A stretch of DNA of 64,000 nucleotides from Vicingaceae bacterium (GTDB lineage Bacteria > Bacteroidota > Bacteroidia > Flavobacteriales_E > Vicingaceae), in contig JAGYIE010000001.1 of assembly GCA_018402765.1 (NCBI GenBank), positions 806,001 to 870,000 of the forward strand, in the 5' to 3' direction. Position numbers and translations under genes: made by a program. Below, piece after piece: positions 1 through 64,000 of the stretch; the first letter of the stretch is position 1; each line of letters opens with the position of its first letter. Under the pieces are notes generated by a model. The model searched no databases. It worked only from the letters and a program-made list of their open reading frames with translations, and was not told where the DNA came from.

Positions 1-1
1 T

Positions 2-214
2 GTAAAACCATTATTAATCATCATAACTATCCCTGTTACTATACTTACCCTTGGTTTGTTTTTATTTGCGATCAACGCATTTATGATTTTAATGGTTGAC
101 AGTTTTGTAGATGGTTTTAATGTTGATGGATTCTGGTGGGCATTAATTTACAGCTTAGTATTATCGCTTGTTAGTTCATTATTTGGAATAGCTGATAAAA
201 AAGAAAAAGGATGA
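2..214 (+). CDS. Phage holin family (PF04020-type) small membrane protein, 3' part
   Basis: The frame is open from the window edge, so the start is missing; 70 residues remain. They form two hydrophobic stretches joined by the segment SFVDGFNVDGFWWALIYS and end in the charged tail ADKKEKG. The order (hydrophobic helix, VDGF, WWA, hydrophobic helix) is what I know from PF04020, named 'phage holin family' but usually chromosomal and of unknown role in the inner membrane. The stop overlaps the next start (ATGA at 211-214), so the two genes are probably co-transcribed. I see no phage context, so a lysis function should not be inferred from the family name. Confidence 0.7.
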   Translation, partial: VKPLLIIITIPVTILTLGLFLFAINAFMILMVDSFVDGFNVDGFWWALIYSLVLSLVSSLFGIADKKEKG

Positions 215-1086
215 TAAAATATACAGATCCAATGTTCAAAGCCAATGAGTTGGCAGGAAAAACAATTATTGTTACAGGCGGAGGTACAGGGCTTGGCAGA
301 TCGATGGTTAAATACTTTATGACCATTGGAGCTAAGGTTATTATTTGCAGCCGAAAAGATGACGTTCTTCAGCAGTCTGCTAAAGAGCTAAGGGAAGAAA
401 CAGGTGGTGAAATTTTAGCCGTGCAGTGTGATGTCAGAAAGCCATTAGAAGTCGATGAGGTATTGCGTCAAGCAATAGAGAAGTTCGGAGAAGTTAATGG
501 ATTAATCAATAATGCTGCAGGTAACTTTATTAGCCCTACAGAGAAGTTATCTCCAAAAGCTTTCGATGTTGTAGTGGATATTGTATTAAAAGGAAGCTAT
601 AACTTTTCGTTGGCATTGGGAAAATACTGGATAGAAAACAAAATAAAAGGAACGATGATGAATATCGTGACCACATACGCATGGACCGGATCCGGATATG
701 TTGTCCCATCGGCATGTGCCAAAGCAGGTGTTTTAGCCCTAACGAGATCTTTGGCCGCTGAATGGTCAAAATACGGCATCCGTGCCAATGCAATTGCGCC
801 GGGACCATTTCCTACTGAAGGTGCTTTTAGTCGATTATTTCCTGAAAGTGTTTTAAATGATATTGACCCGCTTCAGCGGATTCCAGCCAAAAGATTTGGT
901 GAACATCAGGAATTAGCCAACCTAGCAGGTTACTTAATGTCTGATTACTCAGCTTATATGAATGGTGAAGTGGTAACGATTGATGCTGCTGAATGGATTT
1001 ATAATGCTGGAGAATTTACACTCATGGACAAAGTTCCTGCTGAATCGTGGGACGAGATAGCAAAACACGTTAGGGGTAAAAAGTAA
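211..1086 (+). CDS. SDR oxidoreductase, 2,4-dienoyl-CoA reductase (DECR) type
   Basis: A 291-aa NAD(P)-dependent Rossmann enzyme. Visible are the dinucleotide loop TGGGTGLG (residues 22-29), NNAAG (100-104), and the catalytic set of mitochondrial-type 2,4-dienoyl-CoA reductase, Y156, S167 and K171, with the same spacing as in that family (Tyr, +11 Ser, +15 Lys) rather than the usual YxxxK of short-chain dehydrogenases. The motif PGPFPTEGAFSRL (around residue 198) is also typical of DECR proteins. The expected role is reduction of 2,4-dienoyl-CoA intermediates during beta-oxidation of unsaturated fatty acids in the cytoplasm. It overlaps the preceding small membrane gene by 4 nt. The family assignment is secure; the exact substrate is inferred. 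Confidence 0.88.
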   Translation: MIKYTDPMFKANELAGKTIIVTGGGTGLGRSMVKYFMTIGAKVIICSRKDDVLQQSAKELREETGGEILAVQCDVRKPLEVDEVLRQAIEKFGEVNGLINNAAGNFISPTEKLSPKAFDVVVDIVLKGSYNFSLALGKYWIENKIKGTMMNIVTTYAWTGSGYVVPSACAKAGVLALTRSLAAEWSKYGIRANAIAPGPFPTEGAFSRLFPESVLNDIDPLQRIPAKRFGEHQELANLAGYLMSDYSAYMNGEVVTIDAAEWIYNAGEFTLMDKVPAESWDEIAKHVRGKK

Positions 1087-1219
1087 GGAGGAACTGAGGG
1101 TTAAGCCCCTCCTACAAAAACAACCTAGTTAATCACCCTAAACTCGTTGTTCGCTTGCTTTTCTAACCTTAACCAAGTCATCTACGAAAAAAGATTTAAC
1201 TTGGATTTAAAAAAATATC

Positions 1220-1858
1220 ATGAATAACGAAATTTCTTTTTTCTTACTCTGCTTTACCTCCTTCATTACGCTAATGAACCCATTAGGCATCATGCCAGTT
1301 TTCTTAACGATGACAGGCCAACTAGAACAAAAAGAGCGAACTAGAACTGCATTAAAAGCGGTAATTGTGGCTTTTTTCTCACTTGTACTATTTGCGTTTA
1401 GCGGTCAGGTACTTTTTAATTTTTTTGGAATTTCTGTGAATAGCTTTAGAGTAGTTGGTGGAATTATTTTTTTTATGATGGGTTATGACATGCTTCAAGC
1501 CAGACTAACCAAAATAAAAATTAACAAAAGTGAGATCAACGAATATGTTGATGATATTTCTGTAACTCCCTTAGCTATTCCAATGATTTGTGGGCCTGGC
1601 GCTATTACCAATGCAATCGTATTAATGGAGGACGCAATAAACCTTAAAAGCAAAGCCATTCTTATAGGAACAATGCTGATGATCTGCATCATTATTTTTT
1701 TAGTTCTTTGGGGGGCAACTCGCATCACAAAACTTCTAGGTAAAACAGGAAATAAGATTTTAATGCGCTTGATGGGACTTATCGTAATGGTGATTGCTGT
1801 TGAGTTTTTCTTTAGCGGACTTAAGCCTATTTTAATTGATATTTTAAGAAGTGTTTAA
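1220..1858 (+). CDS. MarC family integral membrane protein
   Basis: A 212-aa protein with about six hydrophobic segments and the MarC signature NPLGIMPVFLTMT close to the N-terminus. A second conserved stretch, TPLAIPMICGPGAI (around residue 115), is also characteristic. MarC proteins (UPF0056) sit in the inner membrane; their substrate is not established, and the old link to multiple antibiotic resistance was not upheld. The last 8 nt overlap the next gene, which points to co-translation with the predicted aminopeptidase. Confidence 0.88.
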   Translation: MNNEISFFLLCFTSFITLMNPLGIMPVFLTMTGQLEQKERTRTALKAVIVAFFSLVLFAFSGQVLFNFFGISVNSFRVVGGIIFFMMGYDMLQARLTKIKINKSEINEYVDDISVTPLAIPMICGPGAITNAIVLMEDAINLKSKAILIGTMLMICIIIFLVLWGATRITKLLGKTGNKILMRLMGLIVMVIAVEFFFSGLKPILIDILRSV

Positions 1859-2876
1859 ACGACCAATTATCCGTATCGTATTAATAGCAATGTACTTCCT
1901 AATAGGTTGGTTTAGTGCAGATATTACTTATGGGGTTCGGCAACTAAATGGGCAAATTGATGTACTGATGAATGCTCAACCCATAGAGTCATTCTTAGAA
2001 AAAGCTGATTTTCCTGAAGAGCAAAAACAAAAAATACGCTTTATTCAAGAAGTTAGGTCTTTTGCGGTGAATGAGCTTGGAATGACGAATACTGATAATT
2101 ACACTACGCTGTTTGATCAAAAAGGAGCATCGATTCTTTGGGTTGTGACGGCAGCACCAGAATTTTCCCTTAGCCCATATCAGTGGAACTTCCCTTTTGC
2201 AGGAAGCTTTCCCTACAAAGGTTTCTTTAATAAAGAATTGGTAAAAAAAGAAGCAATTAAAATGAAACGACTTGGCTATGATGTGGAGATTGATGACGTA
2301 TCTGCATGGTCTACTCTTGGTTGGTTTTCTGACCCAATCCTATCGAATAATCTAAATAGAGATTACGGAAGTCTGGCTAACCTAATCATTCATGAACTTA
2401 CACACGCCACCTTGTATGTAAAGGATAGCGCAGAAATGAATGAAAATTTAGCTTCGTTCATCGGTCATGTAGGTGCTATTGAATTTTTATCGAGCTATGA
2501 TGGTGGAGATACCATGCTAACCAACTACCTTAATCAACGGAGTGATGTTGGTCTGTATAAAAACTATATGAAAAGAAGCATTGAAAAACTGACCAACTTT
2601 TATGCTACTACCACTTTACCAATTGACGAAAGACGTAAAGAAAAAGAGCGTTTAATCTCGACAATACGCGAAGGACTGAAGGAGGTGAATTTTTCTAAAT
2701 CAACTTCTTTTCAATCGATTAAAAATGGAAGCTACCCGCTGTCAAATGCCTACTTTTCAGGATTCAATACCTACAATAAGCAACAATCTAATTTTGAAGA
2801 ACGGTTGGCGAAAGAATTTAACAATGACTTAAAAGCCTTCTTGAACTATTTCAAACAAAAATATCCTACTTTGTAA
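1851..2876 (+). CDS. Predicted membrane-anchored zinc aminopeptidase (COG4324/PF10023 type)
   Basis: A 341-aa protein starting with GTG at 1851, inside the marC stop region. An N-terminal hydrophobic segment (residues 8-24) should anchor it with the bulk outside the cytoplasm. The zinc metalloprotease motif HELTH lies at residues 181-185 and is followed by MNENLASFIG, where the Glu after NEN is a plausible third zinc ligand. This arrangement fits the predicted aminopeptidase family COG4324. No alternative ATG would keep the full membrane anchor, which supports the GTG start. It is followed 2 nt later by murQ, so it may belong to an envelope turnover operon. Activity is inferred from the motif. 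Confidence 0.75.
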   Translation: MFKRPIIRIVLIAMYFLIGWFSADITYGVRQLNGQIDVLMNAQPIESFLEKADFPEEQKQKIRFIQEVRSFAVNELGMTNTDNYTTLFDQKGASILWVVTAAPEFSLSPYQWNFPFAGSFPYKGFFNKELVKKEAIKMKRLGYDVEIDDVSAWSTLGWFSDPILSNNLNRDYGSLANLIIHELTHATLYVKDSAEMNENLASFIGHVGAIEFLSSYDGGDTMLTNYLNQRSDVGLYKNYMKRSIEKLTNFYATTTLPIDERRKEKERLISTIREGLKEVNFSKSTSFQSIKNGSYPLSNAYFSGFNTYNKQQSNFEERLAKEFNNDLKAFLNYFKQKYPTL

Positions 2877-2878
2877 TC

Positions 2879-3679
2879 ATGACAAAATCAACTGAAGCCA
2901 ACTCTAAATACGATCACCTCGAAGCAATGAGTGTAACCCAACTATTGACGAACATCAATAAAGAAGATCGGATAGTTCCTTATGCAATAGAACAACAAAT
3001 AGCCCAGATAGAATTAGTGGTTAAAGAAACGGCGAATCGAATGAAAAATGGAGGTCGCTTGTTTTATATCGGCGCAGGCACAAGCGGACGATTAGGCGTT
3101 GTGGATGCTTCTGAATGCCCTCCTACATTTGGTGTTGCCCACGATCAAGTAATTGGATTGATAGCCGGAGGTGACTCTGCAATTCGAAAAGCAGTAGAAT
3201 TTGCTGAGGATGACACCGAACAAGCTTGGAAAGATCTACAAGAACACCACATTACTGACAAAGATGTAGTAATTGGAATTGCAGCATCAGGTACTACGCC
3301 TTATGTAATTGGAGGAGTAAAAATGAGTAAGGCAAACGGCATATTTACTGCTTGCATTGTCTGCAATGATGATTCTCCTCTAGCTGCTGAAGTAGACATT
3401 CCTATTGAAGTAATTGTTGGCCCTGAGTTCGTTACAGGTAGCACTAGAATGAAAGCCGGTACAGCTCAAAAGTTGGTTTTAAATATGATATCAACTGCTG
3501 TAATGATCCAACTTGGAAAAGTAAAAGGAAACAAAATGGTGGATATGCAATTAAGCAATAACAAGTTGGTAAAACGAGGTATTCAAATGCTGATGACTGA
3601 GCTATCGATATCTTACGAAGAGGCGAAAGAGTTACTCGACAAATACGGTAATGTGCGGAATGCGATTAATAATTTTTGA
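2879..3679 (+). CDS. murQ: N-acetylmuramic acid 6-phosphate etherase
   Basis: A 266-aa SIS-domain enzyme that cleaves the lactyl ether of MurNAc-6-phosphate to give GlcNAc-6-phosphate and D-lactate in peptidoglycan recycling. It shows the family signature FYIGAGTSGRLGVVDASECP (residues 62-81). The conserved glutamates are E79 and E110, and a second phosphosugar-binding loop, GIAASGTTPYV, follows. GSTRMKAGTAQKL is another MurQ hallmark. The C-terminus carries a short UBA-like helical end (SYEEAKELLDKYGNVRNAI). It starts 2 nt after the aminopeptidase gene and is the last gene before a repeat array. The length is normal for Bacteroidota MurQ. Confidence 0.95.
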   Translation: MTKSTEANSKYDHLEAMSVTQLLTNINKEDRIVPYAIEQQIAQIELVVKETANRMKNGGRLFYIGAGTSGRLGVVDASECPPTFGVAHDQVIGLIAGGDSAIRKAVEFAEDDTEQAWKDLQEHHITDKDVVIGIAASGTTPYVIGGVKMSKANGIFTACIVCNDDSPLAAEVDIPIEVIVGPEFVTGSTRMKAGTAQKLVLNMISTAVMIQLGKVKGNKMVDMQLSNNKLVKRGIQMLMTELSISYEEAKELLDKYGNVRNAINNF

Positions 3680-3680
3680 A

Positions 3681-3974
3681 TGTAATGGTTAATTATTAAT
3701 TATCAATTGTTAATTGCTCTTGACTACGGTCAATCGTTGTAATTGTTAATTGTTAATTATCAATTGTTAATTGCTCTTGACTACCGTCAATCGTTGTAAT
3801 GGTTAATTATTAATTGTTAATGGTTTACTACTCTTACCTACCGGTAATCGTTTAATTGCTAGTTGTTAATTATTAATTATCAATTGTTAATTGCTCTTGA
3901 CTACGGTCAATCGCTGTAATTGTTAATTATTAATTGTTAATGGCTTTTACCTACCGGTAATCGTTGTAATTGTA
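3681..3974 (+). repeat. Tandem array of about five 57-nt AT-rich units with a covarying hairpin
   Basis: Units start at 3681, 3738, 3795, about 3852 and 3915. The first three are spaced exactly 57 nt apart; the later ones vary slightly. Each begins near TGTAAT, continues with an AT-rich stretch of TTAATTATTAATTG type, and contains a small palindrome. The palindrome is TTGAC-4 nt-GTCAA in units 1, 2 and 4 (3720-3733, 3777-3790, 3897-3910) and TTACC-4 nt-GGTAA in units 3 and 5 (3834-3847, 3947-3960), so two base pairs change together. The array fills the gap between murQ and the next gene. It contains no gene and is not a CRISPR array, because there are no unique spacers. Confidence 0.9.
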
Positions 3975-4091
3975 TCAACATCCCTTGCTAGGCGTTTAAT
4001 CAGAGACTTTAAAGTTCAAATTTCCTTTTCACAAAACAAATTCCATTTTCAATAGTTGTATCCATAATTTTAAACCAAAAAACAACCTGTA

Positions 4092-4658
4092 TTGCACACC
4101 ATAGAACCACACTATAAATGGAGAAACTACTACATCGCATCAGAGGATGAGCGTTCTCCTTTTTTTGATCGAATCTACAGCGAATTTGAGTTCGTTGACA
4201 CGGTTTATGATCATTATATTCATCCACAATGGGACAATATAGAATCACCTACACTTTACATAAAAATACTCTACACGGACTACCACGAAGGCTTTACGAT
4301 CATAGAGATGATTGGAGAATGGAATGACTTACTCCATAATGATATCATGTTCCTAAAAAGAAATATCATCGACGTTTTGGTGGAAGAGGGTGTCAACCGT
4401 TTTATTATGATTGGCGAAAACGTCTTGAATTTTCACACATCAGACGATTCCTACTACGAAGAGTGGTTTGAGGACATAGAAGATGGATGGATCGCATTCA
4501 TTAACTTCCATGAGCATGTGCTTCGTGACTTTGCTGATGCGAATATCGATTATTACATCATGAGCGGAGGAGAACTCAATGAACTCAACTGGCGGACCTA
4601 TTTACCTACACAACTTATTGAGAAAGTAGATAGTATGGTAATGAAGCGGATTGGATGA
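4092..4658 (+). CDS. Conserved Bacteroidota protein of unknown function
   Basis: A 188-aa cytoplasmic protein beginning with TTG at 4092. I recognise the opening (EPHYKWRNYYIASEDERSPF) and the segments HPQWD, LYIKILYTDYHEGF and HNDIMFLKRNIID as those of a protein conserved across Bacteroidota with no known function. It has no signal peptide or membrane segment and is rich in aromatic and acidic residues. It stands alone on this strand between the repeat array and a convergent gene whose stop lies only 2 nt away. No enzymatic motif is visible. Confidence 0.75.
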   Translation: MHTIEPHYKWRNYYIASEDERSPFFDRIYSEFEFVDTVYDHYIHPQWDNIESPTLYIKILYTDYHEGFTIIEMIGEWNDLLHNDIMFLKRNIIDVLVEEGVNRFIMIGENVLNFHTSDDSYYEEWFEDIEDGWIAFINFHEHVLRDFADANIDYYIMSGGELNELNWRTYLPTQLIEKVDSMVMKRIG

Positions 4659-4660
4659 GA

Positions 4661-5050
4661 CTAGCAATCACAAGTCTTGCCCACCTGCATTATTGACATC
4701 AGGTTAACCAAACTATCGCGTTCACACATTTCTAATTTATAGTGTACCTGTGCTTCAGCTATGGTGATGTCATAAATAGGACAAGGTTTCTTTTGAGTCT
4801 CGCTATTTTTAAAATCTACCTCAGCACCACGGATTAGAATCTTAGCAATACTGTCACGTTCCAAACCCAGACAAGTTATTTGGCATTCTGCAAGTTCTGT
4901 AGCTTTAAACTCCGCTTGCTTAATGGTGATCAATACTCGACCTTCAGGTGTCCAACTGCTCCAATCTCTAGCGCCAAACATTACAAATACCACTAGGGTT
5001 CCTAAAGAAAGACCTATACCAAAAAACTTAAATCGTGTCCAAAAATTCAT
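4661..5050 (-). CDS. Small membrane-anchored protein, probably DUF4258 family
   Basis: A 129-aa protein with one N-terminal transmembrane helix (residues 9-27) and a soluble remainder. The layout (short basic N-terminus, helix, WTPEGRVL, then VDFKNSETQKKPCPIYDI) resembles the Bacteroidota proteins annotated DUF4258; the assignment rests on recall of that pattern. Several cysteines are present (CQITC, KPC, CER, CDC at the very end), which could form disulfides outside the cytoplasm. It converges with the preceding gene with 2 nt between stops. The function is unknown. Confidence 0.65.
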   Translation of the reverse strand: MNFWTRFKFFGIGLSLGTLVVFVMFGARDWSSWTPEGRVLITIKQAEFKATELAECQITCLGLERDSIAKILIRGAEVDFKNSETQKKPCPIYDITIAEAQVHYKLEMCERDSLVNLMSIMQVGKTCDC

Positions 5051-5250
5051 GAAGTAAAATTAGGGATAAAAGACAATTCTTAAGTGTCATAAAAGTATGA
5101 ATCTTTATATCATCAAACTCAGTTAATAATTAGGGTTTAATTCAAATTGAAAGAAAATTATTAAAAATGGAAGCTTTTTAAAAGAATGTTATTTTGAACT
5201 TACGAATTCATTAAAAACTGAGAGTTAAGAATAAAAATTCAGTAAGAATA

Positions 5251-6474
5251 TTAATGCTTTATCAATCTTATTGACAATCCTAAACCATTATAATACTTAT
5301 CAGCATTATAAGTTTCATACTTTATTTTACCTAATTCAAAAAAGACCTTTACAATGTAGCCATCTGAGGTCCAAAACATTGAAACCCTACCTTTGCCGCT
5401 AAAATACTTGTAGTTAAACAGTGATTCACCTTCCCAGAAAGTTACAAAAGTAGCTTTTCTGTAGCCTTCTGGTCTCAAGTTAAAACCATTACTTTTAAAA
5501 TTCCTATAGTCCAATAAATAAAAAGAATGCCAATAATTGATCTCTAATAGTGACAATAAACCAGAAGGCTCAAATTTGTTAGAAAATTTAAATAGTTTTT
5601 TAAAATCCTCTAATGAAGCAATTTTAATTCCTTGTTTCAGCCTACTTCCAATAGAATCACAAGCATAAAAATTATACAATGCAGCATTGCTCCTTTTGTC
5701 ATTTTTATAGTAACAAAATGCAGGATTTTCATTGCGACATTTCTCAGCCCACTGCTTTGAATCTTCAATAAGAGGTATTTTAATATTTTTGAAATTCAGA
5801 TGATTGAAGTTAATATTACTCCAGCATTGCTCTCCAATTTTAACAAAAGTGCTATTCGATAGATGTTCTCTTTCTTCAACTAGTCTAATAAAACCAGAAG
5901 AAAGAAATTCAGTAGACCATGCTTCAATTTTCTTATGTGTAGGACTATTACCAATGCAGAATGTTCCAAAACGTTCATTTTCCTTATCAAAATACACCCA
6001 ACTTGAAAAGGTGTTAAAACGCTGAGGTTTAGCATTAAAACCTAAACGATTATTTCCGCTATGATTCCCTTTTTTCCATACACCTCTTTCCTTTAAATCT
6101 TTAAGGGCTTTAATATTTTCTTTATTTCGATTACTATTATATTCCCAATCAGAATCCCATAAATGTGAATCATCGTCTTCAAATAAATAACCCGTGATTC
6201 TGACAAGTTCTTGCCATTCATTAAGCGTTGGTATTCTATAATTATTTTCTACCAATTCATTGATTCTTGCTAAAGCAAAATAATTATAACAACATCCTAG
6301 TTTAGCATTATTTATATCATATTCATACCAATGGTAACATGGGGTTTTGCAATTGTTAAAATTTTCAAAATCAATTGCATTTTTGGCGAAATAAATAGGA
6401 TTCCCGTTTTTAAAAGTAGTTTTATCCAAATTAAAGGTTTGCCACTTTAAGTTATTTATATCTACGACATCCAT
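5251..6474 (-). CDS. Cytoplasmic protein with two FISUMP-type domains
   Basis: A 407-aa protein without a signal peptide. It contains two divergent copies of the Fibrobacter succinogenes major paralogous (FISUMP, TIGR02145/PF09603) domain, roughly residues 5-200 and 205-405. Seen in each are the opening W-x-N-x-N/F-x-NG pattern (WQTFNLDKTTFKNGNPI; CWSNINFNHLNFKNI), a Y-x-Y/Y-Y-N-D segment followed by LGCCYNYFAL or ALYNFYACDSI, and a basic IPTLNEWQELV or IASLEDFKKLF step. The family is usually secreted or lipid-anchored and of unknown function; this copy appears intracellular. It is one of several FISUMP-type genes in the window. Confidence 0.72.
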   Translation of the reverse strand: MDVVDINNLKWQTFNLDKTTFKNGNPIYFAKNAIDFENFNNCKTPCYHWYEYDINNAKLGCCYNYFALARINELVENNYRIPTLNEWQELVRITGYLFEDDDSHLWDSDWEYNSNRNKENIKALKDLKERGVWKKGNHSGNNRLGFNAKPQRFNTFSSWVYFDKENERFGTFCIGNSPTHKKIEAWSTEFLSSGFIRLVEEREHLSNSTFVKIGEQCWSNINFNHLNFKNIKIPLIEDSKQWAEKCRNENPAFCYYKNDKRSNAALYNFYACDSIGSRLKQGIKIASLEDFKKLFKFSNKFEPSGLLSLLEINYWHSFYLLDYRNFKSNGFNLRPEGYRKATFVTFWEGESLFNYKYFSGKGRVSMFWTSDGYIVKVFFELGKIKYETYNADKYYNGLGLSIRLIKH

Positions 6475-6700
6475 ATTTTATCAATTAGAAAAAATAAATC
6501 CAATTTTAAATTATACTTTGATAAAACCTTATTGGAAATTTAAACAATGGAGATTTTCATTTACTATGAATTTAATTGTTTACTGATTTAAAACTTCATT
6601 ATCAATATTTCAAATGTTTGCATTTACAAGAAAATTAATTCTATCTATAACATGCTCTTAAAACTTGTTTTTAAAAGAAAACTATTTAATATCATCTTAA

Positions 6701-7180
6701 TTATTGTTTTAATTCAGGAAGTATTTCACCTAAATCTTGATCAACATTTTGCGGCTCAAAAGCAATAATAAGATAGTACAGAGCTTTTGGAATTAGCCCT
6801 ATTGTTAGGAAGGATAATAAACCTTTATCAGGGAAAAATACAACCAGTAAAATACCTGAATAAACGAAAATGCTAGAAAAACTTTCGAAAACTAATAGCA
6901 ACCTTCGTGTTTTAAGACGACTTAAGAAATTTTCCTTTAGCGGGTTTATTGATTTATCTGCTCGTGACAAATCATAGCGTTTGGATAGTGGTTGAAAACA
7001 AGCTAAAAATTCAATAACAATTAAACTCATAGAAATCACCATAAAAGCAATGTTAAAGGTTCCAAGACCAGCATTAGAAAGGAGGTGCTCTCCAGAAAGA
7101 AACATACTTAAGTATACAGACAAACCGATTATCCAAAGCGCTTTAGAAAGGAGGTAAATTGGTTTTAAAATATTTTTCAT
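6701..7180 (-). CDS. Hypothetical four-helix integral membrane protein
   Basis: A 159-aa protein with hydrophobic segments at about residues 10-28, 40-62, 97-118 and 121-141, separated by a basic loop (residues 66-96, LSKRYDLSRADKSINPLKEN) that should face the cytoplasm. I do not recognise the family. It lies between FISUMP-type genes on the same strand but is separated from them by more than 200 nt on each side, so an operon with them is not obvious. Confidence 0.6.
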   Translation of the reverse strand: MKNILKPIYLLSKALWIIGLSVYLSMFLSGEHLLSNAGLGTFNIAFMVISMSLIVIEFLACFQPLSKRYDLSRADKSINPLKENFLSRLKTRRLLLVFESFSSIFVYSGILLVVFFPDKGLLSFLTIGLIPKALYYLIIAFEPQNVDQDLGEILPELKQ

Positions 7181-7271
7181 GATTTTCTTATTAAACTTTT
7201 ACTATATTTTTATAAAATATAAAATTTCTTCCTATTCGCTAGAAACAAATTTATTCTTTAATATATAACGA

Positions 7272-7361
7272 TTAAAAAGGCAAATCTTCCCTATCCCACT
7301 TTGAAGATTTTAAGCTAATTGTTTTATTCCTGCTGACAACTTCAACTAACTTGTTCAAGGT
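7272..7361 (-). pseudogene. Remnant of a gene ending in an SSB-like DLPF tail
   Basis: The minus-strand frame has 29 codons before a TAA and has no start codon of its own in good position. It ends in SSKWDREDLPF-stop. The same C-terminal pattern, acidic residues then LPF, closes the two large paralogous proteins at 24652-27516 and 27522-29507. I read this as the 3' scrap of a related gene, or of an ssDNA-binding protein, left in a decayed region. The evidence is one short motif, so chance is possible. Confidence 0.4.
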
Positions 7362-7708
7362 TTAGTAACCTAGTAGCACATCATTTTAGGCTAACACTTT
7401 GTAAGAACAATTAACTAAACCGTTAAAAAATAAACTTCTGCCCTTATTTGAAACAACGGATTTACTACTATTAAAATGGGCATTTATACAACCAAAACAT
7501 TATCCAAATGAGATAAAAACCGCTTAATCGAATGCGAGAAAAGATGATAAATTAAGGCTCCATACGACTCTTATTTGAGACCCTATTATAAAACAAACCT
7601 CAGTATCTAATACTTATTCATCTAAATGGTACTTTAATACATGTGTACTTTTCTCCTCAACAACATTTAAAAAAATGAAAGCATTTTAGGAAACCTATAA
7701 AAAGATCT
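7362..7708. other. Gene-free AT-rich stretch
   Basis: No convincing reading frame, RNA or repeat in about 350 nt; stop codons are frequent in all frames. Together with the DLPF remnant next to it, this looks like decayed coding sequence. Confidence 0.5.
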
Positions 7709-8401
7709 TTAATCACTTATTAAAACTATATTTCCCCTACTATGATCTAATGCACTAGCATATTTTTTCCATTCAGAAATCTCACCTGTTTGAAAATCTA
7801 ATACATTTACAAAAAACTTTTTGGACTCTGTTGAGGACCAAACGGGAAGCTCTGGAGAAAGATTTAAGGATTCTCGATACTTGAATAATTGCTCTAGTTC
7901 AATAAAAGAAGGTAAACGCCAATTTGATTTATTGTACAACTTAAATTTATTGAGACTTTTTAAGAAAGATTCGGGATATGTGTGTTCTCCTAATGCACCA
8001 TAAACAAGAAACATTCCCCATTCGTTAGTCGTATTTAAATGAACAGCTAATTCTCTATCTATTATAGAAGAGTATTCAAGGTCGCATATAGCCAATAAAG
8101 GTAGCGTTTGCTGTAGTTGTTGTTGGTTATTGCATTTCTCATGAGTACATTTTTCAACGTCATAAATACTGAATGTATTCGTGTTGGAATCTCTACACCA
8201 AAGGAGTTTATAGGATTGTAAACGCAGTTCTTCAGTGACGCTTTTCAACTCATCTGAAGTGGGATATCTCCAAGTATCCGTTTTTTTAAATTGGTATTGA
8301 TTTATAAAACTAATGGCTGCTCCATGTGAATCACAAAATATGTTTAAATCAGATGATGTGATTTTGTTGTTAATTTTGATCATGTTCATTGATATGTCCA
8401 A
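7709..8401 (-). CDS. Protein with two DUF1566/Lcl-like domains
   Basis: A 230-aa protein without a signal peptide. The C-terminal half has the DUF1566 pattern (WRLPSFIELEQLF, then VWSSTESKKFFVNVLDFQTG, then a terminal GNIVLIS). The N-terminal half repeats it in weaker form (WRYPTSDELKSV, LLWCRDSNT). DUF1566 and FISUMP domains are similar in sequence logic (WxxP-x-x-x-E-x-x-x-L followed by WSSTE), so this gene belongs with the FISUMP genes on either side. Its function is unknown. The start at 8401 has a second Met five codons in (MDISMN), which could be the true start. Confidence 0.65.
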   Translation of the reverse strand: MDISMNMIKINNKITSSDLNIFCDSHGAAISFINQYQFKKTDTWRYPTSDELKSVTEELRLQSYKLLWCRDSNTNTFSIYDVEKCTHEKCNNQQQLQQTLPLLAICDLEYSSIIDRELAVHLNTTNEWGMFLVYGALGEHTYPESFLKSLNKFKLYNKSNWRLPSFIELEQLFKYRESLNLSPELPVWSSTESKKFFVNVLDFQTGEISEWKKYASALDHSRGNIVLISD

Positions 8402-8566
8402 TTTATTAATCCAAAAAGTTTAAATTTCCTATTTATATAAAATTTCAAAGCAACCCAAAATCCCTCAACTTAAACCTAGCTAATTTACTCAACTAACTTA
8501 CAGCCATTATATTGAGCGATTTATTAAAATTTAAAACTAGTTTGCTTCATGTTTTAAAATATTATA

Positions 8567-10708
8567 TCAATCTCTAACACAGCGTACAGAAAAACCAAAA
8601 GCAGAATACCTTGAATCTTCTAGTCCTTTAGGACGGGCATCGTCATCATAACCCATTAAAAAATAACCATTGTTCGCATTCCACCATACGCCAAAATAGT
8701 TAGCGAAATAAAAAGTAGTATTTGATGGAGGGTCAAATGGATTATATTGTCTTTCATCCCAATAGCGATAGGCTCTAAAACCGCCAGGAAGACTTGAAAA
8801 GCCTGAATTATTATTTCCGTTAAGATTTTGGTGCCAACCTTTTCTTGATTTCAATAATTTTGAATAACTTTTAATTTGATGTGTAAATTGAACAAAGTCA
8901 ATCAGAGTGTTCCACTCCTCTTTACTAGGAATATGCCAACCGTCAGGACAAATGCATCTCTTATCATTTACCGATTGTAAATTGTAAAGTTTGCCGAACG
9001 AGGTATCGTTTGAAGAGTCATTTTTATAATACGACCAAGCTCCTTTTTTAGTTCTAGACCAACTATCATCGCTCTTGATATTAGCCAATTTATCCCCATT
9101 ACGAAATCTACTTGTTCGAAGATTTTCAGCCATCCAAACTTGATCGCCTATTCTAACAACTTCATATTGATTTCCATCAATATCTTTTAATAAGTCTAAA
9201 TCATTTTTATCAGAATTGGAATTTTGGTCTTGAGTTTTCTGTATTGATTTCATTACAGGCCTCTGCAAAATATAATTTTCTATTATACTTCCGTCATTAC
9301 TTGTCACGGACAGACTCCCTTTTTGCTCATTAAAAAATAGAGAAACTGTACAGAAGGGCGAAATTGTTGGAAACTGAACATCGGAAACAATCAGAGATAG
9401 TCGATCTGTCTTACCAAGCAACTTCCCATTGACATTAAACAGTGGCTGATTGTTTTTTATAAAGGTTATTGTTGAAATTTCTTGGAAGTTAGCTTGTCCA
9501 ATAGTAATTTTATCAAAATGAGCTTTAGGATTTACAACATTCCATGAACCACTAACTAAATTATTTATTGATTTTATTTTTTCAATAAGCCGATTCATGT
9601 CAACTTCAATTATTGAGGGTGAACGTAAAACGCTGATATCCTTTATCTCCAATAAGTCATCAATCAACAAACCATTCAAAACACCTGATTTAAAACTTAA
9701 GTCAATCTGTGCTCCACTTGAAAAGAATTCGTCTTTTATCAAATACAGAGACATTTGATATTCATCAATTGATTTAAAACGAATCATACCTTTAAAGTCT
9801 CGATAAATTCCTTCTAAGAAAATTTTACCTGTAACCGACTTTTTGACATCATCAAACTGAGAAAAATTTATGTATGTTTTATTATCCCCAAGAGAGCCTG
9901 CCCAATATCCTATTACATTTTTACCGAAATTCTGTTTGATGTTTGTTGTTTGCACAGGTGTTTCTAATTCGGTTACGGTTTCTATAATGGGTTTCCTTAT
10001 TCTTATAAATTTTACACTTTTTGGTTCAAACCGTGGCAAAGTAACAATCAAATCGTCAGTTTCAGACGAACTAACCACTAACTTATAATTTTCAATTTTT
10101 TTATCCGTAGGCATCTTAATATATACATTGTAAGAGCTGCCTTCTTTTTCCAATTTACTTATTAAGTTGTTTGACTCTTTAATTTCGAGCTCCAAATCAC
10201 TTGGAAACAACCTTACAACCAATAAAGCATCTGATACATTTGGTCCAAATGGTGTAATGAATGTACCCCTTTTCCTTTCGTTATCTGTGATATCAGACCA
10301 CTCCAATTCAGATTTTACCGTTACAGTATAATATTTTATTTCACCCTCTTTTAAGGCAGGAAGTGAGTTAGCATCCATTTGCTGTCCAAAATTCAAATAG
10401 GTAGGAACATCGTTGAAGATAACTGAGAATGCTTGTGAACCTGAGGGTACTCGAACGAAATATAAACCATTTTTAAATTCCGGAGGCGTTAAATTATCGG
10501 CACTTGAGTCAAAATTCAACTGCTCTGACGATTTGAAAATTAACATAGCCCCCCCCGAAAGCTTCCTTTTGTGTGGGATAGCAGATAAAGAATCCTCTGT
10601 TAATGTTAGTGAATACTGAGCAAAAATTTCATTGGAAATTATAAAAATAAAAACAAAAAAACTGAGGAAACCGTAAATCGTTGTTTTGTAAATGTCTTTA
10701 TAAAACAT
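8567..10708 (-). CDS. Secreted protein with C-terminal FISUMP domain; last gene of the tubulin-like operon
   Basis: A 713-aa protein with an N-terminal signal sequence (hydrophobic residues 12-29, likely cleavage after FAQ), a long middle part without a recognised domain, and a complete FISUMP domain from about residue 505 (IGDQVWMAENLRTSRFRNGD, then GKLYNLQSVN, CPDGWHIPSKEEWNTL, SGFSSLPGGFR, and GFSVRCVRD at the end). The central part contains two similar beta-rich halves (NVIGYWAGSL..., LVSGSWNVVN...). Exported by Sec, it probably acts in the periplasm or at the surface. Its start overlaps the upstream lipoprotein gene by 11 nt, placing it at the end of the operon that begins near 18614. 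Confidence 0.8.
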   Translation of the reverse strand: MFYKDIYKTTIYGFLSFFVFIFIISNEIFAQYSLTLTEDSLSAIPHKRKLSGGAMLIFKSSEQLNFDSSADNLTPPEFKNGLYFVRVPSGSQAFSVIFNDVPTYLNFGQQMDANSLPALKEGEIKYYTVTVKSELEWSDITDNERKRGTFITPFGPNVSDALLVVRLFPSDLELEIKESNNLISKLEKEGSSYNVYIKMPTDKKIENYKLVVSSSETDDLIVTLPRFEPKSVKFIRIRKPIIETVTELETPVQTTNIKQNFGKNVIGYWAGSLGDNKTYINFSQFDDVKKSVTGKIFLEGIYRDFKGMIRFKSIDEYQMSLYLIKDEFFSSGAQIDLSFKSGVLNGLLIDDLLEIKDISVLRSPSIIEVDMNRLIEKIKSINNLVSGSWNVVNPKAHFDKITIGQANFQEISTITFIKNNQPLFNVNGKLLGKTDRLSLIVSDVQFPTISPFCTVSLFFNEQKGSLSVTSNDGSIIENYILQRPVMKSIQKTQDQNSNSDKNDLDLLKDIDGNQYEVVRIGDQVWMAENLRTSRFRNGDKLANIKSDDSWSRTKKGAWSYYKNDSSNDTSFGKLYNLQSVNDKRCICPDGWHIPSKEEWNTLIDFVQFTHQIKSYSKLLKSRKGWHQNLNGNNNSGFSSLPGGFRAYRYWDERQYNPFDPPSNTTFYFANYFGVWWNANNGYFLMGYDDDARPKGLEDSRYSAFGFSVRCVRD

Positions 10709-11423
10709 AAGAGTATGTTAAACCTTGTATATCAATTAACTTAAATCCATTATTACTTTCAGAATCTATCAAAAATTTCAATTCTGTAATACTTCTTTTA
10801 TCTTTTTTGCTTTGAAGCTTAATTTCTCCAGTTATCTCATCAAAAGTCTGAACAATATAATTTTCAATTCTTACATTTCCAGATATGTTATCCTGATAAA
10901 TTGCACTATATAAATCATTTTCAGCTTTAAAAATTTTATAAAACTGAGTACTTCCGTTTTCATATTGAAACACATAAAGACCTAAATACCGAATAGGAAC
11001 TTCAGCAGCTCTTTCGATCTGCTTTTCATTGTTCATGTTCGCTTCTGATGAAGAATATAATTCTAAAGATGTACTTTCCTTATTCGAGCTACTATTTTTT
11101 CCATTGTTATTAATCTTTCCTATTTCGTTTCTTAAAGAATCCCTGCGAACTGACCACCATTCATTGTAAGTATAATATTGATTGCCTCCGTTCAAAAAAT
11201 GCTCCCAGTCGTCCATCTTCCTTTTTTCCTTCCACTCTTTGACCGATGGGTGAGTCAGGTTTTTCAATAAATCCAAAGCTCCAGATTTATCTCCTTGTTC
11301 AATTTTTGTATATATATCTATTTCTAAAGATTGTAATTCAACATTCTTCACGGAAGGATCTTCCGATGTTGTACATGAACTATAAAAAATGAATAAATAA
11401 AAAATAATTATGTAGCGTTTCAT
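10698..11423 (-). CDS. Lipoprotein of unknown function
   Basis: A 241-aa protein with a lipoprotein signal (hydrophobic residues 4-14, lipobox YSSC with Cys at 17) followed by TTSEDPS, which resembles the acidic/serine tail that sends Bacteroidota lipoproteins to the surface. The middle carries a low-complexity Asn/Ser stretch (around residues 108-130); the C-terminal 100 residues look beta-rich (RYLGLYVFQYENGSTQFYKI and following). It sits 1 nt after the NTF2-like gene and overlaps the FISUMP gene by 11 nt. I do not recognise a family. Confidence 0.7.
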   Translation of the reverse strand: MKRYIIIFYLFIFYSSCTTSEDPSVKNVELQSLEIDIYTKIEQGDKSGALDLLKNLTHPSVKEWKEKRKMDDWEHFLNGGNQYYTYNEWWSVRRDSLRNEIGKINNNGKNSSSNKESTSLELYSSSEANMNNEKQIERAAEVPIRYLGLYVFQYENGSTQFYKIFKAENDLYSAIYQDNISGNVRIENYIVQTFDEITGEIKLQSKKDKRSITELKFLIDSESNNGFKLIDIQGLTYSYVL

Positions 11424-11424
11424 A

Positions 11425-12423
11425 TCACTTCTTAATATTAAATTGTTCTAATTGAAATTTTTCAGCTTGTGATAAATTCTTGCCACCAACTTTGTCGGGT
11501 TGCCAAGTTCTAACATGAATTAGAGGCTTATCATCATCACTGAAATCAATTATGAGCAGCAAATAACCAATGTCACTATATCTTGTCGTATTCCAGCCCT
11601 GCATCATATTTACACCATAAATAGTTGGATATTTCTTATGCTGTTTTATTTCAATTTCTTCAAATTTTACGTTGATGTATGCATTTGAAGAAAAAATTCT
11701 TCTCAGTTTATTTATATACTCTTTTTTTGTTTGCTTTTGATATGTTACCGTCTGTTGTGGAAGAAATTGCCCAGATGCATCAGGCCGAGAAACTCTTACA
11801 ACCTTACCAGAGATAATAAGCGCATCTTCACTGAAAACAGTACTTAAATAATCAGCATCTTTCCGGTTGTAAGCGGTTCTAAAATTTTCAATAAAATCTA
11901 GGATTATTTGTCTTCGTCTGAATTCTGTTACATCGTTGCCCACATTGACCAATTCGTTGTATCTTCCTGTCTCAATGGATAGATAAATATTATCTATTAA
12001 ACCATTAGCATCAAAAATCAACACCAATTCCTGTTGTTTATCTTCCAAGGCTGCTTCCTCCATGAGAACAGGAACATTTCTAATTTCAAATCCACCTTGA
12101 GGTTTCTTTAACAGCCTTTCATCAATATTGGCGGAAGAGCAACTAAACCGGCTCATCTCCCACATAGAAAGTAATGATACTTGGGCATCTGAACTTACAA
12201 TACCCAATGGAAATCTCGGCTTTGCTTTTTTAGCTGCGGCAGAATTGATGGCAGACAAGAAAGTAGCAGCATTATTTTCTATTTTTTTTATCAACAAAGC
12301 GTTTTCACCCATCTCTATGCCCTTACCACTTAGTGTAACACGAATAGCTTCTTGTGCAGAAATAGTGTATGGGATTGTGATAAATAAAATAAAAAGGATT
12401 ACTGATTTTATAATTGTTTTCAT
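11425..12423 (-). CDS. Secreted protein with NTF2-like (SnoaL-type) domain
   Basis: A 332-aa protein with a cleavable signal peptide (residues 1-23, ending ISAQ). The C-terminal half (about 170-320) contains the pattern of an NTF2-like fold: FIENFRTAYNRKDADYLSTV, then VFSEDALIISG, then an extended beta region with HVRTWQPD. NTF2-like pockets bind small ligands or mediate dimerisation; the ligand is unknown. Spacing to both neighbours is 1-2 nt, so it is translated with the rest of the tubulin-like operon. The fold assignment is by motif appearance. Confidence 0.65.
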   Translation of the reverse strand: MKTIIKSVILFILFITIPYTISAQEAIRVTLSGKGIEMGENALLIKKIENNAATFLSAINSAAAKKAKPRFPLGIVSSDAQVSLLSMWEMSRFSCSSANIDERLLKKPQGGFEIRNVPVLMEEAALEDKQQELVLIFDANGLIDNIYLSIETGRYNELVNVGNDVTEFRRRQIILDFIENFRTAYNRKDADYLSTVFSEDALIISGKVVRVSRPDASGQFLPQQTVTYQKQTKKEYINKLRRIFSSNAYINVKFEEIEIKQHKKYPTIYGVNMMQGWNTTRYSDIGYLLLIIDFSDDDKPLIHVRTWQPDKVGGKNLSQAEKFQLEQFNIKK

Positions 12424-12425
12424 AT

Positions 12426-13577
12426 TTATTTGGTATTTTCCCTTTCAGCAAATAAATTCTTGATGTTGTCTGAAGGTATATTTGTATAAAGTTTTGCTTT
12501 AAGTATCATTTTTTCGCTTTGAATAAACACAAGGGGATCTGCACTTACGTATAGAAGATTAATGAAATTTAACTGGCGGTTGAAAATAATCAACGTACCA
12601 TCCAGCAACTTTGCTGAATTATTTTCTATACCAAAGTAAAGTTCATAATCGTTACTAAAAAACGCCAAAAAATCAGATAGACTTACCTCATAAGTCTCTT
12701 TTTCATCAGCATAAATTTTATGCTCTATGAATAGCCGAATATCTTGATTACCGTGTCCTGCAATAAGAAATGCATTGGTAAATGATTCCAAAGGATATTC
12801 GACGTCAAAAACCGGTATGCATTCATTGCCTGAACACCTGAAATAGGTATTTGACGAAATGGTCTTGAAGTAAGAATTGCCTATTTTTACTTTAATGTCA
12901 TCCCGATAAGGCTTTAATAAGGCACCATCGACAGTGAAGTGAAGATTGTGGTTAGTATTGTAAGCTTTTAGTGATTGAATCAGTTGTAGTGCGTATTCTT
13001 TTTTATCCATGCCGCTTACCACGTTATAATTGGCAGCAAATAGCAATGTTGAGGTACCCTTTGGTGAGCTTATGGTGGCCTGGTAATACAGACTATCCTG
13101 CATAATATGAAGCTCTTTTCCATCAGACAATAAAGAAGGCAGTATGGCTGATAGCTTTTCTGCACCCGGGGTATTAAATTGCTTGCCATTGATGAGCAGC
13201 GCTATTTTATCTTCCCTATTTTTTCGATCAATTACTGCCACATCGTTCCAAACAAAGTATTCAAGGTAGCAGCGCTCTATAAACGATAATACCGTGTGGG
13301 GATAAATTAAGTTGGCGTCAAAAGAAAATAAATCCAAGCCCAAATGACTCAGCTGACCTTGGCTATTAAACGATGCTTTAATCGGCATGGAATTCCCGTT
13401 GATTTGGCAGATACACTTATTTTCTATGCTGCGCGAAAGGGTGTTCTTACACTCTAAGGGCAATAAGGCAAATAGCTCATTTAAGCGATTGGAGGTAAAA
13501 GCATCTTGTGCTGACAATTTTGGACAAACTGTGGCACAAGAAAATAGAATTAAGAATAAGGCAAATTGCTTTCTCAT
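12426..13577 (-). CDS. Secreted protein of unknown function in the tubulin-like operon
   Basis: A 383-aa protein with an N-terminal signal peptide (MRKQFALFLILFSCATVCP, cleavage probably after LSAQ). An internal cysteine-containing segment (NKCICQINGN; later FRCSGNECIPVF) could form disulfides. No known domain is recognised; alternating hydrophobic residues suggest mostly beta structure. Its start overlaps the zinc-ribbon membrane gene by 4 nt, and the NTF2-like gene follows 2 nt after it. Given three further exported proteins downstream, it is probably part of the extracytoplasmic side of the same system. Confidence 0.65.
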   Translation of the reverse strand: MRKQFALFLILFSCATVCPKLSAQDAFTSNRLNELFALLPLECKNTLSRSIENKCICQINGNSMPIKASFNSQGQLSHLGLDLFSFDANLIYPHTVLSFIERCYLEYFVWNDVAVIDRKNREDKIALLINGKQFNTPGAEKLSAILPSLLSDGKELHIMQDSLYYQATISSPKGTSTLLFAANYNVVSGMDKKEYALQLIQSLKAYNTNHNLHFTVDGALLKPYRDDIKVKIGNSYFKTISSNTYFRCSGNECIPVFDVEYPLESFTNAFLIAGHGNQDIRLFIEHKIYADEKETYEVSLSDFLAFFSNDYELYFGIENNSAKLLDGTLIIFNRQLNFINLLYVSADPLVFIQSEKMILKAKLYTNIPSDNIKNLFAERENTK

Positions 13578-14254
13578 CTACCAATCATGATTACTTCTTT
13601 CACATTATTGCCTGCATCAAACAATTTACCCTGCACAGGTTTTCCTTCATAAAACTCACCCGTTAGGTAATCACCGGCTTCAGCCATGCGCTTTTTCAAA
13701 TCCTTTGGGGATATTTGGGTACTTTGTTTGTAGTACATCGTTCCCATTCCATGGGGCTTACCGTTAAGCACTTCTCCTTTGTAAGTATTACCATTTATAG
13801 TAAGCGTTTGTGTGCCTTTAGGGGCCGAACCATTGGAAGTTGCGGGTTGTGTTTTAACAGGCGCTGCTTGTTCGACTTTTACTGGTTCAGGGGTTGGTTC
13901 TGGTTCCTCCTCAACAACAACGGGATCAGGATCAACCTCGGGCTGTGTCTGTACTACTTCTGTGGGCTCTACTACCTCTTCTACCGCTGAACTTGGACGC
14001 ATGATGAAAAAGACTACGGCACCGATTACTAGTAATCCAGCAGCGATGGCTGCGATGAGTTTTATATTCAATGGCTTTTTAACATCGATTGTTTCCCAAG
14101 ATAATTCTGCTCCACAAGTATCACAATTTGATGGCACTCCTTCAGTTGCGAATTCATAGGCTGGAAAATCAAGGAAGTTTTGCTTAGTTAAACACCTTGG
14201 ACAACTTGAACCGTTATAGTTGTCATTTTTACAAACGAGCAATTTTTTCTTCAT
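13574..14254 (-). CDS. Zinc-ribbon, single-pass membrane protein with MORN-like tail
   Basis: A 226-aa protein with three visible parts. Residues 18-47 form a four-cysteine zinc ribbon (CPRC at 18-21, CDTC at 44-47). Residues 62-85 are one transmembrane helix. Residues 90-150 are a Pro/Glu/Val-rich linker of the sort that spans the periplasm. The tail holds one MORN-like repeat (YKGEVLNGKPHGMGTMYY). The predicted topology puts the zinc ribbon in the cytoplasm and the tail outside. It starts 4 nt after the tubulin-like gene and is a natural candidate to link a cytoplasmic filament to the exported proteins encoded downstream. That link is inference. Confidence 0.72.
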   Translation of the reverse strand: MKKKLLVCKNDNYNGSSCPRCLTKQNFLDFPAYEFATEGVPSNCDTCGAELSWETIDVKKPLNIKLIAAIAAGLLVIGAVVFFIMRPSSAVEEVVEPTEVVQTQPEVDPDPVVVEEEPEPTPEPVKVEQAAPVKTQPATSNGSAPKGTQTLTINGNTYKGEVLNGKPHGMGTMYYKQSTQISPKDLKKRMAEAGDYLTGEFYEGKPVQGKLFDAGNNVKEVIMIGR

Positions 14255-14258
14255 TTTT

Positions 14259-17200
14259 TTAGTTTTTTAATATTTCAATTGCCTTTAAACCTGCGTCCTT
14301 AAATCTTTTTACTGTTAGATTTAAAGGATTATTGTTAAAAGACACCTGTATTTTATTTAATTCACTTTTAATAGCTTCTATTGCAGAATCGTGAGTACTT
14401 ATGTGTTTGTATTTTTCCTTTAGAACATTAGATGTTTCGCGCATTAGTAATTTGGCATCTTCTTCACTAATAGTATCTAACGATTCATTTAAGTTATGAC
14501 CTAAAATTATAGGTTCTTGCCCTATAGCCGTTTCCTTCATTAAACACAAAACATTTTTTCCTGTTTCAGGATGTTCGGCATCTAACAGTACACCAGTTGC
14601 CTTAGCTAAAAGCATATAAGGCATTAATTCGTTTTGCATATTTTCTGCACGCTTCTTTATTTCCTTTTCAGAGGGCTTAAATAAGCCATAAATAATAGAT
14701 TTATGTTTATTCTCTTCTTTTAGTGAATCCATATAAGTTGAACCTTCTTTAACTTTAGTTGGAAAAAAGTTTACATCTTCTGTATGCAAAGTAAAATAAG
14801 CTTTTTCCTCGCCTTGGTTAGCGATAAGAGCATCATACTTTTCCTTAAAAACTTTTACATTCTCAAACTCTCTAATTTGAGCACCTCTCTTAAGGTTTAT
14901 TAATAAAATTTCATTAGGACTACCCCCGCTTGCAACCTCAACATTTGAGGCTTCTTCACTGAACAAATTTTTGATTTGTTTTACAAAATCCTCATCATCT
15001 TTTAAATCAGGTAGAACAACTAACAATGCCCTCTCGTCCTTTCTTGTTCCATCAATTTGAGCACTATCAAAAATCGATGAAAGCGCAGCTTGTTTAATTA
15101 ACTCCTTTATTTTATCTCTAAGTTTATCTAATTGACCTGAGTATTCATCTCTCAATTTTTCAAGTATGTTTTCATTAGAAATTTTTTCATCGGAAATTTT
15201 TTCTAATAATTTCTCATCACTAAAAAACTCATTTGCAAGCTGCATAGAATGATGAACAAGCTGTGTTTGTATCTCATCAATATTTACTTTTTTGAGTTTT
15301 TCGAAATAATTTCCTGCATCTTTTGCAATTAAATATAATTGCTTACGCAATGAGGAAATTCTTTCGTCCACAATCTCATTGTTTTTTTTCAATGCTTCGC
15401 CAAAAGCGTTTATCGCTTTTGGATCGTAATATTTAATGAGTACTGAAGCTCCTTCTTGTTTTTCATCAAGTACACAACGGCTCAAACATTCCGTTTGGAA
15501 GGTTTCTTTAATTTGATTAAAATAAGCATTCACCGAGTTGATGTTACTTATTAAATTATTGAATATAGGAATCATTGCATCAATTAATTCCTTCCCATAT
15601 TCCATTCCTTTATTTTTTGTTTTCAGTATTAAAATCTGTGCAACATTATTTTGAGTGTCTTTAATCTTGCCCTCACCATCATTGAAAATATTACTTAAAA
15701 AGCCTGGACGCCAATCACTTTTTATATGTTGAATAGCTTGCTCTAGTGTTTTTAAAGTTTGATTGTTCTTCGAAATATCAGCATCAAATTTCTCTTTTTC
15801 ATCTTTCAAGTATTGTAAAACTGCTTTGGTAATTCCCAATACATCTTCAATTGAGTATTTTCCACCATACCAATCTTCAAAAAGTTTTTCTTCAAGATTA
15901 TTTACTATTTTAGCAGCTAAGTTATTTTTATCTTTTGTTTTCGTGTCATAAAACGACAAAACACCACCATCTTGCCCAACAGCTCTAAAGCCATTTTGAA
16001 AATAGCGATTACCCCAAATTAAAATAGCATCCAACCATTGCTCTTTTACCACAGGTCTTCCATCATAGTTATCGCCCTGTTTAACCTTGTTTGTGATGGA
16101 GCTCATAACTTCAATAAAAGTATTATCAATACCCTTATCCTTTATCTCGTTTTTATACTGTCCTAAAATATCAAAAGAAAGTATCAAATGATCCCGCGTG
16201 ACATTAAACTTAGTTAAAAACTCATTGTTTGCAACAATTGAATTATAGCTTTGATTTCTACTTATATCGCGATAACCTTCTGCTCGGTTAAAATTATTAT
16301 ACAAAAACTGAAGGACTGCTTGATAACCAAATAAATAAGCAAAGTATTCTTTTATTTCCTGCTGAGGTATTGCAAATCTTTTATACCCAAAAGCATAAAA
16401 CTTATTAGCGAAAGCAAAACCACTTCTATCCACTTCATCAGGGTTACTCATTTTCTCAGCAGCCAAAACAACTTGTTCTATGTTATTATTAGTTACAACT
16501 GTCGTTTGAAAAATGAATTCAGATAGATTAATGAAAAGTGACCCTAATGGTTTTCCCTTAGTTACTAATGGAAAATTCGCTTCATTTTCATCAGCAACTA
16601 AATAACATACATTAAATGGTCTATCTTTCATTTCAATTTTCTCATCCTCCGTCAATAGATTATTTGAAACATCGTAAGGAGCAAAATCACCTACAGCAAG
16701 CGCATTTAATTCCAATAAAGCAGCATAACCATTAGCATGATAATAAGAGGTATAATTAAAAGAAGGTGTTCGTTCTGGTAAAACGCAATACAAATTGATC
16801 AAAGCATTTGGATAGAGTTTCCTAATAATGCAGGTTACATCAACAATAGAACCGCTTCCTGTGCCGCCAGCCAATCCAGCTACTATATGAAATTTAGTTC
16901 TTTTTGAGTCTTTTTCTAAATTTGATTTAACAGAGTTAAGCGTTTTGACAAAATCTTGAGAACGAATCGCAATAAAAGATCTACCTAACTTTCTTCTTTG
17001 ATTAGCTTCCTGACCTGCTTTTGCCGAATCTCCTAATAAATCAGACCATTGTTTTTTGTTACCAATCCAATATTTCAAATTAGGGTAATCATTAGCATTT
17101 TCAATGTAAGGAGACATGTCTCTAGAAACGATAGGAAACGTGTTTGCTTTTCCAAGACCTACGCTTGTGCCCATAATATCCCATTCTGGTCCATTCATAT

Positions 17201-17357
17201 TCAAAGCTTCCGTATCTGAATCAACGAAAATGCAATCCACTCCAAATTTAGTTGGATCTGTTTCTCCATTTTTATTCTCAAATAATAGCCTTTTAAAGCC
17301 AGCTATTGTTTTCCCCCCGGTTCCCCCGAGTCCTATGATGATGTGGTTGTCTGCCAT
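14259..17357 (-). CDS. Tubulin/FtsZ-like GTPase (Tubulin_2, PF13809 type), 1032 aa
   Basis: The N-terminal third has the nucleotide-binding features of the FtsZ/tubulin fold: IGLGGTGGKT (residues 8-17), the loop IFVDSDTEALN (43-53) in the place of FtsZ's NTDAQAL, a GQEANQRRKLGR segment (115-126), and the glycine box AGLAGGTGSGS (160-170). The clear T7-loop acid needed for GTP hydrolysis in FtsZ could not be located by eye. About 600 further residues, largely helical and charged, follow; there is no signal or membrane helix. Bacterial proteins of this type (described as FtsZ-like family 1) were proposed to act in membrane remodelling rather than division. It lies in an operon with DUF2971 and zinc-ribbon membrane genes. 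Confidence 0.85.
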   Translation of the reverse strand: MADNHIIIGLGGTGGKTIAGFKRLLFENKNGETDPTKFGVDCIFVDSDTEALNMNGPEWDIMGTSVGLGKANTFPIVSRDMSPYIENANDYPNLKYWIGNKKQWSDLLGDSAKAGQEANQRRKLGRSFIAIRSQDFVKTLNSVKSNLEKDSKRTKFHIVAGLAGGTGSGSIVDVTCIIRKLYPNALINLYCVLPERTPSFNYTSYYHANGYAALLELNALAVGDFAPYDVSNNLLTEDEKIEMKDRPFNVCYLVADENEANFPLVTKGKPLGSLFINLSEFIFQTTVVTNNNIEQVVLAAEKMSNPDEVDRSGFAFANKFYAFGYKRFAIPQQEIKEYFAYLFGYQAVLQFLYNNFNRAEGYRDISRNQSYNSIVANNEFLTKFNVTRDHLILSFDILGQYKNEIKDKGIDNTFIEVMSSITNKVKQGDNYDGRPVVKEQWLDAILIWGNRYFQNGFRAVGQDGGVLSFYDTKTKDKNNLAAKIVNNLEEKLFEDWYGGKYSIEDVLGITKAVLQYLKDEKEKFDADISKNNQTLKTLEQAIQHIKSDWRPGFLSNIFNDGEGKIKDTQNNVAQILILKTKNKGMEYGKELIDAMIPIFNNLISNINSVNAYFNQIKETFQTECLSRCVLDEKQEGASVLIKYYDPKAINAFGEALKKNNEIVDERISSLRKQLYLIAKDAGNYFEKLKKVNIDEIQTQLVHHSMQLANEFFSDEKLLEKISDEKISNENILEKLRDEYSGQLDKLRDKIKELIKQAALSSIFDSAQIDGTRKDERALLVVLPDLKDDEDFVKQIKNLFSEEASNVEVASGGSPNEILLINLKRGAQIREFENVKVFKEKYDALIANQGEEKAYFTLHTEDVNFFPTKVKEGSTYMDSLKEENKHKSIIYGLFKPSEKEIKKRAENMQNELMPYMLLAKATGVLLDAEHPETGKNVLCLMKETAIGQEPIILGHNLNESLDTISEEDAKLLMRETSNVLKEKYKHISTHDSAIEAIKSELNKIQVSFNNNPLNLTVKRFKDAGLKAIEILKN

Positions 17358-17381
17358 TTTATTTATTGTTTATTTATTGTT

Positions 17382-18215
17382 TTAGTTATTTTTACTAGCA
17401 TCTACAAAATTCAAACTGAAACTGCGACTATTCATTACAGCCAGCTTGATATTGCAATGCGGGTAAAATGTTTGGATTAATTTAGTGATGGTGTTTTTAT
17501 CATTCTCTGTGATTTTACAACCGAGAATCATGTCTTTCAATACTTTGGGTTTAAATGAATAATTGCCTTTTCGGTTCTTGAACACCCTTACTTCACCTTC
17601 GTAGCGGCACTCATCAGATTTGGTGAAGAACATTTCATTAACAAACTCATTTTTATCATCCAAGCAATCGTACTCAGAATATTCTTGGGTGTACCTTATC
17701 GCTTTAGCCGTTGAGAAAAATGTAGTATCCTCAAGCACATCAAACTTTAAGCCCCCTTTGTGGGCATCGGCATAGTGCGCCCACATCAGCAGATTGTCGC
17801 AGTTGGTAAGAAAGCAGGCAAGACTTTTCCTCCTCACTATTTTTTTTGCCGCTTGATTAACAAGGAATTCAAAATCTGCATCCGAGATTTGTTTAGTATT
17901 GATATTTCCCAATTCTCGGGCACTAAAGATTCTCAGGAGATGATTATCAAAATAAGATTGCTTGCGCGTCAGGCTTGATTTCTTTAAGCTCATATTGATA
18001 TCGCAATCAAAAGGGTCGTAAAAATCCTGTGGATTAGAAAACCAAACGAGACTGTTGATTAAACTATCATAAAGAAAACTATTTACCGATTTCATTCTAT
18101 AAACAATTTGGGGCAGTTTTTTGTCATTAACCATTTGTGAAAACAGTCTTTTGAATCTAGGCGCTATGGTATTATATGCTTTATTGGTTGACTCAAAATT
18201 CAATATATCTTTCAA
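17382..18215 (-). CDS. DUF2971 domain protein
   Basis: A 277-aa soluble protein with the DUF2971 pattern: VYRMKSVNSFLYDSLI, then LVWFSNPQDFYDPFDCDI, then SLACFLTNCDNLLMWAHYAD followed by HKGGLKFDV, and a late ECRYEGEVRVFK. DUF2971 proteins are widespread, often in accessory or defence-associated regions; no biochemical role is known to me. It is 24 nt upstream of the tubulin-like gene and 6 nt downstream of the first lipoprotein gene, hence in the same operon. Confidence 0.82.
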   Translation of the reverse strand: MKDILNFESTNKAYNTIAPRFKRLFSQMVNDKKLPQIVYRMKSVNSFLYDSLINSLVWFSNPQDFYDPFDCDINMSLKKSSLTRKQSYFDNHLLRIFSARELGNINTKQISDADFEFLVNQAAKKIVRRKSLACFLTNCDNLLMWAHYADAHKGGLKFDVLEDTTFFSTAKAIRYTQEYSEYDCLDDKNEFVNEMFFTKSDECRYEGEVRVFKNRKGNYSFKPKVLKDMILGCKITENDKNTITKLIQTFYPHCNIKLAVMNSRSFSLNFVDASKNN

Positions 18216-18221
18216 TCCAAA

Positions 18222-18614
18222 TTAGTTTACTGTGTCGTTATCACCCATAAAAAAGGTTTCATACATTCCCTCTAACTGCTGGCTCATATTCTTAAGCTCT
18301 TTTTTAAAATCCCCTATCTTTTTTGTTGCTTTTAGTGCGTAGTATTTGCCAATTAATTTATTGTTTTCTTCTATTTCCTCGTGAGTAAAATCTGATTCAT
18401 TAACTTTCATCTCAGATTTTAATTCCTCAATCTGCTTATCATATTTCTCCCAATCTTCCTTATTAATTGTATATGCATCTTTTTCTATTTTCGAAATCAC
18501 ATCTCCAATAGTCTCTTTCAAGCTATCTGCTTTTTGTTTGGCAGTGCAAGAAACCATTAATGCAACAAAGACAATAAGCACTACAAAAAAGTGTAAGCGT
18601 GAAATCTTCCTCAT
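18222..18614 (-). CDS. Small helical lipoprotein, first gene of the tubulin-like operon
   Basis: A 130-aa protein with a lipoprotein signal (hydrophobic residues 8-21, lipobox LMVSC with Cys 23) and an otherwise entirely helical, charged body that should form a short coiled coil. The segments TINKEDWEKYDKQIEELKSE and NKLIGKYYALKATKKIGDFK resemble small Bacteroidota lipoproteins (perhaps those annotated DUF6565; not certain). It opens the eight-gene operon running down to 8567; the gap upstream is over 500 nt. Confidence 0.68.
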   Translation of the reverse strand: MRKISRLHFFVVLIVFVALMVSCTAKQKADSLKETIGDVISKIEKDAYTINKEDWEKYDKQIEELKSEMKVNESDFTHEEIEENNKLIGKYYALKATKKIGDFKKELKNMSQQLEGMYETFFMGDNDTVN

Positions 18615-18790
18615 AATGATACTGTTATATAATAGTTAATCCTTTCCGGCCCATTCCTTTTTTATCTTGTAGGTGTGTAATTTCTTAAAAACCCAAATTC
18701 TTCAAGACTCATACCAAAACATTCACATTATGTCATTTTTTAAAAAATAAATACCCTCGAGTCTAAAAAATTGACTTTCACTTTTACTAC

Positions 18791-18965
18791 TAACGACTAA
18801 CTCAACCCAACTTCCCGAAAAAATTTAAGATTCATTTTTAAAAGCTAAAAAAATATAAACCACTTAATATGGCCCAATCAATACAGCAATGACCGCCATA
18901 TTAAATTCACCTTTTATGCTGTTGATGCAATCGGATAACTAATGGAATTGCTTTATAGAATTTAT
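18791..18965. repeat. Direct repeat, copy 1 (copy 2 at 19966-20140)
   Basis: About 175 nt shared in the same orientation with 19966-20140, starting TAACGACTA and covering the gene end and about 75 nt of downstream flank (including TCAACCCAACTTCCC). The hypothetical gene at 19127-19831 lies between the two copies. Confidence 0.75.
18864..18965 (-). pseudogene. 3' remnant of a second repeat-protein gene
   Basis: The minus strand reads SDCINSIKGEFNMAVIAVLIGPY-stop in two overlapping short pieces, against SDCIISIKSEFNKAIIAVLIGPY at the end of the gene at 20039. Just upstream, the KVYQGNS part of the repeat is present as DNA but shifted by one base. The match continues past the stop to about 18791, so this is a segmental duplication, now decayed. 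Confidence 0.75.
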
Positions 18966-19126
18966 ATACTCTGTTATTTGAATATTGCAATCTCTTAATG
19001 AAATTTATTGCACAAATTAATGCGTTTACCAATAAGCCAATCCAATTTGTATTAAAATCTACTTACAGCGATTGAGTTTTGGAATAAACTAGATAAGAAA
19101 AGCTAAAACCTTATTTAACTCACATA

Positions 19127-19831
19127 TTATGAAAACACAATTTTTTCAAACCATTCCCAATCACCTGATTCAAGCGATTCGTCTATTTTGCTTAAATCCT
19201 CTTCATTTAGATACTCATCACATTCACCTTGATAAGCATCTTGGAAATTTTCGGAATCATAGATAATATTGTACTCGTCCAATAAGTACTCTAATGTAAT
19301 TTTTCGCTTTTGCTCCGGATAATTATAAGGACCAACATAATCTCTAGAAATACGCATAGAGACTTTCGTACCATAGTGATAAGGCCACTCTTTTCTTCCC
19401 TTCATAAAATGCTGGAAACCAGCTCCTAATCCAAGTAAATCTTCCCATTCTTGATATATAACTACTTGATAAGCTTTAGACACCAATTTCACTATTTTAT
19501 CAATAATCCTTTTACTATCAAATGCAATAGTTAGTGTAAGTAACTCTTTTTTAAATTTTTCTTTCTCGTTTGCTAGATTTTTCTCAAATGAATTGTCATA
19601 TCCAGATTCATCATCAAACATAGCCCCGCAATCTAAATGCTTTTCAGCATCAAACTTTCCTTCTTTGACTTTTTCTTGCTGACCGGCCGTCAGTGCACTA
19701 ACCAACGTAGGTTCTTGTTCAAAAAGATTTGTGTAATCTTTATTAATGATTTTTTTAACGAATAAGCTGTGAATCTTTTTTAAGGTTTCCTTGTTTTCAC
19801 TTTTAATGATAAGTGTATTTGAAATTTCCAT
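19127..19831 (-). CDS. Hypothetical acidic protein between two direct repeats
   Basis: A 234-aa soluble protein that I do not recognise. The C-terminus is very acidic (ECDEYLNEEDLSKIDESLES followed by GDWEWFEKI), and the middle carries HFMKGRKEWPYHYGTKVSMR. No signal peptide, membrane helix or enzyme motif. It is framed by the two copies of a 175-nt direct repeat (18791-18965 and 19966-20140), which suggests it was carried in or duplicated with the flanking sequence. The acidic, single-domain shape is also common for immunity-type proteins, but nothing here proves that. Confidence 0.6.
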   Translation of the reverse strand: MEISNTLIIKSENKETLKKIHSLFVKKIINKDYTNLFEQEPTLVSALTAGQQEKVKEGKFDAEKHLDCGAMFDDESGYDNSFEKNLANEKEKFKKELLTLTIAFDSKRIIDKIVKLVSKAYQVVIYQEWEDLLGLGAGFQHFMKGRKEWPYHYGTKVSMRISRDYVGPYNYPEQKRKITLEYLLDEYNIIYDSENFQDAYQGECDEYLNEEDLSKIDESLESGDWEWFEKIVFS

Positions 19832-19965
19832 GAGTTATATGATTTAATACTATTTGAATTGACTTATTTCAATGAGCAGGCTCTTCCAATCCTTTTTTTG
19901 ATTTAAATTAAGTTACTTCATTTTTAACTATTTGATATAAAATTAAATAAGCATCTGCTCTACTT

Positions 19966-20140
19966 TAACGACTAGGTCAACCCAACTTCCCTAAAAAATT
20001 TAAGTTTCGTTTTTTTAAGCTGAAAAAATATAACCCGCTTAATATGGTCCAATCAATACAGCGATGATCGCTTTATTAAATTCACTTTTTATGCTTATGA
20101 TGCAATCGGAGTAACTGTTGGAATTCCCTTGATAGACTTT
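19966..20140. repeat. Direct repeat, copy 2
   Basis: The intact partner of 18791-18965. It covers the 3' end of the repeat-protein gene (stop at 20041-20039) and its downstream flank. Confidence 0.75.
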
Positions 20141-20498
20141 TTGTCCTTCGAACGTAAAAAAACAATCGGAATAACTTGTTGAGTTGCCTTTATAGATTTT
20201 TCGATTGTGCAATGTGCAGAGGCAGTCTGAATAACTGGTGGAATTGCCTTTATAAATTTTATCCCCATTTATAAAATAAAGGCACCGAATAGCTAGTGGA
20301 GTTTCCCTTATAGATTTTTTCATTGCTGATGGTATAAAAGCAATCGGAATAACTCGTGGAATTTCCCTTGTAAATCTTATCTCCACTTATGGTGTAAAGG
20401 CAATCAGCGTAACTCGTTGATTTGCCTTTGTATATTTTTTGTTGAGCATTCATTACAAAAAAGATGGCTAAAAAGATTGAGAAGGCTAAAAACTTCAT
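20039..20498 (-). pseudogene. Secreted protein of about six 20-residue KIYKGNSTSYSDC repeats, broken by a 2-nt deletion
   Basis: The 5' frame (20498 down to about 20285) gives a signal peptide (MKFLAFSIFLAIFFVMNAQ) and nearly three repeats of the form KIYKGNSTSYSDCxYTIxxx. The remaining repeats and the end SEFNKAIIAVLIGPY are in another frame. In the third repeat the plus strand reads GGCACCGAATAG where sister repeats have GGCAATCGGAATA, a loss of 2 nt near 20283-20287. Joined, the product would be about 150 aa. Such repeats resemble proteins annotated as '5-fold beta-flower' in Bacteroidota (recalled, not certain). Whether this is decay, sequencing error or slippage between 60-nt repeats cannot be told from sequence alone. 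Confidence 0.75.
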
Positions 20499-20556
20499 TT
20501 TTTAAATTTGGTGTTTATTGTTAATTTTTGTGAGATTAAAGTTGTCTATTTTCAAT

Positions 20557-20991
20557 TTATCGTTCAACAACATTAAAATCATTGTCAATAATTTCAACCC
20601 AATAAAGCAAATCATAGCCTTCACTAATACTTGGGACCTCTAACTTTTTGTTGGTTGCTCTAATTCCTACCTCCGGAATTTTTTCTTTTCCTATGCGTTG
20701 ACTATTTCTCATAATGGCATCGTTGATAGTTGATTTAAAATAATACCCTATAACTTTATATTTATGTGCTTTCGCAGCTTCAATATATTTTGCTCTCTCG
20801 TCTTTTGTGGGATTGGTATTATCCACAACAAATCGCTGTTGTATGGAAAAACATGCTTGCATAAACACCTGCTCTTTGTTTCTTGTATTGAGTTGATCTA
20901 AAGATATACGCACATGCGAGTTAAAGAAATTTTCTTTGTAAAAAGTTGTTTTGCCTGAGGCTTGTATCCCACAAAAAATAATTATCTCCAT
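20557..20991 (-). CDS. P-loop kinase, polynucleotide-kinase-like (AAA_33)
   Basis: A 144-aa protein with Walker A GIQASGKTT (residues 8-16) at the very N-terminus, the segment RISLDQLNTRNKEQVF, and VVDNTNPTKDERAKYI, which is the pattern of the kinase domain of T4/human-type polynucleotide kinases and related small kinases. It contains only this domain. It is encoded next to a tyrosine-phosphatase-like gene (83 nt apart) in the same direction. The substrate could be nucleic acid 5' ends or a small molecule; the sequence does not decide. Confidence 0.75.
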   Translation of the reverse strand: MEIIIFCGIQASGKTTFYKENFFNSHVRISLDQLNTRNKEQVFMQACFSIQQRFVVDNTNPTKDERAKYIEAAKAHKYKVIGYYFKSTINDAIMRNSQRIGKEKIPEVGIRATNKKLEVPSISEGYDLLYWVEIIDNDFNVVER

Positions 20992-21074
20992 TGGTTACTC
21001 GAACTTGGTTTATCACACTTTTTCACCTTATCTTATCGAGTATAACGCTTTGAAACTACTATCGTCACGAAAAA

Positions 21075-21638
21075 TCATAATTTCGACCGTAATAAAGGCC
21101 AATCTAAAATAAAATCCATCTGCTCATCAGTTTCCGGAGAACGCCTGCTAGCAATGGAAGTAGTTCGCTTAAGATACGCTATGGTTTCAATTACATTTTC
21201 TTTTGTAGCCCTTTTTTGTTCAAGTAAAAAACATCCTATCACCAACCCCGTTCTACCTATACCACCCCAACAGTGAACATACACTTTTTTTCCAGCTTGA
21301 ATCTCATTGAAAATTTGAGTGATGATTTGTTTCATTTTTTCTGCTGTGGTTGTTGATAAATCTTTGATGGGAAAATGACATACAGTTACTTTTTTCTCTA
21401 TTCTTTTTGCATAATCCTGTAGGTCTGAAGTATAGTCCACTAAAAGTTCCCCTGAAAATGTCTTTTCATCAGGCTCCATTAAATTAATAATGGTATCAAA
21501 GCCCATTTCCGCAAGATTTTGAACTTTTTGTTTTCTAACTGACCTTTTAGAGGAGGAAGGAATTTCACCTGCAAGTAATTTACCAGATATAACCCAGTAA
21601 CTTCTTTCAAAAGGTAAAATCAACTTTTCCTTTTCCAT
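21075..21638 (-). CDS. Protein tyrosine / dual-specificity phosphatase
   Basis: A 187-aa cytoplasmic protein with the cysteine-phosphatase loop HCWGGIGRTG (C123 nucleophile, R129) and the general-acid region FPIKDLSTTT (D93). The C-terminal SPETDEQMDFILDW is often seen in bacterial proteins related to CDKN3-type phosphatases. All catalytic residues are present. The phospho-substrate is unknown; the kinase-like gene downstream is on the same strand, so an opposing pair is possible. Confidence 0.85.
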   Translation of the reverse strand: MEKEKLILPFERSYWVISGKLLAGEIPSSSKRSVRKQKVQNLAEMGFDTIINLMEPDEKTFSGELLVDYTSDLQDYAKRIEKKVTVCHFPIKDLSTTTAEKMKQIITQIFNEIQAGKKVYVHCWGGIGRTGLVIGCFLLEQKRATKENVIETIAYLKRTTSIASRRSPETDEQMDFILDWPLLRSKL

Positions 21639-21744
21639 TGGTTTGTTTTCTGATTTTGCTTTTCATCCCTTCTTAACTTTTTTCCATAACATAAATTGAT
21701 GTTCTTCAAAACTTTGATTAACTTTTCTACTGATTCCGTAAGTA

Positions 21745-22116
21745 TTATCTTTTTACTTTAATCAATGACTCCAATTTCTCTTCCGGCAAAGTAATTTCCG
21801 TATACCATGCAAATATGTCAATAGAAAGTTCCAAACAAGCAACTTTTGAGATAGGAATAGGTTCGAACCAGCGATTAAACTCTTGCACAACTAAATTATA
21901 GATTTCATCTTTTGACATCTGTTGACGCAATTGCACAATAATTGTTGCTACTTCTGGGTCATATTCATCGGGCTGGTCTTCAAGATGGCCAAAATCGATT
22001 GGATTATGTTTACTTATTATTGCCCGTAAGGCATAAAATAAATCTCCATATACTTCTATAACCTTGTATATGTCTAAAGTTTTTGATAGACATTTTGCTT
22101 TCTTTTTTGGTGCCAT
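21745..22116 (-). CDS. Small soluble protein, perhaps DUF1871-like
   Basis: A 123-aa protein with a lysine-rich N-terminus (MAPKKKAK). The middle part, HNPIDFGHLEDQPDEYDPEV followed by VQLRQQMSKDEIYNLVV, resembles the DUF1871 pattern (W/N-x-P-I, DEYD, then a helical segment). That family includes small proteins found beside toxins, but no toxin is visible here. It lies 12 nt downstream of the DnaB-like gene and is probably translated with it. Confidence 0.55.
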   Translation of the reverse strand: MAPKKKAKCLSKTLDIYKVIEVYGDLFYALRAIISKHNPIDFGHLEDQPDEYDPEVATIIVQLRQQMSKDEIYNLVVQEFNRWFEPIPISKVACLELSIDIFAWYTEITLPEEKLESLIKVKR

Positions 22117-22128
22117 AGCGGTTTAATG

Positions 22129-22722
22129 TTATGACAATTTAATCAATTGAATGGTTTTTAGTTGCTCAGCGTTGTATTTGATTTCTCTATTTATATTATA
22201 CACGCCGATAATGCCATCTGTGTATTTCAATAACGGCTCACTATCTTGAAACATACGCTTTACATCAGCTAAGCTTGGTTTACTATCTTGTCTCGTTTCA
22301 CAAGTTCTATCTAATTGTAAAATCAGCACAATACAGGTGTTGTTCTTTTTCGCCATTTTTTTTAAATAGGCGAGATTATGTTTACTGCCTGACGCTAGCA
22401 ACTGTAAATAATTAACAACAACTAAAGCATAGTCTTTATGTAACAACAACCTGTCAAATTCTGCTTCTTCAAAATACCTCAGGTCGTCAAACACATCTGT
22501 AAAACCAAGGTTGTACATCTTTTTCAAGTTATCTTGAGATAAATCTAAATTAAAAAATAAAGTAGGCACATCGGTAGAACAAACTGAGGCAATATTTAGC
22601 ATTAAAGGCATTTTACCCATCATAGGCCTACCGGCAAGAACATAAAGTTGCCCACGTGAAAAATGACCGAACATCTCATCAATTTCTGAATTACCGGAGG
22701 TTATTTGTGTATTTAGTATCAT
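22129..22722 (-). CDS. DnaB/RecA-like core with altered catalytic residues
   Basis: A 197-aa protein aligned by eye to the C-terminal ATPase of the replicative helicase DnaB: LYVLAGRPMMGKMPLMLNIA against AGRPSMGKTA, LFFNLDLSQDNL against FSLEMS, VVNYLQLL against VIDYLQLM, and LQLDR against SQLNR. Three key positions differ: the Walker A Thr is Met38, the catalytic Glu is Asp60 and the Walker B Asp is Asn104. It lacks the DnaB N-terminal domain and is far shorter than a helicase. It may bind a partner or nucleotide without hydrolysis. It lies 12 nt upstream of the DUF1871-like gene. Confidence 0.75.
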   Translation of the reverse strand: MILNTQITSGNSEIDEMFGHFSRGQLYVLAGRPMMGKMPLMLNIASVCSTDVPTLFFNLDLSQDNLKKMYNLGFTDVFDDLRYFEEAEFDRLLLHKDYALVVVNYLQLLASGSKHNLAYLKKMAKKNNTCIVLILQLDRTCETRQDSKPSLADVKRMFQDSEPLLKYTDGIIGVYNINREIKYNAEQLKTIQLIKLS

Positions 22723-22772
22723 TCATATTCGCATTAAGTTGTATAGTTGATTAAAGTATGGATTTTATATTT

Positions 22773-23348
22773 TTATTGTTCTTGAATTTCCCTTACGCAG
22801 CACACAAACAAACCCACTCCCTTATCCCAATACATTTTAAGAGTCTCATTGCATGAAGTGTCTATCCCTCTTATTATGGCCTTATTGGAATCAAAATGGG
22901 TGGTGCTCCACCACCAGTTCAATTTTGCTCCTTGTTGTGTAAACGCTCCTTCACTATCTCTAAAACCATTGGGTTGTTTTAAAGAGATAAAGTTTTCAGA
23001 GTGTTTTTCTTCAACATTAACATTACGAAGTAGCTCCCTTTTTAAGACGGAATCTATGTTGAACCCAAGATACAAAAATAGCATGGTCCAATCTCTATCG
23101 CGAGGTATATGCCAGCCTTTGGGTGCTAAACCACGAGGATCATTCACTGCATACCAATTGTATAATTTACCTAATGACGCATTAGCTATATCGTTATTGA
23201 AATAACACCAAGCAGGCATAGCATTTTCAGCAGCTATTTGCCACGCTCCGGGTGATTTAGCCTCGGGAATAGCATCACCATTGCGGAAGGTTTCCACATT
23301 GAGGTTGCTTTTAAGCCATTCGTGATTACCTATTTTAATTGATTGCAC
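22773..23348 (-). CDS. Single-domain FISUMP protein, no signal peptide
   Basis: A 191-aa protein that is almost entirely one FISUMP domain: IGNHEWLKSNLNVETFRNGD, then GAWQIAAENAMPAWCYFNND, then LGKLYNWYAVNDPRGLAPKG with WHIPRDRDW, then WWWSTTHFDSNKA and a final VGLFVCCVREI. It starts directly with the domain, so like the protein at 5251-6474 it should be cytoplasmic. The role is unknown. It lies 50 nt upstream of the DnaB-like gene on the same strand. Confidence 0.82.
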   Translation of the reverse strand: MQSIKIGNHEWLKSNLNVETFRNGDAIPEAKSPGAWQIAAENAMPAWCYFNNDIANASLGKLYNWYAVNDPRGLAPKGWHIPRDRDWTMLFLYLGFNIDSVLKRELLRNVNVEEKHSENFISLKQPNGFRDSEGAFTQQGAKLNWWWSTTHFDSNKAIIRGIDTSCNETLKMYWDKGVGLFVCCVREIQEQ

Positions 23349-23456
23349 TTTAATTCATTAACTATTATCGAATAATTGAGAATGAAACACTCCTCGAAAG
23401 ATAAAATCATAGTATTTTGTTCTTTTTATCTAAAATGTTCCTAATGGGAATATTAC

Positions 23457-23485
23457 AAAGACCTGCTCCAAAGGAACAGGTCTTT
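23457..23485 (-). terminator. Hairpin terminator downstream of the 52-aa zinc-finger gene
   Basis: A nearly perfect inverted repeat: AAAGACCTG, one mismatch, TCC, loop AAA, GGA, mismatch, CAGGTCTTT. It lies 6 nt past the stop of the small gene at 23492-23650. The T-run after it on the minus strand is weak. Confidence 0.65.
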
Positions 23486-23491
23486 ACTGCA

Positions 23492-23650
23492 TTAACTAGC
23501 ATCATCTTTGCATTTTCTTGAGCAAAACCATAGTACTTTGAAAAAGCCTTTTCTAACTGTTATCCAGCCTGCAGGAGCTATATTTCCCGTCATAGGACCA
23601 CTTCCCGCTCTTTCTTCTCCATATTTTCCACAATAATCACATTTTGCCAT
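23492..23650 (-). CDS. Small CxxC...CxxxC zinc-finger protein, 52 aa
   Basis: A short reading frame from ATG at 23650 to TAA at 23492. The product begins MAKCDYCGKYGEE and ends VLWFCSRKCKDDAS, i.e. two Cys pairs (C4/C7 and C43/C47) around a glycine-rich loop, a classic small zinc ribbon resembling MYM/TRASH-type fingers. It is followed at once by a good hairpin terminator, which supports expression. Likely cytoplasmic; the partner is unknown. Confidence 0.72.
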   Translation of the reverse strand: MAKCDYCGKYGEERAGSGPMTGNIAPAGWITVRKGFFKVLWFCSRKCKDDAS

Positions 23651-23668
23651 TTTGAATTAAATTAATTA

Positions 23669-23767
23669 TTACCTACTCTGTTCAAAGCTTTTCGGCTTAC
23701 GCTTATGAATTATAACGATTAACATACCTGATATTCCCAAAAAAGCTGTTCCAATTATGCTATTGTT
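23669..23767 (-). pseudogene. Possible remnant of a membrane protein C-terminus
   Basis: A 32-codon frame with no ATG near its beginning reads a hydrophobic helix (GTAFLGISGMLIVIIHKRKP) and a charged tail ending before the zinc-finger gene by 18 nt. It may be the left-over end of a small membrane protein gene, or chance. Confidence 0.3.
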
Positions 23768-23813
23768 TCAGCTCCCTAAAACGTATCTGTCATCATCTTC
23801 CAACCCAATCCCC

Positions 23814-23821
23814 TATCTTTG
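23814..23821 (+). promoter_or_regulatory. Bacteroidota -7 promoter box
   Basis: TATCTTTG matches the TAnnTTTG consensus and lies 4 nt before an ATG at 23826, implying a leaderless or nearly leaderless transcript. No clear -33 TTTG is visible at the usual distance. Confidence 0.5.
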
Positions 23822-23825
23822 CTCA

Positions 23826-24113
23826 ATGACCATTTTACCAAAAGAAGCATTGGAATTTTCCACTCCACTATCATCAGATAATCAAAGGATTGACGGAGTG
23901 TGGATGTGGTTGGTATTGCATGTAGAGGTGGTGCTTTTTAACAAAACCTACAACAATCAATCTCTGATGCAAGCACCTTTAATCATTCAATATGAATCTT
24001 TAGTAGTTGAGAAAGTAGATGAAAAGGTGTCTAGCATTGTGGAAGTAACTAAATGCAAACAAGTGCTTGCAATGAATAAAGCCAACATCAAACGCTATAT
24101 TCTCGGGGAGTAG
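23826..24113 (+). CDS. Hypothetical small soluble protein
   Basis: A 95-aa protein beginning MTILPKEALEFSTPLSSDN. I chose ATG 23826 over the upstream in-frame ATG (23757) because a -7 box lies between them and the upstream 23 residues look untranslated. It is the only plus-strand gene in this part of the minus-strand region. Predicted mostly beta structure; no known family. Confidence 0.5.
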   Translation: MTILPKEALEFSTPLSSDNQRIDGVWMWLVLHVEVVLFNKTYNNQSLMQAPLIIQYESLVVEKVDEKVSSIVEVTKCKQVLAMNKANIKRYILGE

Positions 24114-24151
24114 GGCGTGGAGGAATTGATCAGAGATTTCAATAAATGTTT

Positions 24152-24649
24152 TTACTCTGCTTCTACACCTAACATTTCCGCTTCTTTTAAGAATGCTTCT
24201 AATAGAAGTACTCGCTCACGCAATACTTCAACTTGATAGTGCACGCGAATGGGAGTATACATCGTTCCTTCACTTAGATTAAACAAAGCATCGGAAAAGG
24301 AATGCTGTGCCTCAAAATAATCCTTCCATCGTTGCTGCGACTCGTCAAATAAATAACGGATGTGAACGGGAAGCACTTCATGCAAAACTTCTGAGATACT
24401 GTCCATGCGATATTCCCAGCGATCATAAGCATCTATATTACACTGTGTCATTCCCAACGTAGTTAAATTGTCTGTGTCTTCTAAACAAGCCGCCAATAAT
24501 ATGTCGATAGGGTGTAATTCTTCTTTCTCCTCATTCTGGATATGCTCTTCTAATAATACTTCTTCTCTTTTGTAGTCATTGCAAGAGACTGCCAAAATTT
24601 GCAATAAGCTTACAAAAAGTATTTTTAGTAAAAATGATTTTTTATTCAT
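24152..24649 (-). CDS. Lipoprotein with LprI/DUF1311-like domain
   Basis: A 165-aa protein with a lipoprotein signal (hydrophobic residues 9-21, lipobox AVSC with Cys 23). The body has the DUF1311 pattern known from lysozyme inhibitor LprI: ACLEDTDNLTTLGMTQCN, then YDRWEYRMDSISEVL, QQRWKDYFEAQ and EGTMYTPIRVHYQVEVLRER. The family binds lysozyme or acts in unknown envelope roles. It is the last gene of the five-gene operon that starts at 31609, 2 nt after the 954-aa protein. Confidence 0.75.
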   Translation of the reverse strand: MNKKSFLLKILFVSLLQILAVSCNDYKREEVLLEEHIQNEEKEELHPIDILLAACLEDTDNLTTLGMTQCNIDAYDRWEYRMDSISEVLHEVLPVHIRYLFDESQQRWKDYFEAQHSFSDALFNLSEGTMYTPIRVHYQVEVLRERVLLLEAFLKEAEMLGVEAE

Positions 24650-24651
24650 CC

Positions 24652-27516
24652 TTAAAATGGTAAATCATCATCGTCATCATTATCATATTCAATATCAGGT
24701 TGCTCGGGAATATCGAATCCGCCTGCAGCATTTAATTCGGGGCCTAATATTTCGCTGATTGTTTCTGAATCTAAACGCTGTGTATATACCTTGGCACTTT
24801 CATAACCTTTTTCGAGTAAATAATTCAGGAATTGATTGGCATAAGCCTCCAGGAGGGGCTCTGATGTGTATGGGTTATTGCAAACAAAACCTTCGCAATC
24901 CTGCTGAAATTCAACAGAGGAAACATGCATCTTAAAGTAAAATTGATACCCCTGAGAATCATTTTCATGATGCTTAAACAAAGCAATTGATAAATAGGAT
25001 AACAAAGGCCGCTGCCAATCTACCTCAACCTCAAATGATTGCTTTTCTTTAAAGAAATCATCGTTTTTGTAATTTGTAAGAAACTTTGTGACAACATTAT
25101 TGGGTTCATCACATAAGTAGAAAATATTTAAACTAGCCGGACTGAATTCTTTATCCTTGAAAAAGTACGAATCAGATTTGATCATTTCTTTGTACATTTT
25201 GAAGGTTATATCAAATGTTTTGGAAATATCGCTTATGCTGCCTAAAACGCTTTTAAGTTGGTTTTGAATATTTTGCTGTAATTCTTCTTCCGTTTTTGGC
25301 ACAAGAAGCATCAAACAAAGTGAGTTCCAAGCGTCATTTTCTCCAAATACCAATTCAAGAAGAGCTACATTTTCTTGTTGATTTTCATGAAATTGTGCCG
25401 ATAATGCTTGCCAAAACGCTCCCTTTTTGGCGTTGTCCTCTTGTAATGGGTCAGTAGTTAAAGCGTGGGTTTTTAGTGTGTTTGTATCTTTATTGTATTG
25501 CCAAAGTGCCCATGATTGATCCATTCTTTGCAAATAACCTTTATTTTCATCAACCAAACGAAAATCACGACATCCAATTCCGTCTATTAAAGTGCCTTTT
25601 TCATCCAAGACATCAAAAGCTTGATTTCCAAAGGGCGATAAAACAGAAAAATATTGAAAATCCTCTAAATTAAAATAGGAAAGATACTGCATCGGTAGCT
25701 TGAAGTTGCCATATTCATCCTTGATGTTTACCAAAGAGGTTTTTTTTATTGATGCATCGAGAGTTTCCAAGGCATACTTTCTTAATTCATTATCACTTAA
25801 CTCGGTCAATCGAAGGCCTTGCAATTCTGATTTTCCGCCCCGAAATGTCGAATTATTGATATATTGACGCAGCATTTTTGCATCATTTATTTCACTCCAA
25901 GAACACTTAGTTTTGGTTGGTGATGAATAGTTTATATCTGAATTCGGCACAAAATACTCCATGCCATAGGCTTTATATAATTCTGGAAATGCCCCCAAAT
26001 GACGAACAACTTGTGGAACAGCATCCATGGGAATTAAATTATTTACAGCAAGCTCATAAAATAAATCAGTAAATAAATCGGGATATTTCATTACCATATC
26101 AGCTAAAGCTTTAGAGCATATTTTTTCACCATCTCTATACCCATATTGAAATTCCGAAAGAAGCTTAATAAAATCCTGAAGTTCAGTGATTCGTTTTTTT
26201 ATAGAATGATTGTTTGGGTCAAAATAGGCAAACGTATAATACCAAGATAAATAATAATTGACCTGTCTTTTAGGAAATATATTTAACCCCTGAACTAACT
26301 GGCTATATTGATAATAAAAATCCTCAAAAGGCAAATCACTTGCGAACAAGACTTCTAATTTAGCATTTACATCAAGCTCCTCTGGGCTGAGTTTATCGAC
26401 AAAAGGCAATAAATTTTCAGCCATTTCTATTAAGCCCTGTGAATCATAGCGGCGCTTTTCGTAGTCATCATCATGTCGACTACCGCCAAATGGATCTGCA
26501 TAGTCTTCCTCACACTCGAAATAATATTCTAAGGATTGAAGTGAAACACCTGTACGTTTTAAATGAGGATAAACACTATATAAGGCTCCTATTTTTCTTT
26601 TATCATTCAAGCCCATATATTGCAAAAATGTTAAAAGACGCATCGGCAGTGTTTTATTATGCTGTGTAGCGTTGTCCCAAATAACAAAGTAACGCTCTTT
26701 AGATTGCTCAAAAGTAAAACTACAAATAGGATTTAACACTAAAGTAGATTTATTGCTATTTGACATATTGCTTGCTAAGTGCCACATGTAGTGTGGGTCA
26801 CTTTTAAGTTTTGGTGAAATATATTGTCCGGCATCAAGATTTTGATTTAAAGCAGCTAGTATAATTTCAAAGTTTTTTGTTAGATCTTTTGATGCGTAAT
26901 TTAATGCAGCCCCCTGTTTCTTCACTACTTCAAGAATAAAACGGTAGTCATTTTTCAATTTTGATGATGCAAACTGCAAATTTCTAACATCAGATTTTAT
27001 AACTTCTAAAATAATAGTCGGATCACTACGCAACTCTTCTGATGCAGCTTTTAGAGACCACGCTTGATTTCTCATCGCAGCTAAAACGATATCCTTATTG
27101 TTTTTTAGTCTTTCAGACGCAAAATTCAAGGCTATACCCGCAGCTTTTACAGCTTTCATAATAATTTCATAGTCATCACATAACTCATTAGATATGAATT
27201 GAAGTCCAAGAATGTTTCCACTTTCAAGCGAAGCTAAAATAAAGCCTCTATCGTTTTTAAGGTGTTCAGAGACATATTGCATGTCTCGACCATCCTTTTT
27301 AACGGCAGCTAATGCAATTTCTCTATCCCTAAGGAAGTTATCTGTCAATAATTCCAAAGAACAGGCCTGCATACTTATAGCTTTTAAAACAAAATATCTA
27401 TCGTTTCGAAGTTCATTTGAGAGATTTTCAAATTTTTGTTGGCCACTTTTGAGTAGCTGGAATGCAGTTTCTTTAGAGTATTTCTTAAATCGCATAATTA
27501 TGTTTAAAAAATTCAA
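24652..27516 (-). CDS. DUF4116-repeat protein with large C-terminal domain and SSB-like tail
   Basis: A 954-aa cytoplasmic protein. Residues about 15-250 are eight or nine helical DUF4116 repeats of about 24 residues (pattern LKNDRGFILASL..GLQFIS). Residues about 265-954 are homologous to the whole of the next protein in the operon (27522-29507): compare RLLTFLQYMGLNDKRKIGAL with DLLTFLQYWGIDNKEKVSLL. Both end in strings of Asp followed by LPF (here DDDDDLPF), the form of the C-terminal tip by which single-stranded DNA-binding protein SSB recruits partners. No enzymatic motif is visible. The stop is 2 nt before the LprI-like gene, and the upstream gene ends 5 nt away. Confidence 0.78.
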   Translation of the reverse strand: MNFLNIIMRFKKYSKETAFQLLKSGQQKFENLSNELRNDRYFVLKAISMQACSLELLTDNFLRDREIALAAVKKDGRDMQYVSEHLKNDRGFILASLESGNILGLQFISNELCDDYEIIMKAVKAAGIALNFASERLKNNKDIVLAAMRNQAWSLKAASEELRSDPTIILEVIKSDVRNLQFASSKLKNDYRFILEVVKKQGAALNYASKDLTKNFEIILAALNQNLDAGQYISPKLKSDPHYMWHLASNMSNSNKSTLVLNPICSFTFEQSKERYFVIWDNATQHNKTLPMRLLTFLQYMGLNDKRKIGALYSVYPHLKRTGVSLQSLEYYFECEEDYADPFGGSRHDDDYEKRRYDSQGLIEMAENLLPFVDKLSPEELDVNAKLEVLFASDLPFEDFYYQYSQLVQGLNIFPKRQVNYYLSWYYTFAYFDPNNHSIKKRITELQDFIKLLSEFQYGYRDGEKICSKALADMVMKYPDLFTDLFYELAVNNLIPMDAVPQVVRHLGAFPELYKAYGMEYFVPNSDINYSSPTKTKCSWSEINDAKMLRQYINNSTFRGGKSELQGLRLTELSDNELRKYALETLDASIKKTSLVNIKDEYGNFKLPMQYLSYFNLEDFQYFSVLSPFGNQAFDVLDEKGTLIDGIGCRDFRLVDENKGYLQRMDQSWALWQYNKDTNTLKTHALTTDPLQEDNAKKGAFWQALSAQFHENQQENVALLELVFGENDAWNSLCLMLLVPKTEEELQQNIQNQLKSVLGSISDISKTFDITFKMYKEMIKSDSYFFKDKEFSPASLNIFYLCDEPNNVVTKFLTNYKNDDFFKEKQSFEVEVDWQRPLLSYLSIALFKHHENDSQGYQFYFKMHVSSVEFQQDCEGFVCNNPYTSEPLLEAYANQFLNYLLEKGYESAKVYTQRLDSETISEILGPELNAAGGFDIPEQPDIEYDNDDDDDLPF

Positions 27517-27521
27517 TTAAA

Positions 27522-29507
27522 CTAAAAAGGTAAATCATCATCATCCGCATCGTTATCTCGCTCGGGGATATCAAAGCGACCTTCTGCATTTAACTCAATG
27601 CCTATAAGTTCGCGGATTGAATCTCGCCCTACAAATTGAGTATAGGCATTCACTTGTTTGTAGTTTTTATCTAGCAAATAGCTTAAAAATTCATTCCCGT
27701 ATGCTTCCAAATCACCTTTAGTAGCAAATGGGTTTCTCTTAATGAACGCCTCACAGTCTTGCTGAAAAACTTCTGCCGCGGCATTCATTTGAAAATGGAA
27801 TTGATTAGATAAAGTATAATGTCCGCGCCACTGGGATAGACCCAAAGTAAAATGTGAACTTATCGGACGTTCTCTATATAGTTCATAATTTAATTCTCTT
27901 GAAAAGTCGTCATTTTGGTAATGCTTTCTATAACCTATTTTTAATTCCTTTGTCAAACCATCATGTAGAACAAAATAATTTAAGCTTGGAGTACTAAACC
28001 CAATTTGCTCGTTTGAATTAAGCAGCTCCTTATAAAGTTCAAAAGCCGCCTCATAAGTATCCAAAAGGTTTACTCCACTATTTCGGAGACTAATCAAAGC
28101 CCTTACAATAGCATTTCTTATACCGTCTTCTGTTGAGTGATTCAACATAGTCAAATATAGAGAATACATATCGTCTGCTGTTCCAAACTCCAGTTCGAGA
28201 ATTTCGTATGTGTCAAGTTGATTAATCTTTTGATTTTCGATAATCGACCGCTGAAAACGCTCTTCTTCTTGTTCCCAAACACCTTCTTCATAGGGATTAT
28301 CAATAGCAACATCGTGCTTGACAATATCTTGGGTTTCTTCATCAAAAAACCAACGCACCCATCGCAAGCTATCGGCATTTTGCAAGTAGGCAATGTTCTC
28401 AGATAAGAAATAAAAATCATAATAACCGCCATCGTCAATAACCTTTCCACACTTTGTAACGATATGGTAGGATTGATAACCAAATGGAGCTAAAAAATGA
28501 AATCGGTTTTGCGGGTTTATAACATAATCACTGGCATACATCATTGGCAAAAGATAATTACCATTCCTGTCTTTAAAATTAACTATTTGTGCATTATAAC
28601 AATCGTTCTCTTGAAGCAAGTCTTTTAATTCCGCTTTAGAAAGTGATACAATGTCAATTCCTTTTAAAGGATTACAATCAGCATAAAATGTATATAAATT
28701 AAAAAATTGCCTTAAATGGCGAATATCATCTACTTTTTCGCACAAAGGTTCACTTTGGTCATACAAATTATAATCTATAACGGTATTGGGAAGATACGTT
28801 TCCATACCCAGCTGAATAAATAGTTCTTGAATGGCTTCATCATTTCTTAAAGCATGAGGTATGGCATCTATAGCCATTAAATTGCGTTTTCCCAATTCAA
28901 GAAAACAAGCAGCCATCAGCTTAGGAAAGCGAGAGAACAGACGTTCTTCCAAGCAAGAAAATACATTGTTTAACTTGCAATTCAAGTCATCTTGACTAAT
29001 ACCATTTTGTTGGGCCAGATTGGATAAAATCTGATGAAAATTATGGTCTGTATAATTTAAAATATCCCATGCGCGTCTCCAAGAAAGGTAAAAGTTCGCG
29101 GGCCGTTTAGGTGCAGGATTGAGCCCTTCAATCAGTTGTTTATATGCTGAATAGAATTCAATAAAGGGCAAATCCTCCGTAAACAAATTCTCCAATTGAT
29201 GAATCACTTCCTTTTCTTGCTCTGAAGGTGTATCCGCATCAAGTTCTATATACTCATAACAAAGTTGTTTGATGTATTCGGGTAAACTATTAAATGAAGA
29301 ATCCTTTAGTGAAGTCCCTGTTTCTAGTAATTGGGGATAGATAGAATACAGTAAACTTACTTTTTCTTTATTATCAATACCCCAGTATTGCAAAAAAGTT
29401 AGTAAGTCCATTGGCACTGTTTTCGGTAGCCCCGAAACGGTATCTAATATGAAAAAGTAACTGTTTTTACTTTGCTTATCTTGAAATGTGAAAATTGGAT
29501 TTGCCAT
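27522..29507 (-). CDS. Paralogue of the DUF4116-repeat protein without the repeats, SSB-like tail
   Basis: A 661-aa cytoplasmic protein corresponding to the C-terminal two thirds of the 954-aa neighbour, with shared motifs along the whole length: LTFLQYWGIDNKEKVSLLYS near the start, RPANFYLSWRRAWDIL, RHLRQFFNLYTF, GNYLLPMMYASDY, and close to the end ELIGIELNAEGRFDIPE followed by the acidic DDDDLPF tip. No nuclease, ATPase or membrane motif is recognised. It is encoded 5 nt upstream of the 954-aa gene and arose by duplication. The tip resembles SSB-Ct and could dock on SSB-interacting proteins. Confidence 0.75.
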   Translation of the reverse strand: MANPIFTFQDKQSKNSYFFILDTVSGLPKTVPMDLLTFLQYWGIDNKEKVSLLYSIYPQLLETGTSLKDSSFNSLPEYIKQLCYEYIELDADTPSEQEKEVIHQLENLFTEDLPFIEFYSAYKQLIEGLNPAPKRPANFYLSWRRAWDILNYTDHNFHQILSNLAQQNGISQDDLNCKLNNVFSCLEERLFSRFPKLMAACFLELGKRNLMAIDAIPHALRNDEAIQELFIQLGMETYLPNTVIDYNLYDQSEPLCEKVDDIRHLRQFFNLYTFYADCNPLKGIDIVSLSKAELKDLLQENDCYNAQIVNFKDRNGNYLLPMMYASDYVINPQNRFHFLAPFGYQSYHIVTKCGKVIDDGGYYDFYFLSENIAYLQNADSLRWVRWFFDEETQDIVKHDVAIDNPYEEGVWEQEEERFQRSIIENQKINQLDTYEILELEFGTADDMYSLYLTMLNHSTEDGIRNAIVRALISLRNSGVNLLDTYEAAFELYKELLNSNEQIGFSTPSLNYFVLHDGLTKELKIGYRKHYQNDDFSRELNYELYRERPISSHFTLGLSQWRGHYTLSNQFHFQMNAAAEVFQQDCEAFIKRNPFATKGDLEAYGNEFLSYLLDKNYKQVNAYTQFVGRDSIRELIGIELNAEGRFDIPERDNDADDDDLPF

Positions 29508-29546
29508 GGTTTAGGATTTACTATTATGGATTACTGCTTTTTTATT

Positions 29547-30452
29547 TTATTCAAAATTTGCTTCATTGTTTACACTGTATAATTCTTGAAAATCACCTCT
29601 ATTCAAATGATAAAAGCTTATACGTTCTAAAGATTGAGGCAATACTCCTTGCAACCCGGCTATCACCTCTTGATAATTACCATTCAACCAAGGACAAAGC
29701 CCCAAATGTTTGATTTGATGCTGCTCACAGTATATTAATACTTCATCAAAGGTCTTGCCTTTTAGGTTGAATACTTTGGATTTTGACTCAAAGAAATCGC
29801 TAATGGACTGGCTGTTATAGGCAGCATCTCCGGCAAGCGTTGATGGATTATATGATAGGCCTATAGCGTCTAAACTTACCTCATCATCCCAAATACTTCC
29901 GTGAATAATGTTTAGCTCAACTCTTTGATTAATAATAGAAATATTTCGAGTTTGGGTAATTCTTTTCATCATATAAACATGTCCATAGCTGCCTGAATTG
30001 TGTTTTTGACTTTCAGTAAAAATTTTGGGATCGACAAACCCAGAATCGCCATCTTTTAATTCTTTAACTCTGTAAAAGCCCCAATCAACATTTTTATACC
30101 AATCTCGTTCCCAAAATTCATAATGAGAAAAATCACAGATCAATATAAATTCATCCTTTAAGATCGGACTTAAATACCCCATCACTTCATCTGAAAGTAT
30201 TGCGTAACCACCTCCCCCCTCGAGCAATCCCTCATTTAACAAGACTAAATAATCTATTTTTATGCCGCGCAATTTTAGCTCATCAATAGCTACTAATGCA
30301 TCCTTTTCTATCCATTCTGCATTTGAAGGGATGTTCTCATAAGAACTAGTATATTTCAAATCATTTTTCTCCACAAAAAAGAGTTTATCAAATGGAAGTT
30401 TGGAATATGCATCAAGGTATGGGCCTGCCGCGAGGTATAAGAGCGTTTTCAT
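29547..30452 (-). CDS. Rossmann-like (methyltransferase-like) protein, paralogue B
   Basis: I place the start at ATG 30452 (MKTLLYLAAGPYLDAY), because the paralogue upstream begins the same way and an earlier start would overlap that gene. The 301-aa product has an N-terminal Rossmann-like half (LLYLAAGPY, then KLFFVEKNDLKYT, IDYLVLLNEGLLEGGGGYAI) that resembles a methyltransferase core but lacks a convincing GxGxG. Its C-terminal half (VELNIIHGSIWDDEVSLDAI, then a helical FDEVLIYCEQH, then ERISFYHLNRGDFQELY) has the order of strands of a macrodomain, though without the canonical binding loop. No function can be assigned. It starts 2 nt after paralogue A. Confidence 0.65.
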   Translation of the reverse strand: MKTLLYLAAGPYLDAYSKLPFDKLFFVEKNDLKYTSSYENIPSNAEWIEKDALVAIDELKLRGIKIDYLVLLNEGLLEGGGGYAILSDEVMGYLSPILKDEFILICDFSHYEFWERDWYKNVDWGFYRVKELKDGDSGFVDPKIFTESQKHNSGSYGHVYMMKRITQTRNISIINQRVELNIIHGSIWDDEVSLDAIGLSYNPSTLAGDAAYNSQSISDFFESKSKVFNLKGKTFDEVLIYCEQHQIKHLGLCPWLNGNYQEVIAGLQGVLPQSLERISFYHLNRGDFQELYSVNNEANFE

Positions 30453-30454
30453 AA

Positions 30455-31609
30455 TCAATTGTTTAATTGCATTGCCATTTGAAGTAAACCTTGAATAACT
30501 TCGTTTTTGGTTCTTGATTGAACACAAAGTTCATCAGAATCCATTTTGATTATCGAAAAACTAAATTCTTCATCAGTACTTAAAGCTTGAGTAATCTCTT
30601 CACAAAGTTTTAGTATTAAAGAACCGTACCCTCTCTTTATTAATGTAAGATATTGATTTTCACTTACATCACTTTGTATAATATTTGAGAAATAATTAGG
30701 GCATGTTTCGATAATACGATTTGCGTAGCTCCTATAAATTCCTTCAAAATCATTCTTTTTTAAGTGATAAAATCGCACCTCTTTTACCTGTGTGCCTTTA
30801 TGTTTTTCTAATAAAGTAAGCACCTCGTCATAATCATTTTCACTCCAAGGTGTGAATCCTATAATTTCAGCACTGTTTGATTCGGCATCAGCCAATACCT
30901 CCTCAAAAGATTTGTTTTGTATATTGTGAACATAGGGTTTCGATGCAAAAAATTCACCAGAAGTTCGAATGTTTCTTTTTCCTCGGCTATGTAAATGCAC
31001 CCCATCATTTGACAACTTTAAGCCAATGTAGTCTAAATCGTCTGTATCACTCCAAATGCTACCGTGAATAAGTTTTACTATAATTCGATTGTTTCTAGTG
31101 TTAAAAACTGTTTTAGAATCAACTTTTCGCATTCTAAAGACTTGCCCAAACCGCTCTTTATTTGACGTATGCGTAGAAAAGATACGCGGATTGAGATAGT
31201 CTTTATCCCCGAGGAAAAGTTCTTCTACTTTTTCTACTGCCCAATCTAATTTAGACAATGCCTTATACTTTGTCGTTTGATACGGAGTTAAATCAGTAAT
31301 AAGGGAAAACTCATCTGTTAGCAAAGGATAAAGATAACCCATTAAAAAATCAGCAAACATCGGATAACTTCCTCCTCCTTCAAATAACCCTTCGTTAATG
31401 ATCACTAGACAATCAACTCGTACATTTTCTGCTTTGAGATGATCAATAGCCAATAAAGCGTCTTTGGCAATAAATCGAATAGAGTTCGAATTTTCAGGAT
31501 AACTTTTTCTTAAGCCTATATTGGAATCTACAAAATACATCTTATTGAAATTCAGCTTCTCATAATTTATATTGTAAGATCCCGAAGCAAGATATAAGAA
31601 AGTGTGCAT
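30455..31609 (-). CDS. Rossmann-like (methyltransferase-like) protein, paralogue A
   Basis: A 384-aa protein, start chosen at ATG 31609 (MHTFLYLASGSYNINYEKLN) because it matches the start of paralogue B. It shares the Rossmann-like N-terminus (KMYFVDSNIGL, VDCLVIINEGLFEGGGSYPM) and the IHGSIWSDTDDLDYIGLKLS segment, FEEVLADAESNSAEI and EVRFYHLKKNDFEGIY of the C-terminal half, then adds about 80 residues not found in paralogue B (from about RIIETCPNYFSNI). It is the first gene of the operon 31609-24152. Identity with paralogue B looks like 30-35% by eye. Function unknown. Confidence 0.65.
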   Translation of the reverse strand: MHTFLYLASGSYNINYEKLNFNKMYFVDSNIGLRKSYPENSNSIRFIAKDALLAIDHLKAENVRVDCLVIINEGLFEGGGSYPMFADFLMGYLYPLLTDEFSLITDLTPYQTTKYKALSKLDWAVEKVEELFLGDKDYLNPRIFSTHTSNKERFGQVFRMRKVDSKTVFNTRNNRIIVKLIHGSIWSDTDDLDYIGLKLSNDGVHLHSRGKRNIRTSGEFFASKPYVHNIQNKSFEEVLADAESNSAEIIGFTPWSENDYDEVLTLLEKHKGTQVKEVRFYHLKKNDFEGIYRSYANRIIETCPNYFSNIIQSDVSENQYLTLIKRGYGSLILKLCEEITQALSTDEEFSFSIIKMDSDELCVQSRTKNEVIQGLLQMAMQLNN

Positions 31610-31761
31610 AAAAGGTATTTGTTTATTTAACGAGTGAAATACATAATGTTCCCACATTTACGCGTTACAGATGGCCACTCAAAAAAATATCAGCCTCAAA
31701 AAAATACTCAATTCGTTCAAAATCGATGTTAATTCAATCTATATATTACTTTTTAAATAGC

Positions 31762-31769
31762 TATATTTG
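31762..31769 (+). promoter_or_regulatory. -7 promoter box of the sigma factor gene
   Basis: TATATTTG fits TAnnTTTG and lies 22 nt before the TTG start at 31792. No -33 TTTG at the usual spacing was seen. Confidence 0.5.
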
Positions 31770-31791
31770 TAACACTATTATTTAGACCTAC

Positions 31792-32340
31792 TTGCCTGAA
31801 ATAAAAAAAAATAATCTCATTCGCTTTTGCAACGGAGACAACGAAGCCATTGTGAAGACTTACAAAAAGTGGGTTCCAGAATTATACTTTATTGCCTATA
31901 AATATCTCAGAAACAAAGAAGATGCCGAAGACATTGTAAGCGATTCATTTGAGAAATTACTTCAAATGCCTTTAGCTAAACGTAAAAAGAAATTTATAGA
32001 AGAAGAAATAAATTTAAAAGCACTCTTAATTTTGGTAGTTAAAAATAAAGCTCTCGACAAAGTTAAAGTCAAGAACAATCGACTAAGAATAATGGAGTCT
32101 ATACGTCATATAATGCCAACAGTAACTAGCAATTTGGTATGGAATAACATATCCAACGACCTAATTGAATCTTTAGTTAACTTTTTACCTGAAAAAGACC
32201 AAAAAATATTAAAAATGAACATGGAAGGTTATAATAGAGAAGAAATTGGGAAAGCATTTAACCTATCATTGAAGTCAGTAAGCAATTCGTTGTCCTACTC
32301 AAGAAAAAAGCTGAAGACTATACTAGATGATTTTAATTAA
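31792..32340 (+). CDS. ECF-type RNA polymerase sigma factor
   Basis: A 182-aa protein starting at TTG 31792. Region 2 is represented by AYKYLRNKEDAEDIVSDSFE (about residues 34-53), and region 4 by the helix-turn-helix FLPEKDQKILKMNMEGYNRE with IGKAFNLSLKSVSNSLSYSR (about 130-175). There is no room for region 3, as in ECF factors. It is followed by a membrane TPR gene and faces a CHAT protease gene. The downstream membrane protein is the probable anti-sigma factor. Confidence 0.85.
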   Translation: MPEIKKNNLIRFCNGDNEAIVKTYKKWVPELYFIAYKYLRNKEDAEDIVSDSFEKLLQMPLAKRKKKFIEEEINLKALLILVVKNKALDKVKVKNNRLRIMESIRHIMPTVTSNLVWNNISNDLIESLVNFLPEKDQKILKMNMEGYNREEIGKAFNLSLKSVSNSLSYSRKKLKTILDDFN

Positions 32341-32379
32341 CCTTGGGAATTTATTCGTTTACAATCGTTTTTATATTAA

Positions 32380-33132
32380 TTGGAAAATAAAAAATTACAT
32401 ATAACCTCTTTAAATGCTCTGCTGAATGCTGCGCAAAACATAACCTCAGAAGCGGAAAGAACTTTACTGATCGAAAGTTTGAAGCAGCTGAATACCACCG
32501 ATGATGCATTAGAGGGTGCAATATTGTTTTTAGAAGATCATAACTGGAATATAGAGTTACTTCATACTTCTACAGAACATATAACCACTGTTATTGATAG
32601 AAAGAAAACTAAAAAGCGTGCAGATAGTTTAGGAAAAATTGTCCTTAAATATGCTGCTATTTTTATGCTCCCGTTAAGTTTACTATTCAGTTATTATTAC
32701 CTTAACAAACCCTCAGCAATAGAAAAATGGTTTATTGAAGAGCCTGGATTACCCAATTACATGGCGGATAGAGGAATTAACAAATGGGAAGAACCAATGC
32801 AAGCCTACAGAGAAGGTAATTATGCTAAATGTATAGAACAAATAAATGCGTTGCCTATTGATATAAATAACGATACTATTCTTTATTTCGGAGCTGTTAG
32901 TCATTACAAAATGGGAGAGTTTGATCGCTCCTTGGTTTTATTCAAAAAACTAAGGAAAATGCCTAAAAGTGTATTTTATCAAGATGCCGAGTTTAGAATT
33001 GGATTTACTTTATATCAGTTAGATCAATTAAGAGATAGTGAGGCTTCTTTTAGAAAAATAGCCTCTAATAAAAATCATTCTTTCAACACAGAGGCCAGCC
33101 TCATTTTAGAAAATTTATTCGATAATAAATAA
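32380..33132 (+). CDS. Single-pass membrane protein with TPR-like periplasmic part; candidate anti-sigma factor
   Basis: A 250-aa protein starting at TTG 32380, 39 nt after the sigma factor. Residues 1-85 are soluble and should be cytoplasmic, residues 89-110 form one transmembrane helix (ILKYAAIFMLPLSLLFSYYY region), and the rest holds TPR-type helices (YREGNYAKCIEQINAL, YKMGEFDRSLVLFKKL, YQLDQLRDSEASFRKI) predicted outside. Position and topology are those of an anti-sigma factor, but no FecR or zinc-anti-sigma motif is seen. Its 3' end overlaps the convergent CHAT gene by 32 nt. Confidence 0.72.
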   Translation: MENKKLHITSLNALLNAAQNITSEAERTLLIESLKQLNTTDDALEGAILFLEDHNWNIELLHTSTEHITTVIDRKKTKKRADSLGKIVLKYAAIFMLPLSLLFSYYYLNKPSAIEKWFIEEPGLPNYMADRGINKWEEPMQAYREGNYAKCIEQINALPIDINNDTILYFGAVSHYKMGEFDRSLVLFKKLRKMPKSVFYQDAEFRIGFTLYQLDQLRDSEASFRKIASNKNHSFNTEASLILENLFDNK

Positions 33133-35779
33133 CGAATAACACTAAAACTGACATACCTAAAATAACTACCATACGAGTTGATACATCCACCTCATCACTT
33201 TTGTAAGCCATCACTATAGATTGATTATCTCCCATTATATTCATACCTGCCCAATAAATTGGATTGGCATAGCGAGGTACACAGGTTGATAAATAATTTA
33301 GTTTTGAAAGACGCAAGGCTTCACTTTTATTATTATTCCTAGATAAATGAGTAAAGAAATCGTCTAATATCCTTAGAGAGGCACTTTCGTCTAACTCCCA
33401 ATTGCTGTATAAGATACTATTAACTCCAATAGCGCTAAATGCTCTAAGCAAATTTACATTACCCTCTCCTCTATCAATGTAACCAAGACCTGTTTGGCAT
33501 GCGTTTAACACTAAGAATTTGGTAGCTGATTTTAGCGAATAGATCTCTTCCATAGTCAAAAAACCATCCTGCAAGTAAATGCCTTTATCCTTTCCGCTCA
33601 TCGCTTTGTTGGAACTTCCATGAGAAAGCAAAGTCACCACCTCTGCTTCTAAAAGAGACTTTTTAAACATACTAACTGTTGCTTGATCTCCTGAATACAA
33701 TTGAGCATTTTGCTTTACAGCCATATCAGCAGCTAACTTTGAAGCAATGGTTAAGCTAGATTTATCATCTTTAAATACAGGACTAAAAATGCTGTTATTG
33801 CTAGAGGAATTGGCTATTTTACTTGAGTTAAATGAATTTATAGAAGATGAAAGCGAATAACTAAATGAGTATTTATTAACCAAGTAAGGAAGTTTTCGAA
33901 AGTCTGAAGTAGCAGAAACGCTAGAAATAAGCAAATCAAATGGAAGGTTTGCAATATCAGGAAAAGCAATAATTTCAAGTTCGTTTACCTCATCAGGTAA
34001 TCGATTTAAAAGAGGTTCAAACAGAAGCCTGTAAGCTAAATAAGAGTTAGCTTTAAATAGCGCTATGTCGGAATTTTTAAGGGTTTGAAAAATCGTATCA
34101 ACTAAGCTACTGTAATTAACTTCCTCTGTAAGTTCAGAAAGGTTGAATAAAAAAACATCCTCACTAGTGATCAATTTGCAGTACAGCTGATTACTCCCTA
34201 TACCTATATAATTGTAGCTAACAATAGCCTGATTTTTTTCCAAGGAAGATTTAAGTTTCTTTAAAGAAGGGATATGTTTATCTCCTGATGATGAATAACC
34301 ATCTCTGAATTCTTCGTATGCGCTAATCTTCAAATTAATGGTATCGCTCAATAACGAAATATCATTTGAATGGATTTCCCTTTCCAAGTAGTACTCGTCT
34401 AGTAACGTATAGATTTCATTTCTTAATACCCTCAATTCTATACGTTTATTTTTTTGTTCTGAAGAATTTGACCTACTGATTAATAGAGACGCATATTTTG
34501 ACTTTTCTTCGTATTTATGCAATTCCTCCAAGTAAATGGGATCTTTAGTTTTATCAAATAAATCAGCATAATATTCATAAATATACTGGTAGGGATTTTG
34601 ATTGTACATATTTGAGATAAAGTCATCAATATCTTGAACTTGCTCTAATTGATAACCTTCCCATAGTTTTTCATACAGAAGAAGTGCATCAAGGTATTCT
34701 GCATCCAATTTGTCATCACGTATTTCCTTTCTCAAGTTTGATATAATCATTGCCTTGAACCGAAGACTTGTCATCACTCTATAGTTATTTGCTACAAACC
34801 CTTGAGAAACAAATTCGTTAACCGCATACGTGCGCAAAGACTTCTCGTTTACACTAAGCGATTTCTTTAAATCATTATTTGCATAAAATAACATACCCTG
34901 CAAATCATAATATCGAGGCAAATAATCATGATGAGCTCCAACTAATTTATTTAAAATCGATATTCCTTTTTCATAGTCAATTTGACAATTTCTAATTAAA
35001 CCATTTTGCTCCTTTAGACTAAATTTACTTTCGGGATTACTTAATGTATTATACGCATGGTCAAACTTAATACTCGTATACCCTATAATTAATCTTGCTT
35101 TCTTTACACTTCCCTTTAAAAATCGATCATTCACTAAAACCTCTAGCGTGTCAAAATAATTTTTACGAATAGAGTCATTGATATCATAATTTCTTATAGA
35201 GAAACAATGACTTTCATAGAAAATATAACTATCTACTAAATAAGAACTTGATTTATTATTGTGGTATATTTCTAAGGCTTTTAAGGAATAATTGTACGCA
35301 TTATCGATATCATACTTTACATTACAATACTTTGAGAGATAAGCATAATAAATGGCTGTATAAATTTGCTCATTAGAATCATAAAGTAAATAATACTTGT
35401 GAAACTTTTTAATCTGTATTAAAAAGTCATCTAGTAAAAACAAGAAATAATAATTATCAGCGAGCAGTTGATGGGTTTTGGCATAAATAAGATAGTCCGT
35501 TGAAGATTGATTATCCAAATGATCAACAATACCTAATAATAGTTGGATAGCTAATCGATGAGTGCCTAAATCAGTGTATACATCAGCTAATTCTAAACTA
35601 GCAGTATAATATTCCTTTAAATGCGTTTCACTGTTCGAAATTACTATTTTATAACTCCGAATTGCACTTGAAAAATCTGAATTGTCCCTAAATTCCCTGG
35701 CTACATCTAGGTGTTTAGAGGCAATAAGATTAGAAAAGAGAAAAATACATACGATTGTTAACCAAAACTTCACATCCAA
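33101..35779 (-). CDS. TPR-CHAT caspase-like protease, exported and membrane anchored
   Basis: An 892-aa protein. The N-terminus is a signal sequence (residues 5-20), residues about 25-440 are TPR-like helices, and residues about 580-850 are a CHAT domain with the catalytic His in SHGSSN (H720) and Cys in LVLNACQTG (C761). RGEGNVNLLRAFSAIGVNSI and IYWAGMNIMGD are further CHAT hallmarks. A C-terminal helix (866-886, MVVILGMSVLVLFVIYY) should anchor it. If exported, the protease faces the periplasm. It converges on the sigma and membrane-TPR genes. CHAT proteins are peptidases related to caspase and separase; the catalytic dyad here is intact. Confidence 0.88.
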   Translation of the reverse strand: MDVKFWLTIVCIFLFSNLIASKHLDVAREFRDNSDFSSAIRSYKIVISNSETHLKEYYTASLELADVYTDLGTHRLAIQLLLGIVDHLDNQSSTDYLIYAKTHQLLADNYYFLFLLDDFLIQIKKFHKYYLLYDSNEQIYTAIYYAYLSKYCNVKYDIDNAYNYSLKALEIYHNNKSSSYLVDSYIFYESHCFSIRNYDINDSIRKNYFDTLEVLVNDRFLKGSVKKARLIIGYTSIKFDHAYNTLSNPESKFSLKEQNGLIRNCQIDYEKGISILNKLVGAHHDYLPRYYDLQGMLFYANNDLKKSLSVNEKSLRTYAVNEFVSQGFVANNYRVMTSLRFKAMIISNLRKEIRDDKLDAEYLDALLLYEKLWEGYQLEQVQDIDDFISNMYNQNPYQYIYEYYADLFDKTKDPIYLEELHKYEEKSKYASLLISRSNSSEQKNKRIELRVLRNEIYTLLDEYYLEREIHSNDISLLSDTINLKISAYEEFRDGYSSSGDKHIPSLKKLKSSLEKNQAIVSYNYIGIGSNQLYCKLITSEDVFLFNLSELTEEVNYSSLVDTIFQTLKNSDIALFKANSYLAYRLLFEPLLNRLPDEVNELEIIAFPDIANLPFDLLISSVSATSDFRKLPYLVNKYSFSYSLSSSINSFNSSKIANSSSNNSIFSPVFKDDKSSLTIASKLAADMAVKQNAQLYSGDQATVSMFKKSLLEAEVVTLLSHGSSNKAMSGKDKGIYLQDGFLTMEEIYSLKSATKFLVLNACQTGLGYIDRGEGNVNLLRAFSAIGVNSILYSNWELDESASLRILDDFFTHLSRNNNKSEALRLSKLNYLSTCVPRYANPIYWAGMNIMGDNQSIVMAYKSDEVDVSTRMVVILGMSVLVLFVIYYRINFLK

Positions 35780-35808
35780 TCACTAAAAACAGGAAAATAA
35801 ACAAGTTT

Positions 35809-35816
35809 CAAAATTA
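35809..35816 (-). promoter_or_regulatory. Possible -7 box of the CHAT gene
   Basis: On the minus strand TAATTTTG lies about 30 nt before the CHAT start at 35779. No -33 element at the right spacing. Confidence 0.4.
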
Positions 35817-36068
35817 GGAATAAAACAAGTTACGGACTTTAGAAAATGGCGGATTATTTGAAAGGGGTTATATCCTCCTGATTTTGGATCACAACAATGG
35901 CAATATGTTGCTTGTCTTTATGTGGTAAGCCAGCGGCAAAAATTATACAATAAATTGTGTGCTTCAGTCAGTCTATAATTTACAGTATTCGCTCAAACAC
36001 GTAATCCATTTCACCACCACCACCAAAAAAAGGAAACGCTAGAAATACCATATACCACCATGAGACTC
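35817..36068. other. Intergenic, nothing recognised
   Basis: About 250 nt without a credible frame or RNA on either strand; it includes a CACC repeat (TTTCACCACCACCACCA at about 36009-36025) of no obvious meaning. Confidence 0.5.
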
Positions 36069-36269
36069 TTAAATCAACAAATTATCCTCTTTAGTCAAGC
36101 CAATACTTATATTGTAAATACCAGGCCCCCATAAAATGGGAAAAAATGGAGAATGAAATCCAATTTTTGGGTTCACTGAAAAATATCCATCTACAAATTC
36201 TCCTCTCAGTTTTTGTTGTCTTAGTATTGAGCTACCTTTTACAAACAACAATTTAATTTTTTTTATCAT
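36069..36269 (-). CDS. Possible small protein or gene fragment
   Basis: A 66-aa frame with a start ATG and a sensible end (INPLIGxFH-like: NPKIGFHSPFFPILWGPGIY), basic at the N-terminus (MIKKIKLLFVKGSSIL). It resembles neither neighbour and I do not recognise it. It could be the remaining end of a larger gene, or a real small protein. Confidence 0.35.
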   Translation of the reverse strand: MIKKIKLLFVKGSSILRQQKLRGEFVDGYFSVNPKIGFHSPFFPILWGPGIYNISIGLTKEDNLLI

Positions 36270-36392
36270 TTATCGCTTTAATTACAACTTCAACACTATC
36301 AGTATTCAATTATCTTATGAAGAAATTTTCGATCGTATAACATATCGTAAATTGTCCAAGCTGATTGAATATTAAGGTTAGTAAATCGACCA

Positions 36393-39300
36393 TTAACCAA
36401 CTCTCAACTTTGCTGCATCTTTCCACAAATAATGAGGCATTGATTCATTTAATTCCCATTCAATACTCATTGGTTTGGAACCATAATAATTACTAATTGA
36501 GCCTTCACCAACAAACACATAGCCCATAGTGTTCCCAAACTCATCATTAGCTTTTTCTCTGACAAAAAGTAGAATCTTTTTGTTCTTTTGTTTGTGGGTA
36601 ATATATGATTTTCCCTTAGGAGTTTCCGGTCCGGCAGAATTTTGACTTTGCCAATGAAAAAAGCGTTCATTAACAGCATAGTCGTCATACATTGTAGTTG
36701 GCGAAAAGCCCTCTTCTGATTTTACCAAATTAATGAATAGTAACTCAGTATTGAGCCTTAAATTTTCAGCAACGCCCTCTCTATTGGATGACTTCTTTGC
36801 AAAACTACTCAAGCCAAACGCTGATAAGATTTGATCTCTTGTGTAGCGCGCGTGTAACTTTAAAGGTTGATTAAATGGCAAATCAATTTCAATTTCTTTA
36901 AAATTAATTTGATCAATCAAGATCTCCATAATTTCAATGATTTCCTCAACCAACACTTTATTTTTTCCAATTTGATTGATTGAATCTTCTAGAGATTTAA
37001 AACCACCTGCCGTTTGCCAAACATCATAGTGAAGCATAAGTGCCATAGATTGATCAACTTCTGATAAATCATCAATTCTAATTTGAAAATCTTGCATAGC
37101 GAGTTTTAAAACAAAACTAAAATAGCTTATTGATGCTGTAGAGAGCCATTTATTTTTTATTGCAGATAATATCTGATTCTCATTTTCAATTTGAAAATCA
37201 TCAATAATTTTTGCCATTTGACATAAGCGCTTCCAACCGAAACTTCTATTTTTCTTGTAAACCAGTTGCAATGGGATGTCATAGAACTCAATGAAATTTC
37301 TCAAATTCAAGGGCAAAGTCGTTTGGTTTTGAAAAGATTGAACTTTCTGAATAAGTTGATTTTGGTTTAATGAAGTTGCTGCAATGATATTGCTGAGTAT
37401 TACGTCTTTTGCCTTTTTTTCCAAAACAATAGAACAGCCGAGAGGTAAATGTGGAAAGTTATCTTCAACCTCTTTCTTCACAGGTGTTGAAGTTTTGCCA
37501 ATTAGGGCTCTGAATTTATTTTCAAAATTATATTCGTGTCTAGCATTGCCAACAAAGTCCAAAACGGTTAAACATTCTTTACCCTCTGCTAATCTTAATC
37601 CTCTTCCTAGTTGCTGTAAGAAAACAGTTAAACTTTCTGTCGGCCTCAAGAAAAGAACTGTATCAATTTCAGGAATATCAACCCCTTCATTAAAAATGTC
37701 GACTACAAACAAAAAATTGATTTCCTTCATCTGAAGTTGATTTCTAACAGCATCTCTATTATGAGTATTTGTGCTAGCTAAATAATCAGCTTTAAAACCA
37801 GCCATTGAGAATTTTTCTGCCATAAATTTTGCGTGTTCAATAGTCACACAAAAACCAAGCGCTCTCACTTCATGGTAATCCTTAGTGTATTTATCAAGTG
37901 CAAAAATTATTTCACCGACACGTCTATCATTACCAGTGTAAACATTACTTAATTCACTCGCTATATATCTACCTCTTTCCCAATGAACTTTGTTCAAATC
38001 AACACTGTCTGAAATTCCAAAATATTGAAATGGACACAACAATTTCCTATTCAATGCCTCGGGCAATCTAATTTCAGCTGCAATTCTTTGATGAAAATCT
38101 TCTTTTATATCACCACCATCCATTCTTTCAGGAGTAGCGGTTAGTCCTAATAAAACCTTAGTATTGAAGTAATTGATAATTCCTCTATATGAAGAAGCTG
38201 TTAAATGGTGACATTCATCAATAATGATGAAATCAAAATACTCCTTAGATAAGTCCAGATTTTCAAGTCTGTTGTTGAGCATTTGAATTGAAGCAAAGAC
38301 ATACTCATAATTTGTAGGCACCATTCTGTCAACCCATAGTTCCCCAAAGTTATTGTCTCTCAAAACTCCTCGAAATGTGAAAAGTGCTTGTTCTAAAATC
38401 TCTTTCCGATGTGCTAAAAAAAGTAGTTTTGCTGATTTATTCTCTTTTCTAAACTTTTTGTAGTCGAATGCAGAAATCACAGTTTTGCCTGTTCCTGTAG
38501 CTGCTACCAAAAGATTTTTATATCTATTGTGAACAGCCCTTTCAACCTCAAGTTTTTCGAGAATCTCATTTTGAAAAGGATAGGGCTTAAGATCAAAAAA
38601 AGCTGCAGGATTCATAGCACCAACTGTTGAGATCTTTCCTTTGTTCAATGATTCTATGAGCTTCTCTTTATGCAAGCTGTCATTAAAGACTTCAAATTCA
38701 TCGCTTTTCCAATATGAGTCAAAAGTTTTCTGAAACTTATCTATGATGTGACTAACTTCTTGATTTGTAATTTTTACATTCCACTCTAAACCATCAGTAA
38801 GTGCTGACCTTGAAAAATTTGATGAGCCAATATAACCGGTATGAAAGCTAGTATTCCGATAAAACAAGTAAGCCTTAGCGTGAAGTCTTTCGTTTCCTGT
38901 ATTGTATGAGATTTTAACTTGAGTATTATCGAGCTTTGAAAGCAATTGTATGGCTTTGTAGTCTGATGCACCCATATAAGTTGTTGTAATGACTCGTAAC
39001 TGACCTCCTTTCTGTGTAAATTCCTTAAGTTCACGCTCCAAAATGATAATCCCTTTGAATTTGATAAACGAAACGAGTAAATCAATTCTATTTGATGAAA
39101 GGATTTCCTTTTTTAGTTCGCTTTCGAGCGAAAGCCCTGTATTACTGCCGCCAGTAAAAAGCTCACTGTGGCTAAGTCTTGTATATGGTGTTACTTCTTT
39201 GAGGTGTAAATCAAAATCTGAAAAATGAGCATCGATTTTTGTAAAAACCGCCTTTAAAATTTCTCCCTTACTCTCAATCAAATCCTTGTCAAAATCATTA

Positions 39301-39548
39301 TCTTTTAATTCTACCTTTAAAAATTGAATGATTTTGTTTGCAATTTCTATTTGATGTTCAACTTGGTGTTCCCCTTTCAATAAATCAAGAGCTCCTTTGA
39401 TTGTTTTTGATAGATAACGCGATATGATAATGGAAGCTTCTTCTTTGTCAATCTTGGACTTGTTGACATAATAAGTATCTTTATTCAGCTCTTTGATCTT
39501 ACTTGAAACTAACTGCGTTACAAGTTCTTCATATATACCTTGATTCAT
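36393..39548 (-). CDS. PLD-nuclease / DEAD-type helicase with DUF3427 end
   Basis: A 1051-aa protein in four parts. An N-terminal helical region (1-125) precedes a phospholipase-D-like nuclease domain (HxK at H223/K225 with GSSNFSRSAL, residues 241-250). A superfamily II helicase core follows: Walker A AATGTGKT (349-356), DECH (444-447), ATPERMDG, and QQLGRGLRLAEGK in motif VI. The DUF3427 end carries TTMYDDYAVNERFFHWQSQN. This architecture is widespread as a single-gene accessory protein, often near restriction or defence genes. It stands alone here, without an adjacent methylase. Confidence 0.85.
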   Translation of the reverse strand: MNQGIYEELVTQLVSSKIKELNKDTYYVNKSKIDKEEASIIISRYLSKTIKGALDLLKGEHQVEHQIEIANKIIQFLKVELKDNDFDKDLIESKGEILKAVFTKIDAHFSDFDLHLKEVTPYTRLSHSELFTGGSNTGLSLESELKKEILSSNRIDLLVSFIKFKGIIILERELKEFTQKGGQLRVITTTYMGASDYKAIQLLSKLDNTQVKISYNTGNERLHAKAYLFYRNTSFHTGYIGSSNFSRSALTDGLEWNVKITNQEVSHIIDKFQKTFDSYWKSDEFEVFNDSLHKEKLIESLNKGKISTVGAMNPAAFFDLKPYPFQNEILEKLEVERAVHNRYKNLLVAATGTGKTVISAFDYKKFRKENKSAKLLFLAHRKEILEQALFTFRGVLRDNNFGELWVDRMVPTNYEYVFASIQMLNNRLENLDLSKEYFDFIIIDECHHLTASSYRGIINYFNTKVLLGLTATPERMDGGDIKEDFHQRIAAEIRLPEALNRKLLCPFQYFGISDSVDLNKVHWERGRYIASELSNVYTGNDRRVGEIIFALDKYTKDYHEVRALGFCVTIEHAKFMAEKFSMAGFKADYLASTNTHNRDAVRNQLQMKEINFLFVVDIFNEGVDIPEIDTVLFLRPTESLTVFLQQLGRGLRLAEGKECLTVLDFVGNARHEYNFENKFRALIGKTSTPVKKEVEDNFPHLPLGCSIVLEKKAKDVILSNIIAATSLNQNQLIQKVQSFQNQTTLPLNLRNFIEFYDIPLQLVYKKNRSFGWKRLCQMAKIIDDFQIENENQILSAIKNKWLSTASISYFSFVLKLAMQDFQIRIDDLSEVDQSMALMLHYDVWQTAGGFKSLEDSINQIGKNKVLVEEIIEIMEILIDQINFKEIEIDLPFNQPLKLHARYTRDQILSAFGLSSFAKKSSNREGVAENLRLNTELLFINLVKSEEGFSPTTMYDDYAVNERFFHWQSQNSAGPETPKGKSYITHKQKNKKILLFVREKANDEFGNTMGYVFVGEGSISNYYGSKPMSIEWELNESMPHYLWKDAAKLRVG

Positions 39549-39854
39549 AAGCTCTAATATACTTTAACAATTGGGATGTCGGCCTCTGCCAAATCTAAAT
39601 TCAATAATTTTTCTTTTTGTAAATATTTATAATTAGAATATTCAAAAAGCAGAATTTGTCCTCAAACTTGTTTTGCTAATACAGAAATTAATTCAACCAA
39701 TAATTTATAGTTACTATTTAGCCGATTTAGATTTTTAAATCTTCGAAAATAAGTGAAAAAAGATAATAATTTCACAGCATGTTGAAAAATAACTAGATAT
39801 ACTAAAAAAAATCAGCAACCTATTTCAAATCGTAAAATAACAATGAAGAATATA
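39549..39854. other. AT-rich intergenic region, nothing recognised
   Basis: About 300 nt separating the accessory block from the conserved ald-tsaE-porX group; stops are frequent in all frames and no RNA or repeat was found. Confidence 0.5.
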
Positions 39855-41072
39855 CTAGTAGGCAGCAATCAATAAATCCAAGTCTTTATACGGCAACTTA
39901 AATGTTTCAGCTAAGTATTGGTTGGTCAATATCCCTTTGTACAAATAGATCCCATTTCGAACGGAGTAAATGTTGCGCATGGTGTTTTCAAATCCTCCCT
40001 GCTCACCCATATCCAAAATAACTGGGGTAAATACATTACTCAATGCTTGCGAAGCTGTTCTTGCCACTCGGGAGGCAATATTCGGCACGCAATAGTGAAT
40101 AATTCCATGTTTTACAAAAGTAGGGTTAGAGTGTGTAGTAACCGATGATGTTTCAATACATCCTCCTTGGTCGATGCTCACATCTACAATCACCGAACCT
40201 TCCTTCATTTTCTCTACCATTTCTTCGGTAATCACAATGGGGGCTCTCCCCTTTTCTGAACGAAGTGCCCCAATTACTACATCTGCAGATTTTAGCGCAT
40301 TTAATAATTCAGTTTGCTGAAAATTTGACGTGTAAATCCGTTGTCCTATATCATTCTGTAATCGGCGTAGCTTAAAAATATTGTTGCTAAATACTTTTAC
40401 TGACGCGCCTAACCCAATAGCAGCTCTTGTGGCAAACTCTGCAACTGTTCCTGCTCCAATAATTACTACTTCGGTAGGTTTTACTCCTGTAATTCCTCCC
40501 ATCATCAACCCTTGCCCTTTATTGGCATTGCTTAGGTATTCTGCAGCTATAAGTATAGATGTGTTCCCCGCTATTTCGCTCATTGCTCGAATAACAGGAA
40601 ATATTCCTTCTCGGTCTTTTATATAATCATAAGCGATGGCTGTCACTTTCTTCGCCATCATTTTTTCCAAAAAATTCTTGGGTTGTACCGGCAACTGAAT
40701 CGCTGAAATCAAGGTTTGCCCTTGTTGCATCAATTCAATCTCTTCATGAGAAAGCGGCTCTACTTTTAAGATAATATCAGCCTTAAACACTTCTTGAGCA
40801 GAATGTACAATCTGCGCTCCTGCCTCACTATAATCTCGGTCGGTAAAATTAGATTTTTCTCCCGCTTTAGATTCTACTACTACTTGATGTCCGTTGTTAA
40901 CTAACGTACAAACATCGTCAGGCACTAAAGGTACTCTTCGCTCTTGCAAAGAGGTTTCTTTTGGGATACCAATAAACAAATCACTTCGTTTTCTTCTTAC
41001 TTCAAGCATTTCCTCTTGAGGCAAATATCCAGCTGCTGATTTCGCTAGCGACTTTAATAAATCTTTACTCAT
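39855..41072 (-). CDS. ald: Alanine dehydrogenase
   Basis: A 405-aa NAD-dependent enzyme catalysing L-alanine to pyruvate and ammonium. It shows GIPKETSLQERRVPLVPDDV (residues 35-54), the substrate-binding segment AGAQIV, the NAD fold around VVIIGAGTVAEFATRAAIGL, and IVDVSIDQGGCIETS. Compared with classical Ald (about 370 aa) it has an N-terminal extension of some 30 residues, which I know from the Bacteroidota version. It lies 3 nt downstream of tsaE in a conserved group with porX. Confidence 0.92.
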   Translation of the reverse strand: MSKDLLKSLAKSAAGYLPQEEMLEVRRKRSDLFIGIPKETSLQERRVPLVPDDVCTLVNNGHQVVVESKAGEKSNFTDRDYSEAGAQIVHSAQEVFKADIILKVEPLSHEEIELMQQGQTLISAIQLPVQPKNFLEKMMAKKVTAIAYDYIKDREGIFPVIRAMSEIAGNTSILIAAEYLSNANKGQGLMMGGITGVKPTEVVIIGAGTVAEFATRAAIGLGASVKVFSNNIFKLRRLQNDIGQRIYTSNFQQTELLNALKSADVVIGALRSEKGRAPIVITEEMVEKMKEGSVIVDVSIDQGGCIETSSVTTHSNPTFVKHGIIHYCVPNIASRVARTASQALSNVFTPVILDMGEQGGFENTMRNIYSVRNGIYLYKGILTNQYLAETFKLPYKDLDLLIAAY

Positions 41073-41075
41073 AAG

Positions 41076-41492
41076 CTAAGAATCTATGCGGTATTCTCGT
41101 TGTGTTCCGCTTTCCTTTATGTCAACTCGTACAAATTGCTCTGGCCATAATGATGGAATCTTTTCAGGCCATTCAATCAAACAATATCCATTACTGTAAA
41201 AGTACTCTTCATATCCCATATCCATCGCTTCTTCCTCATTTTCTAATCGATAAAAATCAAAATGATAAACAGGAGTTTGCGACGTTTCTGAAAAATATTC
41301 ATTCACTAAAGAAAAGGTAGGACTACTAACTTGATCTTTAACATTCAGCAATTTACATAAATTTTTTATGAGGGTTGTTTTTCCCATCCCCATTTCACCA
41401 AAAAATAAAATCACTTTCTCTTTTTGAGCTTCCTCTAGTATAACTTTCGAAACCGCATCAAGATCGGTTAAATCAGCACTAATCACTTTCAT
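41076..41492 (-). CDS. tsaE: tRNA t6A biosynthesis ATPase TsaE
   Basis: A 138-aa P-loop protein with Walker A GEMGMGKTTLIKNL, the switch-like segment SSPTFSLVNEY, FDFYRLENEEEAMDMGYEEY and IEWPEKIP, all diagnostic for TsaE (YjeE). It works with TsaB and TsaD in forming N6-threonylcarbamoyladenosine at tRNA position 37. Its start overlaps the porX stop by 4 nt. Confidence 0.95.
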   Translation of the reverse strand: MKVISADLTDLDAVSKVILEEAQKEKVILFFGEMGMGKTTLIKNLCKLLNVKDQVSSPTFSLVNEYFSETSQTPVYHFDFYRLENEEEAMDMGYEEYFYSNGYCLIEWPEKIPSLWPEQFVRVDIKESGTQREYRIDS

Positions 41493-43042
41493 TCTTTTGC
41501 AGTTAACTTCACCAATGGCACCATCATTTCTTCTAATGAAATTCCTCCATGCTGAAAGGTATCTCTATAGTAATTTACATAATGATTAAAATTATTCGGG
41601 TAAGCGAAGAACAAATCATTTTTTGCAAAAATAAACGATTGACTCATATTTACACGTGGTAAAAATGCATCTTTTGGTTCTTTGATATGAAAAACATCTT
41701 TCGCTTCGTAACTTAGATTCTTTCCTTGTTTGTAGCGCAGGTTCGTATTTACATTTTTATCTCCGATAACTCTTGAAGGATTCTTTACCTTAATCGATCC
41801 GTGATCGGTGGTTAAAATTACTTGAGCTTTTTTACTCGCTAGCACTTTTATTGCTTCCATAAAAGAGGAATGCTCAAACCAACTAAGGGTTAAAGAACGA
41901 TAAGCTGATTCATCTTCGGCCAATTCTTTAATTACATTGGTGTCCGTTCTAGCGTGAGAAAGCATATCTATGAAGTTATAAACCAATACGTTGAATTTAT
42001 TCTTCATCATATTTGGAATCTCATCTACCACCTTGCGGCCAAAACTTTGATTCAAAACTTTATAGTAATTATAGCGGGTATCTTTTCCTAATCGCTTTAA
42101 GTTTAGACCCAATAACTCTTCTTCGCTCAAGTTCTTACCACCTTCTTCTTCATCGTTTACCCATAACTTAGGATACATTTTTTCTATTTCAGAAGGCATC
42201 AACCCTGCAAAAAGCGCATTTCTTGCATACTGAGTGGTTGTTGGTAAAATACTCAAGTAGGTATCTTCTTCATCAATCCAGAAGTATTCTCTAATTTTTG
42301 GTTTTAAAATTTCCCATTGATCATAACGAAGGTTATCCACCACAATTAAAAAGGTGGTTTTATCATCTGAGATATGCGGTGCTACTTTTTCCTTAATCAC
42401 ATTTGGCGACATTAACGGAGCCTCTTCCCTACCATGCAGCCAATCAACGTAGTTGTCTTCTATAAATCGAGAAAATAAATGGCCTGCTTCGTCCTTCTGT
42501 GTTTGAAGAATCTCGTTGAGGCCTGTTTCCTCTATTTTGTCCAATTCTAATTCCCAATAAACGAGTTTCTTGTAAATATCTTTCCACTCACCGAATGTCA
42601 TATTATTGTGCAAACTCATTCCTATACTTCTGAATTCTTGCTGATAATTAATGGTTGTTTTCTCACTAACTAATCGAGAAGTATCTAAATTCTTTTTAAT
42701 AGTCAGTAATATTTGCTTTGGATTTACCGGTTTAATCAGATAATCCGAAATTTTAGAACCAATCGCCTCCTCCATGATATATTCTTCTTCGCTCTTGGTA
42801 ATCATCACTACTGGCAGCGAAGAGTGCTTACTTTTTATTCTGCTTAATGTCTCTAATCCTGAAATACCGGGCATATTCTCGTCCAAAAACACCAAATCAA
42901 AACGATGCTCATCGACTAGATCAAGAGCTTCTGCGCCTGATGTAGTAGTAGTTACTTCGTATCCTTTATCCTCTAAAAATATAATGTGTGGTTTAAGCAA
43001 GTCGATTTCGTCATCTGCCCAAAGAATTTTTATCTTCGCCAT
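41489..43042 (-). CDS. porX: PorX-type response regulator with PglZ domain
   Basis: A 517-aa protein: a receiver domain with acidic pocket ADDE (9-12) and phospho-acceptor D54 in LDENMPG, a central helical linker, and a PglZ (alkaline-phosphatase-like) domain with VDNLRYDQW (around residue 236) and TTDHGSIKV (around 403). This is the architecture of PorX, a response regulator for type IX secretion genes in Bacteroidota, which signals with the histidine kinase PorY. The partner kinase and secretion genes are not in this window. It heads a tight group with tsaE and ald, an arrangement I recall from other Bacteroidota. Confidence 0.93.
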   Translation of the reverse strand: MAKIKILWADDEIDLLKPHIIFLEDKGYEVTTTTSGAEALDLVDEHRFDLVFLDENMPGISGLETLSRIKSKHSSLPVVMITKSEEEYIMEEAIGSKISDYLIKPVNPKQILLTIKKNLDTSRLVSEKTTINYQQEFRSIGMSLHNNMTFGEWKDIYKKLVYWELELDKIEETGLNEILQTQKDEAGHLFSRFIEDNYVDWLHGREEAPLMSPNVIKEKVAPHISDDKTTFLIVVDNLRYDQWEILKPKIREYFWIDEEDTYLSILPTTTQYARNALFAGLMPSEIEKMYPKLWVNDEEEGGKNLSEEELLGLNLKRLGKDTRYNYYKVLNQSFGRKVVDEIPNMMKNKFNVLVYNFIDMLSHARTDTNVIKELAEDESAYRSLTLSWFEHSSFMEAIKVLASKKAQVILTTDHGSIKVKNPSRVIGDKNVNTNLRYKQGKNLSYEAKDVFHIKEPKDAFLPRVNMSQSFIFAKNDLFFAYPNNFNHYVNYYRDTFQHGGISLEEMMVPLVKLTAKE

Positions 43043-43145
43043 TCAATAATTTATTTTAATTTTCAACTATCAATATAAGCTTGATTATGGCATTATATTG
43101 CTTAACCGGAATTTATTTTTATAAAATTAGTTAAAAGGACACTCC

Positions 43146-44408
43146 TTGGAAACAACCCAACTCAATAAAAAGAAAATATTTAATGATCCCATTTATGGAT
43201 TTATCTCAATTCCTCATGAATTAATTTATGATTTAATCGAGCATCCATACTTTCAGCGATTACGTAGAATTAATCAGCTTGGATTAACGCATTTGGTCTA
43301 CCCCGGTGCTTTGCATACGCGTTTTCACCATGCTATGGGAGCTATGCATCTCATGCAAAGAGCCATAGATGTTATCCGCTCCAAAGGGCACGAAATAACA
43401 GATGAAGAGGCTACAGGTGTTACCATTGCTATTCTCTTGCACGATATTGGTCACGGACCATTTTCTCATGCACTAGAGTATTGTATTGTGCAAAATGTAA
43501 CCCATGAGACCATCTCAGCACTCATTATGGATCGCCTAAATAAAGAGTTCAACGGACAGTTATCGCTGGGCATTGAAATATTTAAAAATCATTACCATAA
43601 AAAGTTTCTTCATCAATTGGTTTCATCCCAGCTAGACATGGACCGATTGGATTATTTAAAACGCGATAGTTTTTATACAGGGGTATCCGAAGGTGTTATT
43701 TCCGCCGATCGAATTATTTCAATGCTCAATGTAAAAGACGATGCCTTATGTGTAGAAGCAAAAGGAATTTATTCTATTGAAAAGTTTATCATTGCACGCC
43801 GACTAATGTATTGGCAGGTCTATTTGCACAAAACTGTGCTTTCTGCTGAGCAACTGTTGGTGCATATTTTAAAACGTGCAAAATTACTTGCTGAAAGAAA
43901 AGTAGAACTTTTTGCTACACCAACCTTTCATGCTTTTCTCTACCACGATTATGATAGTAATTCGTTTGAAAAAGATCCAAAGGTGCTTGATCAATTTGCT
44001 GCATTAGATGATTTTGATATAACGGCATCAATCAAAGCATGGCAAAATCATGCCGATAAAATTCTTTCTACTTTATGCAAAAGCATTCTGAATCGCCATT
44101 TGTATAAAATTGAATTATCAAATGACCCTGTAGATAAAATTAAGGTGGAAGAATTAAAGACTCAAGTAAAGGAGAAGTTAGGTATCAGCGCCGAAGATTG
44201 TGATTCCTTAGTATTCACCGGAAAGATTGCTAACAACGCCTACAACCCTAAAAATGATAAAATTAACTTATTATTTAAAGACGGAAGTGTGAAGGATATT
44301 GCAGAAGCAGCTGACCAATTAAACATATCCATGTTATCAAAATCAGTGACTAAATATTACCTCTGCTATCCTAAACAAAGTATGGTTAATAACTTCGATA
44401 ATATCTAA
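43146..44408 (+). CDS. HD-domain phosphohydrolase
   Basis: A 420-aa cytoplasmic protein starting at TTG 43146. The HD metal site is complete: HTRFHHAMG (H61/H62), LLHDIGHGPFSHALE with HD at residues 99-100, and a distal Asp in LDMDRLDYL. The IFNDPIYGFISIPHELIYDL opening is typical of the Bacteroidota form. Relatives act on nucleotides such as dNTPs; the substrate here is unproved. It is transcribed divergently from porX. Confidence 0.88.
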   Translation: METTQLNKKKIFNDPIYGFISIPHELIYDLIEHPYFQRLRRINQLGLTHLVYPGALHTRFHHAMGAMHLMQRAIDVIRSKGHEITDEEATGVTIAILLHDIGHGPFSHALEYCIVQNVTHETISALIMDRLNKEFNGQLSLGIEIFKNHYHKKFLHQLVSSQLDMDRLDYLKRDSFYTGVSEGVISADRIISMLNVKDDALCVEAKGIYSIEKFIIARRLMYWQVYLHKTVLSAEQLLVHILKRAKLLAERKVELFATPTFHAFLYHDYDSNSFEKDPKVLDQFAALDDFDITASIKAWQNHADKILSTLCKSILNRHLYKIELSNDPVDKIKVEELKTQVKEKLGISAEDCDSLVFTGKIANNAYNPKNDKINLLFKDGSVKDIAEAADQLNISMLSKSVTKYYLCYPKQSMVNNFDNI

Positions 44409-44432
44409 TTAAATGAACGCTTAAATAATTAC

Positions 44433-44440
44433 TATTTTTG
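44433..44440 (+). promoter_or_regulatory. -7 promoter box of the lipid A gene cluster
   Basis: TATTTTTG fits TAnnTTTG and ends 4 nt before the lpxD ATG (44445), implying almost no leader. No -33 TTTG at standard spacing. Confidence 0.55.
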
Positions 44441-44444
44441 ACCC

Positions 44445-45482
44445 ATGGAATTTTCTGCGCATCAAATTGCTGAAATGTTAGGTGGAACAGTAGAAGGAAA
44501 CCCTGACGCAACTGTAAATACCTTAGCTAAAATAGAGGAAGGCAAGCCTAAATCATTATCATTTTTGGCTAACCCAAAATATACCCATTTCATTTATTCT
44601 ACAGAGGCTACAATAGTGATTGTAGGCAACGACTTCAAGGCTGAAGAGCCAATTAAAGACAGTTGCACCTTGATTCGAGTGGAAGATGCTTATGCAAGTT
44701 TTGGAAAGCTATTACAAGCTTATAATCAGATTAAAAACAATAAAGTTGGCATAGATAAACAAACCTCTATTTCTGAATCAGCTCTATTAGGGGAAAACTT
44801 ATATATTGGCGCATTTACTACTATTGGTGACAATGTTGCTATCGGAGATAATGTAAAGTTATATCCTGGCTGTTACATTGGCGACAATGTAACGATTGGT
44901 GCTAATACCACTATATTTGCTGCTGTTAAAATTTACAGCGATTGTGTTGTTGGTGCTGAATGCATGATTCATGCAGGAGTAGTTATTGGTGCAGATGGAT
45001 TTGGCTTTGCTCCAAATGCGGAAAATCAATACAATAAAGTTCCTCAAATTGGAAATGTAATTCTAGAAGATCATGTAGAAGTTGGTGCGAATACATCAAT
45101 TGATCGGGCTACATTGGGCTCAACGATTATCAGAAAAGGAGTTAAATTGGACAATTTAGTTCAGGTAGCTCATAATGTAGAAGTTGGTGAAAATACAGTA
45201 ATTGCAGCTCAAACAGGAATTGCAGGCTCAACCAAAATTGGTAAAAACTGTATGATTGGCGGCCAAGTTGGGTTTGCAGGTCACTTAATCATTGGTGAGA
45301 ATGTAAAAATCGCGGCTCAATCAGGAATTGGAAACAACATCAAAGACAATGAAATTGTGCAAGGTTCGCCCGCATTCTCTATAGGAGATTATAAACGTTC
45401 TTATGTGATCTTTAAAAATCTTCCACAAATGAATACAGAATTAAGACAATTAAAATCGGAAGTATCCGAATTGAAAAAATAG
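44445..45482 (+). CDS. lpxD: UDP-3-O-acyl-glucosamine N-acyltransferase
   Basis: A 345-aa left-handed parallel beta-helix enzyme that adds the second acyl chain (N-linked) to the lipid A precursor. The N-terminal uridine-binding domain (1-100) is followed by many hexapeptide repeats and the catalytic region [14 protein letters not shown] with H243. The C-terminus has the usual helical tail. First gene of a run with lpxC-fabZ and lpxA. Confidence 0.95.
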
Positions 45483-45493
45483 ATACCTCACCT

Positions 45494-46882
45494 ATGAGTG
45501 ATAAACAAAAGACCATTAATAATGAAGTTAGCCTATCAGGGATAGGACTTCATACAGGAGAAAAAGTTACCTTAACATTTAAACCAGCTCCTGAAAACCA
45601 CGGTTATAAATTCAAGCGAATAGACCTTGAAGGACAACCTACCATTGATGCTAATGTAGACTTAGTAGTTGATACCTCTAGAGGAACAACGCTAGAGCAA
45701 AATGGAGCAAGAGTATACACCACTGAGCACGCTTTGGCTGCAGTATATGGCTTAGGAATAGACAACATTATTATAGAAATTGATGGCAAAGAAATCCCGA
45801 TTATGGATGGAAGTGCTCGTTACTTCGTAGAAGCCTTGTTGAAAGCTGAAATAGTAGAGCAAGATGCTGAGAAAGATTACTATGTAGTGACAGAGAATTT
45901 AGCATTTGAAGACCAAGAGAAAGGAACAGAAATGTTAATGGTTCCTCAAGATGAGTTTAGGTTAACTGTGATGGTGGACTATAACTCTAAAATCTTGGGA
46001 ACTCAGCATGCGCACATGTATCATTTGGGTGAATTTTTGCCAGAGATATCAAACTGTAGAACTTTTGTTTTCTTAAGAGAACTTGAGGTGTTAGCAAAGC
46101 ACGGACTTATAAAAGGAGGCGATTTAGATAATGCGATTGTATTAGTTGATCAGGTTCTACCTCAAGAAAAAATAGATGAAATTGCTGATCTTCTGGGAAA
46201 ACCTAAAATGGAAATCAAAGAAGCAGGCGTTTTAAACAACCTAGAATTGCATTTTCAAAATGAGCCTGCAAGACATAAGTTACTAGATATAGTTGGCGAT
46301 TTAGCACTAGTTGGCCGTCCAATAAAAGGACATATTTTAGCTGCTAGACCTGGTCATAAAGGAAATACGGACTTTGCTAAATTGATCAAAAAGCGAATAA
46401 AAGACGACACTAAGAAGCCCCCTGCTTATGATGTAAATAAAGAGCCTATCTTTAATATCGAACAAATCCAAGGCATGCTTCCGCATAGGTATCCATTTTT
46501 GCTAATCGATAAAATTATTGAACTATCAGACAGTCATGTAGTGGGAGTTAAAAATGTGACCATGAACGAGGATTACTTCCAAGGTCACTTCCCAGGAAGT
46601 CCAGTAATGCCAGGAGTGCTTCAAATAGAAGCCATGGCACAAACAGGAGGAATTCTAGTTTTAAACTCTGTTCCAGATCCTGAAAATTATTTAACCTACT
46701 TCATGAAAATTGATAATGTAAAGTTTAAAAGCAAAGTAGTCCCTGGAGACACGTTAGTTTTTAAATTAGAATTGTTATCTCCTATTAGAAGAGGAATTTG
46801 CCATATGAAAGGAACAGCCTATGTAGGTGATAAAATCGCTACAGAAGGCGAATTAATGGCACAAATAGTAAAAGTAAAGTAA
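45494..46882 (+). CDS. lpxC/fabZ: Bifunctional UDP-3-O-acyl-GlcNAc deacetylase / (3R)-hydroxyacyl-ACP dehydratase
   Basis: A 462-aa natural fusion. Residues 1-300 are the zinc-dependent deacetylase LpxC (GLHTGEKVTL, YTTEHALAAVYGLGIDNI and the late RHKLLDIVGDLALVG with catalytic His/Asp). From about residue 316 follows FabZ (MLPHRYPFLLIDKI with its His, then HFPGSPVMPGVLQIEAMAQT with its Glu). This fusion is characteristic of Bacteroidota. It couples lipid A commitment to hydroxyacyl-ACP dehydration. Confidence 0.96.
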   Translation: MSDKQKTINNEVSLSGIGLHTGEKVTLTFKPAPENHGYKFKRIDLEGQPTIDANVDLVVDTSRGTTLEQNGARVYTTEHALAAVYGLGIDNIIIEIDGKEIPIMDGSARYFVEALLKAEIVEQDAEKDYYVVTENLAFEDQEKGTEMLMVPQDEFRLTVMVDYNSKILGTQHAHMYHLGEFLPEISNCRTFVFLRELEVLAKHGLIKGGDLDNAIVLVDQVLPQEKIDEIADLLGKPKMEIKEAGVLNNLELHFQNEPARHKLLDIVGDLALVGRPIKGHILAARPGHKGNTDFAKLIKKRIKDDTKKPPAYDVNKEPIFNIEQIQGMLPHRYPFLLIDKIIELSDSHVVGVKNVTMNEDYFQGHFPGSPVMPGVLQIEAMAQTGGILVLNSVPDPENYLTYFMKIDNVKFKSKVVPGDTLVFKLELLSPIRRGICHMKGTAYVGDKIATEGELMAQIVKVK

Positions 46883-46885
46883 ACG

Positions 46886-47662
46886 ATGAGCCTAAGTTAT
46901 ATACATCCTGATGCGAAAATCGGGAAAAACGTTACCGTAGAGCCCTTTGCATATATTGCAGCAGATGTAGAAATTGGCGATGGCACATGGATTGGTCCAA
47001 ATGCTACAATATTGGATGGTGCAAGAATTGGAAAAAATTGTCAACTATTTCCTGGAGCTGTAATTTCAGCTGTACCACAAGACCTAAAATATCAAGGAGA
47101 GATAACCACTGCGGAGATTGGGGATAACACAATTATTCGAGAATGCGTTACCATCAACAAAGGAACTACAGATAGATATAAAACGACGGTAGGCAGCAAC
47201 TGCCTTCTAATGGCATATGTGCATTTAGGCCACGATGTTTCAGTTGGAAACAATTGTATTTTAGCAAATTCTGCAAATATAGCAGGACATGTAAACATTG
47301 AGGACTACGCAATATTAGAAGGTATTGTGGCTGTTCAACAATTTATTTCTATCGGAGCACATAGCTTTGTAGCAGGAGGTTCTTTGGTACGTAAAAATGT
47401 ACCTCCTTTTGTAAAGGCAGCGAGAGAGCCATTAAGTTATGTTGGAGTTAATTCTATCGGTTTGCGTAGAAGAGGATTTTCGAATGAAGCAATCGTTCAA
47501 ATAGAAGATATATACAGAACACTCTACGTAAAAGGAAAGAACGTGTCTACATCTCTAGATATTATCTCTTTAGAAGCTCCAGAATCTCCAGAAAAAGCGT
47601 TGATTTTAGAATTTATACGAAATTCAGAGAAAGGAATCATAAGAGGACCATTGTCACTTTAA
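46886..47662 (+). CDS. lpxA: UDP-N-acetylglucosamine O-acyltransferase
   Basis: A 258-aa left-handed beta-helix protein, first step of lipid A synthesis. It shows hexapeptide repeats, the AVPQDLKYQGE loop and the catalytic region HLGHDVSVG with H116 (the second His of the HxxHD motif). The C-terminal helical bundle begins after LRRRGFS. The gap to lpxC-fabZ is 3 nt. Confidence 0.96.
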   Translation: MSLSYIHPDAKIGKNVTVEPFAYIAADVEIGDGTWIGPNATILDGARIGKNCQLFPGAVISAVPQDLKYQGEITTAEIGDNTIIRECVTINKGTTDRYKTTVGSNCLLMAYVHLGHDVSVGNNCILANSANIAGHVNIEDYAILEGIVAVQQFISIGAHSFVAGGSLVRKNVPPFVKAAREPLSYVGVNSIGLRRRGFSNEAIVQIEDIYRTLYVKGKNVSTSLDIISLEAPESPEKALILEFIRNSEKGIIRGPLSL

Positions 47663-47665
47663 CAG

Positions 47666-48286
47666 ATGAAATTAGAGCTCAAAAACTTAGGCAGACGCTT
47701 TAATAAAGAATGGATATTTAGAGGTTTGAATGCTGTAATTGATGCTCAAAACCCAACGGTGTTATTTGGACACAATGGTTCCGGCAAAAGCACTTTACTT
47801 AAACTGCTTTCAGCAAGTGAGCTTCCGTCTGAGGGAGAAATAATTTACGGAGACTATGGAAATATTATTTCTCCAGAAAATATCTATAAACATATAGGAA
47901 TGGCAGCCCCCTACATGGAGCTACCGGAAGAATATACACTTGGAGAGCTGTTGACTTTTAACTTAAAGTTTAAGCCTTTCATCAATAATTATACTAAGGA
48001 AGACATTGCTTCCATAGCTTACCTAGATGATGCTCTAAATAAACAAATAAAAGTATTTTCGTCAGGTATGAAACAACGGCTGAAACTAGCATTAGCCTTA
48101 TTTACAGAAAATAAAATTATTCTACTCGACGAACCCACTTCAAATATGGACGAAAGAGGAGTGGAATGGTATATGAATCAAGTAGAAAAGGCAACAAAAG
48201 GGAAAACAGTAATTATTTGCTCAAATGCGCATGTAGAAGAGCACTTTTTTTGCACTCAGGAGATAGATATTAATCAGTATAAATAG
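47666..48286 (+). CDS. ABC transporter ATP-binding protein
   Basis: A 206-aa nucleotide-binding subunit with Walker A GHNGSGKSTLL (around residue 35), a signature variant FSSGMKQRLKLAL, and Walker B IILLDEPTSNMD. No permease is encoded next to it, so the transporter partner lies elsewhere. The CcmA-like (short, single-domain) type is common for heme or polysaccharide exporters in Bacteroidota. It follows lpxA by 3 nt. Confidence 0.88.
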   Translation: MKLELKNLGRRFNKEWIFRGLNAVIDAQNPTVLFGHNGSGKSTLLKLLSASELPSEGEIIYGDYGNIISPENIYKHIGMAAPYMELPEEYTLGELLTFNLKFKPFINNYTKEDIASIAYLDDALNKQIKVFSSGMKQRLKLALALFTENKIILLDEPTSNMDERGVEWYMNQVEKATKGKTVIICSNAHVEEHFFCTQEIDINQYK

Positions 48287-48311
48287 ACGATAAACAATAA
48301 AGCAGATTGTC

Positions 48312-48319
48312 TAAATTTG
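48312..48319 (+). promoter_or_regulatory. -7 promoter box of efp
   Basis: TAAATTTG fits TAnnTTTG and lies 24 nt before the ATG at 48344. It also shows that the upstream in-frame TTG at 48317 is not the start, because it overlaps this box. Confidence 0.55.
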
Positions 48320-48343
48320 CTCCATAATTTCAAAACAACACAT

Positions 48344-48910
48344 ATGGCAAATACATCAGATTTCAGAAACGGGTTATGCATCAAATTCAACCATGATTTA
48401 TATACTATTGTTGAATTTCAACATGTAAAACCTGGAAAAGGAGCTGCATTTGTAAGAACAAAGCTTAAAAGTTTAACCTCAGGAAAGGTTATCGACAATA
48501 CCTTTAATGCGGGTGTAAAGGTAGAAACTGTTCGAATTGAAAGAAGAAAATATCAGTACCTTTTTAAAGATGACAGTGGATACCACTTTATGGACGCTGA
48601 AACGTTTGAGCAAACTTTTTTACCTGAAGCGTTGATCAATGCGCCTCAATTTTTGAAAGAGGGCAATGATGTAGAAGTCGTATTTCATGCAGAAGAAGAA
48701 AAAGCATTAGAGTGTGAACTTCCTTCATTTGTAGAATTAGAAATCACCTATACTGAACCTGGAATAAAAGGCGATACAGCCACAAACGCTTCTAAAAAAG
48801 CGACTGTAGAAACCGGAACAGAAATCAATGTTCCGTTGTTTATAAATGAAGGCGATAAAGTTAAAATTGATACACGAAGCGGAAGCTATGTAGAACGCGT
48901 AAAATCATAA
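48344..48910 (+). CDS. efp: Elongation factor P
   Basis: A 188-aa protein that relieves ribosome stalling at polyproline stretches. The modified-loop segment [15 protein letters not shown] contains the conserved Lys, and the domain III ending [14 protein letters not shown] is standard. I chose ATG 48344 ([13 protein letters not shown]) because it matches the known N-terminus of EF-P and the earlier start lies in the promoter. Confidence 0.95.
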
Positions 48911-48914
48911 TATA

Positions 48915-49856
48915 TTGAAACTAGAACGATCATCTACCCTGCAAAAGATTGCAGACTTACTTGACGCCCCATTTAAAGGAGATGCAAATTTAAAAGTACT
49001 AGGAATCAATGAGATTCACCGAGTAGAAGTAGGTGATATCGTTTTTGTAGATCATCCGAAATACTACGACAAAGCATTAAATTCAAATGCTACCATCGTA
49101 ATCATAAATAAAGACGTTCCTTTCCCTGCAGGGAAAGGAATTATAATTACAGAAGACCCTTTTAAGAGTTTTAACTTTTTGACGAACTTTTTCAGACCTT
49201 TTGTATTTAATACCAACCAAGTAGCTGATAGTGCAGAAATTGGTAACAACTGTAAAATTCACAGTACAGTAGTTATTGGTGATCATGTAAAAATTGGCAA
49301 TAATTGTATCATTCATCCCAATGTAACTATCTATGAAGGTTGTGAAATTGGCAATAACGTAATTATTCATGCCAATACTGTTATCGGGGGACATGCTTTT
49401 TATTACAAAAAACGAAGCGACCATTTCGAACGCTTAAATAGCTGTGGAACAGTGGTTATTGAAGACAATGTAGATATCGGAGCTTCTTGTACTATCGATC
49501 GAGGTGTTACAGCAATTACTAGAATTGGTGAAGGAACTAAAATAGATAACCTTGTACAAATAGGGCATGACACTGTAATTGGTAAAATGTGTCTATTTGC
49601 GGCTCATGTTGGAGTTGCAGGATGCTGTACCATTGGAAACAACGTTAGCTTGTGGGGTCAGGTAGGTACTACTTCAGGAATAACCATTGGTGACGGAGCT
49701 GCTGTATTGGGAAAATCTGGAGTAAGTAAATCATTAGAAGGTGGAAAAGTTTATTTTGGAGTGCCTGCTGAGGAAAATAGAGCAAAGTTAAAAGAGTTAG
49801 CTTCAATAAGAAGAATACCCTCTATCCTAGACCATCTTAAGGACTTGGATAAATAA
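48915..49856 (+). CDS. Second LpxD-like N-acyltransferase
   Basis: A 313-aa left-handed beta-helix protein starting at TTG 48915, 4 nt after efp. It keeps the catalytic arrangement of LpxD (IDNLVQIGHDTVIG with H218) and a uridine-binding type N-terminal domain, but is shorter and distinct in sequence from lpxD at 44445. It may use another acceptor or acyl donor. Its stop overlaps the next start by 1 nt. Confidence 0.82.
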   Translation: MKLERSSTLQKIADLLDAPFKGDANLKVLGINEIHRVEVGDIVFVDHPKYYDKALNSNATIVIINKDVPFPAGKGIIITEDPFKSFNFLTNFFRPFVFNTNQVADSAEIGNNCKIHSTVVIGDHVKIGNNCIIHPNVTIYEGCEIGNNVIIHANTVIGGHAFYYKKRSDHFERLNSCGTVVIEDNVDIGASCTIDRGVTAITRIGEGTKIDNLVQIGHDTVIGKMCLFAAHVGVAGCCTIGNNVSLWGQVGTTSGITIGDGAAVLGKSGVSKSLEGGKVYFGVPAEENRAKLKELASIRRIPSILDHLKDLDK

Positions 49857-51082
49857 TGAGCGGTGATAGCAATGAGAATCAAATCAATGAGAAACTTACC
49901 CTCTCAAAGGTAAAACTTGATGCACTGTTAAAGGTTACCATTGGTATCAATGAAAATTTAGCAAAAGAAGAGCTTCTAAAGTTATTCTTTTCTGTTCTCT
50001 ATAATGACTTGAAAATTGGCAAGATTGGATTGTTTATCAACGATTCTAAAACGAATAATTCCTTACTTAAAGGGTTTTCTAGCCAAGAAGTAGATAAAAT
50101 TGATTGGGAAATTCTTTCTGAACTGGTCAAAAGTATTCACGTAACGAATCAAAATGACCCAGAATTCTTAAGAGTGTTTGATGTCGTAATTCCGATCAAA
50201 CACAAGGAACAAGATTTAGCCTATTTATTGCTTTCTGATTTTGATGGTGAGAAGTTAGAAGTTAGTCCGATTATTAAACATCTGCATTTTATTCAAACAC
50301 TCACAAACATTCTATTGGTAGCATTCGAGAATAAAAGACTGTACCAAGAGAATGTTAACAAAGCAACACTTCAACGAGAAATGGAGCTAGCTAAAAAAAT
50401 GCAGCAGTTGCTAATTCCTAACGAACTGATTCAAAACAACTCATATCAATTCAACTCCTTATATCTTCCATATAGTGATGTTGGTGGTGATTATTTTGAT
50501 GTTATACAGTTACCTGACAATAAAGTTGGTTTCTGCGTCGCTGATGTATCCGGAAAAGGTATTTCTGCAGCCTTATTAATGGCCAATTTTCAAGCTAATC
50601 TAAGGACACTTATTCATGGTTCTAAATCATTGGAGGAGCTTGTGATTAAACTTAATAAGCGGGTAATTGAAAGCGGAGGAATGGAAAAGTTTATCACCTT
50701 ATTTGTTGGAATTTATAATCCTAAAGATAGAATGCTATCCACCGTAAATTGCGGCCATAACCCACCTTTGTTATTTCAAAATTCAGAAACTATAGAGCTA
50801 AAAAAAGGGACTACCGTTTTAGGTATGTTCCCTGTTCTACCAGAAATATTAGTTGAGAACCATAGTATAGCTAAAAATGCTAAATTACTCTGCTATACAG
50901 ATGGGATAAGTGAAATAACGAACGTATCGGGCGAGGAATTTGGAATAAATCAATTGGTGGAAATTTTAGAAAATTACCCTCCAAAAGAAATAACTGAGAT
51001 GGTTAAAAAACGAGCTGATGCATTTAGAGGAAGCAAAATTATTCCTGACGACATCACCCTACTCTCCTGTTTTTTCTATTAG
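49856..51082 (+). CDS. SpoIIE/PP2C-type serine phosphatase with N-terminal GAF-like region
   Basis: A 408-aa protein. Residues about 20-170 look GAF-like, a coiled-coil (ATLQREMELAKKMQQLLIPN) follows, and the phosphatase domain has GGDYFDVIQLPDNKVGFCVA followed by DVSGKGISAALLMANFQA, NCGHNPPLLF, CYTDGISEI and DDITLL. Metal-binding Asps are present. Such RsbU-like phosphatases act on anti-anti-sigma factors; no partner is seen nearby. It ends convergently over the O-antigen gene (24 nt overlap). Confidence 0.88.
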   Translation: MSGDSNENQINEKLTLSKVKLDALLKVTIGINENLAKEELLKLFFSVLYNDLKIGKIGLFINDSKTNNSLLKGFSSQEVDKIDWEILSELVKSIHVTNQNDPEFLRVFDVVIPIKHKEQDLAYLLLSDFDGEKLEVSPIIKHLHFIQTLTNILLVAFENKRLYQENVNKATLQREMELAKKMQQLLIPNELIQNNSYQFNSLYLPYSDVGGDYFDVIQLPDNKVGFCVADVSGKGISAALLMANFQANLRTLIHGSKSLEELVIKLNKRVIESGGMEKFITLFVGIYNPKDRMLSTVNCGHNPPLLFQNSETIELKKGTTVLGMFPVLPEILVENHSIAKNAKLLCYTDGISEITNVSGEEFGINQLVEILENYPPKEITEMVKKRADAFRGSKIIPDDITLLSCFFY

Positions 51083-52498
51083 GTAATCCTTGTGATAAAC
51101 ATCTATGGCTACTATTATGGCAATAAATCCCCAAAATGGAACAGCCATTTTATCAGCATCCAAAAAGTTATTTAGAAACCCATGAACAACATAGGTTGAA
51201 AATCCTAAAATAGTAGTTAACACAATAGATTTTACCTCACCTTTAGGCAGATAATGATATAGCTGTGATCCTTTATAATAAACCATTACGATTATCAATA
51301 CATAAGTCAACGTTCCCATGAGCCCCATCTCAGCAAGTGGCCCAATGTATTCACTATGTGCATTTCCAACATCTCCTGAGTTGGTAGAAATAATTGTTAA
51401 ATCTTCATTTGCCTGAAAAGGAGCATACTGAAATTGATACGTTCCTGGACCAAACCCAAATACCGGGCGCTCTTCAAACATCCGAAAAGAAGACTTCCAT
51501 CTATTAATCCGTTCAAGGTTTGATGCATCAGTAGATATATTTGAAATGGATTGAATATGTTCAACTAAACTAGTACTAGTAGAATCTTGGTTGTTCTGCT
51601 CTAAAACCTTGATTATCTGCGTCCAAAATAGTCCTATAAAAAGACCAAAAAATAATGAGACTGAAAAAATGAAACTAAACTTAATTTTCAAACGGTAAAT
51701 TACAAAAAGTAAAAGTGCAAAAACAACACTAATCCACGCTGCTCTTCCATGAGAAAATACTAAGCCTAGGGTATAAACTAGAATAAAAGCAAAGGAAATT
51801 AATTGGTATCGCTTAAATCGGGGATTAAAAGCCAAATAAAAGAGAGCAGGATATACAAATGCTAAAACAGCTCCATACACCGTGTGATCTTTTAAAAAGG
51901 GCTGCATGACCCAATGGGCCGATCGTTCACCAAATGCATACATACTATGATGGATAGTAGTATAAACAACAACTCCAAATAATGGAATAATGAATAACCA
52001 AAAGAATCGATTAATATTTCTATAATTTGAAAATAACTGTGTTGCCACAAAGTAAAAAGTAACAATAAACCACAATCTAGATACTAGAAACTTAAATGAT
52101 ACCAAAATCATTTCTGAAGTTAGCATGGTAATAAATATCCAAAATAAATAGAGTAGAATCGCAACAGTTATTGGATGCTGTAATATTCTATAATCGAATT
52201 TACGTTCGTATAACAATCGCAGAAAGAAGATAATCATCACTCCAAACATTAGTGGTTCAGTAGGTAAGAACATTCCTACTCCTCCAAGAGCAAACTCTTC
52301 GATGCTTAATGACAACGGTGTTGCAAAAGCAATAAAAAGCATCAGCTTATCTAAAGCTAAAAATGCCATAAGGCCTAATGCAATCACAAAAGGTACAAGA
52401 GAAAACCAATAGACTTCCATGGCAATCAATACACCATTGGTCATGATAAAAAGAAAACTCAATATCAAAAAAACATTATTCTTTAAATAATCAGTCAT
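51059..52498 (-). CDS. O-antigen ligase/polymerase family membrane protein
   Basis: A 479-aa protein with about ten to twelve membrane helices and a large loop near FGFGPGTYQFQYAPF followed by HSEYIGPLAEMGLMG, the Wzy_C (O-antigen ligase/polymerase) signature. Inner-membrane, acting on lipid-linked sugar chains. It overlaps the Wzz gene start by 1 nt, in a surface polysaccharide export group. Confidence 0.85.
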   Translation of the reverse strand: MTDYLKNNVFLILSFLFIMTNGVLIAMEVYWFSLVPFVIALGLMAFLALDKLMLFIAFATPLSLSIEEFALGGVGMFLPTEPLMFGVMIIFFLRLLYERKFDYRILQHPITVAILLYLFWIFITMLTSEMILVSFKFLVSRLWFIVTFYFVATQLFSNYRNINRFFWLFIIPLFGVVVYTTIHHSMYAFGERSAHWVMQPFLKDHTVYGAVLAFVYPALFYLAFNPRFKRYQLISFAFILVYTLGLVFSHGRAAWISVVFALLLFVIYRLKIKFSFIFSVSLFFGLFIGLFWTQIIKVLEQNNQDSTSTSLVEHIQSISNISTDASNLERINRWKSSFRMFEERPVFGFGPGTYQFQYAPFQANEDLTIISTNSGDVGNAHSEYIGPLAEMGLMGTLTYVLIIVMVYYKGSQLYHYLPKGEVKSIVLTTILGFSTYVVHGFLNNFLDADKMAVPFWGFIAIIVAIDVYHKDYLIEKTGE

Positions 52499-53463
52499 TA
52501 ACCTTTGAGGTTGATTCTACTAACAATTAAAACAGTAGCTCCAAATACCAATGAGCCTATCATAGAAAGCGCAACGATTAACCATCGAACTGGATACGCT
52601 TTTTTATTATTTACTTCAGGCTCTACTAACAAATTAGAATAAGTAACTTCTTTTAAATAGTCCGACTGAGAAATCTCGTATTCAACTACTCTTTCATTGT
52701 ACTCTTTGGTATGAAGCTCTAACTCCAGTAATAAAGTGCTAAATCGCGGACCGTATTGCGCTACATTATTGAAAAGTGTTTCAATTTTCTCATTGGCCCC
52801 TGCTTTTCCTGACTTTAAAAAACCAACATATCCTTCAGTAACCCTCTCTGACTGAGATTTATAATCCATCAATTGATACTTTGAACTCAATTCGTTTATT
52901 TGCGCCAATGTGCTATCTATTTGAGCCTTTTTACGTTCTGCTAATTTCTTTCGGTAAACAACAACCTCTCCTACCTTCTCTCGGTTAATTCTTGTAACTA
53001 AAGTATTTAACTGTTTGATAATTTCAAGTACAATATCTCTTGCCTTTTCAGGGTCAACAGAAAGTGAGGTAATCCGAATAGATTCAAATTGAGTTTCACT
53101 AATACTAATATGCTCTCCATATCCTAATTTAACCCATGTTTTGGCATTGATATCAGCTGTATCGATATCGTATTCTTGATAAAGGTTAAACTTTTTAACT
53201 ATAGAATCTCGAATAATATTTGATTCTAAATATTGCTGTAACTGTTCTAGTGCTGTTTCATCAGAATATTCCCACACATTAGATGGGTATATTACAGCCG
53301 AAGACTCATACTTTGGTGTAATAAAAGCAGCACTAGAAAAAACAGCTGCCAGAATGCCACCAACTATTGAAATTCCGGCTAACAACTTAATATTCTCTAG
53401 ACTAAACTTTAGCAAATTCTTATTTCCACTCATGTAATCGTTTTGTTTTTCTTGAGTTTTCAT
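52498..53463 (-). CDS. Wzz-type chain-length determinant, copy 1
   Basis: A 321-aa protein with two membrane helices (residues about 30-50 near the N-terminus, and 294-314 at the C-terminus) and a helical periplasmic body. FITPKYESSAVIYPSN and PVRWLIVALSMIGSL are typical Wzz ends. It regulates polysaccharide chain length. Paralogue of the next gene, 4 nt away. Confidence 0.85.
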   Translation of the reverse strand: MKTQEKQNDYMSGNKNLLKFSLENIKLLAGISIVGGILAAVFSSAAFITPKYESSAVIYPSNVWEYSDETALEQLQQYLESNIIRDSIVKKFNLYQEYDIDTADINAKTWVKLGYGEHISISETQFESIRITSLSVDPEKARDIVLEIIKQLNTLVTRINREKVGEVVVYRKKLAERKKAQIDSTLAQINELSSKYQLMDYKSQSERVTEGYVGFLKSGKAGANEKIETLFNNVAQYGPRFSTLLLELELHTKEYNERVVEYEISQSDYLKEVTYSNLLVEPEVNNKKAYPVRWLIVALSMIGSLVFGATVLIVSRINLKG

Positions 53464-53467
53464 TGAA

Positions 53468-54460
53468 TTATTTTAAATCAAAAAGGGTTATTAAAATGAG
53501 TGTAAACAGGAATGTACTAACAGTAGAAAACAATACGATCAACCATTTTATAGGGTATGATGGCTTTTCGGCTTTGTAGGCTTTATTCACAATAAATTTA
53601 TGCTCAACAGATTCATTAGCATCTACCTTAGCCTCTTGATACTTGGTTTTTAATAAATTGAGCTGTTTTAGCTTATATTCCATATCTAACGTCATGGTTT
53701 GATAAGCCCCACCGTACTTGGCTAGTGTATCCAATTGATCTTTCATCAAACGCATAGCTGACTGATTATTCTTCTGAAGTGCTATCGCATATTGTTCACT
53801 CAAAACTTCAACTTGAGTATAGTAGTCTTGCACTCCTTTAGATCGAATGATATTCATTTCATCATTCATTTCATTCATTTCTTGCTGAAAATTTAGATAC
53901 TCTTGCTCAACTATATCAAGAGCTTGACGAGCTACTTTTTTTCGCATACTGTTGATTGCAGTATCCACCAAACTAGCTATATCATTTGCTATATTAGCAG
54001 CCATCTCCGCATTCTTATCTAGCACACTTATCTCAACTGACATAAAAGGGGTGCGCTTAAAAGTGATATTGGACTCGTACTCATTGTAGAGTTTAGTCAT
54101 CTTGTATTTTTGTACTTGGTCAATTTCATAATGAGTTAATAAATCATATTTCTCAATAATCCTGCTTCTAATGGCATCCGAATTCAATATTTGAAGCAAC
54201 TGCTCAGCTTGTTCTTCTTCTCCAAACTCTAATAAACTCTTATCGTCAAAACCTCGCTCTGCAAGAAGTGTTTTAGAGATATTAGTGGTAGATGCAGGAA
54301 ACAGGACGACCGTAGACTCATACTTTTCATCTATTAAAAAAGACACTAAAATGGACATAAGAAAGGCAATCCCAGTAATCGTAATCAATAATTTTTTCCA
54401 TTTTATGATTAATGGGATCATCGTGGTAGGCTTTAATTCGTATGGATTATCCGATTTCAT
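53468..54460 (-). CDS. Wzz-type chain-length determinant, copy 2
   Basis: A 330-aa protein with the same layout as its neighbour: N-terminal helix (25-45), DEKYESTVVLFPAS, a long coiled-coil body and the C-terminal KAEKPSYPIKWLIVLFS helix. Two Wzz genes in series suggest two chain-length set points or a heteromer. Confidence 0.85.
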   Translation of the reverse strand: MKSDNPYELKPTTMIPLIIKWKKLLITITGIAFLMSILVSFLIDEKYESTVVLFPASTTNISKTLLAERGFDDKSLLEFGEEEQAEQLLQILNSDAIRSRIIEKYDLLTHYEIDQVQKYKMTKLYNEYESNITFKRTPFMSVEISVLDKNAEMAANIANDIASLVDTAINSMRKKVARQALDIVEQEYLNFQQEMNEMNDEMNIIRSKGVQDYYTQVEVLSEQYAIALQKNNQSAMRLMKDQLDTLAKYGGAYQTMTLDMEYKLKQLNLLKTKYQEAKVDANESVEHKFIVNKAYKAEKPSYPIKWLIVLFSTVSTFLFTLILITLFDLK

Positions 54461-54502
54461 TCAAAAATTTTTCAAAGGTTCAAAAGTAGTAAATTGATTA
54501 CA

Positions 54503-55948
54503 CTAATGCTGTTCTTTATTTCTTAGGATTCTTAAGATAGCATTAGGCTCAATAATGCGTAACAATAAGGCATAAAATATCCCAAATAAAACGATACCTA
54601 ACGCTCGAATAATCCAAGTATTGTTGACTTGATTAAAAAGGTGACTTGTCAAGGAAAGTAAAATGATAAATCCAGCTAGTCGAACTATATAAATCCAATT
54701 TATTTGCCATTTCAATAACTTTTTAACTAAAATAATTTGTGCCAATATAACAAAGATTTGAGTAACTAAAGTAGCTTGAGCTGCACCAAAAGGACCATTT
54801 AGAGGAATAAGAATACTGTTTAATATCAAGTTGATTCCTAACCCTATCAAGGCAATTTTATTTAATTGTTTTATGCTACCATTGGCTGTTAAAAAAGTTC
54901 CAAATATATAGGTGGATGCAACGGCAATAAATGTCCCCATCAGTAAAACTAAAACCTCTGTAGACGCAAGGACATTTTCCTGATACAAAATTTCCATGAT
55001 TTCATATCCAAAATAATAACAGATAATAAACAATAGAAAAGAAGGAACTATAATTAAGTTAAATGATAATTTAATCAATGGAGTTGTGTTTTCTTTTAAT
55101 TCAATCATTCGAGAAAACATTGGGAGAAGTAAACCTGCAAAAAGAAAACCAATCATCGTTGAAGCATCTAACAATCTATAGGCTTGCGCATAAATTCCTG
55201 TTTGAAAGTTTCCATCAGGTAAAATCCTCTCAATCATTACAGAATCAACTCGATAATAAAAAGACATTAGCAAGACAAGTAACGCAAAAGGCATACTTTG
55301 CTTCAATATTAGCGTCAATAGAGGCAGGTCTATTTTTAGTTTTAAACGTCCTATTCTGCCCTTTAAAATAATTAGCGCTGCAATGCAACTGATGAAGTAA
55401 GCTGCGGTCTGAGCAAATGCAAATAGCTCTATAGAGAAATGTTGCCCTGTAGAAAGCCATAAAAAATAGCCACAAATAATAATCATAGTAAGCCGATCAA
55501 ATACAGACAAAAAACTATCTCTTTTAAATAATTGCAAACCTGCTACATTTGACCTGAGATACAATAGGAAAGATAGCAGAAATTGATTGAAGCAAAGTAA
55601 CATTAACAATTTTACTGACCGCAAATCATACTCTAAAACAAAGGCAGCTATTAAAGTAATGATAAGGTAAACAACACCCAGAAGGAATTTCAATACAACT
55701 ATTGATGAAAAGTAGCGCTGAAGCATATGGCCATGCTTTGCAATATTTCGATTGTTATAGTTTGTAATCCCAAAGTCTAAAAAAATATTGAGCAAAATGG
55801 AAAAACTAAAAAGTGCATAATAAAATCCATATTCCTCCGCTCCTACCCTATTTTGAACAACTCGATCAATACCAAAAATCCAGAATGGTTTGACGATAAC
55901 ATTAACGAGAAGTAGAAAGAAAAGATTGGTAATAAACTTACGCTGCAT
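54503..55948 (-). CDS. Polysaccharide flippase (Wzx/MATE-like oligosaccharide exporter)
   Basis: A 481-aa protein with 12-14 membrane helices and the family pattern VQNRVGAEEYGFYYALFSFS near the start and ALLVLLMSFYYRVDSVMIER midway. It should move lipid-linked repeat units across the inner membrane. It is 42 nt upstream of the Wzz genes in one polysaccharide export unit with the O-antigen polymerase/ligase. Confidence 0.87.
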   Translation of the reverse strand: MQRKFITNLFFLLLVNVIVKPFWIFGIDRVVQNRVGAEEYGFYYALFSFSILLNIFLDFGITNYNNRNIAKHGHMLQRYFSSIVVLKFLLGVVYLIITLIAAFVLEYDLRSVKLLMLLCFNQFLLSFLLYLRSNVAGLQLFKRDSFLSVFDRLTMIIICGYFLWLSTGQHFSIELFAFAQTAAYFISCIAALIILKGRIGRLKLKIDLPLLTLILKQSMPFALLVLLMSFYYRVDSVMIERILPDGNFQTGIYAQAYRLLDASTMIGFLFAGLLLPMFSRMIELKENTTPLIKLSFNLIIVPSFLLFIICYYFGYEIMEILYQENVLASTEVLVLLMGTFIAVASTYIFGTFLTANGSIKQLNKIALIGLGINLILNSILIPLNGPFGAAQATLVTQIFVILAQIILVKKLLKWQINWIYIVRLAGFIILLSLTSHLFNQVNNTWIIRALGIVLFGIFYALLLRIIEPNAILRILRNKEQH

Positions 55949-56106
55949 TTTAGCTTTACTTGTTAACTGTTTGCAATGTTAAGCAATCCAATAATTATTC
56001 GAATTGATTTGATTGTAATTTGTTAAAAGAACCACCCACTATTTTTTTATAAGTTCTCCTATAACCTGACTAAACTTCGGATCAGGGAACTCCTTTTAAA
56101 AAAGTC

Positions 56107-56136
56107 TTTGACAGTTAAGGATTATAGTTATTTTTG
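56107..56136 (+). promoter_or_regulatory. Complete Bacteroidota promoter (TTTG, 18 nt, TATTTTTG)
   Basis: TTTG at 56107-56110 and TATTTTTG at 56129-56136 have the spacing expected for the Bacteroidota primary sigma factor. Best promoter in the window; it drives the glycosyltransferase and RNase HII genes and shows that their coding region starts downstream of it. Confidence 0.65.
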
Positions 56137-56175
56137 TCGCTGTATATTTTTATCAACTTTCCCCTTTTTTATTTT

Positions 56176-57300
56176 ATGAAAATCGTTGTAAACACTCGTC
56201 TATTGGTTCCTGAAAAGATGGACGGTATTGGTTGGTTTACTTTTGAAACACTTAAAAGAATAACACAACAACATCCTGAACATGATTTTCATTTTATTTT
56301 TGATAGGAAATATGATGAGCAATTTATTTTTGGAGAAAATGTTACAGGTCATATTATTTATCCTCAAGCAAGGCATCCATTGATATGGATATATTGGTTT
56401 GAATTAGCTTTGAAACATAAGGTTAAACAATTAAAAGCTGATTTATTTTTAAGTCCCGAAGGATGGCTTCCGGAATTAAAGGGTATTCCGTCGCTTGCCG
56501 TTATCCATGACCTAAACTTTGAGCATTTTCCAGAAAACATCATCACTTCACATCGAAAGTTTTTCTTGCACTATTTTCCTAAGTATACAAAAAGAGCAAC
56601 ACGAATAGCCACTGTATCAGAATTTTCTAAAAAAGACATTGTAAACCAATATGGAGCTAAAAGCAATAAAATAGACGTTGTGTATAATGGTGCAAATCCA
56701 AATTATCAGCCAATCAATACCACTGAAATAGAAAAAATTAGAGCAGAGTACAGCCAAAACAAACCTTATTTTATCTTCATAGGAACACTACATCCTAGAA
56801 AAAACATGGAAAATTTATTTCTCGCTTTTGAAACATTTAAAAATGAAACCCAAAGTGAGAAATTACTATTAATATGTGGAAATAAGAAATGGTGGCCCAG
56901 ACAATTAGAAGACACATTTCAATCTTTGACGCATAAAAAGGATATTATACTTTTAGGACGAAAGCGTAATAATGTGTTATTCAAATTAACAGCCGCGGCA
57001 GACTGTCTAACTTACGTACCACACTTTGAAGGGTTTGGAATTCCAATTATAGAAGCCATGCAATGCGGAGTACCGGTAATTACTTCTAACACCTCATCAA
57101 TGCCTGAAATTGCCGGTGAAGCAGCGCTTTTATCTGACCCATTCACTCCCGCTTCAATTGCTAAAAAAATGATACAAATAGATACCGACCTTGCTTTAAG
57201 AAAGCAACTTATTGAAAGTGGTTTTGAAAGAGTTAAGGACTTTTCATGGGACAAAACAGCTAATTTACTTTGGGCAAGTATCGAAAAAACGTTAAACTAA
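56176..57300 (+). CDS. Family 4 glycosyltransferase
   Basis: A 374-aa GT-B enzyme. I start it at ATG 56176 ([20 protein letters not shown]) because an earlier in-frame ATG lies inside the promoter. The donor-binding half has [18 protein letters not shown] and [20 protein letters not shown] with the EX7E motif, typical of GT4. Probably acts on surface polysaccharide, in line with the export genes on the other strand. Its stop overlaps the next start by 1 nt. Confidence 0.88.
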
Positions 57301-57887
57301 TGACGCTTGCTCCTCACTTTAATGCCAACTATATAGAAGCAGGCTGCGATGAAGCAGGAAGAGGTTGTCTTGCAGGCCCTGTCTATGCTGCTGCAGTAAT
57401 ACTACCCAAAGACTTCAATCATGAGTTACTTAATGACTCTAAAAAACTGTCTAAAAAAAATAGAGATTTGTTAAGAATTATTATTGAAAAAGAGGCCGTT
57501 TCATGGGCTATAGGAATTGTAACGCATTCAGAAATAGATCAAATAAATATTTTAAATGCTTCATTTTTAGCAATGCATCGAGCCATCGACCAATTAATAA
57601 CTGTGCCAGAATTGCTTTTAATTGATGGCAATCGTTTTAACGAATATCTAGGAATCTCTCATAAGTGCATTGTAAAAGGTGATGCAAAATTTGCATCTAT
57701 TGCGGCAGCTTCTATACTTGCAAAAACACACCGAGATGAATATATGCAAAAAATCCACTTAGACTATCCCAACTATAATTGGAATAAAAACCAAGGCTAT
57801 CCTACTAAAAGTCATCGATTAGCAATAAAAATACATGGCAGCTGTGAACATCATAGATTGTCCTTTAAACTTTTAGCAGACTTATAA
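57300..57887 (+). CDS. rnhB: Ribonuclease HII
   Basis: A 195-aa enzyme removing RNA from RNA-DNA hybrids. The catalytic motif [17 protein letters not shown] starts at residue 17, with the further acids in LLIDGNRF and [16 protein letters not shown] chose ATG 57300, overlapping the upstream stop (TAATG), over an earlier in-frame ATG at 57270, because the enzyme normally has a short N-terminus. Confidence 0.95.
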
Positions 57888-57944
57888 TTTCCTATATATT
57901 GTAATTTAGGGTATCTTGTATCAGAAATTTCCAATGACCAAAAA

Positions 57945-59537
57945 ATGATAAAAAAACTCTCTCTGTTTATACTTATTGGAGTAGTCCTATTTTCAACACA
58001 TTCTTGTACAGACGACTATTTTGATTTTGAAAAATTTAAAGTAGACCCTTTAAAACCTGAAATAGCCATCCCATTAATTAACTCTTCGCTAACACCAAGG
58101 GATATATTTCTAGCTAAAGAGACTCCTGATATTTTAACTACAAATAATGAAGGATTGCTTACCATAATTTATGAGACTGAAGCATATAGAATAAACACAG
58201 CTGAGCTATTGACATTACAAGATCAATTTTACAATGAGTCTATTGGATTAACCGCAACTGAAATAGCTGCACTGCCAATTCAAGGAAACATTAGCAGATC
58301 CTTTACGACAAGTTATAATTTTGTCAATCCAAATGGGGTCAGACTTGACTCAATGCTTACCCAAAGTGGCTTATTAAAAATTAGCCTAAACTCAGATTTG
58401 CAACACGGGGGCCTAATAAAGGTAAGCTTTCCAACATTTGTAAATAATGGCTCTCCCCTTTCATTTGAACTTCCTTTAGACTATAACGGCTCTGTTCCTG
58501 TGGGTGCAAATAATACAACCAATTTAGATAACTACACGATTTCAATCGACAATAGTTTAGGAAATCAGATACCTGTAACTTATGAAATAACAATTAATTA
58601 TACAGGGAATAGCATTTCTCCTCAAGACAGCATTCGGTTATCTATTCAGTCCGAAAACTTACAGTTTAAATCATTCTTTGGATACGCAGGTCAGCAAACA
58701 ATAGCCTTCCCTGAAGATTCGCTTCCATTAGCCTTATTCCAAGGTGCAATTAGTGGATCTTTTTATGTAGCTGAACCCAAACTGAGTATAAATACAGTTA
58801 ATGGATTTGGTATTCCCATAGAAGTGCAATTCAATAAGTTTGATGCCAACACTGCAAACTCAGGAATTATCCCAATCCAACTGCAGCAAAATCCAGTAGA
58901 TTTAAATTCTCCTTTAATTCCGGGAGATTCGGCTAACACTTCATTAGTTCTAGATGCCACTAATAGCAATATTGATAATATAGTCTCTGCTTTACCAAAA
59001 GAATTTATATTCGATTTTACTGCGCTTTTAAATCCTGAAGGTGAGCTAGGTCAAAATTTCGTGATTAATGATATCGGCACCTCCGTTTCTTTGCAATTTG
59101 AACTCCCACTTGTAGGAACTGTTTCTAATTATGTTTTACTTGACACACTAGACTTCGACTTTGACAATACCCAACTTTTAGATGCTGCAATTTTTAGAAC
59201 CAATATAAAAAATGGATTTCCCGTAGATGCAGACCTACAAATATATTTTGCAGATGCAAATGCAAGAATCTTAGACTCTTTATTTATCGGACAAAAGAAA
59301 ATTATAACCTCAGGCACAATTGATGCCAACGGAAAAGTTATTCAATCAATAAATGAAATTGTAGATACAGAAGTAGATAAAATAGGTTTGACTAACTTAT
59401 TTAGAAGTAGTAAGGTGATTATAAAAGCTAACCTTTCTACCACTAAAAATGGGGCTACTGTTGTTCGATTTTATGATGACTACCGCCTAGATGTAAATTT
59501 GGGGATGAAAGCTAAGTTTAATCTAGATTTTGACTAG
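57945..59537 (+). CDS. Surface-type lipoprotein of unknown function
   Basis: A 530-aa protein with a lipoprotein signal (hydrophobic residues 5-17, Cys 21 in THSC) followed at once by TDDYFDFEK, an acidic stretch like the surface-export signal of Bacteroidota lipoproteins. The remainder is beta-rich, without a known domain. It is followed 1 nt later by the DUF5723 gene, suggesting a paired lipoprotein and outer-membrane protein. Confidence 0.78.
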   Translation: MIKKLSLFILIGVVLFSTHSCTDDYFDFEKFKVDPLKPEIAIPLINSSLTPRDIFLAKETPDILTTNNEGLLTIIYETEAYRINTAELLTLQDQFYNESIGLTATEIAALPIQGNISRSFTTSYNFVNPNGVRLDSMLTQSGLLKISLNSDLQHGGLIKVSFPTFVNNGSPLSFELPLDYNGSVPVGANNTTNLDNYTISIDNSLGNQIPVTYEITINYTGNSISPQDSIRLSIQSENLQFKSFFGYAGQQTIAFPEDSLPLALFQGAISGSFYVAEPKLSINTVNGFGIPIEVQFNKFDANTANSGIIPIQLQQNPVDLNSPLIPGDSANTSLVLDATNSNIDNIVSALPKEFIFDFTALLNPEGELGQNFVINDIGTSVSLQFELPLVGTVSNYVLLDTLDFDFDNTQLLDAAIFRTNIKNGFPVDADLQIYFADANARILDSLFIGQKKIITSGTIDANGKVIQSINEIVDTEVDKIGLTNLFRSSKVIIKANLSTTKNGATVVRFYDDYRLDVNLGMKAKFNLDFD

Positions 59538-59538
59538 T

Positions 59539-60936
59539 ATGAAGAAGTTTTTAATTTTAACATTCTTTTTCTCAATAATCTTCAAAGGAATTGCTCAGCA
59601 AGATTTCACAACCTATTATATGGATGGTATAGCACAATCATCGTATTCAAATTTGACAAATTCATTTAACGGAAAAATGCACATTGGACTGCCTGGACTT
59701 TCCTCTACCTATTTAATGTACAGTAATAGCTCTTTTTCATGGTCGGATATAATAGAAAAAAGAAATGACTCTTTAATCTTAGGATTTCCAAGATTAGTAG
59801 ACAATCTTTTAAAAAATAATTACATGTCATTTATTGCACAAAATGACCTGCTTTCATTCGGACTAAAAATTGGAAAACGCTCCACTTTATTACTAAATGT
59901 AACTGAGAAAGTATCTTTAAAATTTTTATATCCTAGAGACATAATCCAATTTATAGATAAAGGAAATTCAGGCTTTAGCGACAATACTGCAAACTTTGAA
60001 GGCTTGGGAATTAACTTTACACATTACCGTGAATATGGCATCGGATTAAACAGATCATTTTTAGATAAACGTTTAATTCTAGGTGCTAGAGCGAAATATT
60101 TATATGGAATGGAAAATATTGATTCTAAGAAAACTGAGATTTCTATTTTCACCGATCCAAACACGTATGAAATAAATGCAAAGGGAAATATTCAGTACAA
60201 CACTTCAGGCCTAAACGATTCAATTTCTACTATAAGTAATTATCTTCTAGCAAAAAATAATCATGGATTTGGATTAGATCTATCAGGCAGCTATCAAGTC
60301 ACAGATAAAGTAAATATCAATGCTTCAGTTCTAGATATTGGTTTTATAAGCTGGAAAAATGATGTGAAGAATTATGTAAATAAAGGGGGAGAGTTTAATT
60401 TTAATGGAATTGATATAGATGAATTCATTTTAAATGAAATTGACTCAAGTGGCAATACATCTTTTGACCGCGTTATTGATTCATTAAGTAATGCATTTGA
60501 ATTAACAGAAGAAAAAGAAAGTTATCTCTCTACGCTAACATCTAGAATTTATCTAGGAGCTACATATAAATTATCAGAAAAAGGAACTGCAGGAGGATTG
60601 CTTCAAACTGAGTTTTTCAAAAGTAAAATCAACCCATCCATAACGCTTAGTTACCAGCATAAGTTTAGCAACCTTTTCCATGCATCAGCTTCTTATACAA
60701 TTATCAATAGCTCTTACAATAATTTGGGAGGAGGTTTCATTTTTCATCCTGGCCCAGTGCAATTATACGTAATGGCAGACAATATACTTGGAGCATTTCA
60801 GCCTCAGAATATAAGGCATATGCAAATTAGAGCAGGTATAAATTTAGTTTTGGGCAAAAATAACCATGAGGGAGCTATTAGTAAGAAGGAACATAGACGC
60901 GCTAAAAAGACCAAAGAAGAAACAAAAGAAATCTAA
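59539..60936 (+). CDS. DUF5723 family outer-membrane protein
   Basis: A 465-aa protein; I start it at ATG 59539 (MKKFLILTFFFSIIFKGIAQ), which gives a clean signal peptide. DUF5723 motifs: YYMDGIAQSSYSNLTNSF, GLGINFTHYREYGIGLNR, HGFGLDLSGSYQVTDK and IFHPGPVQLYVMADN near the end. The family is found in Bacteroidota and is thought to form an outer-membrane beta-barrel. It is translated just after the lipoprotein. Confidence 0.85.
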   Translation: MKKFLILTFFFSIIFKGIAQQDFTTYYMDGIAQSSYSNLTNSFNGKMHIGLPGLSSTYLMYSNSSFSWSDIIEKRNDSLILGFPRLVDNLLKNNYMSFIAQNDLLSFGLKIGKRSTLLLNVTEKVSLKFLYPRDIIQFIDKGNSGFSDNTANFEGLGINFTHYREYGIGLNRSFLDKRLILGARAKYLYGMENIDSKKTEISIFTDPNTYEINAKGNIQYNTSGLNDSISTISNYLLAKNNHGFGLDLSGSYQVTDKVNINASVLDIGFISWKNDVKNYVNKGGEFNFNGIDIDEFILNEIDSSGNTSFDRVIDSLSNAFELTEEKESYLSTLTSRIYLGATYKLSEKGTAGGLLQTEFFKSKINPSITLSYQHKFSNLFHASASYTIINSSYNNLGGGFIFHPGPVQLYVMADNILGAFQPQNIRHMQIRAGINLVLGKNNHEGAISKKEHRRAKKTKEETKEI

Positions 60937-60955
60937 AATTAACCCGCATAAAAAA

Positions 60956-60980
60956 GGCCTAATGTATTATACATTAAGCC
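60956..60980. terminator. Bidirectional hairpin terminator
   Basis: An inverted repeat GGC-c-TAATGTA / TACATTA-a-GCC with loop TTA. A run of A's lies on its left (a T-run for the minus strand). It lies between converging genes ending at 60936 and 61004. Confidence 0.75.
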
Positions 60981-61003
60981 CTTGAAATATTAAATAAAAC
61001 AGT

Positions 61004-61810
61004 TTACTTCGCTGCTCTTGCTCTTCTTTTTGGTTTCACATCTTCTATTACTTCTTCAATACCTGCAATAGCAGTATCTACAAGTACTCGACCACAATGC
61101 TCACAAACGATAATCTTTTTGTGCAATTTAATATCCATCTGACGCTGGGGAGGAATTTGATTAAAACATCCACCACAAGAATCTCTTTCTACAGGAACAA
61201 CTGCTAAACCATTTCTAGCATTCCCGCGAATACGAGAGTATGCTGTAAGTAAACGTTCGTCAATTTTTTCTTTCGCTTTATCAGATAAAGCATCCAATTC
61301 TGACTCTTCTTTTTGCGTTTCAGCTACGATTTCGTCTAATTCACTTTTCTTATGTTCTAGTTCTTTTTTCCGAGCGTCTAATTTTTCCTTAGCCTCATCA
61401 TTAACAACTTTTTTGTCTTCGATTTTGCTTTTGTACTCCTTAATTCTTTTTTCAGCTAATTGAATCTCTAAATTTTGGAATTCGATTTCCTTTGTTAAAG
61501 AATCATACTCTCTGTTATTTCTAACATTATTTTGCTGCTCAGTATACTTTTTGATTGCTTCTTTTGAAGCAACCATAGCATTTTTCTTAGCAGAAATGTC
61601 CGCGTCTAAAGTACCTATTTCGTCGTTATATTTTGAAATTCTAGTTTCAAGACCTGCGATTTCATCTTCTAAATCTTGAACTTCTAAAGGCAATTCCCCA
61701 CGAATAGTTCTGATTCTATCGATTTTAGAATCAATTTCTTGTAAATCGTATAGTGCCTGTAGTTTTTCTTCTACTGTCTTAATATCTTTTGAAGAAGCTT
61801 TACTTGCCAT
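61004..61810 (-). CDS. Coiled-coil zinc-ribbon protein (DUF164 / CT398-like)
   Basis: A 268-aa protein: residues about 10-195 form a long coiled coil and the end a four-cysteine zinc ribbon (CGGCFNQIPPQ, then VCEHCGRVL). An extended basic tail (KPKRRARAAK) closes it. CT398-type proteins bind partner proteins in several bacteria. It lies 3 nt downstream of the Nif3-like gene. Confidence 0.9.
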   Translation of the reverse strand: MASKASSKDIKTVEEKLQALYDLQEIDSKIDRIRTIRGELPLEVQDLEDEIAGLETRISKYNDEIGTLDADISAKKNAMVASKEAIKKYTEQQNNVRNNREYDSLTKEIEFQNLEIQLAEKRIKEYKSKIEDKKVVNDEAKEKLDARKKELEHKKSELDEIVAETQKEESELDALSDKAKEKIDERLLTAYSRIRGNARNGLAVVPVERDSCGGCFNQIPPQRQMDIKLHKKIIVCEHCGRVLVDTAIAGIEEVIEDVKPKRRARAAK

Positions 61811-61813
61811 AAA

Positions 61814-62911
61814 TTAAATGTAATTAATTGGATTGGTAATTACTTGAGATAAATAAGTTGCGAAATTAGGAATTTTTTTCTGAAGAATTTCTTTAAATAA
61901 CTCTTTAGTGTATTGTTCACTCTCATAATGCCCAATATCAGCAATCATAATTTGATTATCAGCATCAAAAAAATCATGATACTTAAAGTCTGCAGTTATA
62001 AAAACATCTGCTTTTTGACGAATAGCTTGAGATAAAAGAAAGCTACCTGAGCCACCACAAAGCGCAACACTGCTTATTTCTGACGTTGTTGGTTTAGTAA
62101 AACGAATAGCGTCAGTTTTAAAAACTTCTTTTAATTGATATAGAAATTGCATCGTTTCAATTGGATTCTCGTACTCTCCAATTGCGCCACTGCCAAGGTC
62201 CTGATTAATATTTTCTATGCTAATACATTCGTATGCAACCTCCTCATAAGGATGAGCAGTTTTCAAAGCTGCCAAAATTTTTGACTCATCAACAGACGAA
62301 TAAATTACCTCTAATTTCACCTCTTCTTCTTCGTGCCTTTTCCCTTTTTCTCCTACTACGGGATTTGCAGCCGTTCCCGCTTTGAATGAACCTATACCGT
62401 TCGTTTCAAAAGCGCATTCACTGTAATTTCCAATATTTCCTGCTCCTGCAAGAAACAAAGCATCTTTAACCACAGCAGCATGACCTAAGGGAATGTAAGT
62501 AAACAATTTTCTTAGGTAGTTTTTTTTAGGTGAAAGCACTTTCACATTGGTTAAACCTAAAACCTCAGCTATTTTAAAATTAACGCCACCTTTTACATGA
62601 TCAATATTGGTATGCATAGCATAAATAGCAATATCATTTTTAATGGCTTTAATTATAGCCCTTTCAATATAATTATTGCCGGTTAACCCTTTCAATCCTT
62701 TAAATACTATTGGATGGTGCGCTATTATTAAATTACATCCTTTGGATATTGCCTCATCGATTACATCCTCCGTGCTATCTAATGTTAGTAAAGCACCGTT
62801 CGCATCCCAATTCGAATCGCCTACAATTAATCGAGCGTTATCGTAACTTTCTTGAAAGCCCGGATTAGCAAACTCTTCTAAAATGGCAATTACTTCTTTT
62901 ATTTGTATCAT
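61814..62911 (-). CDS. Nif3-like dinuclear metal centre protein
   Basis: A 365-aa protein of the NIF3 / YqfO family. It keeps the metal-binding motifs LIIAHHPIVFKGLKGL and YAMHTNIDHVKGGVN, and later IADIGHYESEQ. The 120-residue insert in the middle is the YqfO-type form. Proposed activities include phosphatase-like hydrolysis; the biological role is not established. Confidence 0.9.
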   Translation of the reverse strand: MIQIKEVIAILEEFANPGFQESYDNARLIVGDSNWDANGALLTLDSTEDVIDEAISKGCNLIIAHHPIVFKGLKGLTGNNYIERAIIKAIKNDIAIYAMHTNIDHVKGGVNFKIAEVLGLTNVKVLSPKKNYLRKLFTYIPLGHAAVVKDALFLAGAGNIGNYSECAFETNGIGSFKAGTAANPVVGEKGKRHEEEEVKLEVIYSSVDESKILAALKTAHPYEEVAYECISIENINQDLGSGAIGEYENPIETMQFLYQLKEVFKTDAIRFTKPTTSEISSVALCGGSGSFLLSQAIRQKADVFITADFKYHDFFDADNQIMIADIGHYESEQYTKELFKEILQKKIPNFATYLSQVITNPINYI

Positions 62912-62953
62912 TTCTTTCTTATTGATTCTATTTTATTCAGCCCTTTTAATTAT

Positions 62954-62961
62954 TAAATTTG
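62954..62961 (+). promoter_or_regulatory. -7 promoter box of lpxK
   Basis: TAAATTTG fits TAnnTTTG, 23 nt before the TTG start at 62985. Confidence 0.5.
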
Positions 62962-62984
62962 TAAAAAAAACAAACAAATCCAAG

Positions 62985-64000
62985 TTGATTAAATTTCTAA
63001 AGCTTTTCCTTTTTCCCTTTTCAATAGCCTATTGGATTATAACAAGTATTAGAAACAAGCTTTTTGATATCAACATACTCTCCACCACTTCTTTTTCTAT
63101 TCCGATCATATCTGTTGGAAATTTAAGTACCGGTGGCACAGGAAAATCTCCCCACATCGAGTATCTCGTCTCAAAGTTATCGGATAAATACAAAATAGCA
63201 ACTTTAAGTAGAGGATATAAAAGAAAAACAAAAGGATTTATTTTGGCAAAATCTAAACATACTGCGAATGACGTAGGAGATGAACCACTTCAATTCAAAA
63301 CAAAATTCCCAAATTTAACAGTAGCAGTAGATGCTGATCGTGTAAATGGGTTATCCTCTTTGCTAAAACAAGAAGCTAATTTGGATATGATTTTATTGGA
63401 TGATGCCTACCAGCATAGAAAAATAGACCGTTCAATAAATATTCTTTTGACAGAATACTCAAACCCATTCTATAAGGACCATATTCTTCCTGTTGGAAAT
63501 CTCAGAGAGTCAAGATCAGGATTCAATAGAGCCAACGTTATTATCGTAACTAAAAGTCCAATTGTTTTATCTCCTTTGGATATACGTCGAGTAAAAGCTG
63601 AAATAAAGCCCAAACCATACCAAAAGATATATTTCTCCTACATTAAATATGGAAAGCCTTTAGCACATACAGAAGCTGCAAAATCTTTAGGGGAAATAAA
63701 TCTATCAGACTTTGCTATAACCGTAATTAGTGGCATTGCAAATCCAGAAGGATTAAAATTTTATGTAAATCGGTATGCTAAAGAAATGAACAGTTTAACT
63801 TTCGCTGATCATCATGCATTTTCTCAAAAAGACGTTGATAAGATCAATAAAAAGTTCGACGATTTAATTTCACAGAAAAAAATAATTATCACAACGGAAA
63901 AAGACTCAATGCGATTAGACAAATTGGCATACAAACATTTACCTATATTTTATATACCTATAAAAATAAAGTTTCATCTAACCGATGGGGAAGAGTTAAT
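62985..64000 (+). CDS. lpxK: Tetraacyldisaccharide 4'-kinase, 5' part
   Basis: The frame starts at TTG 62985 (product MIKFLKLFLFPFSIAYWI) and runs to the window end with about 338 codons, so the 3' end is missing. An N-terminal membrane helix is followed by the P-loop VGNLSTGGTGKSPHIEYL, LSRGYKR, GDEPLQF, and DDAYQHRKIDRSINILLTEY. LpxK phosphorylates the 4' position of lipid A precursor at the inner membrane. It is divergent from the Nif3-like gene and not linked to the lpxD-lpxC-lpxA run. Confidence 0.93.
   Translation, partial: MIKFLKLFLFPFSIAYWIITSIRNKLFDINILSTTSFSIPIISVGNLSTGGTGKSPHIEYLVSKLSDKYKIATLSRGYKRKTKGFILAKSKHTANDVGDEPLQFKTKFPNLTVAVDADRVNGLSSLLKQEANLDMILLDDAYQHRKIDRSINILLTEYSNPFYKDHILPVGNLRESRSGFNRANVIIVTKSPIVLSPLDIRRVKAEIKPKPYQKIYFSYIKYGKPLAHTEAAKSLGEINLSDFAITVISGIANPEGLKFYVNRYAKEMNSLTFADHHAFSQKDVDKINKKFDDLISQKKIIITTEKDSMRLDKLAYKHLPIFYIPIKIKFHLTDGEEL

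Follow-up and report, generated by a model that had tools for sequence, protein, structure and literature searches.

The locus described here raises the question of whether eight closely spaced genes around a tubulin/FtsZ-like protein form one trans-envelope machine, and whether such a system has been described before. The window, the whole stretch of DNA analysed, covers 64,000 nucleotides of a Vicingaceae bacterium genome (contig JAGYIE010000001.1, positions 806,001 to 870,000). An earlier, sequence-only reading had proposed that a cytoplasmic filament or switch is connected by a zinc-ribbon membrane protein to periplasmic or surface components, with all eight genes making up a complete machine, and had named no described system with this gene set.

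The operon and its conserved unit

All eight open reading frames were found on the minus strand between 8567 and 18614 at the coordinates claimed, neighbours being separated by 1-24 nt or overlapping by 4 or 11 nt, and the proposed eight-gene layout was confirmed. Signal peptides and lipoboxes were recognisable in the operon protein sequences. The grouping goes beyond chance, because the order of the tubulin-like protein (TUB), the zinc-ribbon adaptor, g4 and g3 recurs in more than 50 loci. The features referred to in the text are listed below. Locus numbers L040 and L055 denote one genome, as do L043 and L056; both are relatives of the window from other families.

5073..39855, no strand: genomic island with the operon (flanking-gene spacing in relatives)
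8567..10708, minus: g1, exported protein with a C-terminal FISUMP domain (PF09603, 121 bits)
10698..11423, minus: g2, lipoprotein (39-43% identity to L040/L043)
11425..12423, minus: g3, exported protein of 332 aa with a possible NTF2-like domain; conserved partner
12426..13577, minus: g4, exported protein of 383 aa; conserved partner
13574..14254, minus: zinc-ribbon/TM/MORN adaptor (CxxC pairs, TM helix, MORN)
14003..14059, minus: single TM helix of the adaptor, ~aa 66-84 (one hydrophobic helix)
14059..17305, minus: probable exchanged cassette, running from near codon 18 of TUB through the zinc ribbon up to the TM helix of the adaptor (identity steps)
14075..14254, minus: zinc ribbon of the adaptor, aa 1-60 (two CxxC pairs)
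14259..17357, minus: TUB, FtsZl1/Tubulin_2 protein of 1032 aa (PF13809)
17382..18215, minus: g7, DUF2971-like protein (PADLOC candidate PDC-S31)
18222..18614, minus: g8, small lipoprotein (41% identity to the L040/L055 homologue)

Gene order in the two relatives was as in the window (TUB, adaptor, g4, g3, g2, FISUMP gene), and two more distant genomes had TUB, adaptor, g4, another exported protein and g3. A search of genome contigs with g3 as query gave 468 related loci, and the best 79 of these 468 were compared. TUB was present in 32 of the best 79 and absent from 47, and nearly all of the loci with TUB had the order TUB, adaptor, g4, an exported protein of ~250 aa, and g3. The adaptor family was found in 34 of 35 TUB-positive loci of this g3-anchored set, and the adaptor gene lay directly after TUB in nearly all loci of the window's type; the g4 family was found in 73 of 81 loci. 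When the g3/g4 pair occurs without TUB, it adjoins exported Sel1/TPR proteins, or caspase-domain and CHASE2 proteins.

The search of genome contigs with TUB alone gave no matches. A second sample, anchored on TUB itself, consisted of 37 loci from one Prevotella genus. The full set of adaptor, g4, g3 and the ~250-aa protein was present in 22 of these, a partial set in none, and the other 15 (11 with a profile-called TUB and 4 with TUB below the profile call) had other architectures with none of the set genes. Exported neighbours in those architectures carried vWA-like metal-site sequences, as judged by eye; L216 had a Pfam vWA match and L191 a papain-family protease domain. Homologues that consistently occurred without the membrane and secreted genes had been named as evidence against a trans-envelope machine, and the outcome was split, with 22 of 37 loci carrying the set and 15 lacking it. 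The window operon is therefore one subtype of a broader TUB family.

By this neighbourhood comparison, the conserved unit is TUB, the zinc-ribbon/TM adaptor and the two exported proteins g4 and g3, and the possibility that the eight genes are one conserved unit was ruled out. The tubulin fold, the adaptor and the exported partners of the proposed trans-envelope set are retained, and its extension to all eight genes is not.

Among the other genes, the g2 lipoprotein was common to only two relatives, L040/L043, and g8 was found only in L040/L055 and was absent from L043/L056. The secreted FISUMP protein g1, correctly recognised from its sequence, had homologues in only two relatives, at 41-42% identity; its N-terminal part was conserved and its FISUMP domain variable (10-24% in blocks of that part). 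The DUF2971 label given to g7 fell below the Pfam cut-off, although the PADLOC model PDC-S31 matched strongly (147 bits). No homologue of g7 was present in the compared loci, and it was seen in the window alone; it is an accessory gene and a defence candidate, but no conserved part of the operon.

Predicted fold of TUB and the membrane adaptor

TUB matched PF13809 with 146 bits (cut-off 27), which together with its predicted full tubulin fold bears out its description as a tubulin/FtsZ-like protein of this family. The GGTGSG motif (residues 164-169) and G-loop residues 9 and 11-14 were invariant in 26 of 26 aligned relatives. TUB carries this GTP-binding signature loop and is a putative GTPase. 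In tubulin-type proteins, loop T7 is required for GTP hydrolysis. TUB has no FtsZ_C; the only FtsZ_C match (PF12327) in the genome was in a separate gene on contig C9, its conventional FtsZ.

Sequence searches for solved structures related to TUB, g3 or g4 found none. Structure prediction of the 1032-aa protein, suggested earlier as a check, gave a tubulin fold (AlphaFold2, alignment of 26 relatives, mean pLDDT 82). The closest solved folds by VIA-align were CetZ (Z 26.2, 314 of 360 residues, rmsd 3.6, model range 2-852) and alpha/beta tubulin (Z ~24, at most 363 residues, model range 2-895), at ~11-16% identity. Because nearly all of CetZ and tubulin was aligned, and because an H7-like helix is modelled at residues 332-352, the predicted structure must contain both tubulin domains. 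The predicted parts are a nucleotide-binding domain (aa 1-352), a helical and coiled-coil insertion (aa 353-774) and a second tubulin domain from ~aa 775. The aligned ranges thus point to a complete tubulin fold split, unlike CetZ and tubulin, by a ~420-residue helical insertion between its two domains. After the GTPase domain, the model places a long coiled coil formed by helices 503-548 and 560-626.

In the adaptor, the TM helix is followed by a Pro/Glu-rich linker and a MORN-like end at aa 158-176, with a single MORN repeat scoring 22.2 bits, slightly below the 22.5 cut-off. The zinc ribbon is presumably cytosolic. A match to GltJ (NCBIfam, 20 bits against a cut-off of 450) was rejected, as it probably reflects the composition of the TM helix plus Pro/Glu-rich linker. 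In the relative L044, TUB is followed by a zinc ribbon-PBP-OmpA protein, which suggests that zinc-ribbon/TM adaptors whose periplasmic parts are interchangeable may be found more widely in the FtsZl1 family.

The two conserved exported proteins were 72-73% (g4) and 70-78% (g3) identical to those of L040/L043. The AlphaFold2 model of g4 had a pLDDT of 88, and its best VIA match (Z 6.5) weakly suggests a likeness to the NTF2 fold in the C-terminal half, to which no weight was given. For g3, labelled a secreted NTF2-like protein by the earlier reading, export holds; the NTF2 assignment is weak, with sub-threshold Pfam matches (best E 0.002).

Distribution and cassette exchange

The window genome has one PF13809 gene, and a survey of its genus and family found none in 36 further genomes. 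Full-length PF13809 genes were present in 7 of 395 Bacteroidia genomes (the window's genome counted in) and 9 of 395 Bacteroidota genomes; within one Prevotella genus, 41 of 249 genomes had one. The island around the operon, 34.8 kb long (5073-39855), is missing from G001, a genome of the window's own genus, in which the flanking genes are 1.6 kb apart; they are 2 and 11 bp apart in G016 and G004, from two other genera. Another gene of the island matched the PADLOC models for type IV methyl-directed restriction (746 bits). No PADLOC match was obtained for TUB, the adaptor, g3 or g4. Phages searched with TUB, plasmids searched with g3 and viral contigs searched with g4 gave no match, and carriage of the operon by phages or plasmids was rejected for the collections searched; the only distant tubulin found (26% identity) was on a Paraburkholderia megaplasmid. 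An invertible or shufflon-like switch was also rejected, with no inverted repeats of at least 16 nt at 13400-18700 and PF13809 represented only once in the genome.

Among the Prevotella loci, operon pairs with g3 identity of at least 80% comprised 31 pairs of the same TUB type (61-98% TUB identity) and 26 of different types (22-26%); the compared loci are mostly metagenome bins, and the pairs are not independent. Zinc-ribbon identity in the same pairs was 61-100% for matching types versus 31-44% for different types, and identity in the periplasmic part of the adaptor was similar whether TUB types matched or differed. Over the 40 residues leading up to the TM helix, adaptor identity was 30-43% in different-type pairs and 71-98% in same-type pairs; over the 110 residues from the start of the helix onwards, it was 41-89% and 43-75%, respectively. 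Mantel tests on 20 loci gave a rho of 0.93 between TUB and zinc ribbon (p = 0.001), versus 0.07 between TUB and the periplasmic part and 0.07 between TUB and g3.

The DNA alignment of two loci of the same type (L091 and L088) was unbroken across TUB; for two loci of different types (L091 and L090), it covered the gene preceding TUB, broke off, and resumed shortly ahead of the TM helix. The TUB tree conflicted with the g3+g4 tree, and a TUB tree constrained to keep L086, L088 and L097 together, as in the envelope grouping, was rejected (p = 3e-7). An enlarged set of 55 loci contained 12 TUB types, and its TUB identities were bimodal: pairs with g3 identity of at least 70% fell at 20-29% (67 pairs), 30-49% (8 pairs) and at least 50% (118 pairs). 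The types span genera, as with L076 from Parabacteroides, which shares a type with L184 and L186.

These comparisons showed that Prevotella harbours discrete TUB types in otherwise orthologous, usually single-copy operons, and that TUB and the zinc ribbon are exchanged together, up to a border at the TM helix of the adaptor. Because TUB co-varies with the zinc ribbon and not with the exported proteins, what is swapped at the membrane boundary is a 3.3-kb cytosolic cassette, and this co-inheritance would imply direct contact between TUB and the zinc ribbon.

At the window itself, identity to L040/L043 was 22% for TUB, 24-28% for the zinc ribbon and 78-95% for the periplasmic MORN end of the adaptor. 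Nucleotide identity to L055 was 85% over TUB aa 1-20, fell to ~45%, recovered to 67-70% at adaptor aa 61-80 (the TM segment) and reached 73-94% at the MORN end. A TUB tree grouping the window with L055 and L056 could not be rejected (p = 0.072), so the case for this locus rests on the sharp identity steps and on analogy, which strongly suggest that TUB and the zinc ribbon were exchanged here as well.

Known systems and possible roles

Related operons were proposed in 2010 by Makarova and Koonin, who described FtsZl1/vWA/OmpA operons, and in 2020 by Kaur et al., who described GTPase-centric (DO-GTPase/GAP1-N2) conflict systems containing tubulins (PMC2875224, PMC7159879). The earlier impression that no described system matches was therefore too strong, and the window operon is a subtype of the known FtsZl1/Tubulin_2 systems. 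In the 2010 paper, FtsZl1 has an N-terminal FtsZ-like domain, a long coiled coil and a C-terminal domain, and elements past helix H5 and the similarity of the C-terminal domain were not confidently identified (PMC2875224); the TUB model, by comparison, recovers a predicted counterpart of both. The window operon resembles those systems in its protein family, in combining TM and exported proteins in an operon, and in a genome that also has FtsZ, FtsZl1 genes typically lying beside a conventional FtsZ (PMC2875224). It differs from them in having the zinc-ribbon/TM/MORN adaptor and the exported g4 and g3 instead. With matches admitted up to E = 1, none of the eight genes had a vWA domain; PF13519 was not found in or beside the locus in 17 genomes of the window's type, and the eight include no P-loop GTPase, protein kinase or OmpA-family gene. 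Some Prevotella loci have a kinase gene upstream, and OmpA was seen in the relative L044 only. Because the 2010 paper took in a Bacteroides caccae sequence, part of the window gene set may be in its lists, and no mention of cassette exchange was found in the part covered (PMC2875224). A literature search of main texts found no description of the window gene set or of cassette exchange.

The window operon also shares with the 2020 systems a tubulin with a coiled-coil/helical domain and membrane-proximal zinc ribbons and TM segments, in neighbourhoods that are mobile and diversifying (PMC7159879). Those systems come from Firmicutes and Actinobacteria and carry the zinc ribbon on the GTPase (PMC7159879), whereas the window operon is from Bacteroidota, carries it on the adaptor, and shows no FNIII or vWA component. 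None of its eight genes had a Pfam match to DO-GTPase or GAP1, a result informative only for components with Pfam models.

The best explanation as a whole, and one we hold to be fairly probable, is an FtsZl1 subtype in which an exchanged cytosolic cassette sits on a constant envelope module. The cytosolic tubulin-fold GTPase would bind the zinc ribbon of the single-pass adaptor, whose periplasmic part would join a conserved exported complex around g4 and g3, as the operon conservation suggests. The cytosolic half, TUB plus zinc ribbon, comes in a limited number of very different types that pass between lineages while the envelope half stays in place, as shown in Prevotella and strongly suggested for the window. 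Homologous recombination would be the simplest route, with its two conserved borders where the TUB gene starts and in the membrane segment of the adaptor. TUB would most likely be targeted by, or recognise, a variable factor, for instance one from a phage or parasite, and its GTP-dependent assembly may switch or recruit the envelope complex. Swapping of the inner part with a near-constant outer part is as expected under arms-race-like selection. A narrower and clearly more tentative form is a tubulin-based recognition system, in which TUB plus zinc ribbon would be a specificity cassette with long-lived types kept by phages or other invaders, and joined through a single membrane helix to an envelope effector that stays constant; its exchange between bacteria may be likened to that of restriction-enzyme specificity genes.

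Read as a conflict or immune system, the TUB type would set the specificity of a sensor for intracellular invaders, and the exported complex would be an effector that damages or closes the envelope. Single-copy, exchanged TUB types kept discrete across genera fit this reading, as do the patchy spread in Bacteroidota and in one Prevotella genus, the type IV restriction-like gene of the island, the occurrence of the exported pair elsewhere beside a caspase/Sel1 gene and CHASE2, and the presence of other tubulins in predicted conflict systems (PMC7159879). It is made doubtful by a conserved set that holds no recognisable toxin, nuclease or pore, by the lack of a PADLOC match to the core and by how common the exported pair is without TUB, and we regard it as possible but improbable. 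We judge equally sceptically a housekeeping machine for envelope remodelling or trafficking, as in the 2010 proposal and the sequence-only reading, in which the TUB types would be equal and their exchange neutral or a matter of physiological tuning. Very patchy presence and an island location are unusual for a housekeeping part, and so are long-lived exchanged types under strong constraint inside each, even though the conserved exported and TM partners, the zinc ribbon-PBP-OmpA protein after TUB in L044 and the tubulin fold itself speak for such a role.

That TUB merely evolves faster than its exported partners, with no exchange, is compatible with the surviving tree of the window with L055 and L056. 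TUB is not simply fast-evolving, however, because within a type it is in many cases better conserved than any other operon protein (95% between L088 and L091, with g4 at 60%), reaching 91-98% in types where g4 is at 60-80%. Together with the bimodal identities, the tree conflict and the sharp DNA borders, this led us to reject rapid drift for the Prevotella loci and makes it very unlikely overall. Least credible of all is a comparison of paralogous operons instead of alleles: two well-separated full PF13809 genes do occur in 2 of 249 genomes of one Prevotella genus, but the gene is single copy in 14 of 14 genomes supplying the compared loci, which rules this out for them.

Few proteins of a cell usually change as slowly as tubulin homologues do; in this operon, by contrast, a tubulin persists in several very different types that replace one another, with the crossover at the membrane. 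The predicted complete fold would bear on the question, left from 2010, of whether the second tubulin domain is retained. The natural swaps mark off the cytosolic module, which varies, from the envelope module, which stays constant, and predict a specific contact of the tubulin with the zinc ribbon, and the swapping of TUB types offers a handle on the role of the uncharacterised FtsZl1 family.

Genes and elements around the tubulin operon

The 34.8-kb island that holds the tubulin operon (5073-39855) also contains the following genes and elements.

20039-20386, short ORF containing repeated IYKGNSTSYSDC-like units
23670-23705, minus strand, DUF805b cis-regulatory RNA (46.6 bits)
24652-31657, two paralogous gene pairs, of 954/661 aa (DUF4116 repeats in the first) and 326/400 aa
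31792-33132, sigma-70-like gene pair, adjoining the next gene
33101-35779, TPR protein with a CHAT-like protease domain, as judged by eye
36393-39548, helicase/PLD-type protein matching PADLOC models of type IV methyl-directed restriction enzymes (746 bits)

Homologues of the paralogous pairs were also found next to the tubulin operon of another genome (L040/L055).

Variable proteins of the operons

A membrane protein of ~200 aa (cluster C7; for example L090:3005-3649, from Prevotella) is encoded directly upstream of tubulin in 26 of 35 loci. Like the tubulins, the C7 proteins fall into discrete types, and their tie to the tubulin type is loose. Alignment of the exported protein g1 (8567-10708) to its relatives showed that its FISUMP domain is far more variable than its N-terminal part, with identities of 10-24% in the FISUMP blocks versus up to 76% in the N-terminal part.

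Other arrangements of tubulin and of the exported pair

A second Prevotella tubulin layout, distinct from the tubulin-adaptor-g4-g3 order, was found at L191:4202-12285, which encodes an exported vWA-like protein, a ~930-aa tubulin and a protein of ~1150 aa that carries a protease domain of the papain family. The exported pair g4/g3 (12426-13577 and 11425-12423 in the window) also occurs without tubulin: at L132:4538-10870 it is preceded by one gene each for CHASE2, exported Sel1-caspase and DUF4384-like proteins, and the same arrangement precedes g4/g3 in L121, L127 and L129. Loci of the L132 type are a second, uncharacterised system that shares the g4/g3 exported pair.

Follow-up and report, generated by a model that had tools for sequence, protein, structure and literature searches.

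A recurrent Bacteroidota gene module combining an ECF sigma factor, a candidate membrane anti-sigma factor and a predicted membrane-anchored TPR-CHAT protease

What might a CHAT protease with a predicted signal peptide do beside an ECF sigma gene, and could it free that sigma factor by cutting a membrane partner? We examined this question in a 64,000-nucleotide stretch of a Vicingaceae genome (the window), where an ECF sigma gene and a membrane TPR gene, both on the forward strand, are met by a convergent TPR-CHAT gene, the sole CHAT gene of the source genome. The initial annotation had described this arrangement, with a one-helix TPR protein following the sigma factor and CHAT converging on both, and the three verified ORFs and their Pfam matches agree with it (Table 1). 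The 3′ ends of the TM-TPR and CHAT genes overlap antisense by 32 nt. Because the first possible start is TTG in all three genes, their exact starts are uncertain. The sigma factor matches Pfam Sigma70_r2 (1.6e-7) and Sigma70_r4_2 (6e-6), above cut-off, and NCBIfam sigma70-ECF (2.9e-18). The housekeeping -7 element of Bacteroidota is TAnnTTTG, and a possible sigma-gene promoter is listed on this basis.

Table 1. Features of the three-gene module, in positions of the window
Feature	Position	Strand	Basis
Possible sigma-gene promoter, TATATTTG	31762..31769	+	match to -7 consensus only
ECF-type sigma factor, 182 aa, TTG start	31792..32340	+	Pfam Sigma70_r2, Sigma70_r4_2; NCBIfam sigma70-ECF
Candidate membrane anti-sigma factor, periplasmic TPR, 250 aa	32380..33132	+	family profile; AF2; adjoins sigma gene
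Cytoplasmic N-terminal helical domain, residues 1-83	32380..32628	+	AF2; putative anti-sigma function, from relatives
Transmembrane helix, residues 87-105	32638..32694	+	hydropathy, flanking charge; AF2 helix 84-108
Arg131-Gly132, juxtamembrane linker, candidate CHAT cleavage site	32770..32775	+	R/K conservation; AF2 loop
Periplasmic TPR domain, residues 134-247	32779..33120	+	AF2 superposition on YbgF, BamD TPR domains
Membrane-anchored TPR-CHAT protease (predicted), 892 aa, TTG start	33101..35779	-	PF12770; AF2 fold match
Signal peptide, about residues 1-21	35717..35779	-	hydrophobic N-terminus
CHAT domain, residues 583-851	33227..34033	-	Pfam range
Predicted catalytic His720	33620..33622	-	codon read; invariant in 84/84 module CHATs
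Predicted catalytic Cys761	33497..33499	-	codon read; invariant in 84/84 module CHATs
C-terminal membrane anchor, residues 866-884	33128..33184	-	hydropathy

The CHAT domain is recognized by PF12770 at 8.2e-32 (111 bits against a curated cut-off of 24), and Pfam also finds TPRs in the protein. The hydrophobic N-terminus (MDVKFWLTIVCIFLFSNLIA) and the C-terminal segment, which ends in the tail YYRINFLK, bear out the signal peptide and anchor initially proposed. The proposed His/Cys dyad is likewise intact, its numbering being right, and its invariance across all module CHATs suggests that CHAT is used enzymatically. The AF2 model (pLDDT 78) matches separase and Csx29 in fold. Separase is the closest match to the protease domain (Z 28, 307 residues, 3.2 Å), and the Arg/Lys gingipains, also of clan CD, follow at Z about 20; in contrast to these proteases, the window CHAT has an Arg/Lys specificity by prediction, and the role proposed for it is membrane-anchored signalling.

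The TM-TPR protein has the layout of a membrane anti-sigma factor, since it adjoins the ECF sigma gene and has one TM helix with the N-terminus inside (charge +5 across the 15 residues that precede the helix, 0 after). Pfam gives a weak TPR match only (0.0015), and a leave-one-out family profile matches residues 72-246 at E 1.9e-12. In the AF2 model (mean pLDDT 80), the TPR part, which the structure search covered, superposes on the TPR domains of YbgF and BamD with Z 14-15; the N-terminal domain is modelled as four helices at low confidence. Relatives carry recognizable anti-sigma N-termini: NCBIfam NF052375 matches 14/30 family members and NF047528 10/30, the latter model also matching an N-terminal fragment at 3.2e-7. 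Zinc-finger anti-sigma variants occupy the same gene position (locus L092, zf-HC2 at 1.9e-4), and another such variant, adjoining CHAT in locus L256, combines HxxxCxxC, a TM segment, the linker Arg discussed below and TPR. Thus the anti-sigma identity proposed at the outset is supported through relatives, whereas residues 1-71 of the window protein, too divergent in sequence to align, match neither the anti-sigma models nor the family profile. We therefore treat the window protein as a candidate anti-sigma factor, the function of its N-terminal domain being assigned from those relatives.

A co-occurrence search was proposed in the initial annotation, and the three genes do form a conserved unit: we collected 84 sigma/TM/CHAT modules from many families across Bacteroidota. 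The contig scan used five closer CHATs as queries, the wider CHAT alignment being too diverse, and so the 80 loci kept are best matches and a non-random sample. In the 84 modules the TM gene lies directly downstream of the sigma gene, mostly overlapping it or a few nt away, and those with a clear TM segment (81) comprise 56 convergent, 16 codirectional and 9 divergent orders. In a sample of 60 CHAT loci, 18/118 positions two genes away from CHAT were occupied by a sigma gene, compared with 7/360 at a distance of at least four (Fisher 4e-7). CHAT genes are common in Bacteroidota (185/395 sampled genomes), but genomes with a strong match to the TM protein (E < 1e-25) have one in 37/40 cases (hypergeometric 2e-10, uncorrected for phylogeny). 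Distances are correlated as well, with r 0.86 for sigma-TM, 0.47 for sigma-CHAT and 0.48 for TM-CHAT (0/2000 permutations), values that still include shared phylogeny. No relative of the window CHAT was found in the viral contigs scanned.

Hydropathy and flanking charge place the N-terminus of the TM protein inside in 80/84 modules. Among the module CHATs, 67/84 have a hydrophobic N-terminus and 76/84 a C-terminal anchor, with a positively charged tail in 72 of these 76. These signals, present in most relatives, support a shared periplasmic location for CHAT and the TPR part, and a cytoplasmic CHAT, the outcome contrary to the topology first proposed, was not predicted.

We regard it as about an even call that the three genes form one envelope-to-nucleoid pathway in which CHAT cuts the anti-sigma factor to free the sigma factor, and the cleavage model of the initial annotation is plausible on this sequence evidence. 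Through its N-terminal domain, the TM-TPR protein would hold the ECF sigma factor at the inner membrane. CHAT, once exported, would be anchored by its C-terminal helix, with its TPR-CHAT body facing the anti-sigma factor's periplasmic TPR. Upon a signal, CHAT would cut the linker between the TM helix and the TPR, most likely after Arg131, and the TPR would be removed. The stub left, with about 25 periplasmic residues, would suit RseP-type intramembrane cleavage, and cytosolic degradation would then free the sigma factor. Transcription of the CHAT operon probably depends on this sigma factor too in one or more of the architectures, which would give positive feedback. Binding, cleavage, its site, the signal and the RseP step are all elements that we infer.

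The site is suggested by conservation. Arg131-Gly132 sits in an AF2 loop that immediately precedes the first helix of the TPR domain, and Arg or Lys is kept there in 67/72 relatives adjacent to CHAT and 36/38 near CHAT (Met in 4 of the adjacent ones), which makes this position a candidate cleavage site. The same conservation could be structural, capping the first TPR helix. TM proteins with no CHAT nearby have the Arg in 12/19 cases, plus 2 Lys, and that of locus L243, from a genome lacking CHAT, keeps Arg or Lys; as a separator of CHAT-linked from CHAT-free TM proteins, the residue performs weakly (103/110 vs 14/19, Fisher 0.017, among related sequences). Separase and the Arg/Lys gingipains cut after Arg or Lys. 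For separase and gingipain R this is documented, and alignment column 798 is close to where the separase model makes contact with P1-Arg (PMC4626109). This column is acidic in 84/84 module CHATs, where Csx29 has Ser. However, since 93/98 other CHATs are also acidic there, it does not single out module CHATs, and an acidic S1 residue was ruled out as a module-specific trait. The characterised Craspase-type CHAT enzymes share no conserved cleavage site (PMC11106740).

Three known systems bear on this proposal. The closest precedent is DdvA of Myxococcus xanthus, the anti-sigma factor of the ECF factor DdvS, a transmembrane protein that ends in a TPR-CHAT body of solved structure (PDB 8rot, 8rw5). 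The window CHAT model aligns with 8rot over 549 residues (Z 20.6, rmsd 7.1), the His and Cys motifs keep their positions (LATHG, LAACEGG), and DdvS is active once DdvA is inactivated (PMC4374960). DdvA is one polypeptide, however, whereas in the window the anti-sigma part and CHAT come from convergent genes on opposite strands, and each of the two proteins has a separate TPR region and a separate anchor in the membrane. We found no account of proteolysis by DdvA in the literature searched. The initial comparison was with Csx29 and Csx30; in Craspase (type III-E CRISPR), Csx29 cuts the sigma inhibitor Csx30 (PMC10028731), and, as in the window, one locus encodes a TPR-CHAT protease, a sigma inhibitor and an ECF sigma factor (CASP-sigma). 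Csx29 is indeed a remote homologue of the window CHAT (PDB profile E 4e-7; fold match Z about 28), but the parallel holds as an analogy only and DdvA, which was absent from the initial annotation, is nearer, as Csx29 acts in the cytoplasm, RNA-guided and bound to Cas7-11, whereas the window CHAT has a signal peptide and membrane anchor. Pfam scans of eight neighbouring proteins found no Cas families. The proposal also resembles RseA/DegS/RseP in its membrane anti-sigma factor, the periplasmic first cut proposed for it and the presence of an M50 protease gene, of which the source genome has one. The first protease would differ, being a DegS-type serine protease in the RseA system and, as proposed for the window, a module-encoded caspase-fold cysteine protease.

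Other explanations have to be weighed against cleavage. CHAT could instead be an output: the sigma factor, freed in another way, would activate the gene or operon that encodes CHAT, whose own targets would be other envelope or surface proteins. The divergent architecture points in this direction, a possibility that the initial annotation had not foreseen. Nearly all of 13 such loci have a conserved ECF-type promoter, GGTAACA-N16/17-GATATA, directed away from the sigma gene and into a lipoprotein/PKD/CHAT operon, and each genome contains the pattern just 1-4 times. In three CHAT-less genomes of the genus with this architecture, the sigma gene is lost or truncated and the anti-sigma gene damaged, as would be expected if the operon were the sole target. 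The architecture may thus reflect a feedback circuit or CHAT as sigma output. In adjacent-type modules, including that of the window, a GGTAACA-type promoter precedes CHAT or sigma in 0-3/84 cases, however, and none driving CHAT was found in convergent modules. An output role also leaves unexplained why a strictly periplasmic, anchored CHAT is encoded next to the anti-sigma factor in modules of convergent or codirectional order, as well as the existence of DdvA, and we consider it unlikely. An output role and cleavage of the anti-sigma factor are compatible.

A non-proteolytic role is more doubtful still. CHAT might be a sensory partner whose TPR binds the anti-sigma TPR and relays a ligand or stress signal, like a split DdvA; DdvA does hold its TPR-CHAT within the anti-sigma polypeptide, and both window proteins have TPR domains, but such a role sits poorly with a dyad invariant in every module CHAT, and we find it improbable. 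That the three genes are unrelated neighbours would fit the patchy distribution of the module, with a CHAT match to the window protein in only 5/46 genomes of its family and in neither of the two other genomes of its genus. Against this stand the many families, the three gene orders, the correlated distances and the positional enrichment; as this unit is found repeatedly in Bacteroidota, its members are not chance neighbours, and we give this explanation very little credence.

In our judgement the module is real and widespread, and it represents a variant of CHAT/anti-sigma signalling that seems not to have been described. The literature that we searched on CHAT with sigma or anti-sigma factors yielded Craspase and an older mention of DdvA; we found no account of the module there, though the 2021 ECF classification or the 8rot work may describe one, and no function for membrane-anchored Bacteroidota CHATs. 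The module assigns these proteins a defined partner and a cellular compartment and makes a prediction for single residues, and its divergent form yields a candidate promoter motif and regulon. We suggest, tentatively and with somewhat less assurance than for the window itself, that one group of ECF pathways spread throughout the phylum uses a membrane-anchored periplasmic caspase-fold site-1 protease that cuts the anti-sigma factor after a conserved Arg lying between TM helix and TPR, a bacterial parallel to separase-like Arg-specific cleavage put to use in transmembrane signalling, often with positive feedback on the protease gene. If so, such a protease would join the known routes of ECF sigma release, and DdvA and Craspase would become two ends of one theme. 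The gene set thus suggests an undescribed route by which signals from outside the cell may reach its genes.

The genes for an ECF sigma factor, a membrane-spanning (TM) protein with a TPR part and a TPR-CHAT protein form a conserved module in Bacteroidota. CHAT was present in 185 of the 395 Bacteroidota genomes sampled. In a first sample of 60 CHAT loci from varied families, scanned with home-made profiles, a sigma gene lay exactly two genes from CHAT at 18/118 positions vs. 7/360 at a distance of at least four genes, an enrichment. The same three genes were present in most of 80 further loci from a scan of named genomes (Flavobacteriaceae, Cyclobacteriaceae, Saprospiraceae, Chitinophagaceae, Spirosomataceae and Bacteroidales). 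We tabulated 85 sigma-TM protein pairs near CHAT, most with an overlap or a gap of a few nt; 81 had a clear TM segment, and gene order among these was convergent (56), codirectional (16) or divergent (9). The sample has 27 sigma-linked CHATs; 23 of them, including that of the window, group in a single 35-row part of the CHAT tree, which is weakly supported and has the window CHAT on a long branch.

Variants at loci L092, L096, L127 and L188 of other genomes have a membrane protein lacking the TPR part and a CHAT with a signal peptide and no C-terminal anchor. Inverted half-sites, GT(T/A)AAC...GTT(T/A)AC with 24-36 nt spacing, were seen 5' of sigma, at most about 75 nt from its start, in 17/84 modules (L134, L135, L136, L139, L146, L151, L157, L181 and others) and near the CHAT start in 1/84.

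In the window, all three ORFs were found where they had been placed, and the codons for His720 and Cys761 of gene 3 were read in the DNA as numbered. Genes 2 and 3 converge with a 32-nt overlap. The first possible start is TTG in each of the three genes, and therefore their exact starts are uncertain. A genome search identified gene 3 as the sole CHAT gene, and a search with the window CHAT gave no match in either of the two other genomes of the genus; therefore, the module is patchy in this genus.

Features of the window and deletion remnants at loci of other genomes
Feature	Position	Strand	Basis or description
Gene 1, ECF-type sigma factor	31792-32340	+	family profile matches
Gene 2, 250 residues, one membrane helix, weak TPR match	32380-33132	+	ORF and profile search
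Gene 3, TPR-CHAT protein	33101-35779	-	ORF and family profile
Tandem pair, 326 and 400 aa	29547-31657	-	mutually similar, overlapping ORFs; no Pfam match for either
954-aa protein with six DUF4116 repeats, adjoining 661-aa protein	24652-29507	-	C-terminal part of 661-aa protein similar to its neighbour
1051-aa PLD-like, helicase, DUF3427 protein	36393-39548	-	adjoins CHAT gene; type met in restriction/defence loci
Deletion remnant L244	7446-8535		sigma and entire operon lost
Deletion remnant L245	7005-7973		sigma residues 1-129 fused to TM protein residues 33-241
Deletion remnant L246	6621-7887		sigma residues 1-129 fused to TM protein residues 33-241

Topology was called from a simple hydropathy scan and composition signals. 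CHAT has a C-terminal hydrophobic anchor in 76/84 modules, and in 72 of those 76 the tail carries positive charge; a hydrophobic N-terminus is present in 67/84; in the TM protein, positive charge is greater N-terminal of the helix in 80/84. Read with the positive-inside rule, these signals predict a shared periplasmic location for the CHAT body and the TM protein's TPR part.

Among 30 relatives of the TM protein, scanned singly, the NCBIfam anti-sigma models NF052375 and NF047528 matched 14 and 10, respectively, and N-terminal fragments alone also matched anti-sigma models (best 3.2e-7), all of these matches being far below curated cut-offs. Zinc-finger variants replace the usual TM protein in some modules: at L092 (zf-HC2, 1.9e-4) and at L256, where a single chain adjoining CHAT combines HxxxCxxC, a membrane helix, the linker Arg and a TPR domain. 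A leave-one-out family profile matched the window protein across helix, linker and TPR (E 1.9e-12, search space 10000) and gave no alignment for its first 71 residues; the N-terminus forms four low-confidence helices in the AF2 model. Because those residues do not align, the probable anti-sigma role of the window protein rests on family and gene position.

The window CHAT model matched separase at Z 28 over 307 residues (3.2 A) and Csx29 at Z about 28 with a larger rmsd; it also matched DdvA, at Z 20.6, and both gingipains, R and K, at Z about 20. The nearest known system is DdvA/DdvS of Myxococcus: the PDB title of 8rot names DdvA a transmembrane anti-sigma factor, and DdvS is active when DdvA is inactivated (PMC4374960). 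However, DdvA carries its anti-sigma part and TPR-CHAT in one chain, whereas the window divides them between two proteins. Craspase is functionally the same trio but is cytoplasmic and RNA-guided (PMC10028731), whereas the window CHAT and TPR part are predicted to be periplasmic. We found no description of a split sigma/anti-sigma/CHAT module in the literature searched, coverage of which was partial.

Arg131 of the window TM protein, followed by Gly, lies between the membrane helix and the TPR part, in a loop ahead of the first TPR helix in the AF2 model. R or K occupies this column in 67/72 TM proteins adjacent to CHAT and 36/38 near CHAT, and the remainder of the linker varies between architectures while Arg stays. 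The linker Arg is a candidate CHAT cleavage site; counting against this are R or K in 14/19 TM proteins without CHAT nearby and the lack of a conserved cleavage site in Craspases (PMC11106740). Column 798 of module CHATs, acidic (D; E in the window) where Csx29 has Ser, is near the position of an Asp contacting P1-Arg in a separase model (PMC4626109). This acid permits Arg specificity without proving it, since most other CHATs carry the same acid.

A second architecture is shared by one genus and some members of other families (L248, L249, L250, L251, L253, L255, L270, L271, L281, L266, L268, L269). Here the sigma/TM-TPR pair is divergent from an operon whose products are a lipoprotein-like protein, a protein with a PKD domain and an anchored CHAT; a short aspartic-protease-like gene comes next. 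Some of these loci have two copies. The motif GGTAACA-N16/17-GATATA, conserved between pair and operon in nearly all such loci, has just 1 to 4 occurrences in each genome, and a motif scan did not find it in adjacent-type modules; it is a predicted ECF-type promoter directed into the CHAT operon. Three genomes of that genus without CHAT but with a TM-protein remnant carry lesions (Table), with a CHAT C-terminal remnant kept beside the aspartic-protease-like gene in L244 and L246. The L245 and L246 lesions may be one shared event.

That the three genes are neighbours by chance is scarcely credible beside the enrichment of sigma genes near CHAT. A CHAT acting as a sensor partner without proteolysis seems improbable; the catalytic dyad is conserved. 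The predicted promoter and the lesions tie sigma and CHAT functionally, and CHAT as target fits them as well as trigger; overall, we regard CHAT as the output of the sigma factor as rather unlikely. The most likely account, to which we give about even odds, draws on the observed gene association, topology signals, conserved dyad and conserved Arg. From these we infer that the TM protein would bind sigma and that, upon a signal, periplasmic CHAT would make the first cut in this anti-sigma factor, with the linker Arg as the putative site. An RseP-like protease, for which the one M50 gene in the window's genome is a candidate, would make the second cut, and in some lineages there may be feedback.
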